Below are positions 1-64,000 of a stretch of DNA of 64,000 nt, one piece after another. This DNA is from Methylotenera mobilis JLW8 (GTDB lineage: Bacteria; Pseudomonadota; Gammaproteobacteria; Burkholderiales; Methylophilaceae). The stretch spans positions 1,612,001 to 1,676,000 of the forward strand of contig NC_012968.1 of NCBI RefSeq assembly GCF_000023705.1, written 5' to 3'. Made by a program: the position numbers and the translations under genes. A model generated the notes under the pieces. That model made no database searches. It saw nothing but the letters and a program-made list of their open reading frames with translations, and was not told the origin of the DNA. How positions within the stretch are numbered: the stretch's first letter is position 1; every line of letters starts with the position of its first letter.

Positions 1-1469
1 ACATCTATCATTTCTGAATCAGGGTCAATCCTATCCTCCATGTTTGCACTTTCATTGAAAGTAATCAGTCTTCTAATTTCTCTTCGTGCAAGTTGAACAG
101 GTGTTAAACCGCTTTCAACATAAGTAGGCTGGCCTTCGATTGAAATATCTCTAGGGTGACTAGATTCAACAGTTGCTTTAGATTGCCCAGAATAAGATGG
201 TGACATATCTTTGATTGGAATAATCTTTTCTAAGCGCTCAATTAGATCTTTAGATGAACCAGGTCCTCTATCTACAGTAAAATGAGGAGGTAATCCTTCA
301 CTCATCCATTCATTCTCCTTGAGACTAATTCCAAAATATCGACAAAATGCATGTTTTGGAATTGCCATCGAGAACAACATCATTCTGTATGCTGTTAACC
401 TTTCCTCTCCAAATGAAAAACCAATGCCAAGCTTGCTCCCAGAAAGCAGGTCTCGACCTACTACCACACATAAAGGGGGCAAAGTTGAGCCCTCAACATA
501 ACCTCGGGGAAAGTCAGATGTATAGTATCCATCAACTTCAACGCGCTCGTACAAATTTGAAATTTCTTCTGAGAATCGGCCTTTTGAATTCGAAAGCTTA
601 GTTCTAACACGCACTTCCCCATAAATTTTTATTTGAATCTGCTCTTGGCTGTAAGCTTTTTTCACCTGATATCTGAACTGATCGTATGTGGGGAAAGCGC
701 TTTCATTTTTACTAATCAGAATTTTCATTCCTTTTTTCTGAATACTTAAATGACAATTAAAATACTTAACCATTGCCCCCCTATAGATCGACACCATAGA
801 TTTACCTAACACAGCTAAATTATCAAAACTATCAACGCAGCGCTTAGCAAGATCAGTGGACATACCATAGCCATAATTTCGCCCCTGAGACTTTGATGGG
901 GCTCCAAATTTAGTATCTGGATGTTTTAAGCGGTTCCAATTCCCACTATTATGAAAAGGAGGTAATAGTGACCATATATTTCTTCCAAAAATTAGATATG
1001 TCAAAAACCATAATGTGTATCTGGAAATGTTTTGTGAAGTTTCACACCGTTGAGCATACCTACTGATTTCTTCTTGTGGAGACTTCGCTTTTAATATTTC
1101 AGCACTATTAGTTACAGCCTCTGTAATAATCTTAAATCGTTCTGTCACTCGAGTTGAATGACTAACTTTAGGCTTACCCGTTCTGTAGTCATCAATTCTG
1201 GAAAGATCATATCCTTCAAACTTCTCTAACCATGGTGGCAATGTGTTTTGTGTTTCACACATTAAAATTGAATTCTGTTTTACTCCAGCTTCAAAGGTTT
1301 GCTGATTAACCGACACCAAACTTGCTTTTATAGCCTTCTTTTCTGCATATTCAAAAAATACCAATAAAACACGTCTACTGTTTGAATCACTGTTTAAAAA
1401 ATAATACTCAATTTCTTTACATATTGACTTCCACCCTTCTGGAGCATGTATCTTAGCGCCTATCTTCAT
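1..1469 (-). CDS. tnsB: TnsB-like DDE transposase (partial, C-terminus beyond window)
   Basis: My reading of the reverse strand from the ATG at 1469 is open for 489 codons to the window edge. An integrase-type catalytic core is visible. The first Asp is D313 (context VEVDGYY), the second is D400 (FTVDRGPGS) and the Glu is E435 (YSGQSKATVES), giving a D-D(35)-E spacing as in Tn7 TnsB. The segment before the Glu (SPSYSGQ) is typical of TnsB/TniA proteins. In the family this subunit binds the transposon ends and performs 3'-strand cleavage and joining. The start is supported by an AGGAGG box 4 bases upstream and by an ATGA overlap with the tnsA-like stop. The remaining C-terminus and any tnsC lie to the left of base 1. 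The gene is AT-rich compared with the chromosome after 28.4 kb. Confidence 0.85.
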   Translation of the reverse strand, partial: MKIGAKIHAPEGWKSICKEIEYYFLNSDSNSRRVLLVFFEYAEKKAIKASLVSVNQQTFEAGVKQNSILMCETQNTLPPWLEKFEGYDLSRIDDYRTGKPKVSHSTRVTERFKIITEAVTNSAEILKAKSPQEEISRYAQRCETSQNISRYTLWFLTYLIFGRNIWSLLPPFHNSGNWNRLKHPDTKFGAPSKSQGRNYGYGMSTDLAKRCVDSFDNLAVLGKSMVSIYRGAMVKYFNCHLSIQKKGMKILISKNESAFPTYDQFRYQVKKAYSQEQIQIKIYGEVRVRTKLSNSKGRFSEEISNLYERVEVDGYYTSDFPRGYVEGSTLPPLCVVVGRDLLSGSKLGIGFSFGEERLTAYRMMLFSMAIPKHAFCRYFGISLKENEWMSEGLPPHFTVDRGPGSSKDLIERLEKIIPIKDMSPSYSGQSKATVESSHPRDISIEGQPTYVESGLTPVQLARREIRRLITFNESANMEDRIDPDSEMID

Positions 1470-2437
1470 GACGCCTCCTTGAACCAGTCGGCATAAACTT
1501 CTAAAACATCACGTGCTTCTGGATTAAGAGGTTTATTGATTAAAATCGGTGAAAATAAATCTACTCTGAGCTCTCGATTCCAGATCAGTTGATAAAAAAT
1601 AGTGCGGCACTGATAAACAGAATATTTTCTTCTTGTAGAAAAATTTTCAATAACACTGTTTGGGGCGATGCCAATTTCCATAGCAGTTTTATAGGCACTT
1701 GCAATTTCATTATGCTGTTCAACATTGAGATTAACTTCACTAGCATGATGAAGAAAAAGCTGCCTTAAGTTCGCAACTACATTTGAGTCAATAAATTCAT
1801 CCGAGATATGAGTCGTGCGAATATCACAGTCTGAGTAATAAACCTGCTCAATTTGATGCCTAACTAGCAAATCCTGATGAAATTGATTGCCAGCATTTCC
1901 TTTACTTTTACTTTGAGACTCTAAAAACTGTTCACGCTTGCCCTTTATGGACCAATTGATGCAAAAAACATCACCAACATCATTTTTAACAGCCCATAGC
2001 AAGTCACCGAAAAGTGGGAAAACCATTGTTAATACATCATTTTTTACTTTAACCTTAATTCTTGTAAGAAAATCCTCACAATTAAGACGCTCTGCAACAC
2101 TAATCAACCCAGAAAAAGAGCACAAAGTCGATCTGTCTACACCCACAAAAGTATGTAGTGGATGTAAATCAGGTTCAGGGTTTAACATGCGTTGTTCCTG
2201 AAGCCCAATAATTTTTGGGTTATATAAACCTAATAACGCAGCATTACGCTCTGGCTTAGATAAAAGATGTATATGACGGTTGCTGATTTTTTTTGAGGTT
2301 AGAATCGTTGGCCATGATTTTGACGGAGCCTCTTCCCTCGTCGCTAAAATTGATGGAATATAGGATTCATCCCATCGAGCATTTATTTGACGCTTATAAA
2401 TTGTTCTAAGACGCGCCGCAGATATTTTTTTAGACAT
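1466..2437 (-). CDS. tnsA: TnsA-like transposon endonuclease
   Basis: A 323-residue protein. The region around residues 61-85 (KPERNAALLGLYNPKIIGLQ) matches the TnsA N-terminal pattern, with E63 in the position of the first catalytic acid. Further on, FPLFGDLLW supplies D145 and SIKGK supplies K165, resembling the Asp and QxK positions of the restriction-like fold, although Ser replaces the usual Gln. TnsA makes the 5'-strand cuts that turn TnsB transposition into cut-and-paste. I start at the ATG at 2437 (MSKKISAARL) because GGAGG lies 5 bases upstream; an earlier TTG at 2467 has no such site. It is translationally coupled to the tnsB-like gene by ATGA. Family assignment rests on motif pattern, not on alignment. 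Confidence 0.75.
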   Translation of the reverse strand: MSKKISAARLRTIYKRQINARWDESYIPSILATREEAPSKSWPTILTSKKISNRHIHLLSKPERNAALLGLYNPKIIGLQEQRMLNPEPDLHPLHTFVGVDRSTLCSFSGLISVAERLNCEDFLTRIKVKVKNDVLTMVFPLFGDLLWAVKNDVGDVFCINWSIKGKREQFLESQSKSKGNAGNQFHQDLLVRHQIEQVYYSDCDIRTTHISDEFIDSNVVANLRQLFLHHASEVNLNVEQHNEIASAYKTAMEIGIAPNSVIENFSTRRKYSVYQCRTIFYQLIWNRELRVDLFSPILINKPLNPEARDVLEVYADWFKEAS

Positions 2438-2590
2438 GCACACCTCCGTAAATAGGGGGTGTAGCAAGCACTAATTGTGCAAGCAACATAGTATCTCCCT
2501 ATGAAAATGAAAAAAGCCATGACTTGACTTTTTCTGCTGTTCACGAGATACTAAATTTGCGAATAAGTAGTATTCTGCGAAAGCAGGTAA

Positions 2591-2632
2591 AAGCCGAATC
2601 TTTTCTAATGTGAATTACTAAGGGTTCGGTTT
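2591..2632 (-). terminator. Hairpin at the end of the gp16-like gene
   Basis: AAGCCGAA (2591-2598) can pair with TTCGGTTT (2625-2632), an 8-bp stem with one G-U pair and a 26-base loop. It overlaps the stop codon region of the small DNA-binding gene and carries T-tracts on both outer sides. It may partly insulate the tnsAB genes from the regulator promoter. The long loop makes this only a moderate terminator call. Confidence 0.4.
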
Positions 2633-2635
2633 TTT

Positions 2636-2875
2636 TTACGTCTGTTTCTCCTCTTTCAAATCAGTTAACTTCTTCGATAACTGTTCTACATCCATTTTAA
2701 ATCCTGATTTAAGCCCTAATGCAACGGCAATTTGATGACTTTGTCCACGCATGCATTTTCTTTTACCATCAAGCACTTGGTAAACCAATGTTGCAGAAAA
2801 ATTATTAACGCGTGCCCATTCAGAAATTGAGATACCAGACGCATCAAATAGAAATTTAGCTTCAGATGCGTTCAT
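2636..2875 (-). CDS. Small DNA-binding regulator, BcepMu gp16-like
   Basis: A 79-residue protein with a helix-turn-helix-like segment at about residues 15-50 (SISEWARVNNFSATLVYQVL, then GKRKCMRGQSHQIAVALGL). This pattern matches, from memory, the phage-associated BcepMu gp16 family, proteins that sit next to the transposase genes of transposable phages. An AAGGAGGAG box is placed 5 bases before the ATG. It is divergent from the XRE gene at 2969, with palindromic sequence in the shared spacer. It probably works as a Ner/Cro-like switch component controlling the tnsAB operon; that role is inferred from position. Confidence 0.65.
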   Translation of the reverse strand: MNASEAKFLFDASGISISEWARVNNFSATLVYQVLDGKRKCMRGQSHQIAVALGLKSGFKMDVEQLSKKLTDLKEEKQT

Positions 2876-2898
2876 GCCACTCCTCCTTCACTCAAATA

Positions 2899-2916
2899 AG
2901 TATTCAAATGAATACT
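2899..2916. promoter_or_regulatory. Palindromic operator candidate between divergent regulators
   Basis: AGTATTC-AAAT-GAATACT is a perfect 7+4+7 dyad in the 93-bp spacer between the divergent regulator genes. A second short dyad (ACACA-A-TGTGT) lies at 2944-2954 near the XRE start. Such dyads are expected binding sites for the two regulators. No binding evidence exists from sequence alone. Confidence 0.5.
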
Positions 2917-2968
2917 AACATACAACATATATTGAAAACAATCACACAATGTGTATACTAATGATTAC

Positions 2969-3433
2969 ATGATTACACAAAACATTACATGCCCTGGTAT
3001 TCCAGACGGCTTTGGTGAGCGTCTGAAAGAAGAAAGAAAACGTCTCAATCTAAGCCAAGTTGAGATGGCCGAACGCGGAGGCTGCCAACGCCTCGCCCAA
3101 TTGCAATATGAAAACGAATCTAGAGCACCAACGATTCGATATTTAAACTCCATAGCGTTAGCAGGTGTTGACCTTGGGTATCTGGTTTTGGGTGTACGCT
3201 TTAATCAAGTCAGTTTGTCTGATGAACAAGAGCAAGTGATTGAAGCCAAGGTTTTTGAATGGATTGAGAAATGTGCAAACACGATGGGAGATGGCAGATT
3301 GGCGCCAGACACTTACAAAATGCTATTTTATTTATTCAAAAGCTTTTTAACTCAAATGCATGCAGGAGATTTACAAGCCGACTTTGATCCAACCTCATTG
3401 CTAAAAAACGCAATTAAGGTAATCGCTGGATGA
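2969..3433 (+). CDS. XRE-family transcriptional regulator
   Basis: A protein of 154 residues from the ATG at 2969; an in-frame GTG at 2951 is a less likely start because it falls within a dyad. The N-terminal XRE helix-turn-helix is clear: FGERLKEERKRLNLSQVEMA, then a recognition-helix region, then YENESRAPTIRYLNSIALAGVDLGYLVLG. The C-terminal part (about residues 75-150) is helical and resembles phage repressor oligomerisation regions. Its stop codon overlaps the next gene (ATGA at 3430), so the two are coupled. Likely represses itself and the divergent transposition genes; this role is inferred. Confidence 0.8.
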   Translation: MITQNITCPGIPDGFGERLKEERKRLNLSQVEMAERGGCQRLAQLQYENESRAPTIRYLNSIALAGVDLGYLVLGVRFNQVSLSDEQEQVIEAKVFEWIEKCANTMGDGRLAPDTYKMLFYLFKSFLTQMHAGDLQADFDPTSLLKNAIKVIAG

Positions 3434-4011
3434 GTAACGATGATGAGTCATTGAAGGATATCGATCATATTCTCACGGCTCTGCAAGGAGTGGTAAATAT
3501 GACGATGAACTCCAACAAATCATTGGATGAGATAGACATAAGTTTCACTCAAAAACTTCAAGACATACCTCAAAATAAACAGCTTAAATTTACAATTAGA
3601 TCAGAGCATTCTGCCCTGATTTTTAAACTTTTTCCTGCTCAATCAAAAAGTGCAATCGCACGAAGAATTCAACAAACATGTAATTTCACAGATAAGCAGA
3701 TGCGGCTACTATCGCAGATAAAATATATAAGTTTTGATAGTAAATCTCGGCCATTCATTAACAAGAAAAAAGGCGAAATAATCCCCCAAAATAAGGCCAT
3801 TTTTTTCTTATTGATTATTTGCATTCTATCTATATTAATTTTATATAACATCATTTTCCTACCCATATATTTACCGGCACTAATGCTTTACTCATTAGGA
3901 TTAGGCCTCGCAGTAGGTGGAGTTGTTGGTCTGATTCTAGATCGATCATTTAGAATGTTCCCGGTTATTCATAAACTTGAAGCACTTAAACCATGGCTTG
4001 CTGAAGCTTGA
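3430..4011 (+). CDS. Small membrane protein coupled to the XRE regulator
   Basis: A 193-residue protein of unrecognised family. The N-terminal 120 residues are soluble and charged. Residues about 124-172 hold two hydrophobic helices (AIFFLLIICILSILILYNII and LMLYSLGLGLAVGGVVGLIL), followed by a short basic tail. There is no signal peptide. It overlaps the XRE stop by four bases and is followed 33 bp later by the TnsD-like gene, so all three probably share a transcript. A membrane protein in the regulatory arm of a Tn7-like element is not part of the classical gene set. Its function is unknown. Confidence 0.6.
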   Translation: MSNDDESLKDIDHILTALQGVVNMTMNSNKSLDEIDISFTQKLQDIPQNKQLKFTIRSEHSALIFKLFPAQSKSAIARRIQQTCNFTDKQMRLLSQIKYISFDSKSRPFINKKKGEIIPQNKAIFFLLIICILSILILYNIIFLPIYLPALMLYSLGLGLAVGGVVGLILDRSFRMFPVIHKLEALKPWLAEA

Positions 4012-4044
4012 GCATAAGTCCCATCCAATAAAACTCTATAGCTA

Positions 4045-5529
4045 ATGAATAGCTTACTGCCTTGCCGAGACTTACAGCTACCGGCAATCATTCCTGACGA
4101 AACCCTTTACAGCTGGTGTGCTAGATTTAATAAAGTCAGCCTAATATTAAATTCAAAAACCACCTCTAACATTCTGTTTGGCAATTCAAATGCAGCTAGA
4201 AGACATGACATCCAATATCAATATATTAATTTTGAAAAGAATACACAATCGCTACTAGGAAAAGCGGAGCTTCTTCTTAATCAGCATTCAATGTTTGGTT
4301 TTTACAAGAAGTTTTTGCCAGTGAAGTTAAGTGAAATCATCTCAAACTCCCTATTGCACGGCGACAATCCAAATGCTCGAACCAAAATGGGACTGAATAA
4401 ATATCCTACTGAGCTATCAATGGTATTAAAGCATTGTCCCGAGTGTTTCTTAGAGCAATCTAGGACCGATAGTTTTAACTGGTGGAAAACAAGTCACCAA
4501 TTTCCAACTTCCTTCTTTTGCTCCTCACATGGAACTCCTCTAGAACTATTCAAACCGCCCCATTATCGTGGCATATGCAATCACCTACATCTTCCAAACG
4601 ACCGGCTTTTAAACACAAACAAATTGGTAATCTGTACAGAAAAATTATTTCTAAGCGGATTAAACAAAATTAGTAAATGGGGATACCTGATCAACGACAT
4701 TAACAACAACCTTGCCGATGACACTCTCAGGTGGTGTTATCTACAAAAAGCAATGAACAAGGGGTGGCTTTCTTTTGATGGTAGTGCGAGAACACAAGAA
4801 ATTAGAGATGCATTTATTAAATACTACGGCCAAGCGGTTGTTAACTTTTTTGGAAGAGAGTTTTTAGGAGACTTGCATGATGTCAATAGCGGCTTTATCG
4901 CACATCTACTCAGAATGGCACCCAGTAGACGACACCCATTAAAACATATATTGATGATCAACTTTTTATTTGATTGCTCTGACGATTTTTTATCAACATA
5001 CCATGAAGTAAAGCGAGATCTAGAGGAAGGAGGATCTGCAGTATGTACAGAAAAACTTAAGTGCAATCAGAAAATACTGATTGATATGGTTTCTAAACAG
5101 GGCTTTTCACTTAATAAAGTTGCTAGCTCATTAGATACATCAGTAACATCCGCTGCAAAATTCTTAGATAAAGAATCAATTATAAGAATAAAGAAGCCAC
5201 GGATTGTCGGCACAGACCAAGAAATAAGGCTAGTTCAACTTCTTAAAGAAGGACTTTCTCGCAAAGATATCTGTCAGAATTTAGGGATTAAAGCTTCATT
5301 CATCAAAGATTACTTGGGATGCCATACAACTTTAAAAAAAGAATGGTGTGACGCATATTTTAAAAAACAGCAACTATCACATCGCAATCAGTTAATTAAC
5401 ACGCTCAACAGACATCCGGATTTACCAATTAAACTTATTAGACGATTGCCAAGTAATGGTTTTCAATGGCTTTATATAAACGATAGAACATGGCTATTAA
5501 CTACTCTGCCAAGCTTATGGAAGCGATAG
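4045..5529 (+). CDS. TnsD/TniQ-like target-selection protein 1
   Basis: A 494-residue protein. The TniQ signature is present: PDETLYSWCARF at residues 17-28, LFG at 44-46, then a zinc finger formed by C131/C134 (HCPEC) and C159/H162 (FFCSSHG) with the conserved YW..HQ-like segment (FNWWKTSHQFP) between. The long C-terminal half contains helix-turn-helix-like stretches (KEGLSRKDICQNLGIKASF) and ends in a TnsD-like region. The length and domain layout resemble TnsD, the site-specific DNA-binding selector of Tn7, rather than short TniQ. It runs opposite to tnsAB, downstream of the XRE and membrane genes. Which site it recognises cannot be read from the sequence; the amtB 3' end is a candidate. 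Confidence 0.8.
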   Translation: MNSLLPCRDLQLPAIIPDETLYSWCARFNKVSLILNSKTTSNILFGNSNAARRHDIQYQYINFEKNTQSLLGKAELLLNQHSMFGFYKKFLPVKLSEIISNSLLHGDNPNARTKMGLNKYPTELSMVLKHCPECFLEQSRTDSFNWWKTSHQFPTSFFCSSHGTPLELFKPPHYRGICNHLHLPNDRLLNTNKLVICTEKLFLSGLNKISKWGYLINDINNNLADDTLRWCYLQKAMNKGWLSFDGSARTQEIRDAFIKYYGQAVVNFFGREFLGDLHDVNSGFIAHLLRMAPSRRHPLKHILMINFLFDCSDDFLSTYHEVKRDLEEGGSAVCTEKLKCNQKILIDMVSKQGFSLNKVASSLDTSVTSAAKFLDKESIIRIKKPRIVGTDQEIRLVQLLKEGLSRKDICQNLGIKASFIKDYLGCHTTLKKEWCDAYFKKQQLSHRNQLINTLNRHPDLPIKLIRRLPSNGFQWLYINDRTWLLTTLPSLWKR

Positions 5530-5681
5530 TTATTAATAAAAGCTAAGTGTTCAAAACTAACCATTTTCAGTTAACACTTGATTAAGCATGGCTTAATGAC
5601 TGTAGCACCACTACAGATACCTCACTTAATAATCCTCAATCAAAATTTCCCTGATTTTAATATTGCAATTTTCCTAATAAA

Positions 5682-5698
5682 ATGCATAATTTATGCAT
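5682..5698. promoter_or_regulatory. Perfect 17-bp palindrome over an HTH gene start
   Basis: ATGCATAA-T-TTATGCAT is a perfect 8+1+8 dyad. It begins at one possible start codon (ATG 5682) and contains most of the second (ATG 5697). A regulator bound here would block transcription or translation initiation, so it is a strong candidate autoregulatory operator for the HTH protein encoded immediately downstream. Confidence 0.55.
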
Positions 5699-6068
5699 GG
5701 AATATGCAAATATTAAAACAACCTCAATCTCAATTGCACAAAAAGCAAAGCAATTAAATATCACTCAAGAAGTGATATCTAAAGCAATAGGAGCTAGCCA
5801 ATCACAGGTTAGCAGAGTATTTTCTGGAAGATCAAAACGCACCTCCAGAGTATTTGTAGCAATATGCAATTATGTAAATAAATATCAATCTGGCGTAACT
5901 ACTGAAATGGTCAGTAGAAATCACGAACTTCTAGAAGCTATTGCAAGCGTGTGGGATGGCAGCGAAAGGCAATCAAATGCGCTCGCATCGGTCATTAGAA
6001 CGTTGGGGTTAGTAATGAATAACAATGAGCAACCAGTGATTGAAACGAAAGCTGTCAAAAATAAATGA
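5697..6068 (+). CDS. HTH DNA-binding protein coupled to the second TniQ
   Basis: A 123-residue protein from ATG 5697, or 128 from ATG 5682. A helix-turn-helix of the XRE/lambda-repressor type is visible near the N-terminus (KAKQLNITQEVISKAIGASQ, then SQVSRVFSGRSKR). The C-terminal half is unrecognised (residues HELLEAIASVWDGSERQ). Its TGA overlaps the ATG of the second TniQ-like gene (ATGA at 6065), so the two products are made together. Either a repressor of this two-gene unit or a DNA-binding partner of TniQ; the sequence does not decide. Confidence 0.7.
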   Translation: MEYANIKTTSISIAQKAKQLNITQEVISKAIGASQSQVSRVFSGRSKRTSRVFVAICNYVNKYQSGVTTEMVSRNHELLEAIASVWDGSERQSNALASVIRTLGLVMNNNEQPVIETKAVKNK

Positions 6069-7396
6069 TGTATATACCTAAAATCTTGCCTGATGAATGG
6101 ATAAATGGATATTACGAACATATAAAATTCTTAAACGAACATTGGTATCAAGAAAATATTATTGATGCATTGCAAAAAGAGCTAAAACTAGATAAATCAA
6201 AAAATATAATCGAAACAATAGCTGCATTAATTGATCAACCAATCGAGAATATCGTTTGGAAGCATACTCTCATACCAGCTATACGCGCTATAACAGACAG
6301 CAACCCGTCTACACGTCATGGCAACTATCATTTAGATGCCTTAGGAACAAGAAAGATGGTGAAGCACGCTAGATTTTGCGAAAACTGCATTCAAGAAGAC
6401 ATTAAAACCTGGCGATATCCTTATCTTAGGAGGTCACATCAACTTACTGGCATTGAGTGGTGCTTAAAACACCAAGGTAAGTTGCAAGAGTTTGAAACAA
6501 CCAAGATTCCTGATCCAAAATCTTTAAGACAAATAACTAACTTTTCCACAACAAAAAGTCTGTTATCTAACCAACATCCTATTATTAGAAGATATGTCGA
6601 TATTTTTGATGGTCTCACAACCAACAACTCACCCATTTCTGCAGAACATGCCTCTTGGGTTCTATCCGAACAAGCAATAAAACTTGGCCTAAATCGATCT
6701 CCAAAAAAAACTGGTAGAAACCTCAGTGATATTGCTATAGAAGAAATTTCTGGTGAGTGGTTGTTTGATAATTTCCCTGTACTTAAAAATAAACAACCAC
6801 AGCAATTTATCCCATCTATTGATGGCGTGACGATATTTAGATTTCAGAATCATAGTGTGCACCACTTTATACTAGGCGCAGCAATATTATTCAGTGATGC
6901 AGATGAAGCGTTAAATAAATTAATTCACTCACAGCAGGACAGCAAAAAATCTCTCAGGAAGTTAATAAAAAGACCTGAAAGCTTCTGGCGCAGTGACGAG
7001 CTACGTGACTTATATATCAAGCACAGTGGCAGCTGCCGCGACTTAACAACAGAAATTGGTGGAAGTTACGACCAAAATCGCGTCAATTTGCTCAAGTATG
7101 AACTACCTCCACTCAGTATATTGTCGAACGACACTATAGTTGCAATAGGAGATTTTTATGATGGCGCGCCCTTATTGGAAGTACTACAAAAACCCAATAT
7201 AAATAATAAGCAACTTGAATACATTGTAAGAAACGCAGGTAATACTTTTAGGGATATTTTCAATCAAATCAAACCAGCTTTACTTAAAAATAATGTATTA
7301 AAAGTAAATAAAATAACCTCAAAGAATGCACGTGGCACTGACACAAAGCAGGACTTATCTATCAAAGAGCCTGCCCAAGAAGTTATGATGCAATAA
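6065..7396 (+). CDS. TniQ-like target-selection protein 2
   Basis: A 443-residue protein with the TniQ zinc-finger arrangement: C105/C108 (FCENC), H125 in RRSHQL and C133/H136 (EWCLKHQGKL). The N-terminus starts with LPDEW in place of the usual PDExxxSW. The C-terminal two thirds resemble nothing I recognise, although short helical blocks look like DNA-binding repeats. It is clearly diverged from the TnsD-like protein at 4045 and shares only the finger layout. Overlaps the upstream HTH gene by four bases. Two selectors in one element would allow two targeting modes, as known for some Tn7-like and CRISPR-associated transposons, but no cas gene is present in this window. Confidence 0.72.
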   Translation: MMYIPKILPDEWINGYYEHIKFLNEHWYQENIIDALQKELKLDKSKNIIETIAALIDQPIENIVWKHTLIPAIRAITDSNPSTRHGNYHLDALGTRKMVKHARFCENCIQEDIKTWRYPYLRRSHQLTGIEWCLKHQGKLQEFETTKIPDPKSLRQITNFSTTKSLLSNQHPIIRRYVDIFDGLTTNNSPISAEHASWVLSEQAIKLGLNRSPKKTGRNLSDIAIEEISGEWLFDNFPVLKNKQPQQFIPSIDGVTIFRFQNHSVHHFILGAAILFSDADEALNKLIHSQQDSKKSLRKLIKRPESFWRSDELRDLYIKHSGSCRDLTTEIGGSYDQNRVNLLKYELPPLSILSNDTIVAIGDFYDGAPLLEVLQKPNINNKQLEYIVRNAGNTFRDIFNQIKPALLKNNVLKVNKITSKNARGTDTKQDLSIKEPAQEVMMQ

Positions 7397-7909
7397 AATA
7401 TAAAAATAGCTGCTAATAGAGCCATAGATAAGCCCCATTAACAACTAAGGCTTCACAGAGTTGACCAGAATTTTGGCAAAAAATTAACAATATTAGGCTC
7501 GCTCCAATAAATTATAGATGCCCAAACGTTGCTATCCGCTATGGGGATTTTTCCATCAATAAGTTAAATTTTTCCAACTTAACTCAAAAGCTCTAAATCA
7601 TATAAATTTATGCTTTCACAACTCACAAAAAACCATTTTATGACTCTGTAAATTGCAGTCTATAAGCCGAATTCAATTGGGAATCTGGCTAACAGGTATA
7701 AGTTTATGTTTTTACAATATGCAGAAATTGGGTTACTCCTACACCAGCTGCCAAGGACCAGCTTATCTAGGCAGTCCTACCAGATCCTAAAGGCAGGTGC
7801 GTATTCCTATTAAATCAACCATTAGCTCTTGTTCAAAACCGACACCCTACTCAGGTTTATATAAAAGAATGTCGATTTTCCGCAAAACTGTAGATTATTA
7901 AAAATACTC
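7397..7909. other. Gene-free AT-rich spacer in the mobile region
   Basis: I find no credible gene, RNA family or CRISPR repeat here. Two imperfect 22-bp direct repeats lie at 7757-7778 and 7779-7800 (both ACCAG, then a variable part, then AGGCAG). A short inverted repeat (AAAACCGACA at 7835-7844 against TGTCGATTTT at 7870-7879, one mismatch) follows. The TGTCG form resembles the termini of several Tn7/Tn5053/Tn552-type elements, so part of this spacer may be an element end. Confidence 0.4.
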
Positions 7910-7962
7910 ATGTACCTATAAAAAGTGTATTATTCCACTTAAATTACTTTTTATAGGTACAT
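7910..7962. promoter_or_regulatory. 17-bp inverted repeat operator before HTH gene
   Basis: The arms 7910-7926 and 7946-7962 are exact reverse complements (ATGTACCTATAAAAAGT and its complement) around a 19-bp centre. The right arm ends one base before the ATG at 7964. The spacing and position fit a dimeric or tetrameric repressor site controlling the HTH gene that follows, as in HipB-type autorepression. Confidence 0.6.
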
Positions 7963-7963
7963 C

Positions 7964-8287
7964 ATGGCTAAGCGAATACCCCAAACTACTCCAATTAGCA
8001 TCGATGCTTTAGACACTATTAGCTATTGGGGGAAGGTGATATCTGCTCAGCGAAAACTAAGAGGTATCTCTATGCGAGACTTTGCATATAGAGCATGCAT
8101 CAGTTTAAATACATTACAAAGAATTGAACGTGGCGAACATTCAGTGCTTGCTAGTAACTACCTCAACGCTTTGGCTGTACTACATGTCATGGATAGAATA
8201 TTTAAAAGTCCAGATGAATCGTTGCTAAAAACTAAGGAGGAGATATTACGTAATCTTATTCCTAAGGATGACGAAGAGTATTTCTAA
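7964..8287 (+). CDS. XRE/HipB-type HTH protein
   Basis: A 107-residue protein. The helix-turn-helix covers about residues 24-75: KVISAQRKLRGISMRDFAYR, then ACISLNTLQRIERGEHSVLA. The C-terminus is short and acidic (PKDDEEYF). This resembles HipB antitoxins or stand-alone regulators, but no HipA-like kinase follows. The start sits directly behind a 17-bp inverted repeat, so it is probably autoregulated and expressed from a very short or absent leader. It follows the TniQ genes in the same direction, with a 567-bp gap. Confidence 0.7.
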   Translation: MAKRIPQTTPISIDALDTISYWGKVISAQRKLRGISMRDFAYRACISLNTLQRIERGEHSVLASNYLNALAVLHVMDRIFKSPDESLLKTKEEILRNLIPKDDEEYF

Positions 8288-8381
8288 GTGGTTCTTCAAG
8301 TTTTTGTGTCAATGAAACTGGGGTGGAGAAACTTTTTAAGCGGGACATTTTTATCCTCGAAGATGCCAGAGCCTCTGTCAA

Positions 8382-8591
8382 TTACTCAACGGATGCCGCG
8401 CCGAGGCTCGTGGTTTCTACAATTTCCTTGAGCTCAATAATACAGTCATGCCCTATCAACCTCGTCGTACCATCCATTCTTTCTATGCGATATGACAGGG
8501 GCGTCTTTTTGATGCATTTCACACTGCGCTCATATTCAATTTCATAGCGCCCTGCTGTGAATGCAACGTTGTATATTTTTCCAATTTGCAC
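8382..8591 (-). CDS. Small hypothetical protein (GTG start)
   Basis: A 69-residue protein with a normal globular composition (KIYNVAFTAGRYEIEYERSV, later LSYRIERMDGTTRLIGHDC). No family is recognised. The start is a GTG with AAAGGAA about 8 bases upstream. It is convergent with the HTH gene ending at 8287. Retained because the protein looks folded and has a ribosome site, but the short length leaves real doubt. Confidence 0.4.
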   Translation of the reverse strand: MQIGKIYNVAFTAGRYEIEYERSVKCIKKTPLSYRIERMDGTTRLIGHDCIIELKEIVETTSLGAASVE

Positions 8592-9091
8592 TTTCTCGTT
8601 CCTTTATAGAACTTCATACAGAAGCATTACTTAATTGTAATTCACGAGCTCTGAGGAATGTAGGGTGGCAAGCAGTCTTTGATAAATTCTGAGGCTACCT
8701 GCTTCCAAGGCGGGGCTATGCGATTAGCTTTTGTTATAGGGGCAGTACAGGCAAACATACGGTTACCGAAAAGCAGAAGGCCTCTTTTCAGAGGCCTTCT
8801 GTTTGGTACGTTGTGAGGAACCATTGGTACGTAGCTGTCTTTTGACGACCTCACGGTGCTACGTTTCTCACACAAAACTAATTCAGCCTTGTGCTGTTTG
8901 ACCGGTTCTGTGTCTCAAGGGCAACAGGCGGGTTAACACTTGAATTTATTGTACTGCGTTGCACTACACTGTAATAAATTTTCAATTGCGTATTACAGTA
9001 AAAAGAAACACTAATAGTTATTTACCCCCACTTGTTCTTAGTGTAAAGCCGTCCTGGAGCTTATAAAAAAAACTCAATTCTAATGACTCAA
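8592..9091. other. Spacer between mobile genes and metal operon
   Basis: No gene that I trust. Apart from the hairpin at 8774-8801, the stretch contains mixed AT-rich sequence. A minus-strand open frame at 8642-8875 runs through the hairpin and has an odd composition. The spacer may hold decayed gene remnants. Confidence 0.4.
8774..8804. terminator. Perfect 11-bp stem hairpin
   Basis: CAGAAGGCCTC at 8774-8784 pairs perfectly with GAGGCCTTCTG at 8791-8801 around a 6-base loop. The + strand side is followed by TTT and the - strand side by CTTTT, so the T-tracts are weak. It probably ends the leftward metal-efflux transcript, which has no other terminator after the CDF gene. Confidence 0.5.
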
Positions 9092-9112
9092 TTCGGCCCA
9101 AAGCAGACGTTC
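9092..9112 (-). repeat. Intergenic repeat copy 1 (inverted partner of 26980-27000)
   Basis: The reverse strand reads GAACGTCTGCTTTGGGCCGA plus one further A, identical over 21 bp to 26980-27000 on the + strand. A related sequence lies at 23118-23137. The core (GTCTGCTTTGGGCCGAAAGC) is a palindrome-like motif I recall from intergenic regions of many proteobacteria. Here two exact copies flank the metal genes in inverted orientation. Confidence 0.7.
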
Positions 9113-9122
9113 GTAATACAAA

Positions 9123-9740
9123 TCATGTTGCCTTCAACTCTAAGCAAGCATTTTTAGTAACTTGAAAAGCAGCTGATACTCCAAGGCTTGCCATAATGAC
9201 TGCAACCAATAAGTCTGGCCAAGCGCTTCCAGTTCCAAAAACACCTAAAGCTGCTAACATTACAGCTATGTTTCCAATTGCATCGTTACGGCTACACAAC
9301 CATACAGATTGCATGTTGGCATCACCGTCACGGTATGCATACAGTAGGACTGCAACACTAACATTAGCAATTAGAGCGAGCGTACCTATGACTCCCATCG
9401 TATAGGGCTCTGGCACCTTGCCGTGCATCAAGGACCACACTGCACCAATTAACACAAATAAGCCGAACACCCCCATTGTTAGCCCTTTTAAAAGCGCCGC
9501 ACGCGCACGCCACAGCAAGCTCATGGACAGTACTGCTAAAGAAATGCCATAGTTCATAGCATCGCCGAAGAAGTCAATTGCATCAGCCATTAATGATACT
9601 GAGTTGGCATTGAGGCCGCTCAGCACTTCGACGATAAACATAGCAAAATTAATGATCAGTGCCACCCAGAGTATCTTGCGATATCTGGGTGTTATCAATT
9701 GATTACTAGTACATCCGCTATCACAACAATCCTTGGCCAT
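9123..9740 (-). CDS. CzcD-like short CDF cation transporter
   Basis: A 205-residue inner-membrane protein with about six hydrophobic segments. The metal-site helices read MADAIDFFGD and SRNDAIGN, so the usual His of the HxxxD site is replaced by Asp. The N-terminus is Cys-rich (MAKDCCDSGC). It lacks the C-terminal cytoplasmic domain of full-size CDF proteins (about 300 residues). Short forms like this, as I recall, are frequent next to czc genes in Betaproteobacteria. It closes the czcICBAD-type order and likely moves Zn, Co or Cd from the cytoplasm to the periplasm. GGAGA precedes the ATG. Confidence 0.8.
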   Translation of the reverse strand: MAKDCCDSGCTSNQLITPRYRKILWVALIINFAMFIVEVLSGLNANSVSLMADAIDFFGDAMNYGISLAVLSMSLLWRARAALLKGLTMGVFGLFVLIGAVWSLMHGKVPEPYTMGVIGTLALIANVSVAVLLYAYRDGDANMQSVWLCSRNDAIGNIAVMLAALGVFGTGSAWPDLLVAVIMASLGVSAAFQVTKNACLELKAT

Positions 9741-9771
9741 AATTGGGTCTCCGTTAAATTATAGAGTTGTA

Positions 9772-12700
9772 TCAATGGTCTTTATTTCTATACAAAAGCT
9801 CATATAATAAAGGCAATACAAGTAAAGTCAGTAACGTAGCTGACAATATCCCACCGATTACGACTGTAGCCAAAGGGCGTTGGACTTCAGCGCCGGTGCC
9901 GGTAGCAATCGCCATCGGAATAAACCCCAATGATGCTACTAATGCGGTCATCAAAATAGGCCGTAATCGCGTTAGAGCACCTTCTTGAATCGCCTCCAAT
10001 AATGGTTTTCCTTCGTCACGAAGCGCCGTGATAAAACTGATCAGCACTAAACCATTCAATACCGCCACGCCTGATAAAGCAATAAACCCAACACCTGCCG
10101 ATATGGAGAGTGGTATACCCCTTAGCCACAAGGCCAATACCCCGCCAGTGAGTGCAAACGGAATACCTGTAAACACAATGAGCCCATCGCGAAAGTTTCC
10201 AAACATGGAGTACAACAATATTGAAACCAGCAATAACGCTAGAGGGATAACTACTTCTAATCGCGCTGTGGCTGATTGCAGCTGTTCAAAAGTACCGCCC
10301 CAAGTTAGCCAATATCCAGAAGGTATTTTGACTTCCTGTTCGATACGTTGCTGTGCTTCAGCCACATAAGAACCTATATCGCGATCTCGTACATTAGCTG
10401 TGACAACAACACGACGTTTTCCATTTTCTCGACTGAACTGGTTTGGACCTGGTGCTAAATCAAGTGTTGCAACTTCCCCTAACTGCAAATAGCTAGCTTT
10501 GGCATTCTCGCTACTAACCGGCAGTCGTATGGGTATCTGCTTGAAAGCAACCATATCTACCCTGAGATTTTCTGGGAGTCGTACGACAATATTAAAGCGA
10601 CGGTCGCCTTGGAATATGGCTCCAGCTTGTTTGCCGTTCATGGCAATCGATATTGCTTCCTGCACTTCTGTGATGTTGATGCCGAGGCGTGCAATCTTTT
10701 CACGATCAATATTAACGGTGAGGATAGGCAAACCAGTCGTTTGCTCTACCTTCACATCTTCACCACCAGGAATTTTGCTTAAAGTTGCTGCTATTTTTTC
10801 GGCGGTACGATTCAAGGTATCCATATCATCACCAAAGATCTTAACGCCTACATCACTACGAACACCTGAAATCAATTCATTAAAACGCATCTGAATGGGT
10901 TGGGTGATTTCATAGTTATTACCTGGAACCGCTTCTACTGCATGCTTTATTTTAGCAATCAATTCATTTTTGCTTAAATTAGGATCAGGCCATTCTGACT
11001 TCGGTTTAAGCATGATGTAATTGTCTGCCATATTCGGCGGCATAGGATCACTAGCAATCTCAGCGGTACCTAACTTGGAAAATATCCTTTCCACTTGTGG
11101 AAACTGCATCACAGTATGCTCAATCTCACGTTGCATTGATAATGACTGAGATAAGCTGGTTCCAGGAATCCGAATAGGCTGTATCAAGATGTCGCCCTCA
11201 TTGAGATTGGGCATAAATTCACTACCCATACGACTCACCATTAATCCACTCAAAATAACTGATACCAGCGTAACGGTAAGCACCAAAGCTTTATTGCCTA
11301 TAGACCAATGGAAAATCGGCTCATAGGCACGCTTAGCCCATGCAATGAATACATTCTCCTTTTCCGTCACAGCACCAGTGATGAATAGCGCAATTGCCGC
11401 TGGAATAAAAGTGACTGAAAGCAACATTGCACCTAATAGCGCAATGACTACAGTAAAGGCCATAGGATGGAACATCTTGCCTTCAACCCCAGCTAAGGCA
11501 AATATCGGTAAGTAAACAACCATAATAATGATCTGCCCATATATCAAAGGTCGTCTAGCTTCCCTTGCAGCAGCGAATACTTCTTGAAAGCGTTCTTCAC
11601 GATTCAAGGTGCGACCTAAAATCGTTTGCGAATGTGCAAGCCTACGCATGCAGTTTTCAACAATCACAACAGCACCGTCAATAATGATGCCAAAGTCTAA
11701 AGCACCTAGGCTCATTAGATTGGCACTGACTTTACCCGTGACCATGCCTGTAAAGGTAAATAGCATTGCTAATGGAATAATGAGCATTGTTATTACGGCA
11801 GCACGAAAGTTGCCCAAAAACAGAAATAGCACAGCCACAACCAAAAGCGCACCTTCTGAAAGGTTCTTTTTAACCGTATTGATTGCTTTGTCGATTAGGA
11901 TAGTACGGTCATAGACTGTTTTAGCTACAACCCCAGTGGGTAGCGTCTTGTTGATCTCTGAAATTCTTTTATCGACTGCAGCAGAAACTGTACGGCTATT
12001 TTCACCAACCAACATGAAGACGGTACCTATCACAACTTCTTCGCCATTCTCGCTGGCAGCGCCACTTCGCAATTCTTTGCCAAGCTGAACATCAGCAACA
12101 TCTTTAATACGTATGGGGATTCCTAGCTTAGTAGAAACCACCACGTTATTGATATCGCTCATAGAGGATAATTGACCTGGCACCCTAATCAGGTATTGCT
12201 CCCCTGACTTTTCGATATAACCCGCACCCATATTGGCATTGTTATTTTCCAGTGCTTCTACGACATCTTTTAAAGCTAAGCCATGCGCTACTAAACGATC
12301 AGGATAGGGCGACACTTGATATTGCTTGGCATATCCGCCAATAGTATTGATCTCGTTAACACCAGGCACATTGCGTAATTGCGGCTTGATGATCCAGTCT
12401 TGAATCTCACGTAAATCGGTCGGGCTATAAGGTGTGCCACCAGCCTTCAATGCTCCTTCTTTTGCTTCTACCGTCCACATGTAGATTTCCCCTAGGCCAG
12501 TAGAGGTCGGTCCCATCTCAGGAAGAATACCTGCAGGCAGTTTTTCCTTGGCCTGACTAATCCGCTCATTGACCAACTGCCTAGCAAAATAGATATCAGT
12601 ATGTTCCTTGAACACTACCGTTACTTGAGATAAACCGTAACGTGAAATGGAGCGTGTCTCCTCTAGACCAGGCAAGCCTGACATCGCAGTTTCGACTGGA

Positions 12701-12900
12701 TAAGTAATACGCTGCTCGGCTTCCAAAGGTGAATAACCTGCAGCTACTGTATTGATCTGCACTTGAACATTAGTAATATCAGGTACAGCATCAATAGGTA
12801 ATTTCTGGTAACTGAACACCCCTAAGGCAGCAATAGCTAAAGCTATCAGCATGATGAGCCAGCGTTGATTTACAGAAAAGCGGATGAGTTTATCAAACAT
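9772..12900 (-). CDS. czcA: CzcA-type heavy-metal RND pump
   Basis: A 1042-residue trimeric inner-membrane proton/metal antiporter, full length for the family. The TM4 signature reads LGALDFGIIIDGAVVIVEN, with two Asp and one Glu in the arrangement typical of the Co/Zn/Cd class (HME1). The N-terminal IDAVPDITNVQVQI motif and paired periplasmic loops are present. It follows the adaptor gene by 11 bp and precedes the CDF gene by 31 bp. It exports divalent cations from the periplasm or cytoplasm through the CzcC channel. The substrate class is inferred from the signature and gene order. Confidence 0.9.
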   Translation of the reverse strand: MFDKLIRFSVNQRWLIMLIALAIAALGVFSYQKLPIDAVPDITNVQVQINTVAAGYSPLEAEQRITYPVETAMSGLPGLEETRSISRYGLSQVTVVFKEHTDIYFARQLVNERISQAKEKLPAGILPEMGPTSTGLGEIYMWTVEAKEGALKAGGTPYSPTDLREIQDWIIKPQLRNVPGVNEINTIGGYAKQYQVSPYPDRLVAHGLALKDVVEALENNNANMGAGYIEKSGEQYLIRVPGQLSSMSDINNVVVSTKLGIPIRIKDVADVQLGKELRSGAASENGEEVVIGTVFMLVGENSRTVSAAVDKRISEINKTLPTGVVAKTVYDRTILIDKAINTVKKNLSEGALLVVAVLFLFLGNFRAAVITMLIIPLAMLFTFTGMVTGKVSANLMSLGALDFGIIIDGAVVIVENCMRRLAHSQTILGRTLNREERFQEVFAAAREARRPLIYGQIIIMVVYLPIFALAGVEGKMFHPMAFTVVIALLGAMLLSVTFIPAAIALFITGAVTEKENVFIAWAKRAYEPIFHWSIGNKALVLTVTLVSVILSGLMVSRMGSEFMPNLNEGDILIQPIRIPGTSLSQSLSMQREIEHTVMQFPQVERIFSKLGTAEIASDPMPPNMADNYIMLKPKSEWPDPNLSKNELIAKIKHAVEAVPGNNYEITQPIQMRFNELISGVRSDVGVKIFGDDMDTLNRTAEKIAATLSKIPGGEDVKVEQTTGLPILTVNIDREKIARLGINITEVQEAISIAMNGKQAGAIFQGDRRFNIVVRLPENLRVDMVAFKQIPIRLPVSSENAKASYLQLGEVATLDLAPGPNQFSRENGKRRVVVTANVRDRDIGSYVAEAQQRIEQEVKIPSGYWLTWGGTFEQLQSATARLEVVIPLALLLVSILLYSMFGNFRDGLIVFTGIPFALTGGVLALWLRGIPLSISAGVGFIALSGVAVLNGLVLISFITALRDEGKPLLEAIQEGALTRLRPILMTALVASLGFIPMAIATGTGAEVQRPLATVVIGGILSATLLTLLVLPLLYELLYRNKDH

Positions 12901-12911
12901 AGCAAGGTTCC

Positions 12912-14456
12912 TTAATCGTCATGGGTCGCGCTGGCTTTGCCAAGTTCGGCCTTAACCAGATAGCTATTTTGGGCGGCGTATTTTTCACCAGCATTCAACC
13001 CACTCAGAACCTCAACGTATTTGTCATCACCACGACCCAGTGTCAGTGGACGAACCTCAAATAAATCCCCATATCGACCAAATACGACTTTGCCTTCATC
13101 CATGCTTTGCAAGCCTTCAACCGATACTGCCAGCGGAACTTCAACTTCGTCCGCCTGTAATTCAATGTTCACTGGGAGGCCTGGCAACCATACTTTGTCA
13201 GCATTTTTTAGTACAACTCGTGCCATTGCAGTACGAGATTGTTCTCCTACTAATGCGCCCACATAAGCTACTGTGCCTGTAGTCTGAGCTTCAAAAGCGG
13301 TCGCTCTAACCGTCACTTTTTGACCAACTTTTACAGCATTCACATCCTTGGCATAAATGGTCATTTCAGCCCATAACGTCGATAGGTCGGCCACGACAAA
13401 GATACTTTCATCGCCGTTCAATACTTGCCCTGCTGAGATTTGTTTATCAGTGATCACACCATCAATGGGCGATTTGATTTCATAACGGGTTAGATTATTA
13501 CTAGCACCTAGACCTGCCCCTATAGATTGCAGCTTTTGCTTTGCTCTTTGCAGACTGATCTCAGCTTCTTGCAAATCCTGTTTTTCTTGCAGATAATCCT
13601 GTTCCGCTGAGATTTTCTCTTCCCAAAGTTTTTTCTCACGCTCATAGGTCACTCTTGCAAGATCTAGCCGCTTTTGCGCAGCCATAAGGTCGCTACGTTG
13701 ATCAGCGATACCTTGGCTTGAAACCACTACCAGCAACTGACCCTTATGCACTTTATCGCCAGCATTAGCTGATACAGACTCAACAATGCCATTCAGACGA
13801 GGTACGACCCTTACACTCTTGTCTGCATTCAGTTTGATTTCGCCCATTAAGTTTAGGGTCGTTTTGATGCGTGCAGGACCTGCGGTGAGTATTTCCACAC
13901 CATTTAGGGTGAGCTGACGATCTGTCATGGTCACTCTGCCTTCAACCTGCTCGTAAGCAAATTGATAGTGTTTGCCGTTATGCTCGGAATCAATACTGAC
14001 TTTGAATGAATGCGGTTCCTCGACAGCACTGTTACTTTTGAGATAATCCGCTTCTTTTACAAAACTGAGCTTTTCCGGATGACGGCCTAATCTATTTACA
14101 GTAAACGTCACATTCGATGTGGCAGGATCAAGTAGCTTGCCATCTTCATAGGTATAGACTCTGAACTCTGGTGTAGATTTTTGATTGCTAATGACAACTT
14201 CTAGACCATAGCTGTTCTGTGTAAATATTTTGCCAGCATGTGGGCCTTTAGGTAGTTCTTTTGCTTGCTCTTCATGTTGGTGACCATCCAGCTCTTCGTG
14301 AGTGGTCGATTGTTCTGAACTTTCTTCCTCACCGGATTTTGGCTTATTTGATTGCAAAATCAAGTTTCCCAAGATGATGCCAATTAGGATAACGATAATA
14401 ATTAATAATGACTGCTTGCTTGAAAGTGTAGATTTTATTTTTGAGTGTATTGTCAT
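12912..14456 (-). CDS. czcB: CzcB-type periplasmic adaptor
   Basis: A 514-residue membrane-fusion protein. An N-terminal membrane anchor (about residues 17-33) is followed by a His/Glu-rich stretch (EESSEQSTTHEELDGHQHEE) that could bind metal. Then come the lipoyl half-motifs (SVSANAGDKVHKGQLLVVVS, and IKSPIDGVITDKQISAGQVL), a coiled-coil hairpin and beta-barrel domains. It bridges the RND pump and the outer-membrane channel. AGGAGG lies 6 bases before the ATG, and the gene starts 9 bp after czcC ends. Confidence 0.88.
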   Translation of the reverse strand: MTIHSKIKSTLSSKQSLLIIIVILIGIILGNLILQSNKPKSGEEESSEQSTTHEELDGHQHEEQAKELPKGPHAGKIFTQNSYGLEVVISNQKSTPEFRVYTYEDGKLLDPATSNVTFTVNRLGRHPEKLSFVKEADYLKSNSAVEEPHSFKVSIDSEHNGKHYQFAYEQVEGRVTMTDRQLTLNGVEILTAGPARIKTTLNLMGEIKLNADKSVRVVPRLNGIVESVSANAGDKVHKGQLLVVVSSQGIADQRSDLMAAQKRLDLARVTYEREKKLWEEKISAEQDYLQEKQDLQEAEISLQRAKQKLQSIGAGLGASNNLTRYEIKSPIDGVITDKQISAGQVLNGDESIFVVADLSTLWAEMTIYAKDVNAVKVGQKVTVRATAFEAQTTGTVAYVGALVGEQSRTAMARVVLKNADKVWLPGLPVNIELQADEVEVPLAVSVEGLQSMDEGKVVFGRYGDLFEVRPLTLGRGDDKYVEVLSGLNAGEKYAAQNSYLVKAELGKASATHDD

Positions 14457-14465
14457 GTTCGCCTC

Positions 14466-15731
14466 CTAAGGCTTTACTGCAGTTTCAGGCATAGCATCAC
14501 CGAGGATTCGTTTGATATCAGCTGATGCCTGATGCGCGTCTAGTAATGCATTGATGTACTGTGACTTGGCCTGAAACAAAGTACGCTGTGCATCCAGTAC
14601 ATCTAGATAGTTAAATTTGCCAAACTCAAAACCTTTGGTGGCGGCATCAAAGGCACTTTGCGCACCAGGCAGAATCTCTTTCTGCAATGTATCAACTGAT
14701 TGCCGCGCTGTACTTAGCCGCTCGTACGCGCCACCCAGTTGAGTTTCCAACTGAACTCTAAATGCCACCAATTCGTCACGAGCTTTATCTGTGCGGCTGA
14801 CCGCTACTTGCAGATTGCCTTGGTTACGGTCAAAGACTGGAATGGGTATGGAGAAACCTAATACAGCTTGATTTAACCCAAGCTCCTCATTACGTTTCGC
14901 GCCAATACTTAACGTTAAATCTGGTGTGCGCTTTGTGTTTTCGATATTGACTTGTGCTTGGCGAACATCAATTTCAAGTTTTGCACGTTGAATAGAAGGT
15001 GCATTGTCCAGCATGTTTGAGAGTTCTTGCAGTGAAGGTATCGCAGGAATATTCTCTATCTGGCCTACCGTCTGCATGAATTTTGGGAAAGGGCTACCCC
15101 ACAACGAAGCCAATCGCTTACGTGCTGTATTGAGTGTACTCGTTGCTTGATTCGCTTCGATTTTAATGCCGGACTCTGCAACCTTTGATTTGGTTTCTTC
15201 TACAGGAGATATTTTTCCTGCCTGTACTTTCTTTGATGCAGCCTCTCTTGCTTGCTTCGCAACATCTAGTGAAGAGGTAGCCAGACTCAGTCGCTCTTGG
15301 GCCGCTAGTACACTATAAAATGCAGCCTGTACATTGGCATAGACTTCAGACTTTTTGATAGCAATATCCGTATTCACCGCATCATATCGAATGTCTGCAG
15401 ACTTAATGCGATTATCGCGTTTATTTCCCATCTCTATAGGTTGTTCTAGCAGTATAGTGGTTTGCCGCGTTGAGTTACGAGCATCTTCCATCAATGTAGA
15501 GATCGATGGATTCGGTCTTGTAGCGGCTTGCATCCTTACGCCAGCTATTGCCTCAAGCTCTCGTAATGCAACCGACAGGTCAGGATTAGCACTTAATGCT
15601 AGGTGAAGTGCATCGGTTAAGGTAATGCTGCCTGTAGGCTCCAACAGGGTTGAGTCTGAAGTATTCTCATCAGCCTTAACCACCGTTGAGACTGATATTA
15701 GAAAAATGAAAAATATATAAAATATGCGCAT
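14466..15731 (-). CDS. czcC: CzcC-type TolC-family outer-membrane channel
   Basis: A 421-residue protein with a signal peptide (MRIFYIFFIFLISVSTVVKA). The two OEP repeats are rich in long amphipathic helices (ALHLALSANPDLSVALRELE; later FEFGKFNYLDVLDAQRTLFQ, a typical C-terminal OEP motif). I start at the ATG at 15731, which has GGAGAG just upstream; the open frame extends 12 bases further without a better start. It forms the exit duct of the Czc pump. Confidence 0.87.
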   Translation of the reverse strand: MRIFYIFFIFLISVSTVVKADENTSDSTLLEPTGSITLTDALHLALSANPDLSVALRELEAIAGVRMQAATRPNPSISTLMEDARNSTRQTTILLEQPIEMGNKRDNRIKSADIRYDAVNTDIAIKKSEVYANVQAAFYSVLAAQERLSLATSSLDVAKQAREAASKKVQAGKISPVEETKSKVAESGIKIEANQATSTLNTARKRLASLWGSPFPKFMQTVGQIENIPAIPSLQELSNMLDNAPSIQRAKLEIDVRQAQVNIENTKRTPDLTLSIGAKRNEELGLNQAVLGFSIPIPVFDRNQGNLQVAVSRTDKARDELVAFRVQLETQLGGAYERLSTARQSVDTLQKEILPGAQSAFDAATKGFEFGKFNYLDVLDAQRTLFQAKSQYINALLDAHQASADIKRILGDAMPETAVKP

Positions 15732-15824
15732 TGAACTCTCCAAAATAAAAAGGACGAATTCAGCGAGACGAAGTGACTTAAATCTTTACGCTAGATAAAT
15801 TATGAGGTTTGACTTCCCGCTGAA

Positions 15825-16187
15825 TTAAACAGCGGCAAGCCAATTAGGACGATCAGGATGACGCGGAGTGACGTCAGCATAAGAGTAAACAATGGTGATA
15901 ATAGTTATGCTCTCTGTCACAGCCGATGGTAGTGACAATATAGAAACCATAGACTTCATAGATCCAAGATGGCAATAAGGACAATCATTATCTGTATCAG
16001 ACTTTGAATGATCAGCGCCAATGGCGGGTAACTGAGACAGAGATTTATCGCTATCCGCCTTATTAGCATCGTGGCTTAAATAAGAGACCTTCAAGCCAAG
16101 CTCATGCGGGCAGTACTGTGCAGCAACTGCCCATGTAGATTCCATGAGGAATACTACAATCAAGAGTTTTAGAAAGATTTTAATCAT
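15825..16187 (-). CDS. czcI: CzcI-like periplasmic protein
   Basis: A 120-residue protein from the ATG at 16187 (MIKIFLKLLIVVFLMESTWA, a signal peptide). The mature part has Cys and His residues suited to metal binding (QYCPHE, DCPYCHLG) and ends DRPNWLAAV. Size, position ahead of czcC and the Cys/His pattern match CzcI, a small protein of the czc operon linked to its regulation. An upstream in-frame start would overlap the cusA-like gene. It is 93 bp ahead of czcC. Confidence 0.6.
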   Translation of the reverse strand: MIKIFLKLLIVVFLMESTWAVAAQYCPHELGLKVSYLSHDANKADSDKSLSQLPAIGADHSKSDTDNDCPYCHLGSMKSMVSILSLPSAVTESITIITIVYSYADVTPRHPDRPNWLAAV

Positions 16188-16233
16188 TAGGTTAAGTATA
16201 TCAGAGTGAAAGTAATTCTCAATTAGTATCGAT

Positions 16234-19200
16234 TCAGGATTTAGCATAGCTCCGCTTCAGAAGGATATAAGCTGCGGGCAATACGAACAGTGATAATAAT
16301 GGAGCTGTCAGCATTCCTCCTACCATAGGCGCTGCAATACGGCTCATTGCCTCCGAACCTGTACCTGTGCCAATTAAGATAGGTATCAAACCAGCTAGAA
16401 TCACTGCCACTGTCATGGCTTTTGGCCTAACCCTAAGTGCTGCCCCTTCAATCAAAGCAGCATAATAATCCTCTTTATTATTGAGTTTACCGGCAGCTTT
16501 ATAACGCGCTATTGCGTCATCTAAATACACCAACATGATGATGCCAAACTCTGCAGCCAGACCCGATAAAGCAATCATGCCCACACCACTTGCAATCGAG
16601 AAGTGATGTCCTAAGAAGTACAGAAACCATACCGCTCCTACTAATGCAAACGGCAAACTACCCAAAATAAGCAAAGCCGGTGTCATGCGCTTAAAGGCTA
16701 GAAATAACAAAATAAAGATAATACCTAAGGTCATTGGCACAACGTAACTTAGCCTTTTGGATGCTCGTTCGAAGTATTCAAACTGACCAGACCATGCAAG
16801 CGAATAGCCCGCTGGCAATTGCAACTCTTTATCCAACATCGCTTTCGCATCTTTAACAAAGCTAACCAAATCTCGATCATGAATATCTACATATACCCAA
16901 ACATTAGGCCGTGCGTTCTCACTCTTAATCATAGGTGGGCCATCAGTCACTTTAACCTCAGCCACTTCACCTAAGGGCACGGTAGCTCCTTGCTCAGTGA
17001 TGATAGGTAATGACTTTAGCTTTTCTACAGAATCACGTAACTCTCTTGGGAATCGAACATTGATTGGAAAGCGAGCGAGCCCTTCAATTTTTTCACCTAT
17101 GTTATCACCACCAATCGCAGTAGATACCAACATCTGCACATCATCAATATTTAAGCCGTAACGTGCGATTTTTAGCCTATCAATTTGCACATCAATGTAA
17201 CGCCCGCCAGTGACTCGCTCAGCAATCACCGAGCTGGCTCCTGGTACTTTTTTCATGAGCCTTTCGACTTCTTCACCCAGCTTTTCTAAGGTAGCTAAAT
17301 CAGCCCCACCAATCTTGATACCAACCGGACTTTTAATGCCGGTAGATAGCATATCGATACGGTTACGAATTGGCTGCACCCATACGTTGGCCATACCTGG
17401 GATTTTCAGTCGTGCATCAAGTTCTTTGACTAGTTTTTCAGGTGTCATACCTGCACGCCATTCATCACGAGGCTTAAATTGAATGGTGGTTTCCAACATC
17501 TCCAATGGCGCGGGATCTGTCGCTGTTTCAGCACGACCGGTTTTACCAAACACTGACTTTACCTCAGGTACGGTTTTGATGAGTCTGTCACTCAATTGCA
17601 GTATTTCAGAGGCTTTGGAAACAGACAGCCCAGGCAACGCCGTTGGCATATAGAGCAAGTCACCTTCATCCAAGGGTGGCATGAATTCACTACCAAGCTT
17701 ACTTAGAGGATATAACGTGATCAGCACTAATATTAGGGCGACGCCTAATGTAACTTTTGGGTAGTGTAAGACTTTACTGAGCAGTGGCTTATAAATGGCG
17801 ATCAAGCCACGATTGAGTGGGTTGTCATGCTCAGGTCGTATATGTCCACGAATGAAGATTGTCATCAGCACAGGAATCAATGTCACGGATAATCCTGCGG
17901 CTGCGGCCATCGCATAAGTCTTGGTAAAAGCTAAAGGCGCGAATAACTTACCTTCTTGCGCTTCTAAGGTGAATACCGGAATGAACGACAACGTGATTAT
18001 CAGCAAGGAAAAGAACAATGCCGGTCCAACTTCGCTGGCGGCATCAATAATGACTTTTATGCGCTGACTGTTATTTGGTTCGCCATGCTCATTTTTATAG
18101 TTTTCAAGCTGCCTATGGGCATTTTCTATCATCACAATAGCGGCATCGACCATGGCACCGATGGCAATGGCGATACCACCCAGCGACATGATATTGGCAT
18201 TAACGCCTTGATAGTACATGACGATAAAGCTGACCAGCACACCGATAGGCAAAGCGACAATCGCGACTAGCGCTGAGCGGAAGTGCCATAAAAATACAGC
18301 ACACACCAAGGCCACCACGATGAACTCTTCAATCAATTTGTGCGTTAGGTTATCTACTGCACGTTTAATCAGTTGCGACCGGTCATAGGTAGTTACAATC
18401 TCTACACCTTCAGGCAAGCTCTTCTTGAGGGTAGCAAGTTTGGCTTTCACTGCATCAATGGCTTCTAGCGCATTTTTCCCAGCACGCATCACAATGACGC
18501 CACCTGTCACTTCACCTTCGCCATTCAGTTCTGCAACACCTCGTCTTAATTCAGGCCCGATTTGAATGTGCGCAACATCAGACAAAAGTATAGGAGTGCC
18601 GCTATTGCTCACCATGAGTGGGATGTTACGGAAATCCTCAAGTGATTCTAAGTATCCATGCGCACGAACCATGTATTCAGCTTCCGCGGTTTCCACCACT
18701 GCACCGCCAGTTTCCTGGTTGGCAGATTGAATTGCAGACACGACCTTAGATAGAGGTATACGGTAATTGCGTAACTTATCAGGATCAACCTGTACCTGAT
18801 ACTGACGCACCATACCACCTAGTGTCGCTACCTCAGCTACACCAGGAATGGTCTTCAATTCAAACTTGAGGAACCAGTCCTGTAGTGCTCGCAGCTCTCC
18901 CAAATCATGTTTGCCACTTTTATCTACTAAAGCGTATTCATATACCCAGCCCACGCCTGTCGCATCAGGGCCCAAGCTAGGATTTGCGCCTTTGGGCAAC
19001 TTTGAGGAAATCTGGCTCAAGTATTCCAGTACGCGAGAGCGTGCCCAATATTGGTCGGTACCATCGTTGAATAATATATAAACGAAGGAGTCGCCAAAGA
19101 ATGAATAGCCACGCACAGTCTTCACACCAGGCACGGAAAGCATGGTTGTAGTGAGTGGATAAGTCAGCTGGTTCTCAACAATCTGCGGCGCTTGGCCAGG

Positions 19201-19359
19201 CCATTGGGTACGAATGATGACTTGCGTGTCGGATAAGTCAGGAATCGCATCTAAAGGCGTTTTAAGCATGGCGAATACTCCCCATGCAATCACCATCAGA
19301 GTTGCCAGCAATACCAGCAAGCGATTATTGGCTGACCAGCGGATGAGCTGAGCAATCAT
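16234..19359 (-). CDS. cusA: CusA-type Cu/Ag RND pump
   Basis: A 1041-residue RND antiporter. TM4 reads [20 protein letters not shown], the monovalent-metal (HME4, Cu+/Ag+) signature, unlike the DFGxxxDG form of the CzcA protein nearby. It carries many Met residues in the porter domain and the C-terminal [17 protein letters not shown] motif of CusA. The ATG overlaps the adaptor stop by four bases (ATGA at 19356). It exports periplasmic and cytoplasmic Cu(I) via the CusC channel. Confidence 0.9.
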
Positions 19360-20978
19360 GGTTTGGCTCCCTTCATGCTGCCTTTCATCTCTGGTGCCTT
19401 TTCAACACGGTCAATCATGTATTGCGTTGGCATCCCAGGTTTTTCTGGTGCTTCTGCTTTCAAATCGAACTCCACTTCATCGTCAGCTTTGAGATTACTG
19501 AGTTGCTTGCTGTCTTTAACTTTGAAGCCCATGGTCATAGATGGCCAACCAAGCTCAGCGATTGGTTCATGATTCAACGTGACATGGTTTGACTTAGGAT
19601 CTACGTCAATTACTTTGCCTCGGCCTTTGGGCATTTTTTCAGCCAACATTGCTGTGTCTTTACTCATTTGTATGTCACTGCTTTGACCCATGCCTTTATC
19701 CATCGCTTTATCTTGTTGGGAAAGTCGCGCCAACACACCAGATAGAGATGCCTCAGAATCAATTAGGAACTGGCCTGAAACCACGACATCTTCGCCTTCA
19801 GCTAAACCAGCTAAAATTTCAGTACGGCTATCTAGCTCCTGTCCTGTTTTAATTTCCACCGGACGATAACCATTCACTTCCTTCACAATCACGACTTTGC
19901 GCTTACCAGTCGCGATAACGCTTTCGGTAGGTACAGACAGCGCTTCGTGCGCTTGCCCTGTGAATTTGACATTGGCATACATGCCAGGGCGTAAGCGGTT
20001 ACCTTTGTTAGGTAATTCGATACGTACCTGCAAGGTTCTGGAGCTGTCGTTCAATATCGGATAGAGATAACCGACTTTGCCTTTGAATACTTCACCAGGC
20101 AGACTTTGTAACTGCACATCTGTGGCAATCCCTGGTTTCAATCTGGCGGCATCACGCTCAGGCACTTCTGCAATCATCCATACTTGGGAGAGGTCGGAGA
20201 TTTGTACCAATGAGCTGCCAGCCATCAATTGACCACCTTGGCGCACACCTAGCTCAGTGACGATTCCCGATGCAGGAGCATATACGCCAAACCTTGGACT
20301 AGATTTACCCGACTTCGTAATGACAGCAATCTCACCTTCAGTCATGCCAAGTAATTTGAGTCGATTGCGTGCAGCCTGTTTGAGAGAGTTATCACTGTCT
20401 ACACTGTTTAGTTCCAGTAAAGCTAGATACTCTTGCTGAGCTGCCAGCAAATCGGGTGCATAGATTTCAGCAATTTTTTGGCCTTTGCTGACTGGGTCAC
20501 CTACAGCGCGAACGGATAGACGCTCTACGAATCCTGGAATGCGCGTTTGCACTACGTAAAAGCGACGCTCGTCTGGCTCGATGCGACCTACAGCTGAAAA
20601 GGATTCACCAAAACTTTTAGTGGATACCTTCTCAAGTCTAATCCCTAAGTTCTGAGCGGTTTGTGATGAAATTGCTACGCCGCCTTCCTCGCCATTGCTA
20701 CCTTCATTGGCATATTTGGGCTCAAGCATCATGTCCATGAAAGGAGACTTACCAGGCTTATCGAACTTCTGATTTGGCACCATGGGGTCATACCAGTATT
20801 TAACGGTTTTGCCGCTACCGTCTTGAACGACTCCATTAATGGATTGGGCTATTTTTGAATCGCTGGCTGATGTATTGCTGCCCATAGGCGATTGCGCGGA
20901 CCTTTGCCCCAAAAGCCAACCTAATCCTGCAACTAGGGTTAGTAAAATTAACACTATTATTAAATGGAGTCGCTTCAT
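19356..20978 (-). CDS. cusB: CusB adaptor fused to a CusF-like domain
   Basis: A 540-residue protein. After an N-terminal anchor comes a heavy-metal-binding segment ([13 protein letters not shown] and [12 protein letters not shown], about residues 60-90). The adaptor core follows, with lipoyl motifs ([20 protein letters not shown]). The last 85 residues are a CusF-like copper domain ([20 protein letters not shown]; then [10 protein letters not shown] with the Trp and two Met ligands). Fusion of the adaptor to its copper chaperone is known in other CusB proteins. It hands Cu(I) to CusA. Confidence 0.88.
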
Positions 20979-21004
20979 TTTATTTCCTTAGTATTTGCGC
21001 TTAA

Positions 21005-21325
21005 TTACTCTGCGTACTTTGGAGACAGCTTCATATCCATGAATGGAGACTGACCGGACTTGCTGAAGTGTCTACCTGGCACCATTGGGTCTTCCCAGTA
21101 CAGGACTTTCTTACCGCTCGCATCTTGCTCCACATTGCTGCCACTCAGGTCATTGGCATCAATTTCATTCGGTAGCTTCACAGCAGGCTTAGCCTCCATA
21201 GGTGTTTCCATCGCGGGCATTTCTGCTTTAGGTGCTTGACTGGTGGCTTCAGTATTTTCTTGTTTAGAACAAGCGGCTACCGCCACTAAGAATGTTGCCA
21301 ATACTAAAATTTGTGTGGTTTTCAT
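21005..21325 (-). CDS. Lipoprotein with heavy-metal-binding motif
   Basis: A 106-residue protein. The signal ends in a lipobox-like VAAC (residue 19), so it is probably anchored as a lipoprotein. A Met/Pro/Glu-rich linker leads to a C-terminal segment (LYWEDPMVPGRHFSKSGQ and SPFMDMKLSPKYAE) nearly identical in layout to the N-terminal metal segment of the adjacent CusB. It looks like a separate copy of that module. It lies between cusC and cusB and probably binds periplasmic Cu(I). Confidence 0.7.
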   Translation of the reverse strand: MKTTQILVLATFLVAVAACSKQENTEATSQAPKAEMPAMETPMEAKPAVKLPNEIDANDLSGSNVEQDASGKKVLYWEDPMVPGRHFSKSGQSPFMDMKLSPKYAE

Positions 21326-21328
21326 GAT

Positions 21329-22636
21329 TTATTCCTTTTCAATTTTTTTAAATAAACGACTATCATTTAATAAATAGCCAATTTTGACGGCAGCGCGTTG
21401 CTTGTCTGTCAAAATTGTCCAGTGGTCTAACTCGATATCCAGAACATCCCGACGAGCGTCCCAGACATCACTAAGTGGCTGTTTGCCAGACTGATAGGCT
21501 GCCTGAGCGATACGTAACTTAGCTTCAGCATTGGGGATAAGTTTTATGATGTGCTCGCTTTCACGGGCTTCAGCTGCTTCAGCATCTGCCATTGCACTTT
21601 CAAGTTCAGAGGAGAGCTCACGCCGTTTGTCTTCGGTCAGCTTGCGTGCCTTCTCGACTAGTACGAGTTTTTCCGCAGTGCGGCGGTCTTGTCGATTAGT
21701 ACGATCTAACTGCAGATCAATCGAAACCTGAAAGCTGAGCATATCGCTGCGATCATTAAACCGCTTGCCATAGCCTACTTCCCAGCCCCAATTACGCTCC
21801 AAGTTGGCTTGGGCACTATCTACATCATATTGCGCAACTTTCTCTGTTTGATGGGCATTACGTACCAATGGATGCTGTTCAAGCGCTGACTGTGTAGCGT
21901 CTTGATTCAAGCTATTAGTCATCACCGGCAGTTCAGACGAGATTGGACGAGATGCAGATTTACCTATCCAGCGCGCTAGAGCAGCACGTGCTTTACGCTC
22001 ATCGCGTTGTGCAAAGATGCGCTTTTCATTGGTCATGGAGGTTTGCGTATCCATGCGCAAGACATCACTGGATTTAGCGCTGCCAGAACTCACACTGGCA
22101 GCCAGCACTTTACGCTCTGCTGTCATATCATCGACTATGCGTTGGTAAAGCTCAGATTTACGCTGCGCCTCATACACATCCAGCCAAGCCAAAGCGACAT
22201 CGCGCTCAATGGTTCTAGCAGTCGCAATTTGCTCAGTGTGGAACTGATCTGCCTCTGCCAGCATCCGGTTTGAAGCGACCTCACGTTTTTTTCGTGGAAT
22301 GATGTCTTGCGAGATTCCAACATTGACCATGGTTTGGTCATCACGGTTATAACGTAAAGCATCACCTGTTGTGACGGGAAGATTAATGACTCCAAACTTT
22401 ACTTTGGGGTCTGGCAGTTGCCCTTCTGCAATGGCCGCTTGGCGCGAAGAGGCAGCTGCATCATCAAGTGATTGCAGCAAGGGCTGGTTTTGTGTGGCTA
22501 ATTGTATGGTTTCAGCTAATGTCAGTGCTTCTTCTGCTTTCGCAGAAGCAACTTTTAAAGACAATGCCAACACCACCATTATGCTAAACCACATGCATAT
22601 TACTCTTGGCGTATAAGCCAATCTGGGGGCGTTCAT
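21329..22636 (-). CDS. cusC: CusC-type outer-membrane efflux protein
   Basis: A 435-residue TolC-family protein with an N-terminal signal region (about residues 14-34) and two OEP repeats (TLAETIQLATQNQPLLQSLD; later AAYQSGKQPLSDVWDARRDV). AGGAGAG precedes the ATG. It is the first of the cusC-lipoprotein-cusB-cusA run, whose spacings are 3, 26 and -4 bp, so the run is an operon. It provides the outer-membrane channel for the Cu/Ag pump. Confidence 0.85.
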   Translation of the reverse strand: MNAPRLAYTPRVICMWFSIMVVLALSLKVASAKAEEALTLAETIQLATQNQPLLQSLDDAAASSRQAAIAEGQLPDPKVKFGVINLPVTTGDALRYNRDDQTMVNVGISQDIIPRKKREVASNRMLAEADQFHTEQIATARTIERDVALAWLDVYEAQRKSELYQRIVDDMTAERKVLAASVSSGSAKSSDVLRMDTQTSMTNEKRIFAQRDERKARAALARWIGKSASRPISSELPVMTNSLNQDATQSALEQHPLVRNAHQTEKVAQYDVDSAQANLERNWGWEVGYGKRFNDRSDMLSFQVSIDLQLDRTNRQDRRTAEKLVLVEKARKLTEDKRRELSSELESAMADAEAAEARESEHIIKLIPNAEAKLRIAQAAYQSGKQPLSDVWDARRDVLDIELDHWTILTDKQRAAVKIGYLLNDSRLFKKIEKE

Positions 22637-22698
22637 GAGAGCTCTCCTAAACTTAAATGTGCAAATTTAGGGCGTAATTACGCCCTAATGGCAACAAT

Positions 22699-23055
22699 TC
22701 AAGCTGGAGGCTTTAACGGCGGGGATAGATCTACGGATTTTTCGGATGAGACAAAACTAGGGAATGAAGCTGTTGCAGAAACAGCCAGGAAATACTTAGT
22801 GGGCGATTCGATTACTGTAACTTGCACGAACTGACAACTTGCACCCATCGCACAAGATTTATGTTCATTACTCGATTTATGCTTGTCTTTACTCATGGAG
22901 GCTTCATGACAGTTTTTCATACCAACCATGCTATCTGAATGCATAGAAGTCATAATCGAATGCGAAGCACATGAAGTAGCGCAAATGGCTGCCAGCGCCG
23001 GGGTTGAAGCCAACGCCAGAATTAACACTATTGCAATTGCACGGAACATTTTCAT
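22699..23055 (-). CDS. Cys/His/Met-rich periplasmic protein
   Basis: A 118-residue protein with a clear signal peptide (FRAIAIVLILALASTPALA). The mature part has many possible copper ligands: CATSCASH, MKNCHEASMS, KSSNEHKSCAMGASC. The C-terminal 45 residues are plain and Ser/Pro-rich. No family is recognised with certainty. It sits upstream of cusC in the same direction, 62 bp away, and may be the first gene of the copper-efflux transcript. A copper-binding or copper-sensing role is inferred from composition and place. Confidence 0.55.
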   Translation of the reverse strand: MKMFRAIAIVLILALASTPALAAICATSCASHSIMTSMHSDSMVGMKNCHEASMSKDKHKSSNEHKSCAMGASCQFVQVTVIESPTKYFLAVSATASFPSFVSSEKSVDLSPPLKPPA

Positions 23056-23117
23056 TATGGAGCTACTCTATCACTTCAAACTTTTTTCAACAAGTTTCTG
23101 TTGGTTCAGGATTAAAA

Positions 23118-23137
23118 GTCTGCTTTGGGCTGAAAGC
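23118..23137 (+). repeat. Intergenic repeat copy 2 (diverged)
   Basis: GTCTGCTTTGGGCTGAAAGC, one base different from the core shared by the copies at 9092-9112 and 26980-27000. It lies upstream of the Cys-rich gene within the metal block. Confidence 0.6.
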
Positions 23138-23318
23138 TGCGACCACATGCGGCTCAATGCGAAATTTCGTTTAATAATTACGAATGGCAGAAAAATCAGC
23201 AAAGCAGAGAATTAGTTTAATAAAGCATTTTCACGTATTTATTATTACACAACTATTTTGAATTTAATTGATGTTAATCAACTAGCTGATGACTTGCGTT
23301 TTAGTTGTTAAGTTAGAC

Positions 23319-23729
23319 TCATATTTCGTCAATTGCCAGCTCATCGAGTATCGGGCAATCAGGGCGCTCATCGCCATGACAACATTTTACTAAGTGTGAT
23401 AATTCAGACTTCATCGCATTCAACTCTTTTATCTTTTGATCTAGCACCTCAATATGTTTGATGGCTAATGACTTGACCTTGCTGCTTGAGCGGTTCTTGT
23501 CACGCCATAAGCTTAACAATGCTGCAATTTGCTTAATTGAAAATCCTAAGTCTCTAGAGTGCTTTATAAATCTCAGCATATGAACGTCACGTTGGTTGTA
23601 GGTTCTGTACCCAGAAATCGTTCTTGATGCAGCTGGAAGTAGCTCTACCTTCTCGTAATGACGAATCATTTTTGCAGATATGCCAGAAGCATTCGCCGCT
23701 TCTCCAATATTGTAAAAGTCATTATCCAT
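23319..23729 (-). CDS. cueR: CueR-type MerR copper-responsive regulator
   Basis: A 136-residue MerR-family protein. The winged helix is at the N-terminus (YNIGEAANASGISAKMIRHY, then YEKVELLPAA, SGYRTY), a long dimerisation helix follows, and the metal loop has Cys residues in the CueR spacing (CCHGDERPDC). It activates copper genes by untwisting promoters with 19-bp spacers; two such promoters lie just upstream, one directing its own gene. It faces away from copZ. Confidence 0.88.
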   Translation of the reverse strand: MDNDFYNIGEAANASGISAKMIRHYEKVELLPAASRTISGYRTYNQRDVHMLRFIKHSRDLGFSIKQIAALLSLWRDKNRSSSKVKSLAIKHIEVLDQKIKELNAMKSELSHLVKCCHGDERPDCPILDELAIDEI

Positions 23730-23808
23730 AAAAAATCCTTACTCTAAAGTTGGGACTGAAACTCATCATCAATCTAAATGTTTATTACTGAATTTATTTA
23801 CCCTAACA

Positions 23809-23839
23809 ATGCTAATGCTTTCCACTATTGTAAGGTCAA
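23809..23839 (-). promoter_or_regulatory. CueR-type promoter for cueR and leftward genes
   Basis: On the minus strand TTGACC (23839-23834) is followed by a 19-bp spacer (TTACAATAGTGGAAAGCAT) and TAGCAT (23814-23809). The long spacer and the ACCTTAC half-site followed by a weaker GAAAGCA match the MerR/CueR promoter form. Confidence 0.65.
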
Positions 23840-23861
23840 GAAGTAATTTAATAAAAAACGC

Positions 23862-23892
23862 TTGACCTTACAATTGTTGGAAGCTTTAGAGT
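23862..23892 (+). promoter_or_regulatory. CueR-type promoter for copZ-copA
   Basis: TTGACC (23862-23867), a 19-bp spacer (TTACAATTGTTGGAAGCTT) and TAGAGT (23887-23892). The spacer carries ACCTTAC-AATTGTT-GGAAGCT, close to the CueR dyad ACCTTCC-N7-GGAAGGT. Transcription would begin near 23899, which supports the later ATG for copZ. Confidence 0.75.
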
Positions 23893-23930
23893 GATTGTAC
23901 ATTCACATTTTCTATAAAGAAGAGCCTATT

Positions 23931-24125
23931 ATGTATATATTAAGAGTACAAAATATGAACTGTGGAGGTTGTGTTAATACAATCAAAAAAACCATTCAAC
24001 AAATAGACGCGTTGGCGGTGATTGATGTTGAACTATCTACAAAAACATTACGTGTTAATTCGGCCATGCCCGAAGCAGTAATTATTCAAGCAATATCTGA
24101 TGCTGGGTTTCAGCCATTACGATAA
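23931..24125 (+). CDS. copZ: CopZ-like copper chaperone (HMA domain)
   Basis: A 64-residue single heavy-metal-associated domain. The copper site is MNCGGC at residues 9-14, and the fold pattern ends with DAGFQPL. I use the ATG at 23931, preceded by AAGAAGAG; an upstream start at 23895 would lie before the predicted transcript start. It carries Cu(I) in the cytoplasm to the CopA-type ATPase two genes downstream and possibly to CueR. Confidence 0.85.
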   Translation: MYILRVQNMNCGGCVNTIKKTIQQIDALAVIDVELSTKTLRVNSAMPEAVIIQAISDAGFQPLR

Positions 24126-24154
24126 ATTTTTATATTCTTAAAAGGAGAGTTGAA

Positions 24155-24484
24155 ATGAATAAAATATTAATTGTTATATTCACAACATTTTTGAGTTTAG
24201 CCTCTTTAGTGTCCTTAGCTAATGACGCACATCACCCAAGTAAAGAGATACAAAAGAGCTATTCTGCAAGAGGCGAAGTAGTGGCTCTGGATACTGAGTT
24301 AAGCAAAGTGAAATTAAAGCACGAACCTGTTCCAGCGCTAAACTGGCCAGGGATGACTATGTTCTTTAAAGTTGCTGATAAGTCACTATTAGATACAGTT
24401 AAAATTGGAGATCAAGTTGATTTTGGGTTCGTAAAAGTAGAAGGTGAATCCCCATTAGTCATCAATATAAAGCCTGTTGATTGA
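24155..24484 (+). CDS. cusF: CusF-like periplasmic copper-binding protein
   Basis: A 109-residue protein with a signal peptide ([18 protein letters not shown]) and the CusF fold. The ligands lie in [20 protein letters not shown] (His, Trp and two Met as in CusF). An AGGAGAG box lies just before the ATG. It resembles the domain fused to the CusB protein at 19356, so the locus carries two CusF copies. It binds periplasmic Cu(I)/Ag(I) for delivery to the Cus pump. Confidence 0.85.
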
Positions 24485-24560
24485 AGAAAGGACGTGGCTG
24501 GATACTAAACATTTTTCGATATTTGGCTCATCTGCATCAATTGTCCCAGGAGCGAAGGTT

Positions 24561-26861
24561 ATGGATATGAAGAACAATACTAATACGATGAAAGATCCAG
24601 TTTGTGGAATGAATGTTTCTGACCAGTCACAACATTCTGCAAAGCATGCAGGAGCAATGTTCTATTTTTGTAGCAATAAATGCAAAGGTAAGTTTCTAGA
24701 AAATCCAGCTCTATATCATCAACCTCAACCTGTAAATGATGACCAAATTTCAGCTGAGTTAAGCGCCAAAGGGACTATATATACATGCCCGATGCATCCC
24801 GAAGTACGGCAGGACTCTCCAGGCGTCTGTCCAAAGTGCGGCATGTCATTGGAGCCAGAGCTACCGAGCCTTGAGGAAGACGAAAGTCCGGAATTAATAG
24901 ATTTTAAACGGCGTTTTTTTTGGACATTGCCATTAACCGTTGTTGTTACAGTTTTGGCAATGTTAGGTCACAGGCTACAATGGTTTGAGATGGCGACTCA
25001 AAGCTGGATTGAGCTCATTATTTCTTTGCCGATTGTATTATGGGCAGGCTGGCCTTTCTTCCAACGAGGCGTCCAATCAATAATTAACCGTAAACCTAAT
25101 ATGTGGACCTTAATTGGTCTCGGTACTTCAGCTGCATTTATTTACAGTGTAATAGCAACAGCATTACCTGATTTTTTCCCAGATTCATTTATCGATATGG
25201 GCCGAGTGTCTGTCTACTTTGAAGCCGCTGCAGTCATCATTTCACTTACCTTACTTGGTCAGGTCCTTGAGCTTAAGGCACGATCACAGACATCTGCAGC
25301 TATCAAATCATTACTGGGTTTGGCACCTAAGTCAGCTCGTAAAATTAATACCGATGGTACAGAGCAGGATGTGCCCTTGACGCATGTGCATGTTGGCGAC
25401 ACTCTTCGCGTCCGTCCTGGTGAAAAGGTACCTGTTGATGGCGTTGTGATTGAGGGAGTTAGCGCAGTTGATGAGTCTATGCTTACAGGTGAACCTGTTC
25501 CAGTGACAAAACGCGTTGGAGATAAACTGATAGGAGCAACATTAAATACAAGTGGTACATTAGTGTTAAGAGCTGAAAAGGTGGGAACTCAAACTGTTCT
25601 TTCAAGTATTGTGCAAATGGTTATGCAAGCGCAACGATCAAGAGCACCTATGCAGCGCATTGCTGATCATGTTGCAGGGTACTTTGTTATAACAGTCGTA
25701 CTTATCTCGCTACTGACATTTTTTGTGTGGGGCGTGTTTGGCCCAGAGCCAAGCTGGGTATACGGGCTCATTAATGCTGTTGCTGTGCTTATTATTGCCT
25801 GTCCATGTGCGCTAGGATTGGCAACACCAATGTCAATTATGGTTGCTACAGGAAAAGCAGCCTCTCAAGGAGTGTTGTTCCGCGATGCAGCAGCGATTGA
25901 AAATTTCAGAAAAATAGACACCATTATTGTTGATAAAACTGGAACGCTAACCGAAGGTAAACCACGGTTTGATCGAGTATTTGCAAATCAAGGGTATACG
26001 GAAGAAGAAGTGCTTCGTCTCGCAGCAAGCTTAGACCAAGGGAGCGAACATCCTTTGGCCGATGCTATTTTGCAAGAAGCTCGTGATCGGAAACTCCGGC
26101 TAGAAAAAGTAGAAAGCTTCGACTCAATCTCTGGCATAGGTGTAAAAGGTATAGTCGGCGGAAGGTCGCTTGCATTAGGAAACAGTGCTCTGATGACACA
26201 AATTGGAGTTTCATATGAAGAGCTAAAGTTACAGGCTGAAAATTTAAGGGCGGAGGGAGCAAGTGTCATGGTGTTGGCAGTGGATGGAAATGTGGCTGGT
26301 TTATTAGCTGTTTCTGATCCTATTAAAGCTAGTTCATTAGATGCGTTAAATATCCTTAGGTCTTTTAACATTCGTGTCATCATGGCTACTGGTGATGGCC
26401 TAGTTACAGCAAAATTTGTAGCTGCTAAATTGGGTATTAGTGAGATCTATGGGGAGGTCAGGCCAGCCGACAAATTAGCATTGGTAGATAAGCTACAACG
26501 TGAAGGAAGAATTGTTGCAATGGCAGGAGACGGTATTAATGATGCCCCAGCATTGGCAAAAGCTAATGTGGGTATTGCGATGGGAACAGGAACTGATGTT
26601 GCAATGAATAGTGCCCAAGTAACGCTTGTAAAAGGTGATCTGCGTGGTATTGCGCAAGCGAGAGCAATTTCTGAGCAGACAATAATCAATATGAAGCAAA
26701 ACCTGACATTTGCCTTTGTTTACAACTCGCTCGGTGTTCCTTTGGCCGCGGGCCTGCTTTTCCCACTTACTGGATGGCTACTTTCACCGATGATAGCGGC
26801 TCTTGCCATGAGTTTGAGTTCTGTTTCAGTAATTGCAAATGCGCTAAGGTTGAAATCTTAA
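24561..26861 (+). CDS. copA: CopA-type P1B copper-exporting ATPase
   Basis: A 766-residue P-type ATPase. The N-terminus has a YHS-like domain ([23 protein letters not shown]) and a heavy-metal-binding segment ([20 protein letters not shown]) in place of an HMA domain. The core has CPC in TM6 ([11 protein letters not shown]), the phosphorylation site [18 protein letters not shown] and [11 protein letters not shown] start at ATG 24561 because AGGAG lies 8 bases upstream; the open frame further upstream begins with TTG inside the preceding gene. It pumps Cu(I) out of the cytoplasm. Confidence 0.9.
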
Positions 26862-27285
26862 AGTTATAAATCCACAAAAGCGTTTATTTGTTTAGTTTTT
26901 GATTTAATTAATACTGGTTAATTCACGAAAGTTTAATGTCAGCGTTGTTCCACGTTTCTGCCAGTCGCTTTTCATAAATGAACGTCTGCTTTGGGCCGAA
27001 AGCAGTCACTTACTAACAAGCATAAGCATGACTTACCATGCATTTTTAGTTGCAACTTATGAGGAAAAACTTGGAGCTTGTGAGACCACTTATATGTCCG
27101 CTTTGGAGTTGATCCAGTTGATACTGGAATTTTCGCAAACCTTTTCTATAAGCACTACCGAAAGCTCAGAAATCTTATTTTGCTACATGAGTTCTTTTAC
27201 GCTACTAGTTACACCTCTGGCGGACGCACAGTAAATACAATCCATACATGAGGCTGTAACCTAAAATAAATAAAACTAGAATAAA
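26862..27285. other. Spacer after copA
   Basis: A 424-bp stretch with no trusted gene. It contains the repeat at 26980-27000 and a looser copy of the same theme near 27092 (ATGTCCGCTTTGGA). A 68-codon open frame at 27028-27234 starts inside this repetitive context and looks accidental. Confidence 0.45.
26980..27000 (+). repeat. Intergenic repeat copy 3 (exact inverted partner of 9092-9112)
   Basis: GAACGTCTGCTTTGGGCCGA plus one A, the same 21 bp as the reverse strand of 9092-9112. The two exact copies lie just outside the metal genes (9123-26861) and face each other. Confidence 0.7.
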
Positions 27286-27987
27286 ATGGCAACAATGAAA
27301 AAACTGTTACTTTTACCTATCCTGCTATACGCACACCCCGCATGGTCAGCTCGTCCTTTTGTTACCGATGATGCACGATTAACCAACGCAGAGAGCTGTC
27401 AGCTTGAAAGTTGGACTCGCATATACCCAAACAGCACTGAGTTCTGGGCTTTGCCTGCCTGCAACCCTACAGGTAACCTTGAGGTGACTCTAGGTGCTGG
27501 CTTGTCTATGGCTAGTGATACAAAGGACACATCAGACTATGTGATACAAGCTAAGACTTTATTCAAAGCCCTTGAAACTAACGGATGGGGAATAGGCTTT
27601 GCAATTGGTAAGGTTTACCACCCAGCGGTAACTCCTAGCGCAAACCAACTCGGAAACACTTATGCGTATATTCCGTTCTCAGCATCCTTTAACGATGACA
27701 AAATAGTAATGCACCTAAATGCGGGCGTGCTGCATGACCATGCGTCCAACAAAGACAACATGACTTGGGGTGTCGGTGGTGAGTTCAAGGCTTCACCGAG
27801 GTTTACAGGGGTTTTAGAAGTATACGGAGACCATCAATCAAACCCCTTCACTCAAGCTGGCATAAGGATGTCTGTTATACCTGACCTGTTTCAAGTAGAC
27901 GCTACCTTGGGGAGACAGCTCAATGGTGTGAATGATAACCAGTGGGTTTCATTTGGGCTTCGCATTACACCTGATAAGCTATTCTAA
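27286..27987 (+). CDS. Exported outer-membrane-like protein
   Basis: A 233-residue protein with a signal peptide (KKLLLLPILLYAHPAWSA), then a mature part beginning RPFVTDDARLTNAESCQLES. The rest has alternating polar/hydrophobic strands typical of small beta-barrels and ends near LRITPDKLF. Family not named with certainty; such proteins are often found near metal or aromatic-efflux genes. Start at 27286, with an in-frame alternative ATG at 27295; neither has a clear ribosome site. It is the last gene before the repeat cluster beside amtB, so it may be island cargo. Confidence 0.55.
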   Translation: MATMKKLLLLPILLYAHPAWSARPFVTDDARLTNAESCQLESWTRIYPNSTEFWALPACNPTGNLEVTLGAGLSMASDTKDTSDYVIQAKTLFKALETNGWGIGFAIGKVYHPAVTPSANQLGNTYAYIPFSASFNDDKIVMHLNAGVLHDHASNKDNMTWGVGGEFKASPRFTGVLEVYGDHQSNPFTQAGIRMSVIPDLFQVDATLGRQLNGVNDNQWVSFGLRITPDKLF

Positions 27988-28187
27988 GACCTAGAGGGGT
28001 AGGTGCCACAAACTTTTCACGGAATTTTCCGACTCTACAGACCGAATTAAGGGACATTAAGGTTGTGACATAAAAGAGCTGTAAATTTAAAGCCATGTAG
28101 AAACTGCGTAAAACTACACCTTGATACAAAATTTCATCATTAGTATCAACTCTTCTTAAAAGTACCAATCACATAAAATTTGAATTA

Positions 28188-28354
28188 GTTACCGACTTTA
28201 CACTGCTTTGGTTACCAACTTTAAACGTCAGAGAGCAGTAGATAAAGATTACCCTACAAAAAAGCCCTGATTTCTCAGGGCTTTTTAAATTATCTGTTAA
28301 GACAGACTTTAGTTCTATCGACAGACTTTATTACTCGCCGACAGACTTTATTAA
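28188..28354 (+). repeat. Cluster of five GACTTTA repeats, candidate transposon end
   Basis: Five co-oriented units share (G/A)ACTTTA at 28194, 28217, 28305, 28324 and 28344. The first two read GTTACC(G/A)ACTTTA and are 23 bp apart. The last three read GACAGACTTTA at 19- and 20-bp spacing, and the last two share CGACAGACTTTATTA. Clustered binding sites of about 20 bp next to a boundary are typical of TnsB-bound ends of Tn7-like elements. The last unit ends 26 bp before the amtB stop codon. The exact terminus and any target-site duplication cannot be fixed without the other end. Confidence 0.55.
28259..28286. terminator. Bidirectional rho-independent terminator
   Basis: AAAGCCCTGA (28261-28270) pairs with TCAGGGCTTT (28275-28284) around a TTTC loop, flanked by A- and T-tracts. 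It lies inside the repeat cluster and can stop transcripts coming from the island side or from amtB. Confidence 0.8.
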
Positions 28355-28379
28355 TTTCTATCAATGGCCAATTTAAAGA

Positions 28380-29570
28380 TTAATCATTAGTTGTAGATGG
28401 AATTTTATGAATGGTCAAATCTGCGCCGTCATACTCTTCCTCTGCGGTCAATCTAATACCAACCAATTGCTTCAAGGCGCCATACACAGCAAAACCACCC
28501 ACCAAGGCAACTGTTACACCGGTTGCTGTACCAACCAATTGCGATACAAAGCTTACGCCACCCATTCCACCTAATGCTTTAAGTCCAAAAATACCGGCGG
28601 CTATACCACCCCAAGCACCACATAGGCCATGCAACGGCCACACGCCAAGCACATCGTCAATTTTCCAGCGCTGCTGGGTTAAGGTAAAGGTCAACACAAA
28701 TAGCACGCCAGCAATTGCGCCAGTTGCCAATGCACCTAGCGGATGCATTACATCAGAACCGGCACAAACCGCAACCAAACCAGCTAAAGGGCCATTGTGC
28801 ACAAAACCCGGGTCATTTTTACCCATCACCAAAGCTGCTAAAGTACCACCCACCATTGCCATCAAGGAGTTCACGGCAACCAAACCGCTAATACCTTGTA
28901 CAGCCTGTGCAGACATCACGTTAAAGCCAAACCAGCCTACGGTCAGTATCCATGCACCTAATGCAAGAAACGGAATATTTGACGGTGGGTACGCATGCAA
29001 ACGACCATCTTTACTATAGCGGCCATTACGTGCACCGAGCAAAATCACGGCAGCAAGTGCGATCCATCCGCCCATCGCATGCACCACAACCGAACCTGCA
29101 AAATCATGAAATGACGCACCAGTCGCCACCTTTAGCCACTCTTGCAAACCGTAATGGTTATTCCATGCAATCCCTTCAAAAAACGGGTACACAAAACCAA
29201 CCAAGGTAAAAGTAGCAAACATTTGCGGATTAAATTTCGCACGTTCGGCAATGCCGCCGGAAATAATCGCCGGAATCGCCGCGGCAAATGTCAGTAAAAA
29301 GAAAAACTTGACTAGACCGAATCCATTTTTAGCAGCCAGCACGTCAGCGCCACTAAAAAAATCTACGCCATAGGCAATGCTGTAGCCAATAAAAAAGTAA
29401 GCAATGGTAGAAACTGAAAAATCCACCATGATCTTAACCAGTGCATTGACCTGATTCTTATGCCTGACTGTACCCACCTCTAAAAATGCAAAACCTGCGT
29501 GCATTGCAAGCACCATAATGGCGCCAAGCAATACAAATAAAACATCATTTGCTGAGACTAATGCTTCCAT
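28380..29570 (-). CDS. amtB: AmtB ammonium transporter
   Basis: A 396-residue membrane protein with about eleven helices. It shows family motifs such as MHAGFAFLEVGTVRHKN near the N-terminus, DFAGSVVVHAMGG and a C-terminal cytoplasmic tail (EEEYDGADL). I start at ATG 29570, with AGGTG 6 bases upstream; the GTG nine bases earlier is less likely. It imports ammonium. No glnK/PII gene lies next to it. A sigma-54 promoter and two NtrC sites sit upstream. Its 3' end abuts the accessory island. Confidence 0.93.
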   Translation of the reverse strand: MEALVSANDVLFVLLGAIMVLAMHAGFAFLEVGTVRHKNQVNALVKIMVDFSVSTIAYFFIGYSIAYGVDFFSGADVLAAKNGFGLVKFFFLLTFAAAIPAIISGGIAERAKFNPQMFATFTLVGFVYPFFEGIAWNNHYGLQEWLKVATGASFHDFAGSVVVHAMGGWIALAAVILLGARNGRYSKDGRLHAYPPSNIPFLALGAWILTVGWFGFNVMSAQAVQGISGLVAVNSLMAMVGGTLAALVMGKNDPGFVHNGPLAGLVAVCAGSDVMHPLGALATGAIAGVLFVLTFTLTQQRWKIDDVLGVWPLHGLCGAWGGIAAGIFGLKALGGMGGVSFVSQLVGTATGVTVALVGGFAVYGALKQLVGIRLTAEEEYDGADLTIHKIPSTTND

Positions 29571-29607
29571 TTCAATCACCTATTAACATTTTAAGCCCCG
29601 CAAAATA

Positions 29608-29624
29608 AGCAAATATCACGCCAA
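29608..29624 (-). promoter_or_regulatory. Sigma-54 promoter of amtB
   Basis: The minus strand reads TTGGCGTGATATTTGCT, with GG and GC 12 bases apart as in the consensus TTGGCACG-N4-TTGC. It puts the transcript start near 29597, about 27 bases before the ATG. It implies nitrogen control through RpoN. Confidence 0.8.
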
Positions 29625-29675
29625 AACATAACCTATTGTTTTGTATAGAACTTGCATAACACAGCATGGAATTAT

Positions 29676-29692
29676 TGCACTAACATTGTGCA
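29676..29692. promoter_or_regulatory. NtrC enhancer site 1
   Basis: TGCAC-TAACATT-GTGCA, a perfect NtrC dyad (5+7+5), centred about 87 bp upstream of the predicted amtB start. Confidence 0.75.
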
Positions 29693-29705
29693 ACACATGG
29701 TGCAT

Positions 29706-29722
29706 TGCACTAAATATGTGCA
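29706..29722. promoter_or_regulatory. NtrC enhancer site 2
   Basis: TGCAC-TAAATAT-GTGCA, a second perfect dyad. Its centre is 30 bp from the first, on the same helical face, as expected for cooperative NtrC binding. Confidence 0.75.
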
Positions 29723-29748
29723 ATCCAACTCAAGAGATGGTTTCAAAA

Positions 29749-30423
29749 CTAGATTAATGCGTTACCAGCGCCCTCTTTCAACACCATGCTAGCAGCATCC
29801 GGGTTACCTGACCAAAAATGATAAAACTCACGCACGACTACCAAAAACAAGCGGCGACTATGCTTAATGCTGAATAAGGGCAAGGTCTGATCCACTGCCG
29901 CACGATAGGCCTTGCTGTCTTTATCTGGTGCGGTGCGCAAGCGGATTAATATGATTTTCGCCAGCTTCATACGTGTATCCACCAAAGACTGCTCAGCCCC
30001 TTCATAACGCAAAGCTTGGGTATATGCTTTTAAAGGCCAGTTTTCAGCGGCCTCAAACTTCTCTGTTTCTAATCTATCAGATAACGCTTTGAGTGATGCC
30101 TGTACTGGTCGCCAGTCTATAGGCTTAACATCAAAACCAGGGTTAATGTTTAAAGCAGCAATCGCTTTAAAATCTTTCATCCAAAACGGATAAAATTCAC
30201 GTGCAGCGGTAAGACTATCATGCCAAGCATCTGCTGGAACTGAGTCCATCACATTTTCAACAATATCTCGATAGACTTCACCGTTAGACACCTGTCCAAC
30301 AAGCTTTTCAGCTAAAAGATCAATAAACAAGCAGCGCCTATGTAGCACATCACTTTTTGCGCCTTTAGCCTGCAACAATTTTAAGTAAGCATCGATGGCT
30401 TCTTTTTCACGTATTTCATTCAT
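29749..30423 (-). CDS. Conserved-looking cytoplasmic hypothetical protein
   Basis: A 224-residue protein from ATG 30423 (MNEIREKEAIDAYLKLLQAK). No signal peptide or membrane helix. It is helix-rich, with two similar stretches (AREFYPFWMKDFKAIAAL, and VREFYHFWSGNPDAASMVL) suggesting an internal duplication. The open frame extends 186 bases further upstream, into the leader and first bases of the divergent pilU gene, without a good start. No family recognised. Its 3' end faces the amtB promoter. Confidence 0.6.
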   Translation of the reverse strand: MNEIREKEAIDAYLKLLQAKGAKSDVLHRRCLFIDLLAEKLVGQVSNGEVYRDIVENVMDSVPADAWHDSLTAAREFYPFWMKDFKAIAALNINPGFDVKPIDWRPVQASLKALSDRLETEKFEAAENWPLKAYTQALRYEGAEQSLVDTRMKLAKIILIRLRTAPDKDSKAYRAAVDQTLPLFSIKHSRRLFLVVVREFYHFWSGNPDAASMVLKEGAGNALI

Positions 30424-30590
30424 GCAGTAATGGCTCTTATCAATAATCCCATGCAACAATAGCTGATGAAGCGAATGTTCGCTTACAATTAAATTAAGTA
30501 CAATTGCCGACAACAAGCGTGAAAGTGACGACTTGTTAATTATGGATGAACTCGTGCCATATTGTAACCCCAATAGATAAGGTTTCTTGA

Positions 30591-31760
30591 ATGACAAACG
30601 AACAAGCACTTAATTACATGCATAACCTTTTACGTGGCATGCTTGATAAGAAAGCCTCGGATTTATTCATTTCCGCAGACTTTCCTCCCGCCATGAAAAT
30701 TGATGGCAAGATGACACCAGTTACTCAGCAGAAACTGAGCGGTGAACATACCAAAGCCTTTGCTGATGCGTTGATGAATGAAAAGCAACGCACCGAATTT
30801 GCAACAGAAAAAGAATGTAATTTTGCGATCTGGCCTAAAAATATAGGCCGCTTCCGGGTGAATGTATTTGTACAACAAGAAAAAGTCGGCATGGTGCTAC
30901 GTACCATTACCACTGAAATTCCTAAGTTTGACGATTTAGGCCTGCCTGACACGCTGCAAGACGTAATGCTTACTAAGCGCGGGCTAGTGATTCTAGTAGG
31001 CGGCACCGGCTCGGGTAAGTCCACCACGCTAGCCGCGCTGATTGATTACCGCAATGAAAACACGTTTGGCCACATCATTACCGTAGAAGACCCGGTAGAG
31101 TACGTGCACCAAAGTAAGAACTGCCTGGTCACCCATCGCGAGGTAGGTAGAGATACCAACGGATGGTTTAACGCGCTAAAAAATACATTACGCCAAGCCC
31201 CTGATGTGATTTTAATTGGCGAAATCCGCGATAGAGAAACCATGGAGTTTGCGCTAGCATTTGCAGAAACCGGCCATCTTTGTATGGCCACCTTGCACGC
31301 CAACAGCGCCAACCAAGCGATTGACCGCATCATTAACTTCTTCCCTGAAGAGCGTCACGCGCAGTTGCATATGGACTTATCGCTCAATCTGAAAGCGTTC
31401 ATCTCGCAACGTCTGGTTTCCAGAACCGGTGGCGGTCGCTGTGCTGCCATTGAAATCTTGCTTAACTCACCGCTGATCTCTGACCTGATTTTAAAGGGTG
31501 AAACGAACATGATTAAAGAAGTGATGGCTAAATCTACCGAGCTTGGTATGCAAACATTTGATCAAGCCCTCTTTAATTTATGCGAGGAAGGCCGCATTAC
31601 TGAAGATGATGCCCTGCGTAATGCAGACTCAATTAACGAGTTGCGCTTACGATTTAAGTTACATGGTAAAAATGCAGGCAAGACTAAGAGTTCGTCCAAT
31701 TTTGATAGCTTGTCACTACATGAAGATGAGCCTGATGAATCCGAGCTAGACCCTACATAG
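30591..31760 (+). CDS. pilU: PilU twitching-motility ATPase
   Basis: A 389-residue PilT/PilU-family hexameric ATPase. Walker A is GGTGSGKSTT (about residues 137-146), the Asp box ITVEDPVEYVHQ, Walker B DVILIGEIRDRETM, and the His box GHLCMATLHANSANQ. The start region (DKKASDLFISADFPPAMKID) and the extended C-terminal tail match PilU rather than PilT. It powers pilus retraction together with PilT, which is not in this window. Followed 16 bp later by the DUF3301 gene. Confidence 0.88.
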   Translation: MTNEQALNYMHNLLRGMLDKKASDLFISADFPPAMKIDGKMTPVTQQKLSGEHTKAFADALMNEKQRTEFATEKECNFAIWPKNIGRFRVNVFVQQEKVGMVLRTITTEIPKFDDLGLPDTLQDVMLTKRGLVILVGGTGSGKSTTLAALIDYRNENTFGHIITVEDPVEYVHQSKNCLVTHREVGRDTNGWFNALKNTLRQAPDVILIGEIRDRETMEFALAFAETGHLCMATLHANSANQAIDRIINFFPEERHAQLHMDLSLNLKAFISQRLVSRTGGGRCAAIEILLNSPLISDLILKGETNMIKEVMAKSTELGMQTFDQALFNLCEEGRITEDDALRNADSINELRLRFKLHGKNAGKTKSSSNFDSLSLHEDEPDESELDPT

Positions 31761-31776
31761 GAATGAGTGAGTATTA

Positions 31777-32088
31777 ATGGAAATAATGTTAATTATTATC
31801 CTACTGGCCATCGGCTGGTTTTGGATAGACAGTTTAAACAAACGTGAACGTGCCATTCTGCTTGGTAGCGAACTTTCGGCTAGATTCAATCTGCAGTTGC
31901 TAGATGAGTCTGTCGCCTGCAGCAGAATATGGCTAGGGCGTAATCGCCGTGGCCGCGTGCAATTTTTACGCACTTACGAGTTTGATGTCAGCGCCAGCGG
32001 TAATGACCGCCTGCACTGCCAGCTCATGCTATTGGGTAACCAGCTAGGCTACTGGCATATTCCGCCCTACCTACAACCAGTGAATTAA
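31777..32088 (+). CDS. DUF3301 family protein
   Basis: A 103-residue protein with one N-terminal membrane helix (IMLIIILLAIGWFWIDSL) and a basic C-terminal part (CSRIWLGRNRRGRVQFLRTY) typical of DUF3301. Function unknown. It lies between pilU and gluQ, 12 bp before the latter, so probably co-transcribed. Confidence 0.75.
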   Translation: MEIMLIIILLAIGWFWIDSLNKRERAILLGSELSARFNLQLLDESVACSRIWLGRNRRGRVQFLRTYEFDVSASGNDRLHCQLMLLGNQLGYWHIPPYLQPVN

Positions 32089-32100
32089 ATTTTCACCAAT

Positions 32101-32994
32101 ATGTACATTGGCCGCTTCGCCCCCTCGCCCACAGGGCCTATGCACTTTGGTTCGCTGGTGGCGGCTGTTGCCAGCTTTTGTGAAGCAAGAGTCAACCAAG
32201 GGCGATGGTTAGTACGCATGGAAGATTTAGACAAACCACGTGAAATTCAAGGGGCGGCAGATACAATACTAAAGCAGCTAGCAGCATTTGGCTTTGAGTG
32301 GGACGACACAGTGGTTTACCAAAGCCAGCGAAGTGAGCTTTATGCTGACGCACTCAACCAACTCAATAACAAGCAGCTGATATACCCATGCACCTGCACC
32401 CGCAAGGAAATTGCCGACTCCAGCACGGCTTTCGGCATTGATGGGCGCATCTATCCCCAGACTTGCTTGCATAAAGCAACCAAGCCTAACACTGCCATTG
32501 CTTGGCGCATCAAAACTCATGACGCCACCATTAGCTTTCATGACAAGATTCAGCACGGAGTACAACAACATATTGGCCTAGATGTAGGTGATTTTATCTT
32601 AAAGCGTGCAGATGGCTTATTTGCCTACCAGCTGGCAGTGGTGGTAGATGATGCCGCGCAAGGCATCACACATATCGTGCGTGGCGCAGACTTACTAAAT
32701 TCCACGCCTCGCCAGATATATCTGCAGCAGGAGCTTGGCTTCCCCACGCCACAATATGCACACGTGCCAGTTGCTGCTAATGCCAACCATGAAAAGCTCA
32801 GCAAACAAACTTTAGCAAAACCCATAGAAATTGGCACTGCCAGCCAGTTACTTTACGATGCATTATGTTTTTTAGGGCAGCAACCACCCGCCAGTATCAG
32901 CACTGCACCGTTAAATACAATATGGCAGTGGGCGCTTGCGTATTGGTCAATATTGGCCGTACCGCAAACCAAGCAGATTATCATTGCCAGCTAA
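32101..32994 (+). CDS. gluQ: Glutamyl-Q tRNA(Asp) synthetase
   Basis: A 297-residue truncated GluRS-like enzyme. The N-terminus has GRFAPSPTGPMHFGSL (the HIGH-equivalent is HFGS). A zinc site is visible (CTCTRKEI ... IYPQTC), and the KMSKS-equivalent is KLSKQ. The anticodon-binding domain is missing, as expected. It attaches Glu to queuosine-34 of tRNA(Asp). Confidence 0.9.
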   Translation: MYIGRFAPSPTGPMHFGSLVAAVASFCEARVNQGRWLVRMEDLDKPREIQGAADTILKQLAAFGFEWDDTVVYQSQRSELYADALNQLNNKQLIYPCTCTRKEIADSSTAFGIDGRIYPQTCLHKATKPNTAIAWRIKTHDATISFHDKIQHGVQQHIGLDVGDFILKRADGLFAYQLAVVVDDAAQGITHIVRGADLLNSTPRQIYLQQELGFPTPQYAHVPVAANANHEKLSKQTLAKPIEIGTASQLLYDALCFLGQQPPASISTAPLNTIWQWALAYWSILAVPQTKQIIIAS

Positions 32995-33083
32995 CGCATA
33001 ATGCCAACAACACATAACGTGTGGATATCAAAAACTCCATCCAAACATTTTTGAATGCTGCACGCTAATGTTAAAATGTCGGG

Positions 33084-33995
33084 ATGAATAAACTACCAGA
33101 CACCCTACAACGTTTTGTTTTTGAAAACACGCCGATACGTGGCAACCTTGTTAACCTCACCAGCACACTACAACTAGCGCTGAACAAACAGCACCTGCCT
33201 GTTGGCCTAAAACGCGCGCTGGGCGAGCTAATGGCCGCCAGTGCATTGCTGACCGCCACCCTTAAAATGAGCGGCTCACTTGTACTGCAAATTCAAAGCA
33301 AGGGCGCGCTAAAATTATTGGTGGTTGAATGCAACTCAGATTTTGGCATCCGTGCCACCGCCAAGTGGAAAGGTGAAGTATCAGACGAACAAAGCCTGTT
33401 CGACCTCATGTCACAAGGGCAATTCATGATCACGCTAGACCCCAAAGATGGCCGTCAGGCGTATCAGGGAATCGTTGCGCTAGAGGGCGACAGCATCAGC
33501 ACCATTCTAGAAAACTACATGCTACGCTCAGAGCAAATTGACACCAAAATCTGGCTACATTGCGATGGCAACGCCGCGGCAGGCATGCTGCTGCAAAAAT
33601 TGCCGGATACCATGAACCAAGTCACTAAAACTGAAGACCTTAGCGCACAGGACTTAGACGCATGGAATCGTATTGGGCATTTAGCTGATACGATTACCGA
33701 CGACGAGCTACTCAACCTGCCGACAGAAACCATACTCACGCGCCTATTCCACGAGGAAGATGTACGATTATTTGAAGCGAGCAATACCAAGTTTCATTGC
33801 AGCTGTTCGCGTGAAAGTGTTTCCGGTATGTTGCGCATGCTAGGCAACGATGAAATCACCAGCATCATTGAGGAGCAAGGCAAAATTGAAGTGAACTGTG
33901 ACTTTTGTAACGCTCACTACAGCTTTGATAAAGTGGATGCCACGCAACTAATGGTCAGTGAAGTCACCACAAAAGCGCACCCAGAAGTACATTAA
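33084..33995 (+). CDS. hslO: Hsp33 redox-regulated chaperone
   Basis: A 303-residue protein. The C-terminal zinc switch is C239-x-C241 (CSC) and C272-x-x-C275 (CDFC), the HslO pattern. The N-terminal domain has typical blocks (RGNLVNLTSTLQLAL, LLVVECNSDFGIRATA). Oxidation releases zinc and activates the holdase during oxidative stress. It stands alone with an 89-bp leader. Confidence 0.92.
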   Translation: MNKLPDTLQRFVFENTPIRGNLVNLTSTLQLALNKQHLPVGLKRALGELMAASALLTATLKMSGSLVLQIQSKGALKLLVVECNSDFGIRATAKWKGEVSDEQSLFDLMSQGQFMITLDPKDGRQAYQGIVALEGDSISTILENYMLRSEQIDTKIWLHCDGNAAAGMLLQKLPDTMNQVTKTEDLSAQDLDAWNRIGHLADTITDDELLNLPTETILTRLFHEEDVRLFEASNTKFHCSCSRESVSGMLRMLGNDEITSIIEEQGKIEVNCDFCNAHYSFDKVDATQLMVSEVTTKAHPEVH

Positions 33996-34052
33996 GCACG
34001 GCTAAAAAGCGTTAGGCCGTATGAGTTTTCACGCGAGCTTGGAGTCGCAAAT

Positions 34053-34679
34053 ATGATACCGGTAGACGCTCTTCTATTGTTTTTCGCTGCATCAGTTGCA
34101 CTGGCGATTGCACCTGGCCCGGACAACATATTTGTCCTCACCCAGTCTGCCATAAACGGCAAAAAGTCAGGCTTCATCATTACGCTTGGTCTTTGCACAG
34201 GACTGTTGTTCCACATTTCAGCCGTGGCGCTTGGCGTAGCTGCTATATTTAAAACTTCAACACTTGCTTTTACCATTCTAAAAACGGTAGGCGCGGCCTA
34301 CCTGCTTTATCTCGCATGGCAAGCATTTCGCGCAGGCGCTACTGACATTTCTAACGCCGCAAATCAAAAACAAGGTGGTTGGGCACTGTATAGTCGCGGT
34401 GTTTTGATGAACATTACAAACCCTAAGGTGGCAATCTTCTTTTTGTCATTCTTGCCGCAGTTCGCAGATCCCGCGCGCGGCTCAATTCCGCTACAAATCA
34501 TCATGCTCGGCATAGTTTTCATCATCGCCGCCCTTATTGTTTTTAGCTGTATCGCATGGGCAGCAAGTTACATCTCTCACTGGCTTAATAGCTCCAAGCG
34601 TGGTCAATTGGTAATCAACCGCGTGGCGGGCGTTGTTTTTATTGGTTTGGCATGTCGCCTCGCACTCAGCAAACAATGA
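34053..34679 (+). CDS. LysE/RhtB-family amino-acid exporter
   Basis: A 208-residue inner-membrane protein with about six helices. The N-terminal motif APGPDNIFVLTQSAINGKKS and NITNPKVAIFFLSFLPQF are diagnostic of LysE/RhtB translocators. GGAG lies about 9 bases before the ATG. It likely exports an amino acid or homoserine-lactone-like compound; the substrate is not readable from sequence. Confidence 0.87.
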   Translation: MIPVDALLLFFAASVALAIAPGPDNIFVLTQSAINGKKSGFIITLGLCTGLLFHISAVALGVAAIFKTSTLAFTILKTVGAAYLLYLAWQAFRAGATDISNAANQKQGGWALYSRGVLMNITNPKVAIFFLSFLPQFADPARGSIPLQIIMLGIVFIIAALIVFSCIAWAASYISHWLNSSKRGQLVINRVAGVVFIGLACRLALSKQ

Positions 34680-34722
34680 GCTTAGATAATTGATTTAGGT
34701 ACTTAAGTTTAGGTACTACGGC

Positions 34723-35262
34723 CTACCTACATAGTCGCGGCAAATACTCATCCGGTATATTGGTTTTGTTTTCGCCCTTTACCACCATATTGTCTGGGGC
34801 TTTTGCGTTTCCACACACCCATGCTACAGGCACCACTTTAGACTCTTCTATCACCGCTGGTCGCAGGCTCAGCACTTTGTCTTTGATTTTGGGGTGTGCC
34901 TTATTGCCAAAGGTCATATGGATTACGCCATTTTCAATCTTGGTATCAGAAATAAAGTTACTCACCACTTTATCGCTACTGGGTAAATCGGCAGCTGCAT
35001 TATCCGCCAACATCACCTGAGAGGTCGCCCATGCCGCAGCGATTGGTGCTTTGGCAATATCGGCTAACGGCAATGCCGCGGTGATTTGCTCTTTAATAAT
35101 ACGGCCCATGCTGGACGGAATCGCCACCATAGCCAAAATACCCATAATCACAACGATTGCCATCATTTCTATCAAACTAAACCCACGCTGGGCTGGCCGA
35201 GTGGCACACCCAACCGTTTGGTTTGTATCTGCTTGATATTCAGTGACTGGGTAGTTAAACAT
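34723..35262 (-). CDS. Type IV pilin-like protein
   Basis: A 179-residue prepilin. The cleavage motif is RG-FSLIEMM with Glu at +5, followed by the hydrophobic helix (MAIVVIMGILAMVAIPSSMG). The C-terminus has a pilin disulfide pair (AWVCGNA and LPRLCR). The leader before cleavage is about 27 residues, long for a type IVa pilin; an AAGGA box upstream of the ATG supports the start. Could be a major or minor pilin. It is 25 bp after the SpoU methyltransferase gene in the same direction. Confidence 0.75.
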   Translation of the reverse strand: MFNYPVTEYQADTNQTVGCATRPAQRGFSLIEMMAIVVIMGILAMVAIPSSMGRIIKEQITAALPLADIAKAPIAAAWATSQVMLADNAAADLPSSDKVVSNFISDTKIENGVIHMTFGNKAHPKIKDKVLSLRPAVIEESKVVPVAWVCGNAKAPDNMVVKGENKTNIPDEYLPRLCR

Positions 35263-35287
35263 TACTACATCCTTATTTTCAAAAGGT

Positions 35288-36079
35288 TTACGTCAAAGAC
35301 GCCTGACGCATCCGCTCAAATAAACAGACCGCCGCTGCCGCACCCGCATTGAGAGACTCTACCGAGCCCAATGCAGTGTTTGCCATCGGGATAGTAATCC
35401 GTTTGCTGGTCGCCGCCATGGTTTGTTTACGTAGCCCAGCTCCCTCATTACCAATCACAAAAGCTGTAGGCGCAGATAAATCCTGAGCATAAAGAGACTC
35501 ACCCTGCATGGCGGTAGCATAACTATTACCGTCAAACTCCTGCAGTGCGTTAATTAAATCTACGCGCTCCACAATAGGCAGTACAAATTGTGCGCCCTGC
35601 CCGCCGCGCAGCGCTTTGGGCGACCATACATCAGTACAGCTAGTACTTAGATAAACCACATCAACACCGGATGCAGCCGCTGTGCGCAGCATACTGCCAA
35701 TATTACCTGGGTCTTGTATGTCCTCTAGCATCAATACAAATTCTGGCTGCTCTGGAACAGGTAGTTGCGGTATTTTTACAAGCGCCAAAATGCCGGTAGC
35801 ATTGGCCACCGGGGTCAGCTCTGCGAACATTAATGTAGGCAGCATAATGGTTGAAATATCCGCCAAATTCTGTATCAAACCGGTAGCTTCTACGCTACTT
35901 TTACCTTCAGGAATAATGATTAAATCCGGCTCACCAAAAGTGTCCATATACGATTCAATCAAATGTACGCCATCTAGCAAGGTTTTGCCCTCAGCCCTAC
36001 GCTCGCGCGCATTGTCTGCAAATTTCTTGAGTTGCTTAAAAACTGGGTTGTCGCGGGAGATGATGTGCTTAAAAGACAT
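35288..36079 (-). CDS. SpoU/TrmH-family RNA 2'-O-methyltransferase
   Basis: A 263-residue protein with the three SPOUT motifs: DPGNIGSMLRTAAASGV, FVIGNEGAGL, and IPMANTALGSVESLNAGAAA. The N-terminus is the substrate-binding domain (VFKQLKKFADNARERRAEGK). It methylates ribose in rRNA or tRNA; the exact target (RlmB-like or other) is not decided by these motifs. Confidence 0.85.
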   Translation of the reverse strand: MSFKHIISRDNPVFKQLKKFADNARERRAEGKTLLDGVHLIESYMDTFGEPDLIIIPEGKSSVEATGLIQNLADISTIMLPTLMFAELTPVANATGILALVKIPQLPVPEQPEFVLMLEDIQDPGNIGSMLRTAAASGVDVVYLSTSCTDVWSPKALRGGQGAQFVLPIVERVDLINALQEFDGNSYATAMQGESLYAQDLSAPTAFVIGNEGAGLRKQTMAATSKRITIPMANTALGSVESLNAGAAAAVCLFERMRQASLT

Positions 36080-36220
36080 ATAACAATGGTGTGTGAATTA
36101 AAGGCCTAGTTTAACCCAAACTCGCTTGTAGTCACATCATGATTGCAGTAAATTAGCGATGCAATTGATATAAATGCAGTCCATGTAGATTCTAATAATC
36201 ACTATAAGATTGGAGTAATT

Positions 36221-36907
36221 ATGTCATTATCAAAACGTGCACTTGCCGAACTCATCGGTACTTTCTGGTTAGTGTTGGGCGGCTGCGGTAGCGCAGTCCT
36301 CGCTGCTGGCATTCCAGATTTAGGCTTAGGTTATTTAGGAGTTTCCTTCGCTTTTGGCTTAACCGTGGTGACTATGGCCTACGCCATCGGCCATATCTCG
36401 GGCTGCCATCTCAACCCTGCTATTTCGATTGGTTTGGTTGCAGGTGGCCGATTTAGCGCCAAAGAACTCCCACATTACATTATCGCGCAGGTATTGGGCG
36501 CAATTTTAGCCGCATTACTGATACACACTATCGCTAGCGGCATGCAGGGCTATACCGGTGGCTTGGCATCGAACGGTTTTGCAGAACACTCACCGCATGG
36601 TTATAGCATGATGGCAGGCTTAATCACAGAAATCGTCATGACTGCCATGTTCTTATTTATCATCATGGGTGCGACCGACAAACGCGCACCTGCAGGCTTG
36701 GCACCATTGGCGATAGGCTTTACTTTGGTACTCATCCATTTAATCAGCATCCCTGTCACCAACACCTCAGTCAACCCTGCACGTAGCACTGGCCCTGCCT
36801 TGATTGAGGGTGGTATTGCGTTACAGCAGCTATGGCTATTTTGGCTAGCGCCGATTGTTGGTGCAGTGATAGGCGCCTTAGCTTATAAATGCGTTAGCGA
36901 GGACTAA
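36221..36907 (+). CDS. aqpZ: Aquaporin Z
   Basis: A 228-residue water channel with six helices and both NPA boxes ([11 protein letters not shown] and [13 protein letters not shown]). GGAG precedes the ATG, and a strong terminator follows at 36962. It conducts water across the inner membrane. The length and the Thr-Ser-Val before the second NPA fit AqpZ rather than GlpF. Confidence 0.93.
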
Positions 36908-36961
36908 GACTTATTTTTAAGCCTAGTTTTAAAGTACCGCATTTTAAAGCACAGCCATCAC

Positions 36962-36992
36962 AACGCCCGCACCGAAACATGCGGGCGTTTTT
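36962..36992 (+). terminator. Rho-independent terminator after aqpZ
   Basis: AACGCCCGC (36962-36970) pairs with GCGGGCGTT (36981-36989), followed by TTTTA. Confidence 0.85.
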
Positions 36993-37015
36993 ATTTGTGC
37001 CTTATAATGTCGGCT

Positions 37016-37744
37016 ATGGCTAAAAAACTTTCTATCGAACGCATATTACACAACCAAGGCTTTGGCTCCCGCAAGCTATGCCGCATTCTTGTTATTAACG
37101 AAGAGGTGACGGTAAACGGTGAGTTGTGCGATGACCCAGATACCACTTTTGAACTGGAAAACCTGCACTACACCATCAAGGGTGAGGCATGGGTCTATCA
37201 TGAAAAGTCTTACCTCATGATGCACAAACCCAGTAATTATGAATGCTCACACAAAACACAGCACCACCCTACTATCTACAGCTTACTGCCACACCCACTG
37301 GTAGAGCGAGGCGTGCAATGCATAGGCAGACTGGATGAAGACACCACCGGGCTGATTCTAATTTCAGACGATGGTCAGTTTATCCACCGTATGAGTTCGC
37401 CCAAACACAAGGTACCCAAGGTCTATGAGGTCACTTGTAAGCATGCCGTCAGTGACGAGCAAATTGCACATATTTTAAAAGGCGTGCAGCTAGTTGATGA
37501 AGATGCACCGATTGCAGCGCTGGCATGCACCAAAATCAATGACCACGTAATCCACATGACGCTAGCTGAAGGTAAATACCATCAAGTAAAGCGCATGGTC
37601 GCTGCTATCAGCAATCGTGTAGAAGCATTGAAGCGCATTAAAATTGGGCGTTTGGAATTGCCACAAGACTTAAAAGTTGGGGAATGGCGCTGGTTAAGCG
37701 CATCTGACCTGAACGCTTTGCAGGCAGATGGTCAAAACCAGTAA
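37016..37744 (+). CDS. RsuA/RluE-family rRNA pseudouridine synthase
   Basis: A 242-residue protein from ATG 37016 (MAKKLSIERILHNQGFGSRK). The N-terminal S4 RNA-binding domain is followed by the catalytic domain with GRLDEDTTGLILISDDG, which holds the catalytic Asp. The domain order matches RsuA (16S rRNA pseudouridine 516). An open frame starting at 36995 is less likely because it begins right after the aqpZ terminator. Confidence 0.83.
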   Translation: MAKKLSIERILHNQGFGSRKLCRILVINEEVTVNGELCDDPDTTFELENLHYTIKGEAWVYHEKSYLMMHKPSNYECSHKTQHHPTIYSLLPHPLVERGVQCIGRLDEDTTGLILISDDGQFIHRMSSPKHKVPKVYEVTCKHAVSDEQIAHILKGVQLVDEDAPIAALACTKINDHVIHMTLAEGKYHQVKRMVAAISNRVEALKRIKIGRLELPQDLKVGEWRWLSASDLNALQADGQNQ

Positions 37745-37803
37745 TCAAATCCATTACAAATCAGCGCACCAGCATCTTACCTGCCATATAGAACGGGAGC
37801 TTT

Positions 37804-38415
37804 ATGAAACGTATTTACCAATATTTCTTTCGCGGCCTGATTACAGCATTGCCTTTGGGGCTTACCGTATATTTACTGTATACGTTCTTAACTTGGGCAG
37901 AGCATATCGCTATGTGGTGGGTGCGTCCGATTATTGGTGATTTCTACATCCCTGGTCTGGGTCTGGCAATGGGGTTGGGGGGAATTGTGCTGCTGGGCTA
38001 TCTAGTTTCGCACAAACAGCTGTACAAACTGCTGGCACTACTTGAGTTCCCATTCACCAATTTACCCGTGGTCAAAAGCATCTATTCATCGCTAAAGAGT
38101 TTTGCTGATTATTTTGCCCCACACAAAAAAGGTAGCGCACAACAGGCTGTGATTCTAAAAATTCCTGGTCGCACAGCAGAGCCGGAAAATACGCTGGAAA
38201 TAGTAGGCTTAATCACCAGACAAAATACAGATGCACTGCCGACAGGCTTTATACAGGGTGATCGTGTTGCCGTATACTTACCTATGGGTTACATGATAGG
38301 CGGCTACACTGTGTTTGTGCCGAGCGACTGGCTAACACCGATTGACATGTCGGTTGAAGAAGTGATGAGTGCTTCACTGTTTGCATGGATGTCTAAATCA
38401 GAGCAACCTAAATAG
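37804..38415 (+). CDS. DUF502 membrane protein
   Basis: A 203-residue protein with two N-terminal membrane helices (GLITALPLGLTVYLLYTFL; GLAMGLGGIVLLGYLV) followed by the DUF502 block (EFPFTNLPVVKSIYSSLKSF). GGAG lies before the ATG. Conserved in Proteobacteria. Function unknown; membrane location is clear. Confidence 0.85.
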   Translation: MKRIYQYFFRGLITALPLGLTVYLLYTFLTWAEHIAMWWVRPIIGDFYIPGLGLAMGLGGIVLLGYLVSHKQLYKLLALLEFPFTNLPVVKSIYSSLKSFADYFAPHKKGSAQQAVILKIPGRTAEPENTLEIVGLITRQNTDALPTGFIQGDRVAVYLPMGYMIGGYTVFVPSDWLTPIDMSVEEVMSASLFAWMSKSEQPK

Positions 38416-38505
38416 ACAACCAGAATCACAAACTGATACTAAGCAAATAATGTCTAATCCATTTACATCAATAGCTCACTAACGACGATACTAGGCTCAC
38501 TCACC

Positions 38506-39084
38506 ATGGCACTGCGCAAACTATTAATCTCATGCTGTTTACTCTTATCATCATGCATGGGGGTACCTGACAACGTAAAAGTGATTGAAAGTTTTGATGC
38601 TGGGCAATACCTTGGCACATGGTACGAAATTGCGCGGCTGGACCATAGTTTTGAACGTGGTTTAGATAACGTCACGGCCACCTACAGCCTACGTGATGAC
38701 GGCGGCATTAAGGTAATTAACCGCGGCCTGAATACCAGTACAAAAAAATGGGAAGAAGCAGTGGGCAAAGCCTATTTTGTGGACCCTGCCAACACAGACA
38801 AAACGCATACAGGCAAACTGAAAGTATCGTTCTTTGGTCCGTTTTACGGGGCTTACAATATCATTGAATTAGATAAACCCTATTACAACTACGTCATGAT
38901 TTGCGGGCCGGATAAATCCTACTTTTGGATACTTTCGCGTACACCACAATTATCCTACCCCATTAAGCAGCACTTGATTGCACAAGCCAAAGAACTTGGC
39001 TTTGCAACCGATAAACTTATCTATGTGAACCAATCGCCAGAAACAGTTAATTACGAAGCGGGACGTCACGTAACGCATCAGTAA
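38506..39084 (+). CDS. blc: Bacterial lipocalin Blc
   Basis: A 192-residue outer-membrane lipoprotein. The signal ends at LLSSC (C17). The lipocalin motifs are present: GTWYEIARLDHSFERGL in strand A and YVMICGPDKSYFWILSRTP. It binds lipids or lysophospholipids in the envelope. A short repeat follows the stop codon. Confidence 0.9.
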   Translation: MALRKLLISCCLLLSSCMGVPDNVKVIESFDAGQYLGTWYEIARLDHSFERGLDNVTATYSLRDDGGIKVINRGLNTSTKKWEEAVGKAYFVDPANTDKTHTGKLKVSFFGPFYGAYNIIELDKPYYNYVMICGPDKSYFWILSRTPQLSYPIKQHLIAQAKELGFATDKLIYVNQSPETVNYEAGRHVTHQ

Positions 39085-39138
39085 TTCTGTTATTTCACTA
39101 AATTTTTTTACTTCACTAAAGTTCTGTTATTTCACTAC
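39085..39138 (+). repeat. Short repeat between blc and TraB genes
   Basis: TTCTGTTATTTCACTA occurs at 39085-39100 and again at 39123-39138, with a degenerate TTACTTCACTA between. The second copy overlaps the 3' end of the convergent TraB/GumN gene. Confidence 0.6.
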
Positions 39139-39993
39139 GCTCAACTTGTAACCTGCTTGCTTCAGCGTAGCAAGCAGGCCGGTTGAGCCAGCCAGATGTG
39201 AAGCGCCCACCACCACAAATAGGCTGTTATCTTGTGCTTTAGCAAGTACACGCTGCGCCATCACCGTATTACGCTCATCGAGCAGTTTAACGCGCATTTT
39301 CTCCCATAAGGGCCTAGACAGCATACTGCCGGTGGTATGCGCATTGAGGGCGGCGAGTTTATTAGCATCTCCCTTTAAATAGGCTTTGATTAACTGCTCA
39401 TAATCACGCTCTTTGGCTTGCTGGCTACGCTTTAAGACCTGCCGCAGTAAAGCCAGTTGCTCAGCCTGGGTCAGGCTATCCATCACGGCAAAATGCTCAG
39501 CCGCAGACTCTATGCCCTGCACAGCTTTGCCGTTATCTTCTGCAAGGCGCATAAGCAAATTATCTTGCGCATATGGGGTAAGTGGCCTAGGGGAGTCAAA
39601 CACCACTGCTAACAACCAGGGCTTGGTGCGCAGCGCCACATCTCTATGCATGACGTGAAAATCTGCCAATGCATACAGTTGCTCAAGCTCCTTAGGGCTT
39701 AAGCTAGATTTGAGGTCGGAATCCGGCGTCTGCAGCATGCGTGGGTCTTGCGGTGCGTCAGACTCCATCATAAAGACGTCTATCGACTTTAATGCCGCCA
39801 GCACGCTGGGGGGGAAATCAGTCACGCGATTATCATCGGTATGAATCGAGCCAAATAGATAAATCGTAGGTGCGGTTCTAGATTCAGCTTTCCAGAACAG
39901 CCCACGCTCAGCCAAAGCATTGGTGCTGAGCAAGGCAAATATCAGCATTATGAGGGCTTGGTATAAATTAGGTATGAATGACCTTAACATCAC
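39127..39993 (-). CDS. TraB/GumN-family protein
   Basis: A 288-residue exported protein with an N-terminal hydrophobic signal (LYQALIMLIFALLSTNALA). Family motifs are TIYLFGSIHTDD near the start, and FVVVGASHLAGSTGLLATLK near the end, with conserved Gly-His and His residues of the EreA-like fold. It may be a metal-dependent protease-like enzyme; the exact role is unknown. The C-terminal end overlaps a short repeat. Confidence 0.82.
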   Translation of the reverse strand: MMLRSFIPNLYQALIMLIFALLSTNALAERGLFWKAESRTAPTIYLFGSIHTDDNRVTDFPPSVLAALKSIDVFMMESDAPQDPRMLQTPDSDLKSSLSPKELEQLYALADFHVMHRDVALRTKPWLLAVVFDSPRPLTPYAQDNLLMRLAEDNGKAVQGIESAAEHFAVMDSLTQAEQLALLRQVLKRSQQAKERDYEQLIKAYLKGDANKLAALNAHTTGSMLSRPLWEKMRVKLLDERNTVMAQRVLAKAQDNSLFVVVGASHLAGSTGLLATLKQAGYKLSVVK

Positions 39994-40014
39994 ATTACCC
40001 TCACAAAAAATTAC

Positions 40015-42165
40015 TTAGGAGTATTTGCGCTTTTTCTCTGTGGTACGCCTAGGCCTTACCGTGCGCTCTAACTGCTCACCGCGCACCGTGGTCACAGGCT
40101 TGCTGGATAGCGGCTGCCAAGCCGGAATCAAACAATGCTTGCCACTACCGATTAAATCATCACGTCCCATTTTCTTCAATGCTTCTCGCAGCATTGGCCA
40201 GTTATTAGGGTCGTGATAGCGAATAAACGCTTTATGCAACTTGCGCACATTACCCGCTTTTGGGATAGGCACATCATCAGAATCTTCCGTTACCTTACGC
40301 AATGGATTTTTACCTGAGTGATACATCGCGGTAGCCATCGCCATCGGTGTAGGGGTAAAGGTCTGCACTTGGTCTAACTTGAAGTCGTATTTCTTCAGCC
40401 ATAATGCCAAGTTCAACATGTCATTATCAGTAGTACCCGGGTGTGCAGCAATAAAGTATGGAATCAAATACTGCTTCTTGCCTGCTTCCGCACTGAACTT
40501 CTCAAACATGGCTTTAAATTCATCATAAGCACCCATGCCTGGTTTCATCATCTTGCTCAGCACGTTTTCTTCGCTATGCTCAGGCGCAATTTTCAGATAG
40601 CCGCCCACATGGTGCTGCACCAGCTCCTTCACGTACTCTGGTGATTTCACCGCAAGGTCATAACGCAGACCGGAGCCAATCAAAATCTTCTTAACACCTT
40701 TAATCGCACGTGCTTTACGGTATAGCTGAATCAGCGCGCTATGGTCGGTGTTCAAGTTTTCGCACACCGCCGGATAAACGCAGCTTAATTTACGGCAATT
40801 CTTTTCAATGGATTCAGATTTACAAGCAATACGGTACATATTGGCGGTAGGTCCACCCAAATCTGAAATCACACCGGTGAAACCATCCACTTTATCGCGA
40901 ATTTCTTCCACCTCTTTCAGGATAGAAGCTTCGGAACGGCTTTGAATAATACGGCCTTCGTGCTCGGTAATACTGCAGAAAGTACAGCCGCCAAAGCAGC
41001 CGCGCATGATATTCACGCTGAAGCGTATCATTTCCCAAGCTGGGATTTTGGCATCTTTATAGGCAGGATGCGGCTTACGTGCATAAGGCATGTCATACAC
41101 ATAATCCATTTCTTTGGTGGTAAGCGGGATAGGCGGCGGATTGAGCCACACCTCCCTATCGCCATGCTTTTGCACCAAAGCACGCGCGTTACCTGGGTTA
41201 GCCTCTAAGTGCAGCACACGTGAAGCATGCGCATACAATACCGGGTCATGCGCCACCTCTTCAAACGCAGGCAAGCGCACTACTTGCTTAGACCGATCAG
41301 CCTTAGGAGCTTTTAACCTGAGGTTTGGTACAATCTCAATAGCACTTACGCCTGCCGGTAATTCTGTTTTTTTCGCTTCATCAGTAGCACAACTGGCATC
41401 TGATTTACCCATTTTCATTTCATAAGGGTCAACTGGTTTATCTACCGCACCAGGGCGATCCAGCTTGGTGCTTTCTACTTCACTCCAGCCTTCTGGCACC
41501 TTCTTACGTAAAAAAGCAGTACCGCGAATATCTTGAATCTCGGCAATCTTCTCGCCTTTGGCGATGCGGTGGCTCAGCTCAACCAGCGCGCGCTCAGCAT
41601 TACCATACAATAAAATATCAGCTTTAGAATCCACTAAAATACTGCGGCGTACTTTATCTGACCAATAGTCATAATGTGCAATACGGCGCAAACTCGCCTC
41701 AATACTACCCACCACTAATGGCACATCAGAATAAGCCTCACGGCAACGTTGGCTGTATACCAATACCGCACGGTCTGGACGTTTATTAGGTGCAGCATCA
41801 GGGGTATAAGCATCATCGCTACGGATTTTTCTATCCGCGGTATAGCGATTCACCATGCTATCCATATTGCCTGCCGTCACACCAAAATACAGATTCGGCT
41901 TGCCCAACACTTTAAATGCATTGGCATTTTGCCAATCTGGCTGCGCGATAATACCAACGCGAAAACCCTGAGCCTCTAATAGACGGCCTACCAATGCCAT
42001 GCCAAAACTGGGGTGATCAATATACGCATCCCCCGTCACCAAAATGATGTCGCAGCTATCCCAGCCTAGGGCGTCCATTTCGGCACGAGACATCGGTAAA
42101 ATTGGCGCAGGCCCAAACCGCTTCGCCCAATAAGGACGATAGCTAGGAATAGGCTTTGCTAACAT
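40015..42165 (-). CDS. ygiQ: YgiQ-family radical SAM protein
   Basis: A 716-residue protein from ATG 42165 ([20 protein letters not shown]). The radical SAM cluster motif CxxxCxxC reads [10 protein letters not shown]. The N-terminal B12-like segment ([20 protein letters not shown]) and the C-terminal basic tail are typical. Function not established. A TTG start at 42183 is also open; neither has a good ribosome site. Confidence 0.9.
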
Positions 42166-42372
42166 TGTTGAGTATTGTTCCAAGGTATCTGCTATAAATC
42201 GATAAAAGTGCGCGCATTTTACGCGCTAATCATATGATTAAGAAGCTTTTTTATAGTTCAATTACATGAATATCAAAACCCAGCCAATTAACTGCGGTTT
42301 TTTTCATGACCACCACCTCCAATATTGCATACAATACTCACATGATACGCCCACAAGAACATACGCAAAACT

Positions 42373-43002
42373 ATGTGTGACTACGCCAACTTAGTAAAAA
42401 GTTTGCATCAATTCGCAGAGAAAGCCAAGGGCCAGCCATTGAGCGTGGGCGAAGCATTAGACACGTTAGATGAAGCAGGTTATGCCTTTATTTGCATCAT
42501 ACTGGTATTACCGTTTTTGCAGCCCATCCCGCTGGGTCCGTTCACGGTACTGGGTGGTGTGGCCTTTGCCACCTTGGGCTGGCAGCTGTTACGTGGTCAC
42601 GAATCACCGGTCTTGCCCAAACAAGTATTGGCCATTGAGTTTAGTGAAAACACCTGGAAAATGTTAGCCAAAGTTTGCCTGGAGATCCTGGGGCTATGCA
42701 GAAAAATCAGTAAACCACGCTACCCATTTATTGCAGCAGGCGTACGCGGCCAGAAAATGGGAGGCTTTATCTTGCTGGCAGCAGGCGGGTTGATGGCAAT
42801 TCCGTTTGGGGTACTGCCATTCAATAACTTCCTACCCGGTCTCGCCATCTTGTTTTACTGCATAGGGGAACTTGAAGATGACGGTTTGATGTACCTGATT
42901 GCGCTATTCTGGCTAGTCGTCACTACCATTTACTTCGGCGCATTCTTTTTTGCCCTATGGTACTTTGGCGAAAAGGCATTGGCATACTTTAAGATCTTTT
43001 AA
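42373..43002 (+). CDS. ExoD-family membrane protein
   Basis: A 209-residue inner-membrane protein with four hydrophobic segments. The motif LPFLQPIPLGPFTVLGG and the closing FNNFLPGLAILFYCIGELEDDG are diagnostic of ExoD, a family named for exopolysaccharide synthesis in rhizobia. Role here not known. Confidence 0.85.
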   Translation: MCDYANLVKSLHQFAEKAKGQPLSVGEALDTLDEAGYAFICIILVLPFLQPIPLGPFTVLGGVAFATLGWQLLRGHESPVLPKQVLAIEFSENTWKMLAKVCLEILGLCRKISKPRYPFIAAGVRGQKMGGFILLAAGGLMAIPFGVLPFNNFLPGLAILFYCIGELEDDGLMYLIALFWLVVTTIYFGAFFFALWYFGEKALAYFKIF

Positions 43003-43181
43003 ATAAAATCTGTCAAATGCGCAAAATGCACGCTAAACCATTTCATCAATCTGCGTGATTACTTTATATTTAAAACTTACTTTTAAATAATGCTTCTAAA
43101 TGATGATGCCTAAGTAACGATAAACAGCATAGTGCATCATCAACACAATTGGACAGCAGCCAGCAAATCAAGACTAAGTTT

Positions 43182-43889
43182 ATGAGCCACGGTTATTATC
43201 AACTTCCCAATGGTCGAGTGGCCAGTATAGATGGCGAATGTGCCTTTCCAGCGCTAACTGAAGCGCTCAGCGAACCCAATGGCTTAATTGCAATTGGTGG
43301 TGACCTATCTCTGCAACGCCTACTCGCAGCATACCATAAAGGCATTTTTCCCTGGTTTAGCGAGGGCGAACCTATCCTTTGGTGGAGCCCAAGCCCACGC
43401 ATGGTGTTGTATCCGCACGAGTTAAAAATATCCAACTCACTACAAAAAACGCTTAAAAAGAAAACCTTTGAGGTGAAGCTCAGCACGCAGTTTCGTGAAG
43501 TGATTACCGCTTGCAGCAACACGTTGCGCAGCCAGCAAGCCGGTACTTGGATAACGCAGGATATTATTGATGCCTATTGCCGGCTGCATGACGCTGGCTT
43601 TGCGATTTCAGTCGAATCTTACTTTGATGGCCAATTGGTGGGCGGCTGTTACGGCGTGCATATAGGCAATATGTTTTATGGTGAAAGTATGTTTCATCAC
43701 AAAACCGATGCATCCAAGGTTGCCTTTGTGAGCTTGGTACAGCACCTAACGGCTCAAGGAGTTGGCCTGATAGACTGCCAAATGAAAACCGCACATTTGG
43801 CGAGTTTGGGTGCACGCGAAATTGAGCGTGCCGAATTTGCAGCGCAAATATCTAGGCTAACCCAGGCCAGACCTAGCAACATCGCATAA
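43182..43889 (+). CDS. aat: Leucyl/phenylalanyl-tRNA-protein transferase
   Basis: A 235-residue enzyme from ATG 43182 (MSHGYYQLPNGRVASIDGEC). Family motifs: YHKGIFPWFSEGEPILWWSP, SYFDGQLVGGCYGVHIGNMF, YGESMF and LIDCQMKTAHLASLGA. It adds Leu or Phe to N-terminal Lys/Arg of proteins for ClpAP degradation (N-degron pathway). A TTG start further upstream at 43149 is unlikely. Followed 21 bp later by bpt. Confidence 0.9.
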   Translation: MSHGYYQLPNGRVASIDGECAFPALTEALSEPNGLIAIGGDLSLQRLLAAYHKGIFPWFSEGEPILWWSPSPRMVLYPHELKISNSLQKTLKKKTFEVKLSTQFREVITACSNTLRSQQAGTWITQDIIDAYCRLHDAGFAISVESYFDGQLVGGCYGVHIGNMFYGESMFHHKTDASKVAFVSLVQHLTAQGVGLIDCQMKTAHLASLGAREIERAEFAAQISRLTQARPSNIA

Positions 43890-43910
43890 AAATAGAGTTA
43901 TACTTTTGCC

Positions 43911-44654
43911 ATGAGCTTACCTAGCGATACACCGCTGCAAAAACTGCAATTTTACGTGACCACAGGCTATAGTTGCGGCTACCTGCCCAATAGAATGGCA
44001 CAAAGTCTCATTGCAGCGCCACAACACCTAGTGGACGCAAACGTATACAGCGGCTTAATTCAACAAGGGTTCAGACGTAGCGGAAAATTCTCGTACAGAC
44101 CACATTGCGAGAACTGCCAAGAGTGTGTGCCGGTAAGGTTGGTGTTGGCTAGATTTACGCCCAACCGCAGCCAGAAACGTGCGTTTAAACAACACCAGAA
44201 TCTCACCACCAGCATACTGCCTATAGGCTTTCATGAAGAGCATTATGCGCTGTATGCCAGCTATCAGCGCGCTCGCCACAGTGATGACAAAACAGATGAG
44301 CAACGAGAGCTTGAAACTGATACACAAGAAAATGATGTAGAACAGTATCAGAGCTTTTTATGCCAATCTAACGTAGAAAGCGTGCTGGTTGAGTTTAGGG
44401 AAGGTGGTCAGCTCAAAATGGTGAGCGTGGTCGATATTGTCCTTGATGGCGTTTCTGCGGTTTACACCTTCTACGACACCAGCGACAGCACAACCAGCTA
44501 TGGCACCTATAACGTGTTATGGCAAGCATTGTGGGCTCAAACCTTGAGCTTACCCTATCTGTATCTAGGCTACTGGATTAAAGACAGCAAAAAAATGGCG
44601 TATAAACAAAATTACCAACCACTGGAAAAACTAATAGACGGTGAGTGGCGTTGA
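43911..44654 (+). CDS. bpt: Aspartate/glutamate leucyltransferase
   Basis: A 247-residue protein of the bacterial Ate1-like family. The N-terminal Cys motif is GYSCGYLPNRMAQSL and the second is RPHCENCQECVPVRL. The C-terminal half has TFYDTSDSTTSYGTYNVLWQ and YLGYWIKDSKKMAYK. It adds Leu to N-terminal Asp/Glu. Sits directly after aat, the usual N-degron pair. Confidence 0.9.
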   Translation: MSLPSDTPLQKLQFYVTTGYSCGYLPNRMAQSLIAAPQHLVDANVYSGLIQQGFRRSGKFSYRPHCENCQECVPVRLVLARFTPNRSQKRAFKQHQNLTTSILPIGFHEEHYALYASYQRARHSDDKTDEQRELETDTQENDVEQYQSFLCQSNVESVLVEFREGGQLKMVSVVDIVLDGVSAVYTFYDTSDSTTSYGTYNVLWQALWAQTLSLPYLYLGYWIKDSKKMAYKQNYQPLEKLIDGEWR

Positions 44655-44738
44655 TTCCCCGCTAGATTGCTGATGTAGCCAGCAAGCTGAGGTGTTAACT
44701 GTCACATCTAGCATTACACTGCTTAATACTATTTAACT

Positions 44739-47573
44739 TTACACAACTTCATTTGCTGGCTTACCAATAAAGTAACCTTGCGCATAATCAACCCCATAGC
44801 TTCGCAGCAGCGTTAAACAGCGCTGATCACCCACAAACTCTGCCACTGTACGCTTGCCAAAGCCACGCGCCACCTCTGTGAGTGCGCGCACAAATATCTG
44901 ATCATCCGTACTATCGGCAAGATTGCGGATAAACGAGCCGTCAATTTTTACATAATCCACCGGGAAGTGCTTCACGTAATAGAAAGAAGAGAAGCCGACG
45001 CCAAAATCATCCAATGAGAACGCGCAGCCCAAAGCACGTATGGTCTCAATAAAAGTTTGTGCCGTTGCAAAATCTGCTACTGCTGCAGTTTCTGTAATTT
45101 CAAAAATAATATGTGATGGCAATTCAGGATGCTGTAAAAACAAGCTCTGCAATAAGGTCAGCATGTTTTCATCATTCATGCTGTGTCCTGAGAGGTTGAT
45201 GGCCACTTTGCGATCCTTACCTTCCGCCAACAACTCTGCCCAACGTTTAATCACAGTACGCACGACATAGTGGTCGATTTGTTTAATCAACCCTGAACGT
45301 TCGGCAAACTCAATAAACTCGCCAGGCGGCACCATTGCCCCATTTTCATCGACCATGCGTACAAGTGCTTCATAGTGACTAATGACATTTTGATGGATAT
45401 CCAAAATAGGCTGATACTGCATGACAAAGCTCTGCTCTCGTAGCGCTTGTTTAATGCGGTCTTCCCATAGCACTTTCTGCTCTAGTTTCTGCTGTAAGTG
45501 TTCGCCCTCAGAAAACACATGCAAGCGTGCACTACCGGTCAGCTTAGCCTGATACATAGCAATATCTGCATTAGCCAGTAAGCGCTTAGCATCATGATTA
45601 TTGGCACTAACAGCCACAATACCGATACTTGCTGTAATATGGTGATCACCAGCCAGCCCCGGGTATTTAATCTCGCCTAACTGACGGTTTATTTCTTCAG
45701 CAATACTAATTGCTCTTGGCAAATCACAATCCCGTACCAAAATACCCATTTCGTCACCACCAAGCCGCGCGAGCGTATCCTGCGTGTCGCAGATATTGGA
45801 CAAGATATCCGCTACAGTACGTAATACCATGTCACCTGCCGTATGCCCTGAAATATCGTTAATATATTTAAAGCCGTCCAAATCCAGATAAAGCAATGCT
45901 TCACACGCACTAGTCCCATTCAACCTCACGAGTGCAGCTTCTATTTCCTGCATAAACCGTTGACGATTAATCAAGCCAGTAAGCTGATCATGCTCAGCTA
46001 AGTACAGGCTCTTCTCCTCACTTCTTTTACGTAGAGTAATATCAACCCCTACCGACAAAATTTGCACCTGCTCACCATCCATACGTGAGTGGTGCCATGC
46101 TATTTCACGCTTTACTTCATGGTTACACAACATGGTGCACTCGTGATAATGAGTGTCAACACTGTTGGCAATAATGCCCTGATACACTTGGCGCAATTGT
46201 CCACGCCCTCCCGGTTTCTCCAGTGCATCAATTAAAGACTTACCTTGCAGGTTACGTTCATCCCAGCCTAAGAGTTGCTCACCATAATGGTTGATACTGG
46301 TTACCTTGCCATTCCCATCCTGCGTCACAATTACTACTTGTGCGGTATCTAAAATACGCTCCGAAAATGCGTTAGCTTGTGTGATCCGACCTAACATATC
46401 CAGAATTTCAGATTGATGCAGGCTCGCATCCTTTTCAAGAGATTGTAGGCGGTCTGTTAGTTTCAGTGCGGCTTCTGCTAACCGATCCACCTCATCTAAA
46501 AGCACTGGGTTCTTGCGTATTTTTATTTGCGCGCGTACCGCTTCAAATTGCCGTTCTCCTAAAAATGGAATGGCCTTAACGGCATCAGTAATACGTTTGA
46601 GAGGCGTATTCAATAAAAAATAAATCGCCAGTAGCATGAAAAAAGTAAAAATAAAGCCAAATTTCAAGCGCTGTAATGTGGACTCATGCGTCTCCAGCAC
46701 TTGCGTTGTTACATTTTCAATCACTACAACCATGGCCGGCACATTCACCAATTTGTGCTCAATCGGAAAAAAAACAAGATCATAGTATTTGTCAGAATAA
46801 GCAACACGCTGCCAAACATGCTGACTCTTTGCCAATACAATGCTTTCCAACTGCTGTAACAAAGGTAAATTAACATTGGCATTTGATAGCCCAGCAATAC
46901 GTAACCCTAATTTCGGCAAGGCATTTTGATAATGATTCGCCTCGTTTTTTAATACAAATCCAACATCGGCACCAGAGAATCGATTAAACGATAAGATTAA
47001 ATCAGCCATGGAGGATGCGACCACAACCACACCACTTACCTTGCCATTAGTAAGCATAGGCGTTGTGGCATACTGCAAACATACTTCAGTACAATCAATC
47101 CATGTAAGGCTAGATTCTTGACGAATCGCTTCGGCAACCTGCTGTACTTCCAAAGCATTTTGCTGCCTTAACCCAGCCCACTCAGCCAGCATATGCTGAT
47201 GTTGATCGTAAATACGGATTGACTCTAAACCGTAATCTAACTGCAATGATGCGAGCGCAGAGTTAACACGAGGCCCCAGCCATTTTGCAGTAGCAGCGCC
47301 CTTTGTTGACAACGCACCATCAACACCCACCATGGTTGCGACTAAAGAAGAAACTTGTGAAGTCTTTAATGAAAAGTCAGCCAGCATCGCCTTAAACTGC
47401 ACCAAGTAGCGCGCATGTACAACTTCACGCTCATGCTTAAGGCGTTCAGCCTGACTTAAATAAGCCCAACTAATCAACAACAACGTTAGTGTCACGAAAA
47501 CCAAGCCCAACAAAGCCATAATCTTCCATTTAAGACTAAAGAAAATATTCGGACCTTTTCTCAGCGATAACAT
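44739..47573 (-). CDS. Membrane sensor GGDEF-EAL protein
   Basis: A 944-residue protein. Order: TM helix (about 15-37), periplasmic sensor domain (about 40-300), second TM (about 307-327), linker helix, PAS domain (about 400-520), GGDEF domain (about 540-690) and EAL domain (about 700-940). The GGDEF signature reads LGGDEMG, with Met for Phe, and the I-site RxxD is not seen (DTQD in its place). The EAL motifs are intact (YEALVRM, FEITETA, LDDFGVGFSSF, VKIDGSF). Likely degrades c-di-GMP in response to an external signal. The gene follows the porin-like gene by 15 bp. Confidence 0.87.
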   Translation of the reverse strand: MLSLRKGPNIFFSLKWKIMALLGLVFVTLTLLLISWAYLSQAERLKHEREVVHARYLVQFKAMLADFSLKTSQVSSLVATMVGVDGALSTKGAATAKWLGPRVNSALASLQLDYGLESIRIYDQHQHMLAEWAGLRQQNALEVQQVAEAIRQESSLTWIDCTEVCLQYATTPMLTNGKVSGVVVVASSMADLILSFNRFSGADVGFVLKNEANHYQNALPKLGLRIAGLSNANVNLPLLQQLESIVLAKSQHVWQRVAYSDKYYDLVFFPIEHKLVNVPAMVVVIENVTTQVLETHESTLQRLKFGFIFTFFMLLAIYFLLNTPLKRITDAVKAIPFLGERQFEAVRAQIKIRKNPVLLDEVDRLAEAALKLTDRLQSLEKDASLHQSEILDMLGRITQANAFSERILDTAQVVIVTQDGNGKVTSINHYGEQLLGWDERNLQGKSLIDALEKPGGRGQLRQVYQGIIANSVDTHYHECTMLCNHEVKREIAWHHSRMDGEQVQILSVGVDITLRKRSEEKSLYLAEHDQLTGLINRQRFMQEIEAALVRLNGTSACEALLYLDLDGFKYINDISGHTAGDMVLRTVADILSNICDTQDTLARLGGDEMGILVRDCDLPRAISIAEEINRQLGEIKYPGLAGDHHITASIGIVAVSANNHDAKRLLANADIAMYQAKLTGSARLHVFSEGEHLQQKLEQKVLWEDRIKQALREQSFVMQYQPILDIHQNVISHYEALVRMVDENGAMVPPGEFIEFAERSGLIKQIDHYVVRTVIKRWAELLAEGKDRKVAINLSGHSMNDENMLTLLQSLFLQHPELPSHIIFEITETAAVADFATAQTFIETIRALGCAFSLDDFGVGFSSFYYVKHFPVDYVKIDGSFIRNLADSTDDQIFVRALTEVARGFGKRTVAEFVGDQRCLTLLRSYGVDYAQGYFIGKPANEVV

Positions 47574-47588
47574 GATTTAGGCTAAGAG

Positions 47589-48827
47589 TTAGAAGCGATA
47601 AGAAGCAAGCAAAATCAACATATCCCAGCTTTTTTCGAGTGCAGCAGGATTTGAGTTTTCCAGCGGAGATAGCCAGCCAGCACCATTAATCCGATGTGCT
47701 TCTGCACGCAAGCTAAAGCTTTCATTCACGTCATAACGCACGCCAGCTGACCAATCCTTACTGTAGAGCATAAAGTCAGGGAGTCCTGTGGTCGCCTGCC
47801 AATCCCTCCCATGGCGATCAGAACGGTCTCTATAAAAAGCATCATAGCGAGTAAAAACTTCCCACTTGGACGCTGGACGGTAGGCCGCCTGCACATAAAA
47901 GCCATCTGCACTTGTTTTGCTATCCATGAGCGGGCCAAATCCCTTAAATTCAAGAAATTCAAGTAAATATTCGGCGGTTAAACTCCATTTTTCCGCATTA
48001 TATTGTGCGGATAACAGGTAGGGCACTAAGGTGATATCACCACTGGATAAAGAGTCAGTAGCTTTTCTATCGTACGCCATCTTGACATTAGCTGCTGTCA
48101 ATCCAAGCCGCCACTGACCGTTATTACTATCAAATGAGAAGTTAACCAACTGTGTCAATTTAGAGTCCAATCGACCAGGCATGTCCTTACCTAAAAACGT
48201 AGCCTCGGTCGACTTACCGTCGGCCTGTGGATACCCTAGGTAATACTTGATGCCAAAGTTACCATAGTCAGAAACCGCGTTATGATAAAGCGACAAACCG
48301 TCGGCTGACTTTTGTAAGCGGCGCGTTACATCAAAATAAATCGGCTGCGGCAAAATAGCTGAGTCACGGGTAAATGCCACATCGCCGGTTTCCGCATAAA
48401 GACCATATGGCACCCTCACCCGGCCCAAGCGCACACCGGAGCTACCCCAATCACCAGAGGCTACTGTCCAATCAACAAAGGCATGCCCAATCCGTAACTC
48501 GCCATTGTCATTTTCACCTGCCTTGCGAGAAATGAGTTGTGTGGAAAACTGTAATTGAGGCAGCGCACGATAGGTAGCGTTTAAGCCCACCTCACGGAAA
48601 TCATAACTAATATCATCGCGGCTCTTACCTAGAAAGTTATTGCCGGTGGTATTGATCATCCCTTGGGTAATAAATCCATGTAGCTGTAGCTTGCCATCCA
48701 GCATATCAACCGCATTAGCCGCACTGGATGCGAACAGAGAGAATACCAGTAGCCACCTAGTGCTCCATTGATTAAGGCCAGCCCGGCTACGGCTAGATCT
48801 ATTGCGAAATTTGAAGTATGCGTACAT
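47589..48827 (-). CDS. Outer-membrane porin-like protein
   Basis: A 412-residue protein with a signal region (RWLLVFSLFASSAANA, about residues 24-39). The mature part is rich in alternating beta-strands and ends in the aromatic residue of outer-membrane barrels (LLASYRF). The N-terminus overlaps the preceding gene by 29 bases. Of unknown substrate; the neighbour encodes a PstS-like binding protein, so phosphate or another anion is possible. Confidence 0.65.
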   Translation of the reverse strand: MYAYFKFRNRSSRSRAGLNQWSTRWLLVFSLFASSAANAVDMLDGKLQLHGFITQGMINTTGNNFLGKSRDDISYDFREVGLNATYRALPQLQFSTQLISRKAGENDNGELRIGHAFVDWTVASGDWGSSGVRLGRVRVPYGLYAETGDVAFTRDSAILPQPIYFDVTRRLQKSADGLSLYHNAVSDYGNFGIKYYLGYPQADGKSTEATFLGKDMPGRLDSKLTQLVNFSFDSNNGQWRLGLTAANVKMAYDRKATDSLSSGDITLVPYLLSAQYNAEKWSLTAEYLLEFLEFKGFGPLMDSKTSADGFYVQAAYRPASKWEVFTRYDAFYRDRSDRHGRDWQATTGLPDFMLYSKDWSAGVRYDVNESFSLRAEAHRINGAGWLSPLENSNPAALEKSWDMLILLASYRF

Positions 48828-49254
48828 CTTGGTTCACCTCTTGCGACAATAGATAACCTACGCTACCAGGCGTAGCCTTCACTTTTGCGAGCATTTCTTG
48901 TGGCGTAGAAACCTGCTCAGGATATTGCCCCAAGCCCGCAAACACCTGCCTATCCCAAGCGCGTCTTAGCTGGCGTGGAAAAAACTTCAAAACCTCTTTG
49001 CTAAAAGTTTCATGGATTGGATTTGAATCTGAGAACACATAGACTTTGACTGGAGTACCGTCACTCCACTTGGTCTGATTCATTACAAATATAGCGCGCA
49101 GCGTATTGGCGCTAATGACACCTGGGGTAGATGATGAAGAGGCAATGACCGCAACTTTAGAGCCCGCGGCCGCATCGACGCTAGCAGCAAGAAGCGGCCG
49201 CGACTGAAGAAACACGATGAGTTGAATAAATATTATTAGCTGCCAAATTCTCAT
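48799..49254 (-). CDS. PstS-like small periplasmic binding protein
   Basis: A 151-residue protein with an N-terminal signal (LIIFIQLIVFLQSRPLLA). The mature part resembles the phosphate-binding-protein-like family (ISANTLRAIFVMNQTKWSDG; later TPGSVGYLLSQEVNQ). It is about half the length of a full PstS. It leads a three-gene run with the porin and the GGDEF-EAL protein, so it may feed signal recognition to the sensor. That link is inferred. Confidence 0.68.
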   Translation of the reverse strand: MRIWQLIIFIQLIVFLQSRPLLAASVDAAAGSKVAVIASSSSTPGVISANTLRAIFVMNQTKWSDGTPVKVYVFSDSNPIHETFSKEVLKFFPRQLRRAWDRQVFAGLGQYPEQVSTPQEMLAKVKATPGSVGYLLSQEVNQDVRILQISQ

Positions 49255-49456
49255 TATTATTTACTTTGTGCAGAATATTTATTTTGATTATTACCTAGTT
49301 GTTTAAATAACGCCACAAAAAAATAATTAAGAGTTTTTTAATGATTTACACTTTAATTTTCAGCTCCAGAAAAACAAAAAATAGCGCTATGATTTTTGGC
49401 AATTACAACAATGTTACAATTGCAGCTATTGATTGTCGTGAACCATCTTAAAAAAA

Positions 49457-50323
49457 TTGAAAAAAATCGTTATCTTCGGTGTGGGCCTAATTGGTGGCTC
49501 GGTTGCACTCGCTTTAAAAAAAGCAGGCAGTGCAGCACAAATCATAGGTGTGGGTCGCTCCACTGACAGCATGCAATCCGCATTGGATTTAGGCGTAATA
49601 GATGCCGCATGCAGTGACGCTTCCCAAGCGCTACAATACGCAGATATGGTGCTGATTGCCGCGCCAGTCGCGCAAACAGCCAGCATTCTTACCAGCATTA
49701 AACCAGCTTTAGCGCCAAGCACCGTGATTACCGATGCAGGCAGCACTAAAAGTGACGTACTTGCCTGCGCACAGGAAATACTGGGTGAGCAATTTAACCA
49801 GTTTGTGGGCGGCCATCCCATTGCCGGCGCGGAGAAAAGTGGCGTTACCGCTGCCACTACAGACCTGTACCGCAATAAAAATGTAGTGCTGACGCCAACT
49901 GAAGCCACCAATGCTGATGCAGTGCAGCGTGTGCGTGAGTTATGGCAGCTTTGCGGTGCCAGCGTCACCGAAATGCCGGCAGCAACGCACGACAGCATTT
50001 TTGCCGCGGTCAGCCATTTACCACACCTGTTGGCCTTTGCGCTGGTGGATGATATTGCCTCACGCCAGAACGCAGAGCAGCTATTTGGCTTTGCCGCCAG
50101 CGGCTTTAGAGACTTTACCCGCATTGCAGGCAGCCACCCTGAAATGTGGCGTGATATCAGCCTCGCTAACCGAACGGCACTATTGAGTGAAATCACCGCA
50201 TACCAGGACGAGCTGTCTCGATTAAAACACATGCTGGAACAAAGCGATGGCGACGCACTGCATACGTTATTCGAGCGCGCCAGCACTGCCCGTAACAACT
50301 GGGCAAAACTTAGAGATCAGTAA
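49457..50323 (+). CDS. tyrA: Prephenate dehydrogenase
   Basis: A 288-residue enzyme. The Rossmann motif is IFGVGLIGGSVALAL near the N-terminus. Later blocks are GGHPIAGAEKSG and AAVSHLPHLLAFAL, as in TyrA. It oxidises prephenate (or arogenate) in tyrosine synthesis. The reading frame starts with TTG (49457); I see no ATG or ribosome site nearby, so the start is the least sure part. It precedes aroA in the same direction. Confidence 0.9.
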   Translation: MKKIVIFGVGLIGGSVALALKKAGSAAQIIGVGRSTDSMQSALDLGVIDAACSDASQALQYADMVLIAAPVAQTASILTSIKPALAPSTVITDAGSTKSDVLACAQEILGEQFNQFVGGHPIAGAEKSGVTAATTDLYRNKNVVLTPTEATNADAVQRVRELWQLCGASVTEMPAATHDSIFAAVSHLPHLLAFALVDDIASRQNAEQLFGFAASGFRDFTRIAGSHPEMWRDISLANRTALLSEITAYQDELSRLKHMLEQSDGDALHTLFERASTARNNWAKLRDQ

Positions 50324-50372
50324 ACTTAAAGCACAGTAAATTTAAAACACAAAAAACTTAAAGCACAACAAG
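50318..50372 (+). repeat. 16-bp tandem repeat between tyrA and aroA
   Basis: Three units of 16 bp: CAGTAAACTTAAAGCA (50318-50333), CAGTAAATTTAAAACA (50334-50349) and CAAAAAACTTAAAGCA (50350-50365), then a decaying copy. The first unit overlaps the tyrA stop. Confidence 0.7.
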
Positions 50373-50416
50373 AGCACAGTAATCTACAAGATAAAGAGTT
50401 AATTAAAGAATTGATT

Positions 50417-51697
50417 ATGGAACAACTCACACTAGCCGCAAGCCATCAGGCGCAAGGTACGCTAACTTTACCAGGCTCAAAAAGCATTTCTAACCGCACC
50501 CTGCTACTGGCCGCACTTGCCAATGGCACCACCGAGATACGCGATGTACTAGCATCTGACGATACTTCCCGCATGCTAGAGGCATTGGAAGCTTTAGACG
50601 TACAGTTAGAGAACTTTGCTGACAATGCTTGGCGCGTCACAGGCTGCGGCGGCAACTTCCCTAATAAACAGGCTGATTTATTCTTAGGCAACGCAGGTAC
50701 CGCCTTCAGGCCTCTTACCGCGGCATTGGCTTTAGCAGGCGGCAATTACCAACTATCCGGCGTGGCGCGCATGCATGAACGCCCGATTGGCGACTTGGTC
50801 GACGCCCTAAAACAAGCTGGTGCAGATATTCAATATCTGGCTAACGATGGTTATCCACCGCTAAAAATTGCCGCACCTCAATTGGACTTATCCAAGCGGA
50901 TTAAGATTCGCGGTGATGTTTCCAGCCAGTTTCTTACTGCATTACTGATGGCACTACCATTAACCAAACAGCAAGCCACCATTGAGGTGATCGGTGAACT
51001 AATTTCCAAACCTTATATTGAAATCACCCTCAACCTGATGGCAAAGTTTGGCGTGCAAGTGGCACGCAATGGCTGGCAAAGCTTCACGATCCCCGCCAAC
51101 AGTAGCTATACTGCGCCGCAGGAAATTTTTGTAGAAGGCGACGCATCCAGTGCTTCATACTTTCTAGCGGCTGGTGCTATTGCCGGCAACGTCACGGTGC
51201 AAGGTTTAGGCAAAGACAGCATTCAAGGTGATGTGCGTTTTGCAGATGCCTTAGCACTGATGGGCGGCAATATCAGCTATGCTGACAACCATATCACTGC
51301 TAGCAAGGCCGAGCAGATTCATACGATAGATTTGGATTGCAACCACATTCCAGACGCTGCCATGACCCTGGCCATCCTCGCCCTGTTTGCCAAGGGTACC
51401 AGCACTTTACGCAATATCGCCAGTTGGCGCGTGAAAGAAACTGACCGTATTGCCGCCATGGCCACAGAGTTACGCAAAGTAGGCGCGATTGTTGAAGAAG
51501 GCGCTGATTACATCACCATCACGCCGCCGGCAACCCTAACCCCGAATGCAGCGATTGACACCTACGATGATCATCGCATGGCCATGTGCTTTTCACTAGT
51601 TAGCTTAGGTGGTGTGCCGATTATCATTAACGACCCTAACTGTGTAGCCAAAACATTCCCTAACTACTTTGCTGAATTCAAAAAACTGGTGTCATAA
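50417..51697 (+). CDS. aroA: EPSP synthase (3-phosphoshikimate 1-carboxyvinyltransferase)
   Basis: A 426-residue enzyme from ATG 50417. Motifs: [20 protein letters not shown] at the N-terminus, [34 protein letters not shown], and [14 protein letters not shown] near the end. The sequence around [10 protein letters not shown] is the glyphosate-relevant loop with a normal Gly-Ala-Thr context. It forms EPSP in aromatic amino-acid synthesis. Confidence 0.95.
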
Positions 51698-51773
51698 GCC
51701 CAGATGTGCCTTGTTACTATGGGGCGAATTTACACGCATTGATTGTTATTAACACTACGATAAATTTTTACAG

Positions 51774-52451
51774 ATGAACAACACGCAAGCTCACCACCTT
51801 CCAGTTATTGCCATTGATGGCCCATCCGCTTCCGGCAAAGGCACAGTAGCGCAATTGGTTGCCGAAAAACTAGGCTTCGCTTACCTGGATTCCGGCGCAC
51901 TCTACCGAGTAGTGGCGTTTGCAGCGCACCAAAACAATATTGCCTGGGATGATGCCAACGCGGTAGCCGCATGTGCAAAATCTTTACAAATCAAGTTCGT
52001 ACATGAGCAAGTGTTGTTAAATGGGCAGGATATTTCCAACGAAATTCGCACTGAGTTAATGGGCAAAGGCGCATCCCAAGTTGCGGTGCACGCCCCGGTT
52101 CGCGCAGCCTTGGTCGATTTGCAGCACAGCTTTCTACAAGCACCAGGCTTAGTGGCTGATGGCCGCGATATGGGCACGGTGATTTTCCCATCGGCCCCAC
52201 TCAAAATATTCCTTACCGCCTCCACCGAGGTAAGAGCACAGCGCCGTTACAAACAACTACTAGGCAAAAACCAGCCAGCTAACTACGATAACATCTTACA
52301 AGACCTGCAAGAGCGCGATGCCAGAGACAAAGGCCGCGCCAGTGCACCATTAGTCATGGCAGAGCATGCCATCCTGCTAGAAACTGACAATCTGAGTATT
52401 GCAGACGCGGTGAACATGGTGCTGGATGCCTATCAGAAGTGTAACGCCTAA
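51774..52451 (+). CDS. cmk: Cytidylate kinase
   Basis: A 225-residue nucleotide kinase. Walker A is IDGPSASGKGTVAQL, and YLDSGALYRVVA follows. The C-terminal part holds VADGRDMGTVIFPSAPLKIF and RDARDKGRA. It phosphorylates CMP/dCMP. The gene lies between aroA and rpsA, as in many Proteobacteria. Confidence 0.93.
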   Translation: MNNTQAHHLPVIAIDGPSASGKGTVAQLVAEKLGFAYLDSGALYRVVAFAAHQNNIAWDDANAVAACAKSLQIKFVHEQVLLNGQDISNEIRTELMGKGASQVAVHAPVRAALVDLQHSFLQAPGLVADGRDMGTVIFPSAPLKIFLTASTEVRAQRRYKQLLGKNQPANYDNILQDLQERDARDKGRASAPLVMAEHAILLETDNLSIADAVNMVLDAYQKCNA

Positions 52452-52769
52452 GCTTATAAACCTATATTTGTATATCTACTTAAGATGTAGCTTTAGCGCG
52501 TATGACTAAAAGACTAAGTGGCTAAATATTTCGAAAATAAATCAAGATTAGATTGCAACACCTTGATTTCACCAAAATATAGTGCAACAGGCTATTTTAA
52601 ATAGTAAAAATATTAGTAAAAATTCATAAATAGTCTTTTATTTTTCAATGTTTTAGTTATAATTCCAGATTCGGGTTTTATCACCCTATTTAGTCCTACC
52701 CGTCGTCACCGATGCGTAGTTTTTTAACTACCCCACTGCTAGGTGGGATATTTTAGGTAATTTTATTTA
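52452..52769 (+). promoter_or_regulatory. Promoter and leader of rpsA
   Basis: A 318-bp gene-free stretch. TATAAT at 52658-52663 is a good -10 box, giving a leader of about 100 bases. A hairpin (CCCAC 52732-52736 with GTGGG 52743-52747) lies about 22 bases before the rpsA ATG. There is no strong ribosome site; rpsA mRNAs in other bacteria also lack one and are repressed by S1 itself. Whether that applies here is inferred. Confidence 0.45.
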
Positions 52770-54272
52770 ATGGCTTCTACTTCTAATTCTACTGCTTCAT
52801 CTATGGAATCCTTTGCTGCGCTTTTTGAAGAAAGCTTAGCTCGCCAAGAAATGCGTTCTGGCGAAGTGATCACTGCTGAAGTTGTTTCTGTTGATAATGA
52901 TCATGTGATCGTTAACGCAGGTCTTAAATCTGAAAGCGTAATCAACGCTGACGAATTCCGTAATGCTCAAGGTGAACTTGAAGTTCAAGTGGGCGACTTT
53001 GTTAAAGTAGCAATTGAGAAGCTAGAAGACGGCTTCGGTTCAACCGTACTTTCACGCGAAAAAGCTAAACGCATGGAAACATGGTTAGACTTAGAAGATG
53101 CGATGAACGAAGGCCGCATCATCAAAGGTTTTGTAAGTGGTAAAGTTAAAGGCGGTTTACGCGTATCTGTAAACGGCATCATGGCATTCTTGCCAGGTTC
53201 ATTGGTTGACGTACGTCCAGTTAAAGACACTACTCCATTCGAAAACAAAGAATGTGATTTGAAAGTAATCAAACTAGACCGTAAACGTAACAACATCGTG
53301 GTTTCACGTCGTGCTGTAATGGAAGTTTCTGCTGGTGCTGACCGCGAAGCTTTACTAGGTACATTGGCTGAAGGTGCTGTTGTTAAAGGTATCGTTAAAA
53401 ATATCACTGACTACGGTGCATTCGTTGATTTGGGCGGCATTGATGGTTTGCTACATATCACTGACTTGGCATGGCGTCGCGTTAAGCACCCATCAGAAGT
53501 GCTTACAGTAGGTGAAGAAGTTGAAGCTAAAGTATTGAAATTCGATCAAGAGAAAAATCGTGTTTCACTAGGTATCAAACAATTAGGCGACGACCCATGG
53601 GTTGCATTAACACGCCGTTACCCAGTAAGCACACGCTTGTTCGGTAAAGTGTCTAACTTGACTGACTACGGTGCATTCGTTGAAATCGAACCAGGTATCG
53701 AAGGTTTAGTTCACGTTTCAGAAATGGACTGGACAAACAAAAACATTCACCCAGGCAAAATCGCTCAATTAGGCGACGAAGTTGAAGTAATGATTCTTGA
53801 AATCGACGAAGCACGTCGTCGTTTATCATTGGGTATGAAACAATGCCAAGCTAACCCTTGGGATGATTTCTCTGCAACACACGCTAAAGGCGACAAAGTT
53901 TCAGGTCAAATCAAATCAATCACAGACTTCGGTGTGTTCATTGGTTTGCCAGGCGGCATCGATGGTTTAGTTCACTTATCTGATTTGTCATGGGCACAAT
54001 CAGGCGAAGAAGCAATCCGCAACTTCAAAAAAGGTGACGAATTACAAGCTGTGATCTTAGCTATCGACGTTGAAAAAGAGCGCATTTCATTAGGCGTAAA
54101 ACAACTGACTGCTGATCCTTCAGGTGCTTCATCTGAAGAAAAATCAGATGCTAAACCTAAAGCTAAATCTGCTAAAGCTAAAGAACCTGCTCAATTGCCA
54201 GATGACGGCGCGGCTGCTGGTACGACTAACCTTGGTGCTCTATTGAAAGCCAAGTTAGATAGCAAGAAATAA
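52770..54272 (+). CDS. rpsA: 30S ribosomal protein S1 (five S1 domains)
   Basis: A 500-residue protein. I count five S1 repeats: about 28-93, 110-175, 196-265, 282-354 and 369-440, the last three each opening with a TDYGAFV- or TDFGVFI-type motif. The C-terminal 60 residues are Lys/Ala/Ser-rich ([15 protein letters not shown]) and lack a sixth domain, which E. coli S1 (557 residues) has. It delivers mRNA to the 30S subunit. Codon use is uniform, fitting high expression. Confidence 0.93.
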
Positions 54273-54315
54273 TTAGCCCGTTATTTTAGTATCAAGAAAA
54301 AAAAGGCATATAAGC

Positions 54316-54597
54316 ATGACAAAATCTGAGCTAATCACACTGCTTGCAGAACGTTTTCCGCAACTGGTGATGAAAGATGCAGAGCTTTCAGTAAAGGCAA
54401 TATTAGACGCTATGTCTGATAACCTTGCGACAGGCGAACGCATTGAAATAAGAGGCTTTGGCAGCTTTAGCTTGAATTACCGTCCACCGCGTTTGGGTCG
54501 CAACCCAAAAACCGGCAGCAAGGTTGAGGTACCTGAGAAACATGTACCTCACTTTAAAGCAGGTAAAGAACTACGTGAACGTGTGGATTTAAGCTAG
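54316..54597 (+). CDS. ihfB: Integration host factor beta subunit
   Basis: A 93-residue HU/IHF-fold protein. It has [20 protein letters not shown], followed by PKTG, the DNA-minor-groove arm. The N-terminal part starts [15 protein letters not shown]. It bends DNA and helps sigma-54 promoters and recombination. It follows rpsA by 43 bp, the usual rpsA-ihfB pair, and is followed by a strong terminator. Confidence 0.93.
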
Positions 54598-54620
54598 CAT
54601 TTGCTTTTAAGTTCCAAGCT

Positions 54621-54652
54621 AAAACGGCAACCATCTGGTTGCCGTTTTTTTT
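54621..54652 (+). terminator. Rho-independent terminator after ihfB
   Basis: AACGGCAACC (54623-54632), loop ATCT, GGTTGCCGTT (54637-54646), then a run of T. Confidence 0.9.
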
Positions 54653-54793
54653 ATGTTGCCATATACAAATAAGGTAAAATGCTAACAAGCTTGGGTTACA
54701 TACCTTTATCAGGTTAAGTAGCGCATCACCATAGACATGCACACACACAGCACCTAAGCTCACAATCTTAATTAATTAATAAAGTAGAATAAA

Positions 54794-55966
54794 ATGGAAT
54801 TTGAGTTCTGGTGGCTATTAGCATTACCTTTATTCTTTAGCTTGGGCTGGATAGCCGCACGTGTTGATCTTAAACAACTACTGGCCGAGTCTACCGCCCT
54901 CCCCGCCGCCTATTTCAAAGGCTTGAACTTCCTAATTACCAACCAGCATGATAAAGCCATCGAAGCTTTTTCAGAAGCGGTACAAGCCAATACAGACTCA
55001 CTAGAACTACACTTTGCTTTAGGCAGCCTGTTTAGAAGACGTGGTGAGGTAGATCGTGCTATACACTTACACCTGAATCTACTCACCAAGAAAGAGCTGG
55101 AACCACAGCAAAAACTCGCAGTTACCGCAGAGCTTGCGCAGGATTATTTAAAAGCCGGCCTGTTTGACCGCGCTGAAGAACTATTTGAGACTTTAGATGA
55201 TGACCGTTACCGCCAACCGGCACTGCGTGCACTACTAGAAATTTATGTACGAGAGCGTGAATGGGAGCGTGCTATTAAAGCCGCAACTGAGCTAGAGCGT
55301 CTTTCTGGTGTGCCGTTCCGTGTTGAAATCTCACATTACTATTGTGAAATGGCTGTCAAATCTAAACTTGCCAATGACACGCATAGCGCACGCTTTGAGC
55401 TAGACCTAGCACTCAGCGCCAACAAAAATTGTGTACGCGCCAATGTATTACTGGGTGACCTGGAAGCTGAGTCCGGCGAGCATAAGGTCGCGATCTCCAC
55501 CTGGAAGCGCATAGAGTTCCAAAAACCTGAATACTTAGGCTTAATTGCCCCCAAATTACTCGCTAGCTACCGTAATTTAAATGCGACAGCTGAGGGGCTT
55601 GCTTTACTCAACACTTATTTGCAAACCTACCAGCTAAACTCATTGCTTAATGTGTTGTATGAGGCAACCTTAGCCGAAGAAGGCGCAGAAAGTGCAGCGA
55701 AGCTCGCACGTACCGAATTGATTAAAAAGCCTAGCCTCAATACCTTAGACTTGTTACTGCAGGCGCGGGCTATCGTAGAAACTAACCAACCACAACATAG
55801 CAACTTACAAGACACGCAACTGATGCAGCAAGCCGTGCGCCATGCGATTGGCAACAAAACTGCTTATCATTGCGAACAATGCGGTTTTAAAGCCAAATAC
55901 CATCATTGGCAATGCCCAGCGTGTAACGCATGGGAAGCACTGCCATCAGAACCCACTGCAGTTTAA
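54794..55966 (+). CDS. lapB: LapB (YciM) lipopolysaccharide assembly regulator
   Basis: A 390-residue protein. One N-terminal membrane helix (WWLLALPLFFSLGWIAARVD), TPR repeats for about residues 35-330, and a C-terminal rubredoxin-like zinc motif (CEQCGFKAKYHHWQCPAC). It controls LpxC turnover in LPS synthesis by recruiting FtsH. The usual partner lapA is not seen between ihfB and lapB. It is 16 bp ahead of pyrF. Confidence 0.9.
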   Translation: MEFEFWWLLALPLFFSLGWIAARVDLKQLLAESTALPAAYFKGLNFLITNQHDKAIEAFSEAVQANTDSLELHFALGSLFRRRGEVDRAIHLHLNLLTKKELEPQQKLAVTAELAQDYLKAGLFDRAEELFETLDDDRYRQPALRALLEIYVREREWERAIKAATELERLSGVPFRVEISHYYCEMAVKSKLANDTHSARFELDLALSANKNCVRANVLLGDLEAESGEHKVAISTWKRIEFQKPEYLGLIAPKLLASYRNLNATAEGLALLNTYLQTYQLNSLLNVLYEATLAEEGAESAAKLARTELIKKPSLNTLDLLLQARAIVETNQPQHSNLQDTQLMQQAVRHAIGNKTAYHCEQCGFKAKYHHWQCPACNAWEALPSEPTAV

Positions 55967-55982
55967 TTAAACGATATATACC

Positions 55983-56705
55983 ATGACGACATCACAAAAT
56001 ACGCCACAATCACACGACCCAAAAATCATCGTTGCGCTTGATTACGCAGATAGCGCCAGTGCACTAAAACTAGTAGCGCAGTTAGACCCTGCGTTATGTC
56101 GCTTGAAGGTAGGCAAAGAGCTATTTACCAGTGCAGGCCCGCAGTTTGTTGAATCTCTGGCACGCTCAAATTTTGGCGTGTTTCTAGATTTAAAATTTCA
56201 TGACATCCCGAACACCGTGGCTAAAGCTTGTTCCGCCGCAAGCAACTTAGGCGTTTGGATGCTGAATGTGCACGCCAGCGGTGGCATGGAAATGATGCAA
56301 GCAGCTAAGCAAGCCGTGGATACCAGCGCTAGCAAGCCACTATTAATTGCGGTGACGGTGCTAACCAGTATGAATCAGCAGACTTTAAATCAAATTGGGA
56401 TTCAAACGGATATCGCCACCCATGTTTTAAATTTAGCAACACTAACGCAGCAAGCCGGTTTGGATGGCGTGGTTTGCTCAGCATTAGAAGCCGAAATATT
56501 ACGCACAAAACTAGGCAATGATTTTTGCTTGGTCACACCAGGCATTCGCCCTGCCAATGTCAACAAAGACGACCAGTCGCGCGTTGTCACTCCTGCAGAT
56601 GCACTAAACATGGGGTCTAGCTATCTGGTAATCGGCAGACCTATTACACAAGCAGCAAACCCACTCAAAGCATTAGAGGCGATTCACGCTGAATGTGTGT
56701 CTTAG
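55983..56705 (+). CDS. pyrF: Orotidine 5'-phosphate decarboxylase
   Basis: A 240-residue enzyme with the core [20 protein letters not shown], the catalytic segment [16 protein letters not shown] and LVTPGIRP for phosphate binding. It makes UMP from OMP. Co-directional with lapB. Confidence 0.95.
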
Positions 56706-56820
56706 ACTTAACCGTTTCAAGCTTGTTTGATGTTGACGGTTTAAGCTATGATGGGCATCGCATTGTTTAAATTTTAAAACAATATTAATGATTAGTCTGA
56801 TAACTTAACGGAGAATTAAA

Positions 56821-57453
56821 ATGAAAAAAATGTTACTAGCATTATTTGTTTTTTTAGGCTTTAGTATCAGTGCGCTAGCCGCAGTTAACATCAACACTGC
56901 AACTCAGGCTGAACTTGAATCCCTCAACGGCATTGGCCCAGTCAAAGCACAGGCAATTATTGACTACCGTAAGAAAAATGGTAATTTCAAATCGGTAGAT
57001 GATCTCGAAAAAGTAAACGGCGTTGGTGCTGCCACTCTGCAAAGCGTGCGTAAAGATGTTTCAATTAGCGGCAAATCAACAGCCGTAATGGCTGATGCCA
57101 AGGCTAACGATAGCAAGCCTGCTAAAGGCCCTAAAGCGGTAGGTAATGAAAAGGCAGCGGCAGCAGGTAAAACTGCCGATACCAAAGATGCGAAAGCAAC
57201 CACCGAGAAAAAAGCTGCTAAAGCAGATAAACCAGCTAAAGAATCGCAAGCAGTGGGTACAGAAAAAGCAGCAACTGCAGGCAAAACAGCTGATGTAAAA
57301 GAAGCCAAAGCTGCGAAAACCGATACAGCTAAAGAAGAAAAAGCTGCCAAGTCTGACAAAAAAGAGTCGAAAGCAACAGAGACTAAAACAGAAAGCAAAG
57401 CTAAGAAATCAACCAAAGCTGACAAAAAAGCTGCTGCTGATAAAAAAGAATAG
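56821..57453 (+). CDS. ComEA-like HhH protein with Lys/Ala tail
   Basis: A 210-residue exported protein. The signal is MLLALFVFLGFSISALA. A helix-hairpin-helix DNA-binding pair covers about residues 21-84 (VNINTATQAELESLNGIGPV; NGVGAATLQSVRKDV). Residues about 95-210 are low complexity, with a repeated block (AVGNEKAAAAGKTADTKDAK and AVGTEKAATAGKTADVKEAK) that arose by duplication. It likely binds DNA in the periplasm for uptake; the tail's role is unclear. It has a terminator behind it. Confidence 0.8.
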   Translation: MKKMLLALFVFLGFSISALAAVNINTATQAELESLNGIGPVKAQAIIDYRKKNGNFKSVDDLEKVNGVGAATLQSVRKDVSISGKSTAVMADAKANDSKPAKGPKAVGNEKAAAAGKTADTKDAKATTEKKAAKADKPAKESQAVGTEKAATAGKTADVKEAKAAKTDTAKEEKAAKSDKKESKATETKTESKAKKSTKADKKAAADKKE

Positions 57454-57467
57454 TTTTAAACAACAAT

Positions 57468-57494
57468 AAAAAAGCCGCTAATTGCGGCTTTTTT
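57468..57494 (+). terminator. Rho-independent terminator after ComEA-like gene
   Basis: AAAAGCCGC, loop TAATT, GCGGCTTTT with flanking A/T tracts; it could serve both directions. Confidence 0.9.
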
Positions 57495-57542
57495 ATTGGT
57501 TGAATTTTTTATAGATTCAATCTGATTAAACGACTCAATCTA

Positions 57543-57992
57543 TTAGTCATCATGGCCTTGATGTCTGTGTTTGTAGTGACCTTTACCATGTTTGTGCTTA
57601 CGCTTGTAATCACCACCGGTTCTAGGTCCTGGTTCATCAATCACTTTACCTACTACCGCACCACCAGCACCACCTGCTGCTGCACCCACCACAGCACCTG
57701 CCGTGCTACCACTCACTTGGCGGCCTACATAAGCTCCGCCTGCACCACCTGCTGCGCCACCAATCACTGCACCAGCCTGACCTTTACCTTTAGTCGTCAC
57801 AGCACCACCTAGGCCGCCACCAACCGCGCCGCCTATCACCTCACCGGTGCTACCACCCACCACGCTGCCAATAGCAGTGCCTGCGGCTGCACCTAAACCA
57901 CCGCCAATTGCTGTTTTGGCATTGCTATCCGCAGCCATTGCTTGCCCTGAGATCATAAGAGCTGCCAGTAACATAGCATTAATTAACTTCAT
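57543..57992 (-). CDS. Glycine-zipper outer-membrane protein
   Basis: A 149-residue protein from ATG 57992, preceded by AAAGGGA; 48 bases of open frame further upstream are not needed. The signal peptide is MKLINAMLLAALMISGQAMA. Then Gly/Ala-rich zipper repeats follow (GGGLGAAAGTAIGSVVGG; GGAAGGAGGAYVGRQVSG) and a His/Lys-rich tail (KRKHKHGKGHYKHRHQGH). The His-rich end could bind metal. Function unknown; the family makes membrane-associated oligomers. Confidence 0.7.
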   Translation of the reverse strand: MKLINAMLLAALMISGQAMAADSNAKTAIGGGLGAAAGTAIGSVVGGSTGEVIGGAVGGGLGGAVTTKGKGQAGAVIGGAAGGAGGAYVGRQVSGSTAGAVVGAAAGGAGGAVVGKVIDEPGPRTGGDYKRKHKHGKGHYKHRHQGHDD

Positions 57993-58123
57993 AGAAATTC
58001 CCTTTATTAATTTAAATCGGCCTGTGTGGCTACACCACACAAGCTTAAACTTTATTCATATCGCCAGTAATTTATTCTAACCTTCCTGTAGATTACCCAC
58101 AGGAAAATAAGTTTAATAAATCT

Positions 58124-60196
58124 TTATTTAACACGCATACCTGCTTGTGCACCGCTGTCCGGGCTTAAAATATACGGGCCGCCACGCTCATCACTAGCCG
58201 CCAGCACCATCCCCTCACTCATACCAAACTTCATTTTACGCGGTGCTAGGTTGGCCACCATTACCGTCAAGCGCCCCACCAGACTGGCAGGATCATAGGC
58301 AGACTTAATACCGGCGAACACTTGGCGTGGCTTATCCTCACCAATATCGAGGCTAAGTTTTAGCAGTTTCTCCGCACCTTCCACATGCTCTGCATTCACG
58401 ATTTTGGCAATGCGCAAATCCACCTTAGTAAAATCATCAATGCTAATGTATTCGGCCTCTACTGCATCAGTACTCGCTGCTTGCTGATGTTCGGCATGGC
58501 GTTGCTGAGAGTGTGCTGCCGGTGTTGGCGTTACTTGTAGATTCTCTTTATTCGCCTCTGTCATGGCTTCAACCTGCTTGCCATCCACGCGTGTAATTAA
58601 ATGCTCATAGGCATTGATTGCATGTTGCGGCAATAAGGAGTTTGCGACGGCATCCCAAGTTAATGGCGCGATATTCAAGAACTGCTCAATCTCACCAGCC
58701 AGTTTTGGCAACACTGGTTTCAAGTACAAGGTAAGCAAGCGGAACATTTCTAAAGCATCAGAGCACACTTGTTGCAACGCGGCATCTTGCCCTTCTTGCT
58801 TAGCCATTACCCACGGTGCTTTTTCAGCCACGAAGCCATTGGCAACATCAGCTAAGCGCATAATCTCACGCAAAGCTTTGCTGTACTCACGCTCACTATA
58901 GCTCTCAGCAAGTGTTGCAGCAGAGGCTTTAATTTCAGCAATCACTGGGTTATTTGCCGATGGGTTTAATTTCCCTTCAAAACGCTTATTGATAAAGCCA
59001 GCGGTTCTACTCGCAATATTGATGTATTTACCCACCAAATCACTGTTCACACGAGCGACAAAATCTTCCAAATTCAGATCGATATCTTCCATTGTGCTAT
59101 TTAATTTAGCTGCGTAGTAATAGCGTAAATACTCTGGGGTCTTAATATGCTCTAAATAGCTACGCGCTGTGATAAACGTGCCGCGTGACTTACTCATTTT
59201 CTCGCCATTTACGGTTAAGAAGCCATGCGCAAAAATTTGTGTAGGTTTACGGTGCTCAGAATACTCTAAGGTCGCCGGCCAGAACAAAGCATGGAAATAT
59301 AAAATATCCTTGCCAATAAAGTGATACAGCTCAGTTTTACTATCTTTTTGCCAATACTCATCGAAATCCAGACCTATGGTTTCGCATAGCTTTTTGAAGC
59401 TAGCCATGTAGCCGATTGGCGCATCTAGCCACACATAAAAATACTTTCCTGGTGCATCCGGGATTTCAAAACCAAAATAAGGTGCATCACGGGAAATATC
59501 CCAATCATTCAGGCCATTTTCAAACCACTCACCCATTTTATTGGCTGCTTCACCTTGCAACGTACCAGAGCGTGTCCAATCACGTAAAAACTGCTCGCAT
59601 TCGGAGAGTTTAAAGAAATAGTGCTCGGTCTCCTTACGCACTGGTGTCGCACCAGAAACCGCTGAATAGGCATTAATCAGCTCTGTCGGGTTATAGGTGG
59701 CGCCACACACTTCACAGCTATCACCGTATTGGTCTTTAGCGTGACACTTAGGGCACTCACCTTTAATAAAGCGGTCTGGCAAGAACATGTTTTTGACTGG
59801 GTCATAAAACTGTTCGATAGTCTTGGTGGAGATTTTGCCTGCTGCTTTTAGTTTTTTGTAAATACTTTGCGAAAGCTCTTTATTCTCAGGTGCATTGGTT
59901 GAATAGTAGTTATCAAACTGTACCAAAAACTCTGAAAAATCAGCAGCATGCTCTTTGTGTACGTTGGCAATTAACGCTTCTGGTGTAATGCCCTGTTTTT
60001 CTGCACGCAACATAATAGGCGTACCGTGTGTGTCATCAGCACATACATAATGCACATGATGGCCTTGCATTTTATGAAAACGTACCCAGATATCAGTCTG
60101 GATATATTCCACCAAGTGGCCTAAATGAATACTGCCGTTTGCGTACGGCAGCGCTGAAGTAACTAGAATTTTGCGAGGATTGTTTGCTGTTGCCAT
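58124..60196 (-). CDS. metG: Methionyl-tRNA synthetase
   Basis: A 690-residue class I synthetase. HLGH-type signature in [18 protein letters not shown]; zinc knuckle [22 protein letters not shown] in [11 protein letters not shown]. The C-terminal tRNA-binding (EMAP-II-like) domain is present ([20 protein letters not shown]). It charges initiator and elongator tRNA(Met). Divergent from the mrp gene. Confidence 0.95.
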
Positions 60197-60506
60197 GAGA
60201 TAAATGAATCTATTGAGCTAAATCCGTATTCTAACAAATGCAGCATGGTTCACCCAGCAATGATTACTGTTTTTCCGCCTATGCTTACTATTTTTAAAGT
60301 ACAGATTCAATTAATCACTACCAGCATAGAGTTTATGCAAAAGTTCGGCTGAAAACTTACAAGGCAACACTGCAAATTAAGTTAAAATAACCGATGAATT
60401 TACTCAAGTTATAAAACTTACTGCAAGTTATAAAACTTACTGCACCTTATAAACATATTGCATAAACATACTGCATCACCCAATATTAAAGTCAGGAATT
60501 AACAAC
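60197..60506. other. Spacer between metG and mrp with tandem repeats
   Basis: A 310-bp divergent spacer. CAAGTTATAAAACTTACTG is exactly duplicated in tandem (60405-60423 and 60424-60442), then degenerates into CACCTTATAAACATATTG and CATAAACATACTG. Each unit contains a TTATAA-like core, so promoter elements may be repeated. No gene is seen. Confidence 0.6.
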
Positions 60507-61595
60507 ATGGCAATTTCAGAACTACTCATTCAAAGCACCTTAAAACTATGTATAGATCCGAACACGGGCAAAGACTTTGTGAGCAGTAAATCCGCAAGAA
60601 ATATCAAAGTAGATGGCAACGACGTCAGCGTAGATATCGTACTGGGCTACCCGGCCAAATCGGTTGAAGCAGATATACAGAATCTAGTAGCGCAGGCGCT
60701 GTTAGCGATTGAAGGCATAGGCAGGGTTGCCGTGCATGTCAGCAGCAAAATCGTGGCGCATAAAGCACAGCAAGGCGTGACCTTACTGCCTAACGTTAAA
60801 AATATTATCGCAGTTGCCTCCGGCAAAGGCGGCGTAGGTAAATCTACAACTTCCGTCAACTTGGCATTAGCCCTGGCGGTTGAAGGCGCTAGCGTAGGTT
60901 TGCTAGATGCTGATATCTACGGCCCTAGCCAACCGCAAATGCTTGGCATCAGCGGCCGACCAGAAAGCCTAGATGGTAAAAGCATGGAGCCGATGGAAGC
61001 ACACGGCATACAGGCTATGTCTATCGGCTTCTTAATTGATACCGACACCCCGATGGTATGGCGCGGCCCAATGGTGACCGGCGCATTAGAGCAACTACTG
61101 CGTGATACCAAATGGCGCGATCTCGATTACCTGGTGATTGATTTACCACCTGGTACCGGTGACATTCAGCTGACATTAGCGCAGAAAATACCGGTGACCG
61201 GCGCAATTATCGTGACTACACCGCAAGACATCGCGTTACTTGATGCACGCAAAGGCCTCAAAATGTTTGAGAAAGTCAGCATTCCTATTTTAGGTATTGT
61301 TGAAAACATGAGCACACACATCTGCTCTAATTGCGGCCATGAAGAGCATATCTTTGGCGCTGGTGGCGGGGAATTGATGGCAAAAGATTACAACGTGGAC
61401 TTATTGGGTTCATTGCCACTGGATATTGATATTCGTTTGCAAGCTGACAGCGGCAAACCCACCGTTACGGCCAACCCAGATTCAAAAGTAGCAAATATCT
61501 ACAAGGAAATTGCACGCAAAGCGGCGATTAAGATTGCTAATGCGAGCCTGGACTACAGCGGAAAATTCCCTAATATTGTCATCCAAAATACCTAA
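60507..61595 (+). CDS. mrp: Mrp/ApbC iron-sulfur carrier ATPase
   Basis: A 362-residue protein. N-terminal DUF59-like domain (about 1-85), then a deviant Walker A (GKGGVGKST, residues 106-114) and the C-terminal CSNC motif (HICSNCGHEEHIFG). It carries Fe-S clusters to apo-proteins using ATP. Preceded by the tandem repeats in the metG spacer. Confidence 0.92.
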   Translation: MAISELLIQSTLKLCIDPNTGKDFVSSKSARNIKVDGNDVSVDIVLGYPAKSVEADIQNLVAQALLAIEGIGRVAVHVSSKIVAHKAQQGVTLLPNVKNIIAVASGKGGVGKSTTSVNLALALAVEGASVGLLDADIYGPSQPQMLGISGRPESLDGKSMEPMEAHGIQAMSIGFLIDTDTPMVWRGPMVTGALEQLLRDTKWRDLDYLVIDLPPGTGDIQLTLAQKIPVTGAIIVTTPQDIALLDARKGLKMFEKVSIPILGIVENMSTHICSNCGHEEHIFGAGGGELMAKDYNVDLLGSLPLDIDIRLQADSGKPTVTANPDSKVANIYKEIARKAAIKIANASLDYSGKFPNIVIQNT

Positions 61596-61627
61596 TAAAA
61601 TATTAAGAATATATTTAGGTAACAAAT

Positions 61628-61728
61628 GCTAGGCGACTAATCGCCTAGCGACACCCCAACTGTGAATGAGCAGCTAGGGTGTAGAAAAAACTAAACCCCA
61701 ATTACTTAAGCAAGGTAATTGGGGTTTA
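61628..61728. terminator. Cluster of hairpins between mrp and pgl
   Basis: Three hairpins in about 100 bp. GCTAGGCGA-CTAA-TCGCCTAGC (61628-61649), ACACCC to GGGTGT (61651-61682, long loop), and a 14-bp stem TAAACCCCAATTAC to GTAATTGGGGTTTA (61692-61728). The convergent genes mrp and pgl end on either side. The last hairpin is a bidirectional terminator; the others are unexplained. Confidence 0.6.
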
Positions 61729-61754
61729 AATTTATAATGTCTTAATACTTTAAA

Positions 61755-62477
61755 TTAAAACTGTACACCAAAGCTATACACATCCACACCACACGCTGGC
61801 GCAACCAAAGTTGCCGGAATCGCAACACCATTTAACCAGTTATTTACCGCATCCTGCTTACCAGCACCGGTCACCAGAAAAATGACATGATGTGTATTAT
61901 CCAAACGACTTTGACTAATGGTCACACGCTCAGCTGGCGGTTTAGGTGAGTTAAATACAGGCACGGCATCCGCGCTGTTATCCACGGCTTGATTTGGGAA
62001 CAAGCTAGCAGTATGGCCATCTTCACCCAAGCCTAAAATCACCAAGTCAAACGTACGCACACCAGCTAGGGTTTGTGCATAGGCTTTTGCACCTTCAACA
62101 TTGCCTAGCTCGGCCGGGATATCATGAATCTGATTGGCTGGAATCGCCACATGGTTTAACCATGCGTCGCGTGCCATTTTGCTGTTGCGATCTACATGGT
62201 CCGCAGGCAAGCAGCGGTCATCGTTGTGGTACACATGCCAATTGGCCCAATCTGCATTTTCTTTAGCCAACAACTGATAAACGCTTTTTGGCGTGCTACC
62301 GCCAGCCAGTACAATTAAAAAACTACCGTATTTTTTAATTGCCTCATCGGCCGTTTGCAAGATACTTTTCAAGGTCGCTTGATTGATTTCATCCTGCGAA
62401 TTAAAACGGTACCAGCGTGTATGCTGATTATTCGCTAAAGTAAGTGATTTAACTTCAAGTGTTTGTGTGGTTTGCAT
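61755..62477 (-). CDS. pgl: 6-Phosphogluconolactonase
   Basis: A 240-residue protein of the SOL/DevB family. Motifs: LIVLAGGSTPKSVYQLLA, WHVYHNDDRCLPADHVDRNS and LVILGLGEDGHTASLFPNQ. It hydrolyses 6-phosphogluconolactone made by Zwf, whose gene is divergent 175 bp away. In Methylophilaceae this step belongs to the dissimilatory ribulose monophosphate cycle. Confidence 0.92.
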   Translation of the reverse strand: MQTTQTLEVKSLTLANNQHTRWYRFNSQDEINQATLKSILQTADEAIKKYGSFLIVLAGGSTPKSVYQLLAKENADWANWHVYHNDDRCLPADHVDRNSKMARDAWLNHVAIPANQIHDIPAELGNVEGAKAYAQTLAGVRTFDLVILGLGEDGHTASLFPNQAVDNSADAVPVFNSPKPPAERVTISQSRLDNTHHVIFLVTGAGKQDAVNNWLNGVAIPATLVAPACGVDVYSFGVQF

Positions 62478-62652
62478 AAAACAGTGCTGCCTTTTTCGGT
62501 ATAATTACATTAATTCGTTTAAAGGCGCTATTTTAACCTGAGTGCTTCATAAAGTTGCGAAATTATGAAGCAATCCAGTGAATATGAAAATCTGGCGAAT
62601 ATGAAATAGCCCCTCAGTATTTACAAAAACCTATTTAAGAAAGTTTGAAATA

Positions 62653-64000
62653 ATGGCAAAAAAAATAGATCCTTGTACCTTGGTGCTGTTTGGCGCGAGC
62701 GGTAACTTATCTCGCATCAAACTAATGCCTGGTTTGTTTCGCCTAGATGCAGCTGGCCGCTTACCGGAACACATGGTAATTCTTTCTGTGGGCCGCGGTG
62801 AAGTGTCGCGCGAAGACTGGCAAGCCGATGTTAAAGGTATGTTGGATGCCAAATTCAAAAACGGTTACGACCAAAAAGTGTTCGAGCGTTTTATCGCACG
62901 TAACCACTACCATGCAAACCCACCTAATGACCCTAACGCTTACAAAAAGCTGCAGGAAAGACTGGCAGATACAGCCATCTACCCACAAAACCTGGCTTAC
63001 TTCCTATCAGTACGCCCAACCGATTTCGCACCGATTGTGGAAGAGCTATCAAAAGTTGGCCTTGTGGATGAAAGCCAATACTGGCGCCGTGTGCTGATTG
63101 AGAAACCATTTGGTACCGACTTACCAAGCGCACAAGCATTGCAGGCCGAGCTGACCAAACACCTCAAAGAGAGCCAAATCTACCGTATTGACCACTACTT
63201 AGGTAAATCTGCATTACAAAACGTGATGCTGACACGCTTTGCAAACGCGATGTTTGAGCCATTATGGAACAATGAGCACATTGACCACGTGCAAATCACC
63301 AACAACGAAACCCTAGGCGTTGGCGACCGCACGACATTCTACGATGCTACTGGCGCCCTACGCGACATGGTACAAAGCCACTTGCTACAAACATTAGCAC
63401 TAGTTGCCATGGAAAAGCCGCAAGACTTGAGCCCGGAGAGCATTCGCGCTGAGAAAATCAAGCTGTTAGAAGCTATCCGCCCGATTCCAGTGAACGAACT
63501 TAGCAAACACGCATTCCGTGCGCAATACAAAGCCGGCCGCGTACAAGCCGGTGATGGCCATGGCGAAAACGTAACAGGTTACTTGGAAGAGCTAGCACGC
63601 GATGGCGTAACTGAAAGCGTGACAGAAACTTACGCTGCGCTGAAACTGTTTATTGATAACCCGCGCTGGAAAGGCGTGCCGTTCTACGTGCGCACCGCTA
63701 AACGCATGCACGAAGGCAACACCGCGATTTCTATCCGATTCAAAAAAGCACCTATGCAATTGGTAGAAGGCCAACACCAAAACTGGCTAACACTGAATAT
63801 TCAGCCACGTGAATGCATCAAAATGGAAATCGAATCTAAGATTCCAGGTTTGGACGTTGCAACACGCACGCTGAGCATTGATGCACCACAACGCCAACAA
63901 GGTGATGAAACTATCGATTCTTACGAATCTTTAATGCTGAACTTGATGGAAGGCGACCCATCACTTTACTTGCACATCAGTGAAGTTGAAGCACAATGGC
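62653..64000 (+). CDS. zwf: Glucose-6-phosphate 1-dehydrogenase (partial, 3' end beyond window)
   Basis: The first 449 codons of Zwf are visible and stay open to the window end. The NADP-binding motif is LVLFGASGNLSRIKLMPGLF and the catalytic motif is YRIDHYLGKSALQNV. Later blocks (FRAQYKAG, VPFYVRTAKRM) are typical of bacterial Zwf. It oxidises glucose-6-phosphate at the entry of the oxidative cycle. ATG at 62653; the RBS upstream (AAGAAAG) is weak. Divergent from pgl. Confidence 0.95.
   Translation, partial: MAKKIDPCTLVLFGASGNLSRIKLMPGLFRLDAAGRLPEHMVILSVGRGEVSREDWQADVKGMLDAKFKNGYDQKVFERFIARNHYHANPPNDPNAYKKLQERLADTAIYPQNLAYFLSVRPTDFAPIVEELSKVGLVDESQYWRRVLIEKPFGTDLPSAQALQAELTKHLKESQIYRIDHYLGKSALQNVMLTRFANAMFEPLWNNEHIDHVQITNNETLGVGDRTTFYDATGALRDMVQSHLLQTLALVAMEKPQDLSPESIRAEKIKLLEAIRPIPVNELSKHAFRAQYKAGRVQAGDGHGENVTGYLEELARDGVTESVTETYAALKLFIDNPRWKGVPFYVRTAKRMHEGNTAISIRFKKAPMQLVEGQHQNWLTLNIQPRECIKMEIESKIPGLDVATRTLSIDAPQRQQGDETIDSYESLMLNLMEGDPSLYLHISEVEAQW

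Follow-up and report, generated by a model that had tools for sequence, protein, structure and literature searches.

What placed a run of short GACTTTA repeats directly beyond the 3' end of amtB in Methylotenera mobilis JLW8? The window, the whole 64,000-nucleotide stretch of DNA that was analysed (G000:C1:1612001-1676000, from a genome on a single contig of 2,547,570 bases), was read in the earlier note as switching from accessory to backbone genes exactly at these repeats, and the repeats as the end of a transposon with amtB as its attachment site. The gene content bears out the switch, and we consider 28259-28367 very probably to be the right end and target repeat of a Tn7-like transposon (element B) located at amtB under the direction of a TnsD-type protein. 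The features beside the stop codon are as follows, in window coordinates.

28194..28223, plus strand: outer GACTTTA/AACTTTA units, outside the regular array.
28259..28286, no strand: hairpin with A/T tracts, AAAAAGCCCTGA-GAAA-TCAGGGCTTTTT, lying immediately within the right end and probably an intrinsic terminator (folding, hairpin search).
28301..28363, minus strand: tip of element B's right end with its array of TnsB sites (site pattern, matrix).
28364..28367, no strand: 4-bp direct repeat ATGG, with a second copy at C1:1603610-1603613, directly outside the left tip.
28380..29579, minus strand: amtB, ammonium transporter and candidate attachment gene, its 3' end facing the right end (TIGR00836).

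GACTTTA was present as an exact match on the plus strand at 28194, 28305, 28324 and 28344, with AACTTTA at 28217 (plus strand) differing by one mismatch. The regular array consists of three copies of GACAGACTTTAKTW at 28301, 28320 and 28340, spaced 19 and 20 bp apart. The outer pair (28194 and 28217) is 23 bp apart, stands at a start-to-start distance of 88 bp from the array on the far side of the hairpin, and has no GACAG flank. An arrangement of five regular units was rejected, as only three form the array; the repeats are co-oriented as the earlier note had described, its spacing of about 20 bp applies to those three, and its count of five was overstated. With its final letter at 28350, the last GACTTTA lies 29 bp rather than the proposed 26 bp from the amtB stop codon (28380-28382), and the tip itself is 16 bp away. 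Read from the tip at 28363 inward, the end comprises TGATAGAAATTAATAAAGTCTGTCGG followed by two further AAAGTCTGTC units spaced 19-20 bp; the tip is the T of TGATAG on the minus strand, with a leave-one-out matrix score of 37.5. Three co-oriented GACTTTA copies within 60 bp were seen in none of 500 Markov-simulated windows. The heptamer is enriched throughout the window (17 copies against a mean of 7.5, matched in none of 100 shuffles), so single copies carry little meaning. The amtB reading frame is intact, and its match to TIGR00836 (1.4e-89; 300.9 bits) lies under the model cut-off of 343.3.

A search of the same genome located the matching repeat cluster that a transposon would have at its left side, outside the window at C1:1603563-1603637. 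The left tip TGATAAGAACTAATAAAGTCTGTCG, inverted with respect to the right one, has its first base at C1:1603614, the right tip being at C1:1640363, and it is this inverted, matching left end that confirmed the repeats as a transposon end. Element B thus spans 36,750 bp (36.75 kb; C1:1603614-1640363; window coordinates about -8386 to 28363), with its left end 8.4 kb beyond the window edge. The left end contains the tip site and a second, weaker site (4 mismatches) 70 bp further inward. TnsB-type site arrays (~20 bp) are therefore inverted at both ends, as expected for Tn7-like transposons.

Direct repeats of 4 bp were exact in three of the five two-tipped elements found in this study (ATGG, TAAA and ATAT), with three of four letters matching in the other two. 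The expected 5-bp duplication was exact in none of the five in symmetric register, 4 bp being found instead; when one tip was shortened by 1 bp, 5-bp repeats were exact in two of the five, and the remaining three agreed at 3 or 4 of the 5 letters. The elements may make a 5-bp duplication with unequal tips. To our knowledge, a 5-bp target duplication is stated for all Tn7 relatives. Because that length was not recovered in symmetric register, element B is termed a Tn7-like variant on protein and end features rather than a proven standard member.

A second right end, oriented like that of B and scoring 38.3, lies 7 bases left of B's left tip and defines a further element, A. No left end scoring 12 was found for A from ispD to its right end, and A is on this basis regarded as truncated. 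As this truncated right end abuts the left tip of B, the site has been used at least twice. Excising B together with one repeat copy in silico brought the tip of A to a position 19 bp beyond the amtB stop, within the 12-20 bp range found across relatives (below). Apparent IS3-like transposase remnants were seen by eye between the kdp operon and A's right end (L009:6680-7200).

The proteins and cargo encoded by element B are listed below.

1..1469, continuing past the left window edge (L009:15436-17469), minus strand: TnsB-like DDE transposase, 677 aa (profile match).
1466..2467, minus strand: TnsA-like endonuclease, probable start ATG at 2437 (profile match).
4045..5529, plus strand: TnsD-type target selector, 494 aa, with TniQ and TnsD domains (Pfam, profile, structure).
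5682..6068, plus strand: HTH regulator, sharing a 4-base overlap with the second tniQ (Pfam HTH_3, 8.2e-6).
6065..7396, plus strand: second TniQ protein of 443 aa that may select a different class of target (Pfam TniQ, 6.2e-11).
9123..26861, no strand: metal-efflux cargo (protein family matches).

Searched against Pfam as a single sequence, the TnsB-like transposase matched nothing at 0.001 and DUF7611 only, at 0.051; a profile of three orthologues matched Tn7 TnsB (7pik; E 3.1e-9), and a D...D...E motif was read by eye. A three-orthologue profile of the TnsA-like endonuclease matched Tn7 TnsA (1f1z) with an E of 0.0011 over 64 positions. The TnsC-like candidate fits in position and size and gave weak P-loop/AAA/NACHT matches only, with no clear TnsC family match. 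The selector matched Pfam TnsD (6.6e-31) and TniQ (3.2e-12), and its profile matched Tn7 TnsD (8glu; E 0.0018). Its AlphaFold model (pLDDT 75.8, pTM 0.60) had 8glu as the top Foldseek match (E 2.6e-5); since 8glu covers TnsD residues 1-318 and the model was built from six sequences, the C-terminal half is little informed by this comparison. The HTH regulator has 37% identity over 109 aa to L057:16171-16677 of G062, where the arrangement is the same. Judged from profiles and the structure model, the putative TnsA, TnsB and TnsD of element B are related to the Tn7 proteins.

The cargo, for the most part concerned with metal efflux, comprises an RND pump, membrane-fusion proteins, outer-membrane efflux proteins, a CusF-like protein, a MerR regulator, a P-type ATPase and a member of the cation efflux family, in a scan of protein families that excluded the ORF at 16234-19359. 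Near the left end there is a DUF6527 and ThiF/DUF6791 (E1-like) pair (L009:9853-11432), perhaps a defence or protein-conjugation module. A RES-domain protein is encoded next to the left tip (L009:7770-9065) and a Peptidase_M78-domain protein inside the element (L009:12934-13752).

Is this insertion a single event, or is the position past amtB used by other elements? We searched 52 genomes of the genus, of which 48 had an amtB match; three were dropped with the 3' end missing from the match, and the 45 remaining flanks were combined with five from other genera, chosen for carrying TnsD matches (n = 50). The matrix scan identified right ends in 11 of these 50 Methylophilaceae amtB 3' flanks (9 of 45 in the genus, 2 of 5 in other genera), all 12-20 bp past the stop and in one orientation, while the reverse strand, scanned over the first 150 bp, gave a score of 11 in none of the 50 (best 6.6). 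The lowest positive flank scored 11.5 compared to 10.3 for the best of 578 control windows. Five of the positives had built the matrix and gave leave-one-out scores of 25.9-37.5; the six outside it scored 11.5-30.7, and the three weakest (G068, G143, G115) are uncertain. A strict two-site right-end pattern, applied to 187 genomes of the family, gave 10 matches in 7 genomes and none for the reversed control. Five matches lie directly after the amtB stop (G000, G062, G110, G120, G136), one is element A, and the others (one in G109, three in G107) are without an amtB in the surrounding 1.5 kb.

The intact site could be recognised in four relatives lacking the island (G114, G109, G145, G148), in which amtB adjoins ispD, the two being 0.6 kb apart in G114 and 1.2 kb in G109. 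In the genome of the window, 49 kb separate amtB from ispD; the corresponding distances are 30 kb (G110), 25 kb (G143), 31 kb (G115) and 2.7 kb (G120). In G062 and G068, from another genus, the distance exceeds 100 kb, so ispD marks an empty site within the genus only. Full-length A2-type TnsB was found only in G000, G062 and G109 among the 187 family genomes, and the other right ends at amtB are accordingly orphans or truncated elements. The recurrent position, the lack of reversed ends and a complete element at amtB in another genus (G062) uphold the earlier proposal of amtB as an attachment site.

Beyond the family, 399 genomes of the order contained TnsB at E 1e-40 in six, four of them new, and three of these four had a TnsD match. 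None of the four distant carriers had the element near amtB: the best amtB homologue was on another contig in three and about 0.2 Mb away in one, some contigs being fragmented. These carriers thus lend no support to homing outside the family, except for a single-site remnant in G473. In this genome, from another family, one transposon-like site and a hairpin lie directly after amtB with no island (L074:1496-1560), followed by a nifA-type regulator-like gene (read by eye). A search of amtB DNA against plasmids gave no match.

Three complete autonomous elements (window, G062, G109) were available for comparison, and all three carry both TnsD and a second TniQ. The 41.4-kb element of G062 is located at amtB (tips C1:1803044 and 1844463) with tnsABC and tnsD inside; its second TniQ (L057:16653-17819; Pfam E 7e-12) is near the right end with an HTH gene alongside. 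The element of G109, a member of the same genus, has its tips at C1:510452 and 571226, 0.6 Mb from amtB, flanked by a MarR-family gene and an ORF that matched nothing in Pfam; its second TniQ scored 25.3 bits, under the cut-off of 27. The TnsB of the window element is 58% identical to that of G109 compared to 40% for G062. The second TniQ likewise aligns over most of its length with G109 (118/420 identical, 28%; 150 bits) and over the N-terminal part only with G062 (42/148 identical, 28%; 47 bits). TnsD is overall closer to G062 (43%) than to G109 (39%), with the difference lying in alignment columns 186-430 (44% vs 33%); the N-terminal 185 columns lean to G109 (47% vs 43% for G062), as do the last 80 (41% vs 38%). 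Across these three elements and among the shared proteins compared, the middle part of TnsD is the only one that appears, modestly, to track amtB.

Type I restriction-modification cargo was present in both the G109 (L063:7919-16113) and the G062 (L057:9210-12172) elements. A 2.56-kb two-tipped segment beside amtB in G118 (L151:17104-19668), with no transposase gene recognisable by eye, is possibly non-autonomous. In G107, from another genus, two Tn7-like elements abut with their tips 4 bp apart (L156:3238-3243 = C1:2016238-2016243), and no amtB lies within 1.5 kb of their right ends.

The repeats could instead be a native feature downstream of amtB, regulatory or associated with a terminator, that coincides with the island boundary by chance. 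What favours this are right-end-like sites without a complete island in G120 (2.7 kb to ispD) and G473 (one site), a finding that the earlier note had named in advance as contrary to its own reading and that is borne out to this extent. The orphan sites are read as remnants because the same ends bound the G109 element away from amtB. The same sites, inverted, form B's left tip and both G109 tips, 0.6 Mb from amtB, they are absent from 39 of the 50 amtB flanks, including those of the close relatives G109, G145 and G114, and the flanking 4-mers match exactly in three elements. The G109 element largely refutes a native origin, which we regard as very improbable.

It is also conceivable, and in our view unlikely, that the element is a genuine Tn7-like transposon for which amtB is chosen by the second TniQ, another protein or a DNA feature and not by TnsD. 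The amtB-sited G062 element also has the second TniQ with an adjacent HTH gene, and G109 has both selectors yet sits between two genes, one of them MarR-like. Both amtB-sited elements carry both selectors, so that presence alone cannot discriminate between them. The second TniQ of the window is, however, closer to that of G109 than to that of G062, the opposite of what would be expected of an amtB reader, while TnsD goes the other way, modestly, and 11 loci show a fixed position and orientation. Against a TnsD-directed Tn7-like insertion at amtB stand G109, whose related TnsD is not at amtB, the four distant TnsB carriers, the lack of a clear TnsC family match, the variation of the insertion distance past the stop by 8 bp, and the number of complete TnsD-carrying elements at amtB, which is only two. 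Selection of amtB by TnsD remains the reading that we prefer.

Folding of the 156-nt stretch containing the hairpin gave a z of -4.96. A scan for consensus promoters and terminators called no terminator at 28259-28286, where the T tract lies within the stem. The hairpin search detected a T-tract hairpin 37-87 bp inward of the tip at 8 of 11 right-end loci (G115 weak) compared to 9 of 39 flanks without a right end, and it is also present in the G109 element, away from amtB. Element A, three left ends and two of the three right ends of G107 had none in this search, and the hairpin of the remaining G107 end was weak. Most of these elements probably carry a right-end terminator. Tn7 itself reportedly inserts in the glmS terminator, as the title of a work cited in PMC2918618 has it.

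The ends of Tn7 have an AAAGTC core and TGT tips. Element B shares with Tn7 an AAAGTC core 20 bp in from the tip, end sites that are dense on one side and sparse on the other, insertion in one orientation just past the stop of a conserved gene, and TnsA- and TnsB-like genes and a candidate TnsC-like gene together with a TniQ-domain TnsD. It differs in its target (amtB rather than glmS, attTn7), its TGA tips, its direct repeat of 4 bp rather than 5, the 12-20 bp range of its clade where Tn7 uses one fixed distance, a TnsA and a TnsB that have diverged too far to match Pfam as single sequences, and the presence of a second TniQ.

The two-TniQ Tn7-like elements described in the accessible part of PMC11406308 are parE-, tRNA- or glmS-homing CASTs. 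Element B resembles these, as far as that part goes, in having a long TnsD-type selector for the chromosomal site and a second TniQ, and differs in that the second TniQ is 443 aa. No CRISPR-type repeat array was found in window positions 2400-9200 and no Cas family matched among the element B proteins scanned; within that scope element B does not qualify as a CAST. Two Pseudomonas elements have a TnsB 36.8% (NZ_CP087161.1) and 34.2% (CP027478.1) identical over 98% of the length, with annotated AAA ATPase, TnsD-family and TniQ-family genes beside TnsB in NZ_CP087161.1 and a further transposase gene in CP027478.1. Unlike element B both are on plasmids, and neither a site scan nor a search for inverted repeats found their ends.

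In the literature searched, supplements aside, we did not find amtB described as a Tn7-like landing site. Among the matches listed it occurs in one paper, PMC9938897, and in a reference title only; the accessible portion of PMC10293859 contains neither 'amtB' nor 'ammonium', that of PMC11406308 no 'ammonium', that of PMC8649781 'ammonium' once, about disinfectants, and in that of PMC10949235 an ammonium transporter appears solely as a tagged strain. Further literature searches returned nothing on amtB among the matches listed.

Taken as a TnsD-directed insertion, the locus suggests the following course of events. TnsB would bind the 20-bp-spaced end sites, as their pattern implies, and the TnsD-type protein would bind the conserved DNA of the amtB 3' coding end and direct TnsABC to insert the element 12-20 bp beyond the stop codon with its right end facing amtB; where and in which direction the element inserts follows from the comparison across relatives, and the binding is inferred. 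The insertion would leave amtB intact, the right end supplying a terminator, and the second TniQ is probably used for other kinds of target, e.g., mobile DNA. The older element A would have occupied the same site and been pushed outward on the arrival of B. The genomic comparisons thus mark amtB as the putative attachment gene for this clade, with TnsD as its presumed binding protein. That the clade homes to amtB, staggers its target cuts by 4 bp and replaces the terminator of its attachment gene with one in its right end is a fuller proposition, to which we give roughly even chances.

In these related bacteria, predicted Tn7-like elements repeatedly use the spot just past amtB, and element B would account for the variable island site with metal-efflux genes in Methylotenera. 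If the reading is true, amtB would be added to the safe landing genes of Tn7-like elements, and two diverged TnsD proteins at amtB, together with a relative elsewhere, would offer natural material for working out how TnsD recognises its target. New att-specific systems of this kind would be candidate gene insertion tools for methylotrophs.
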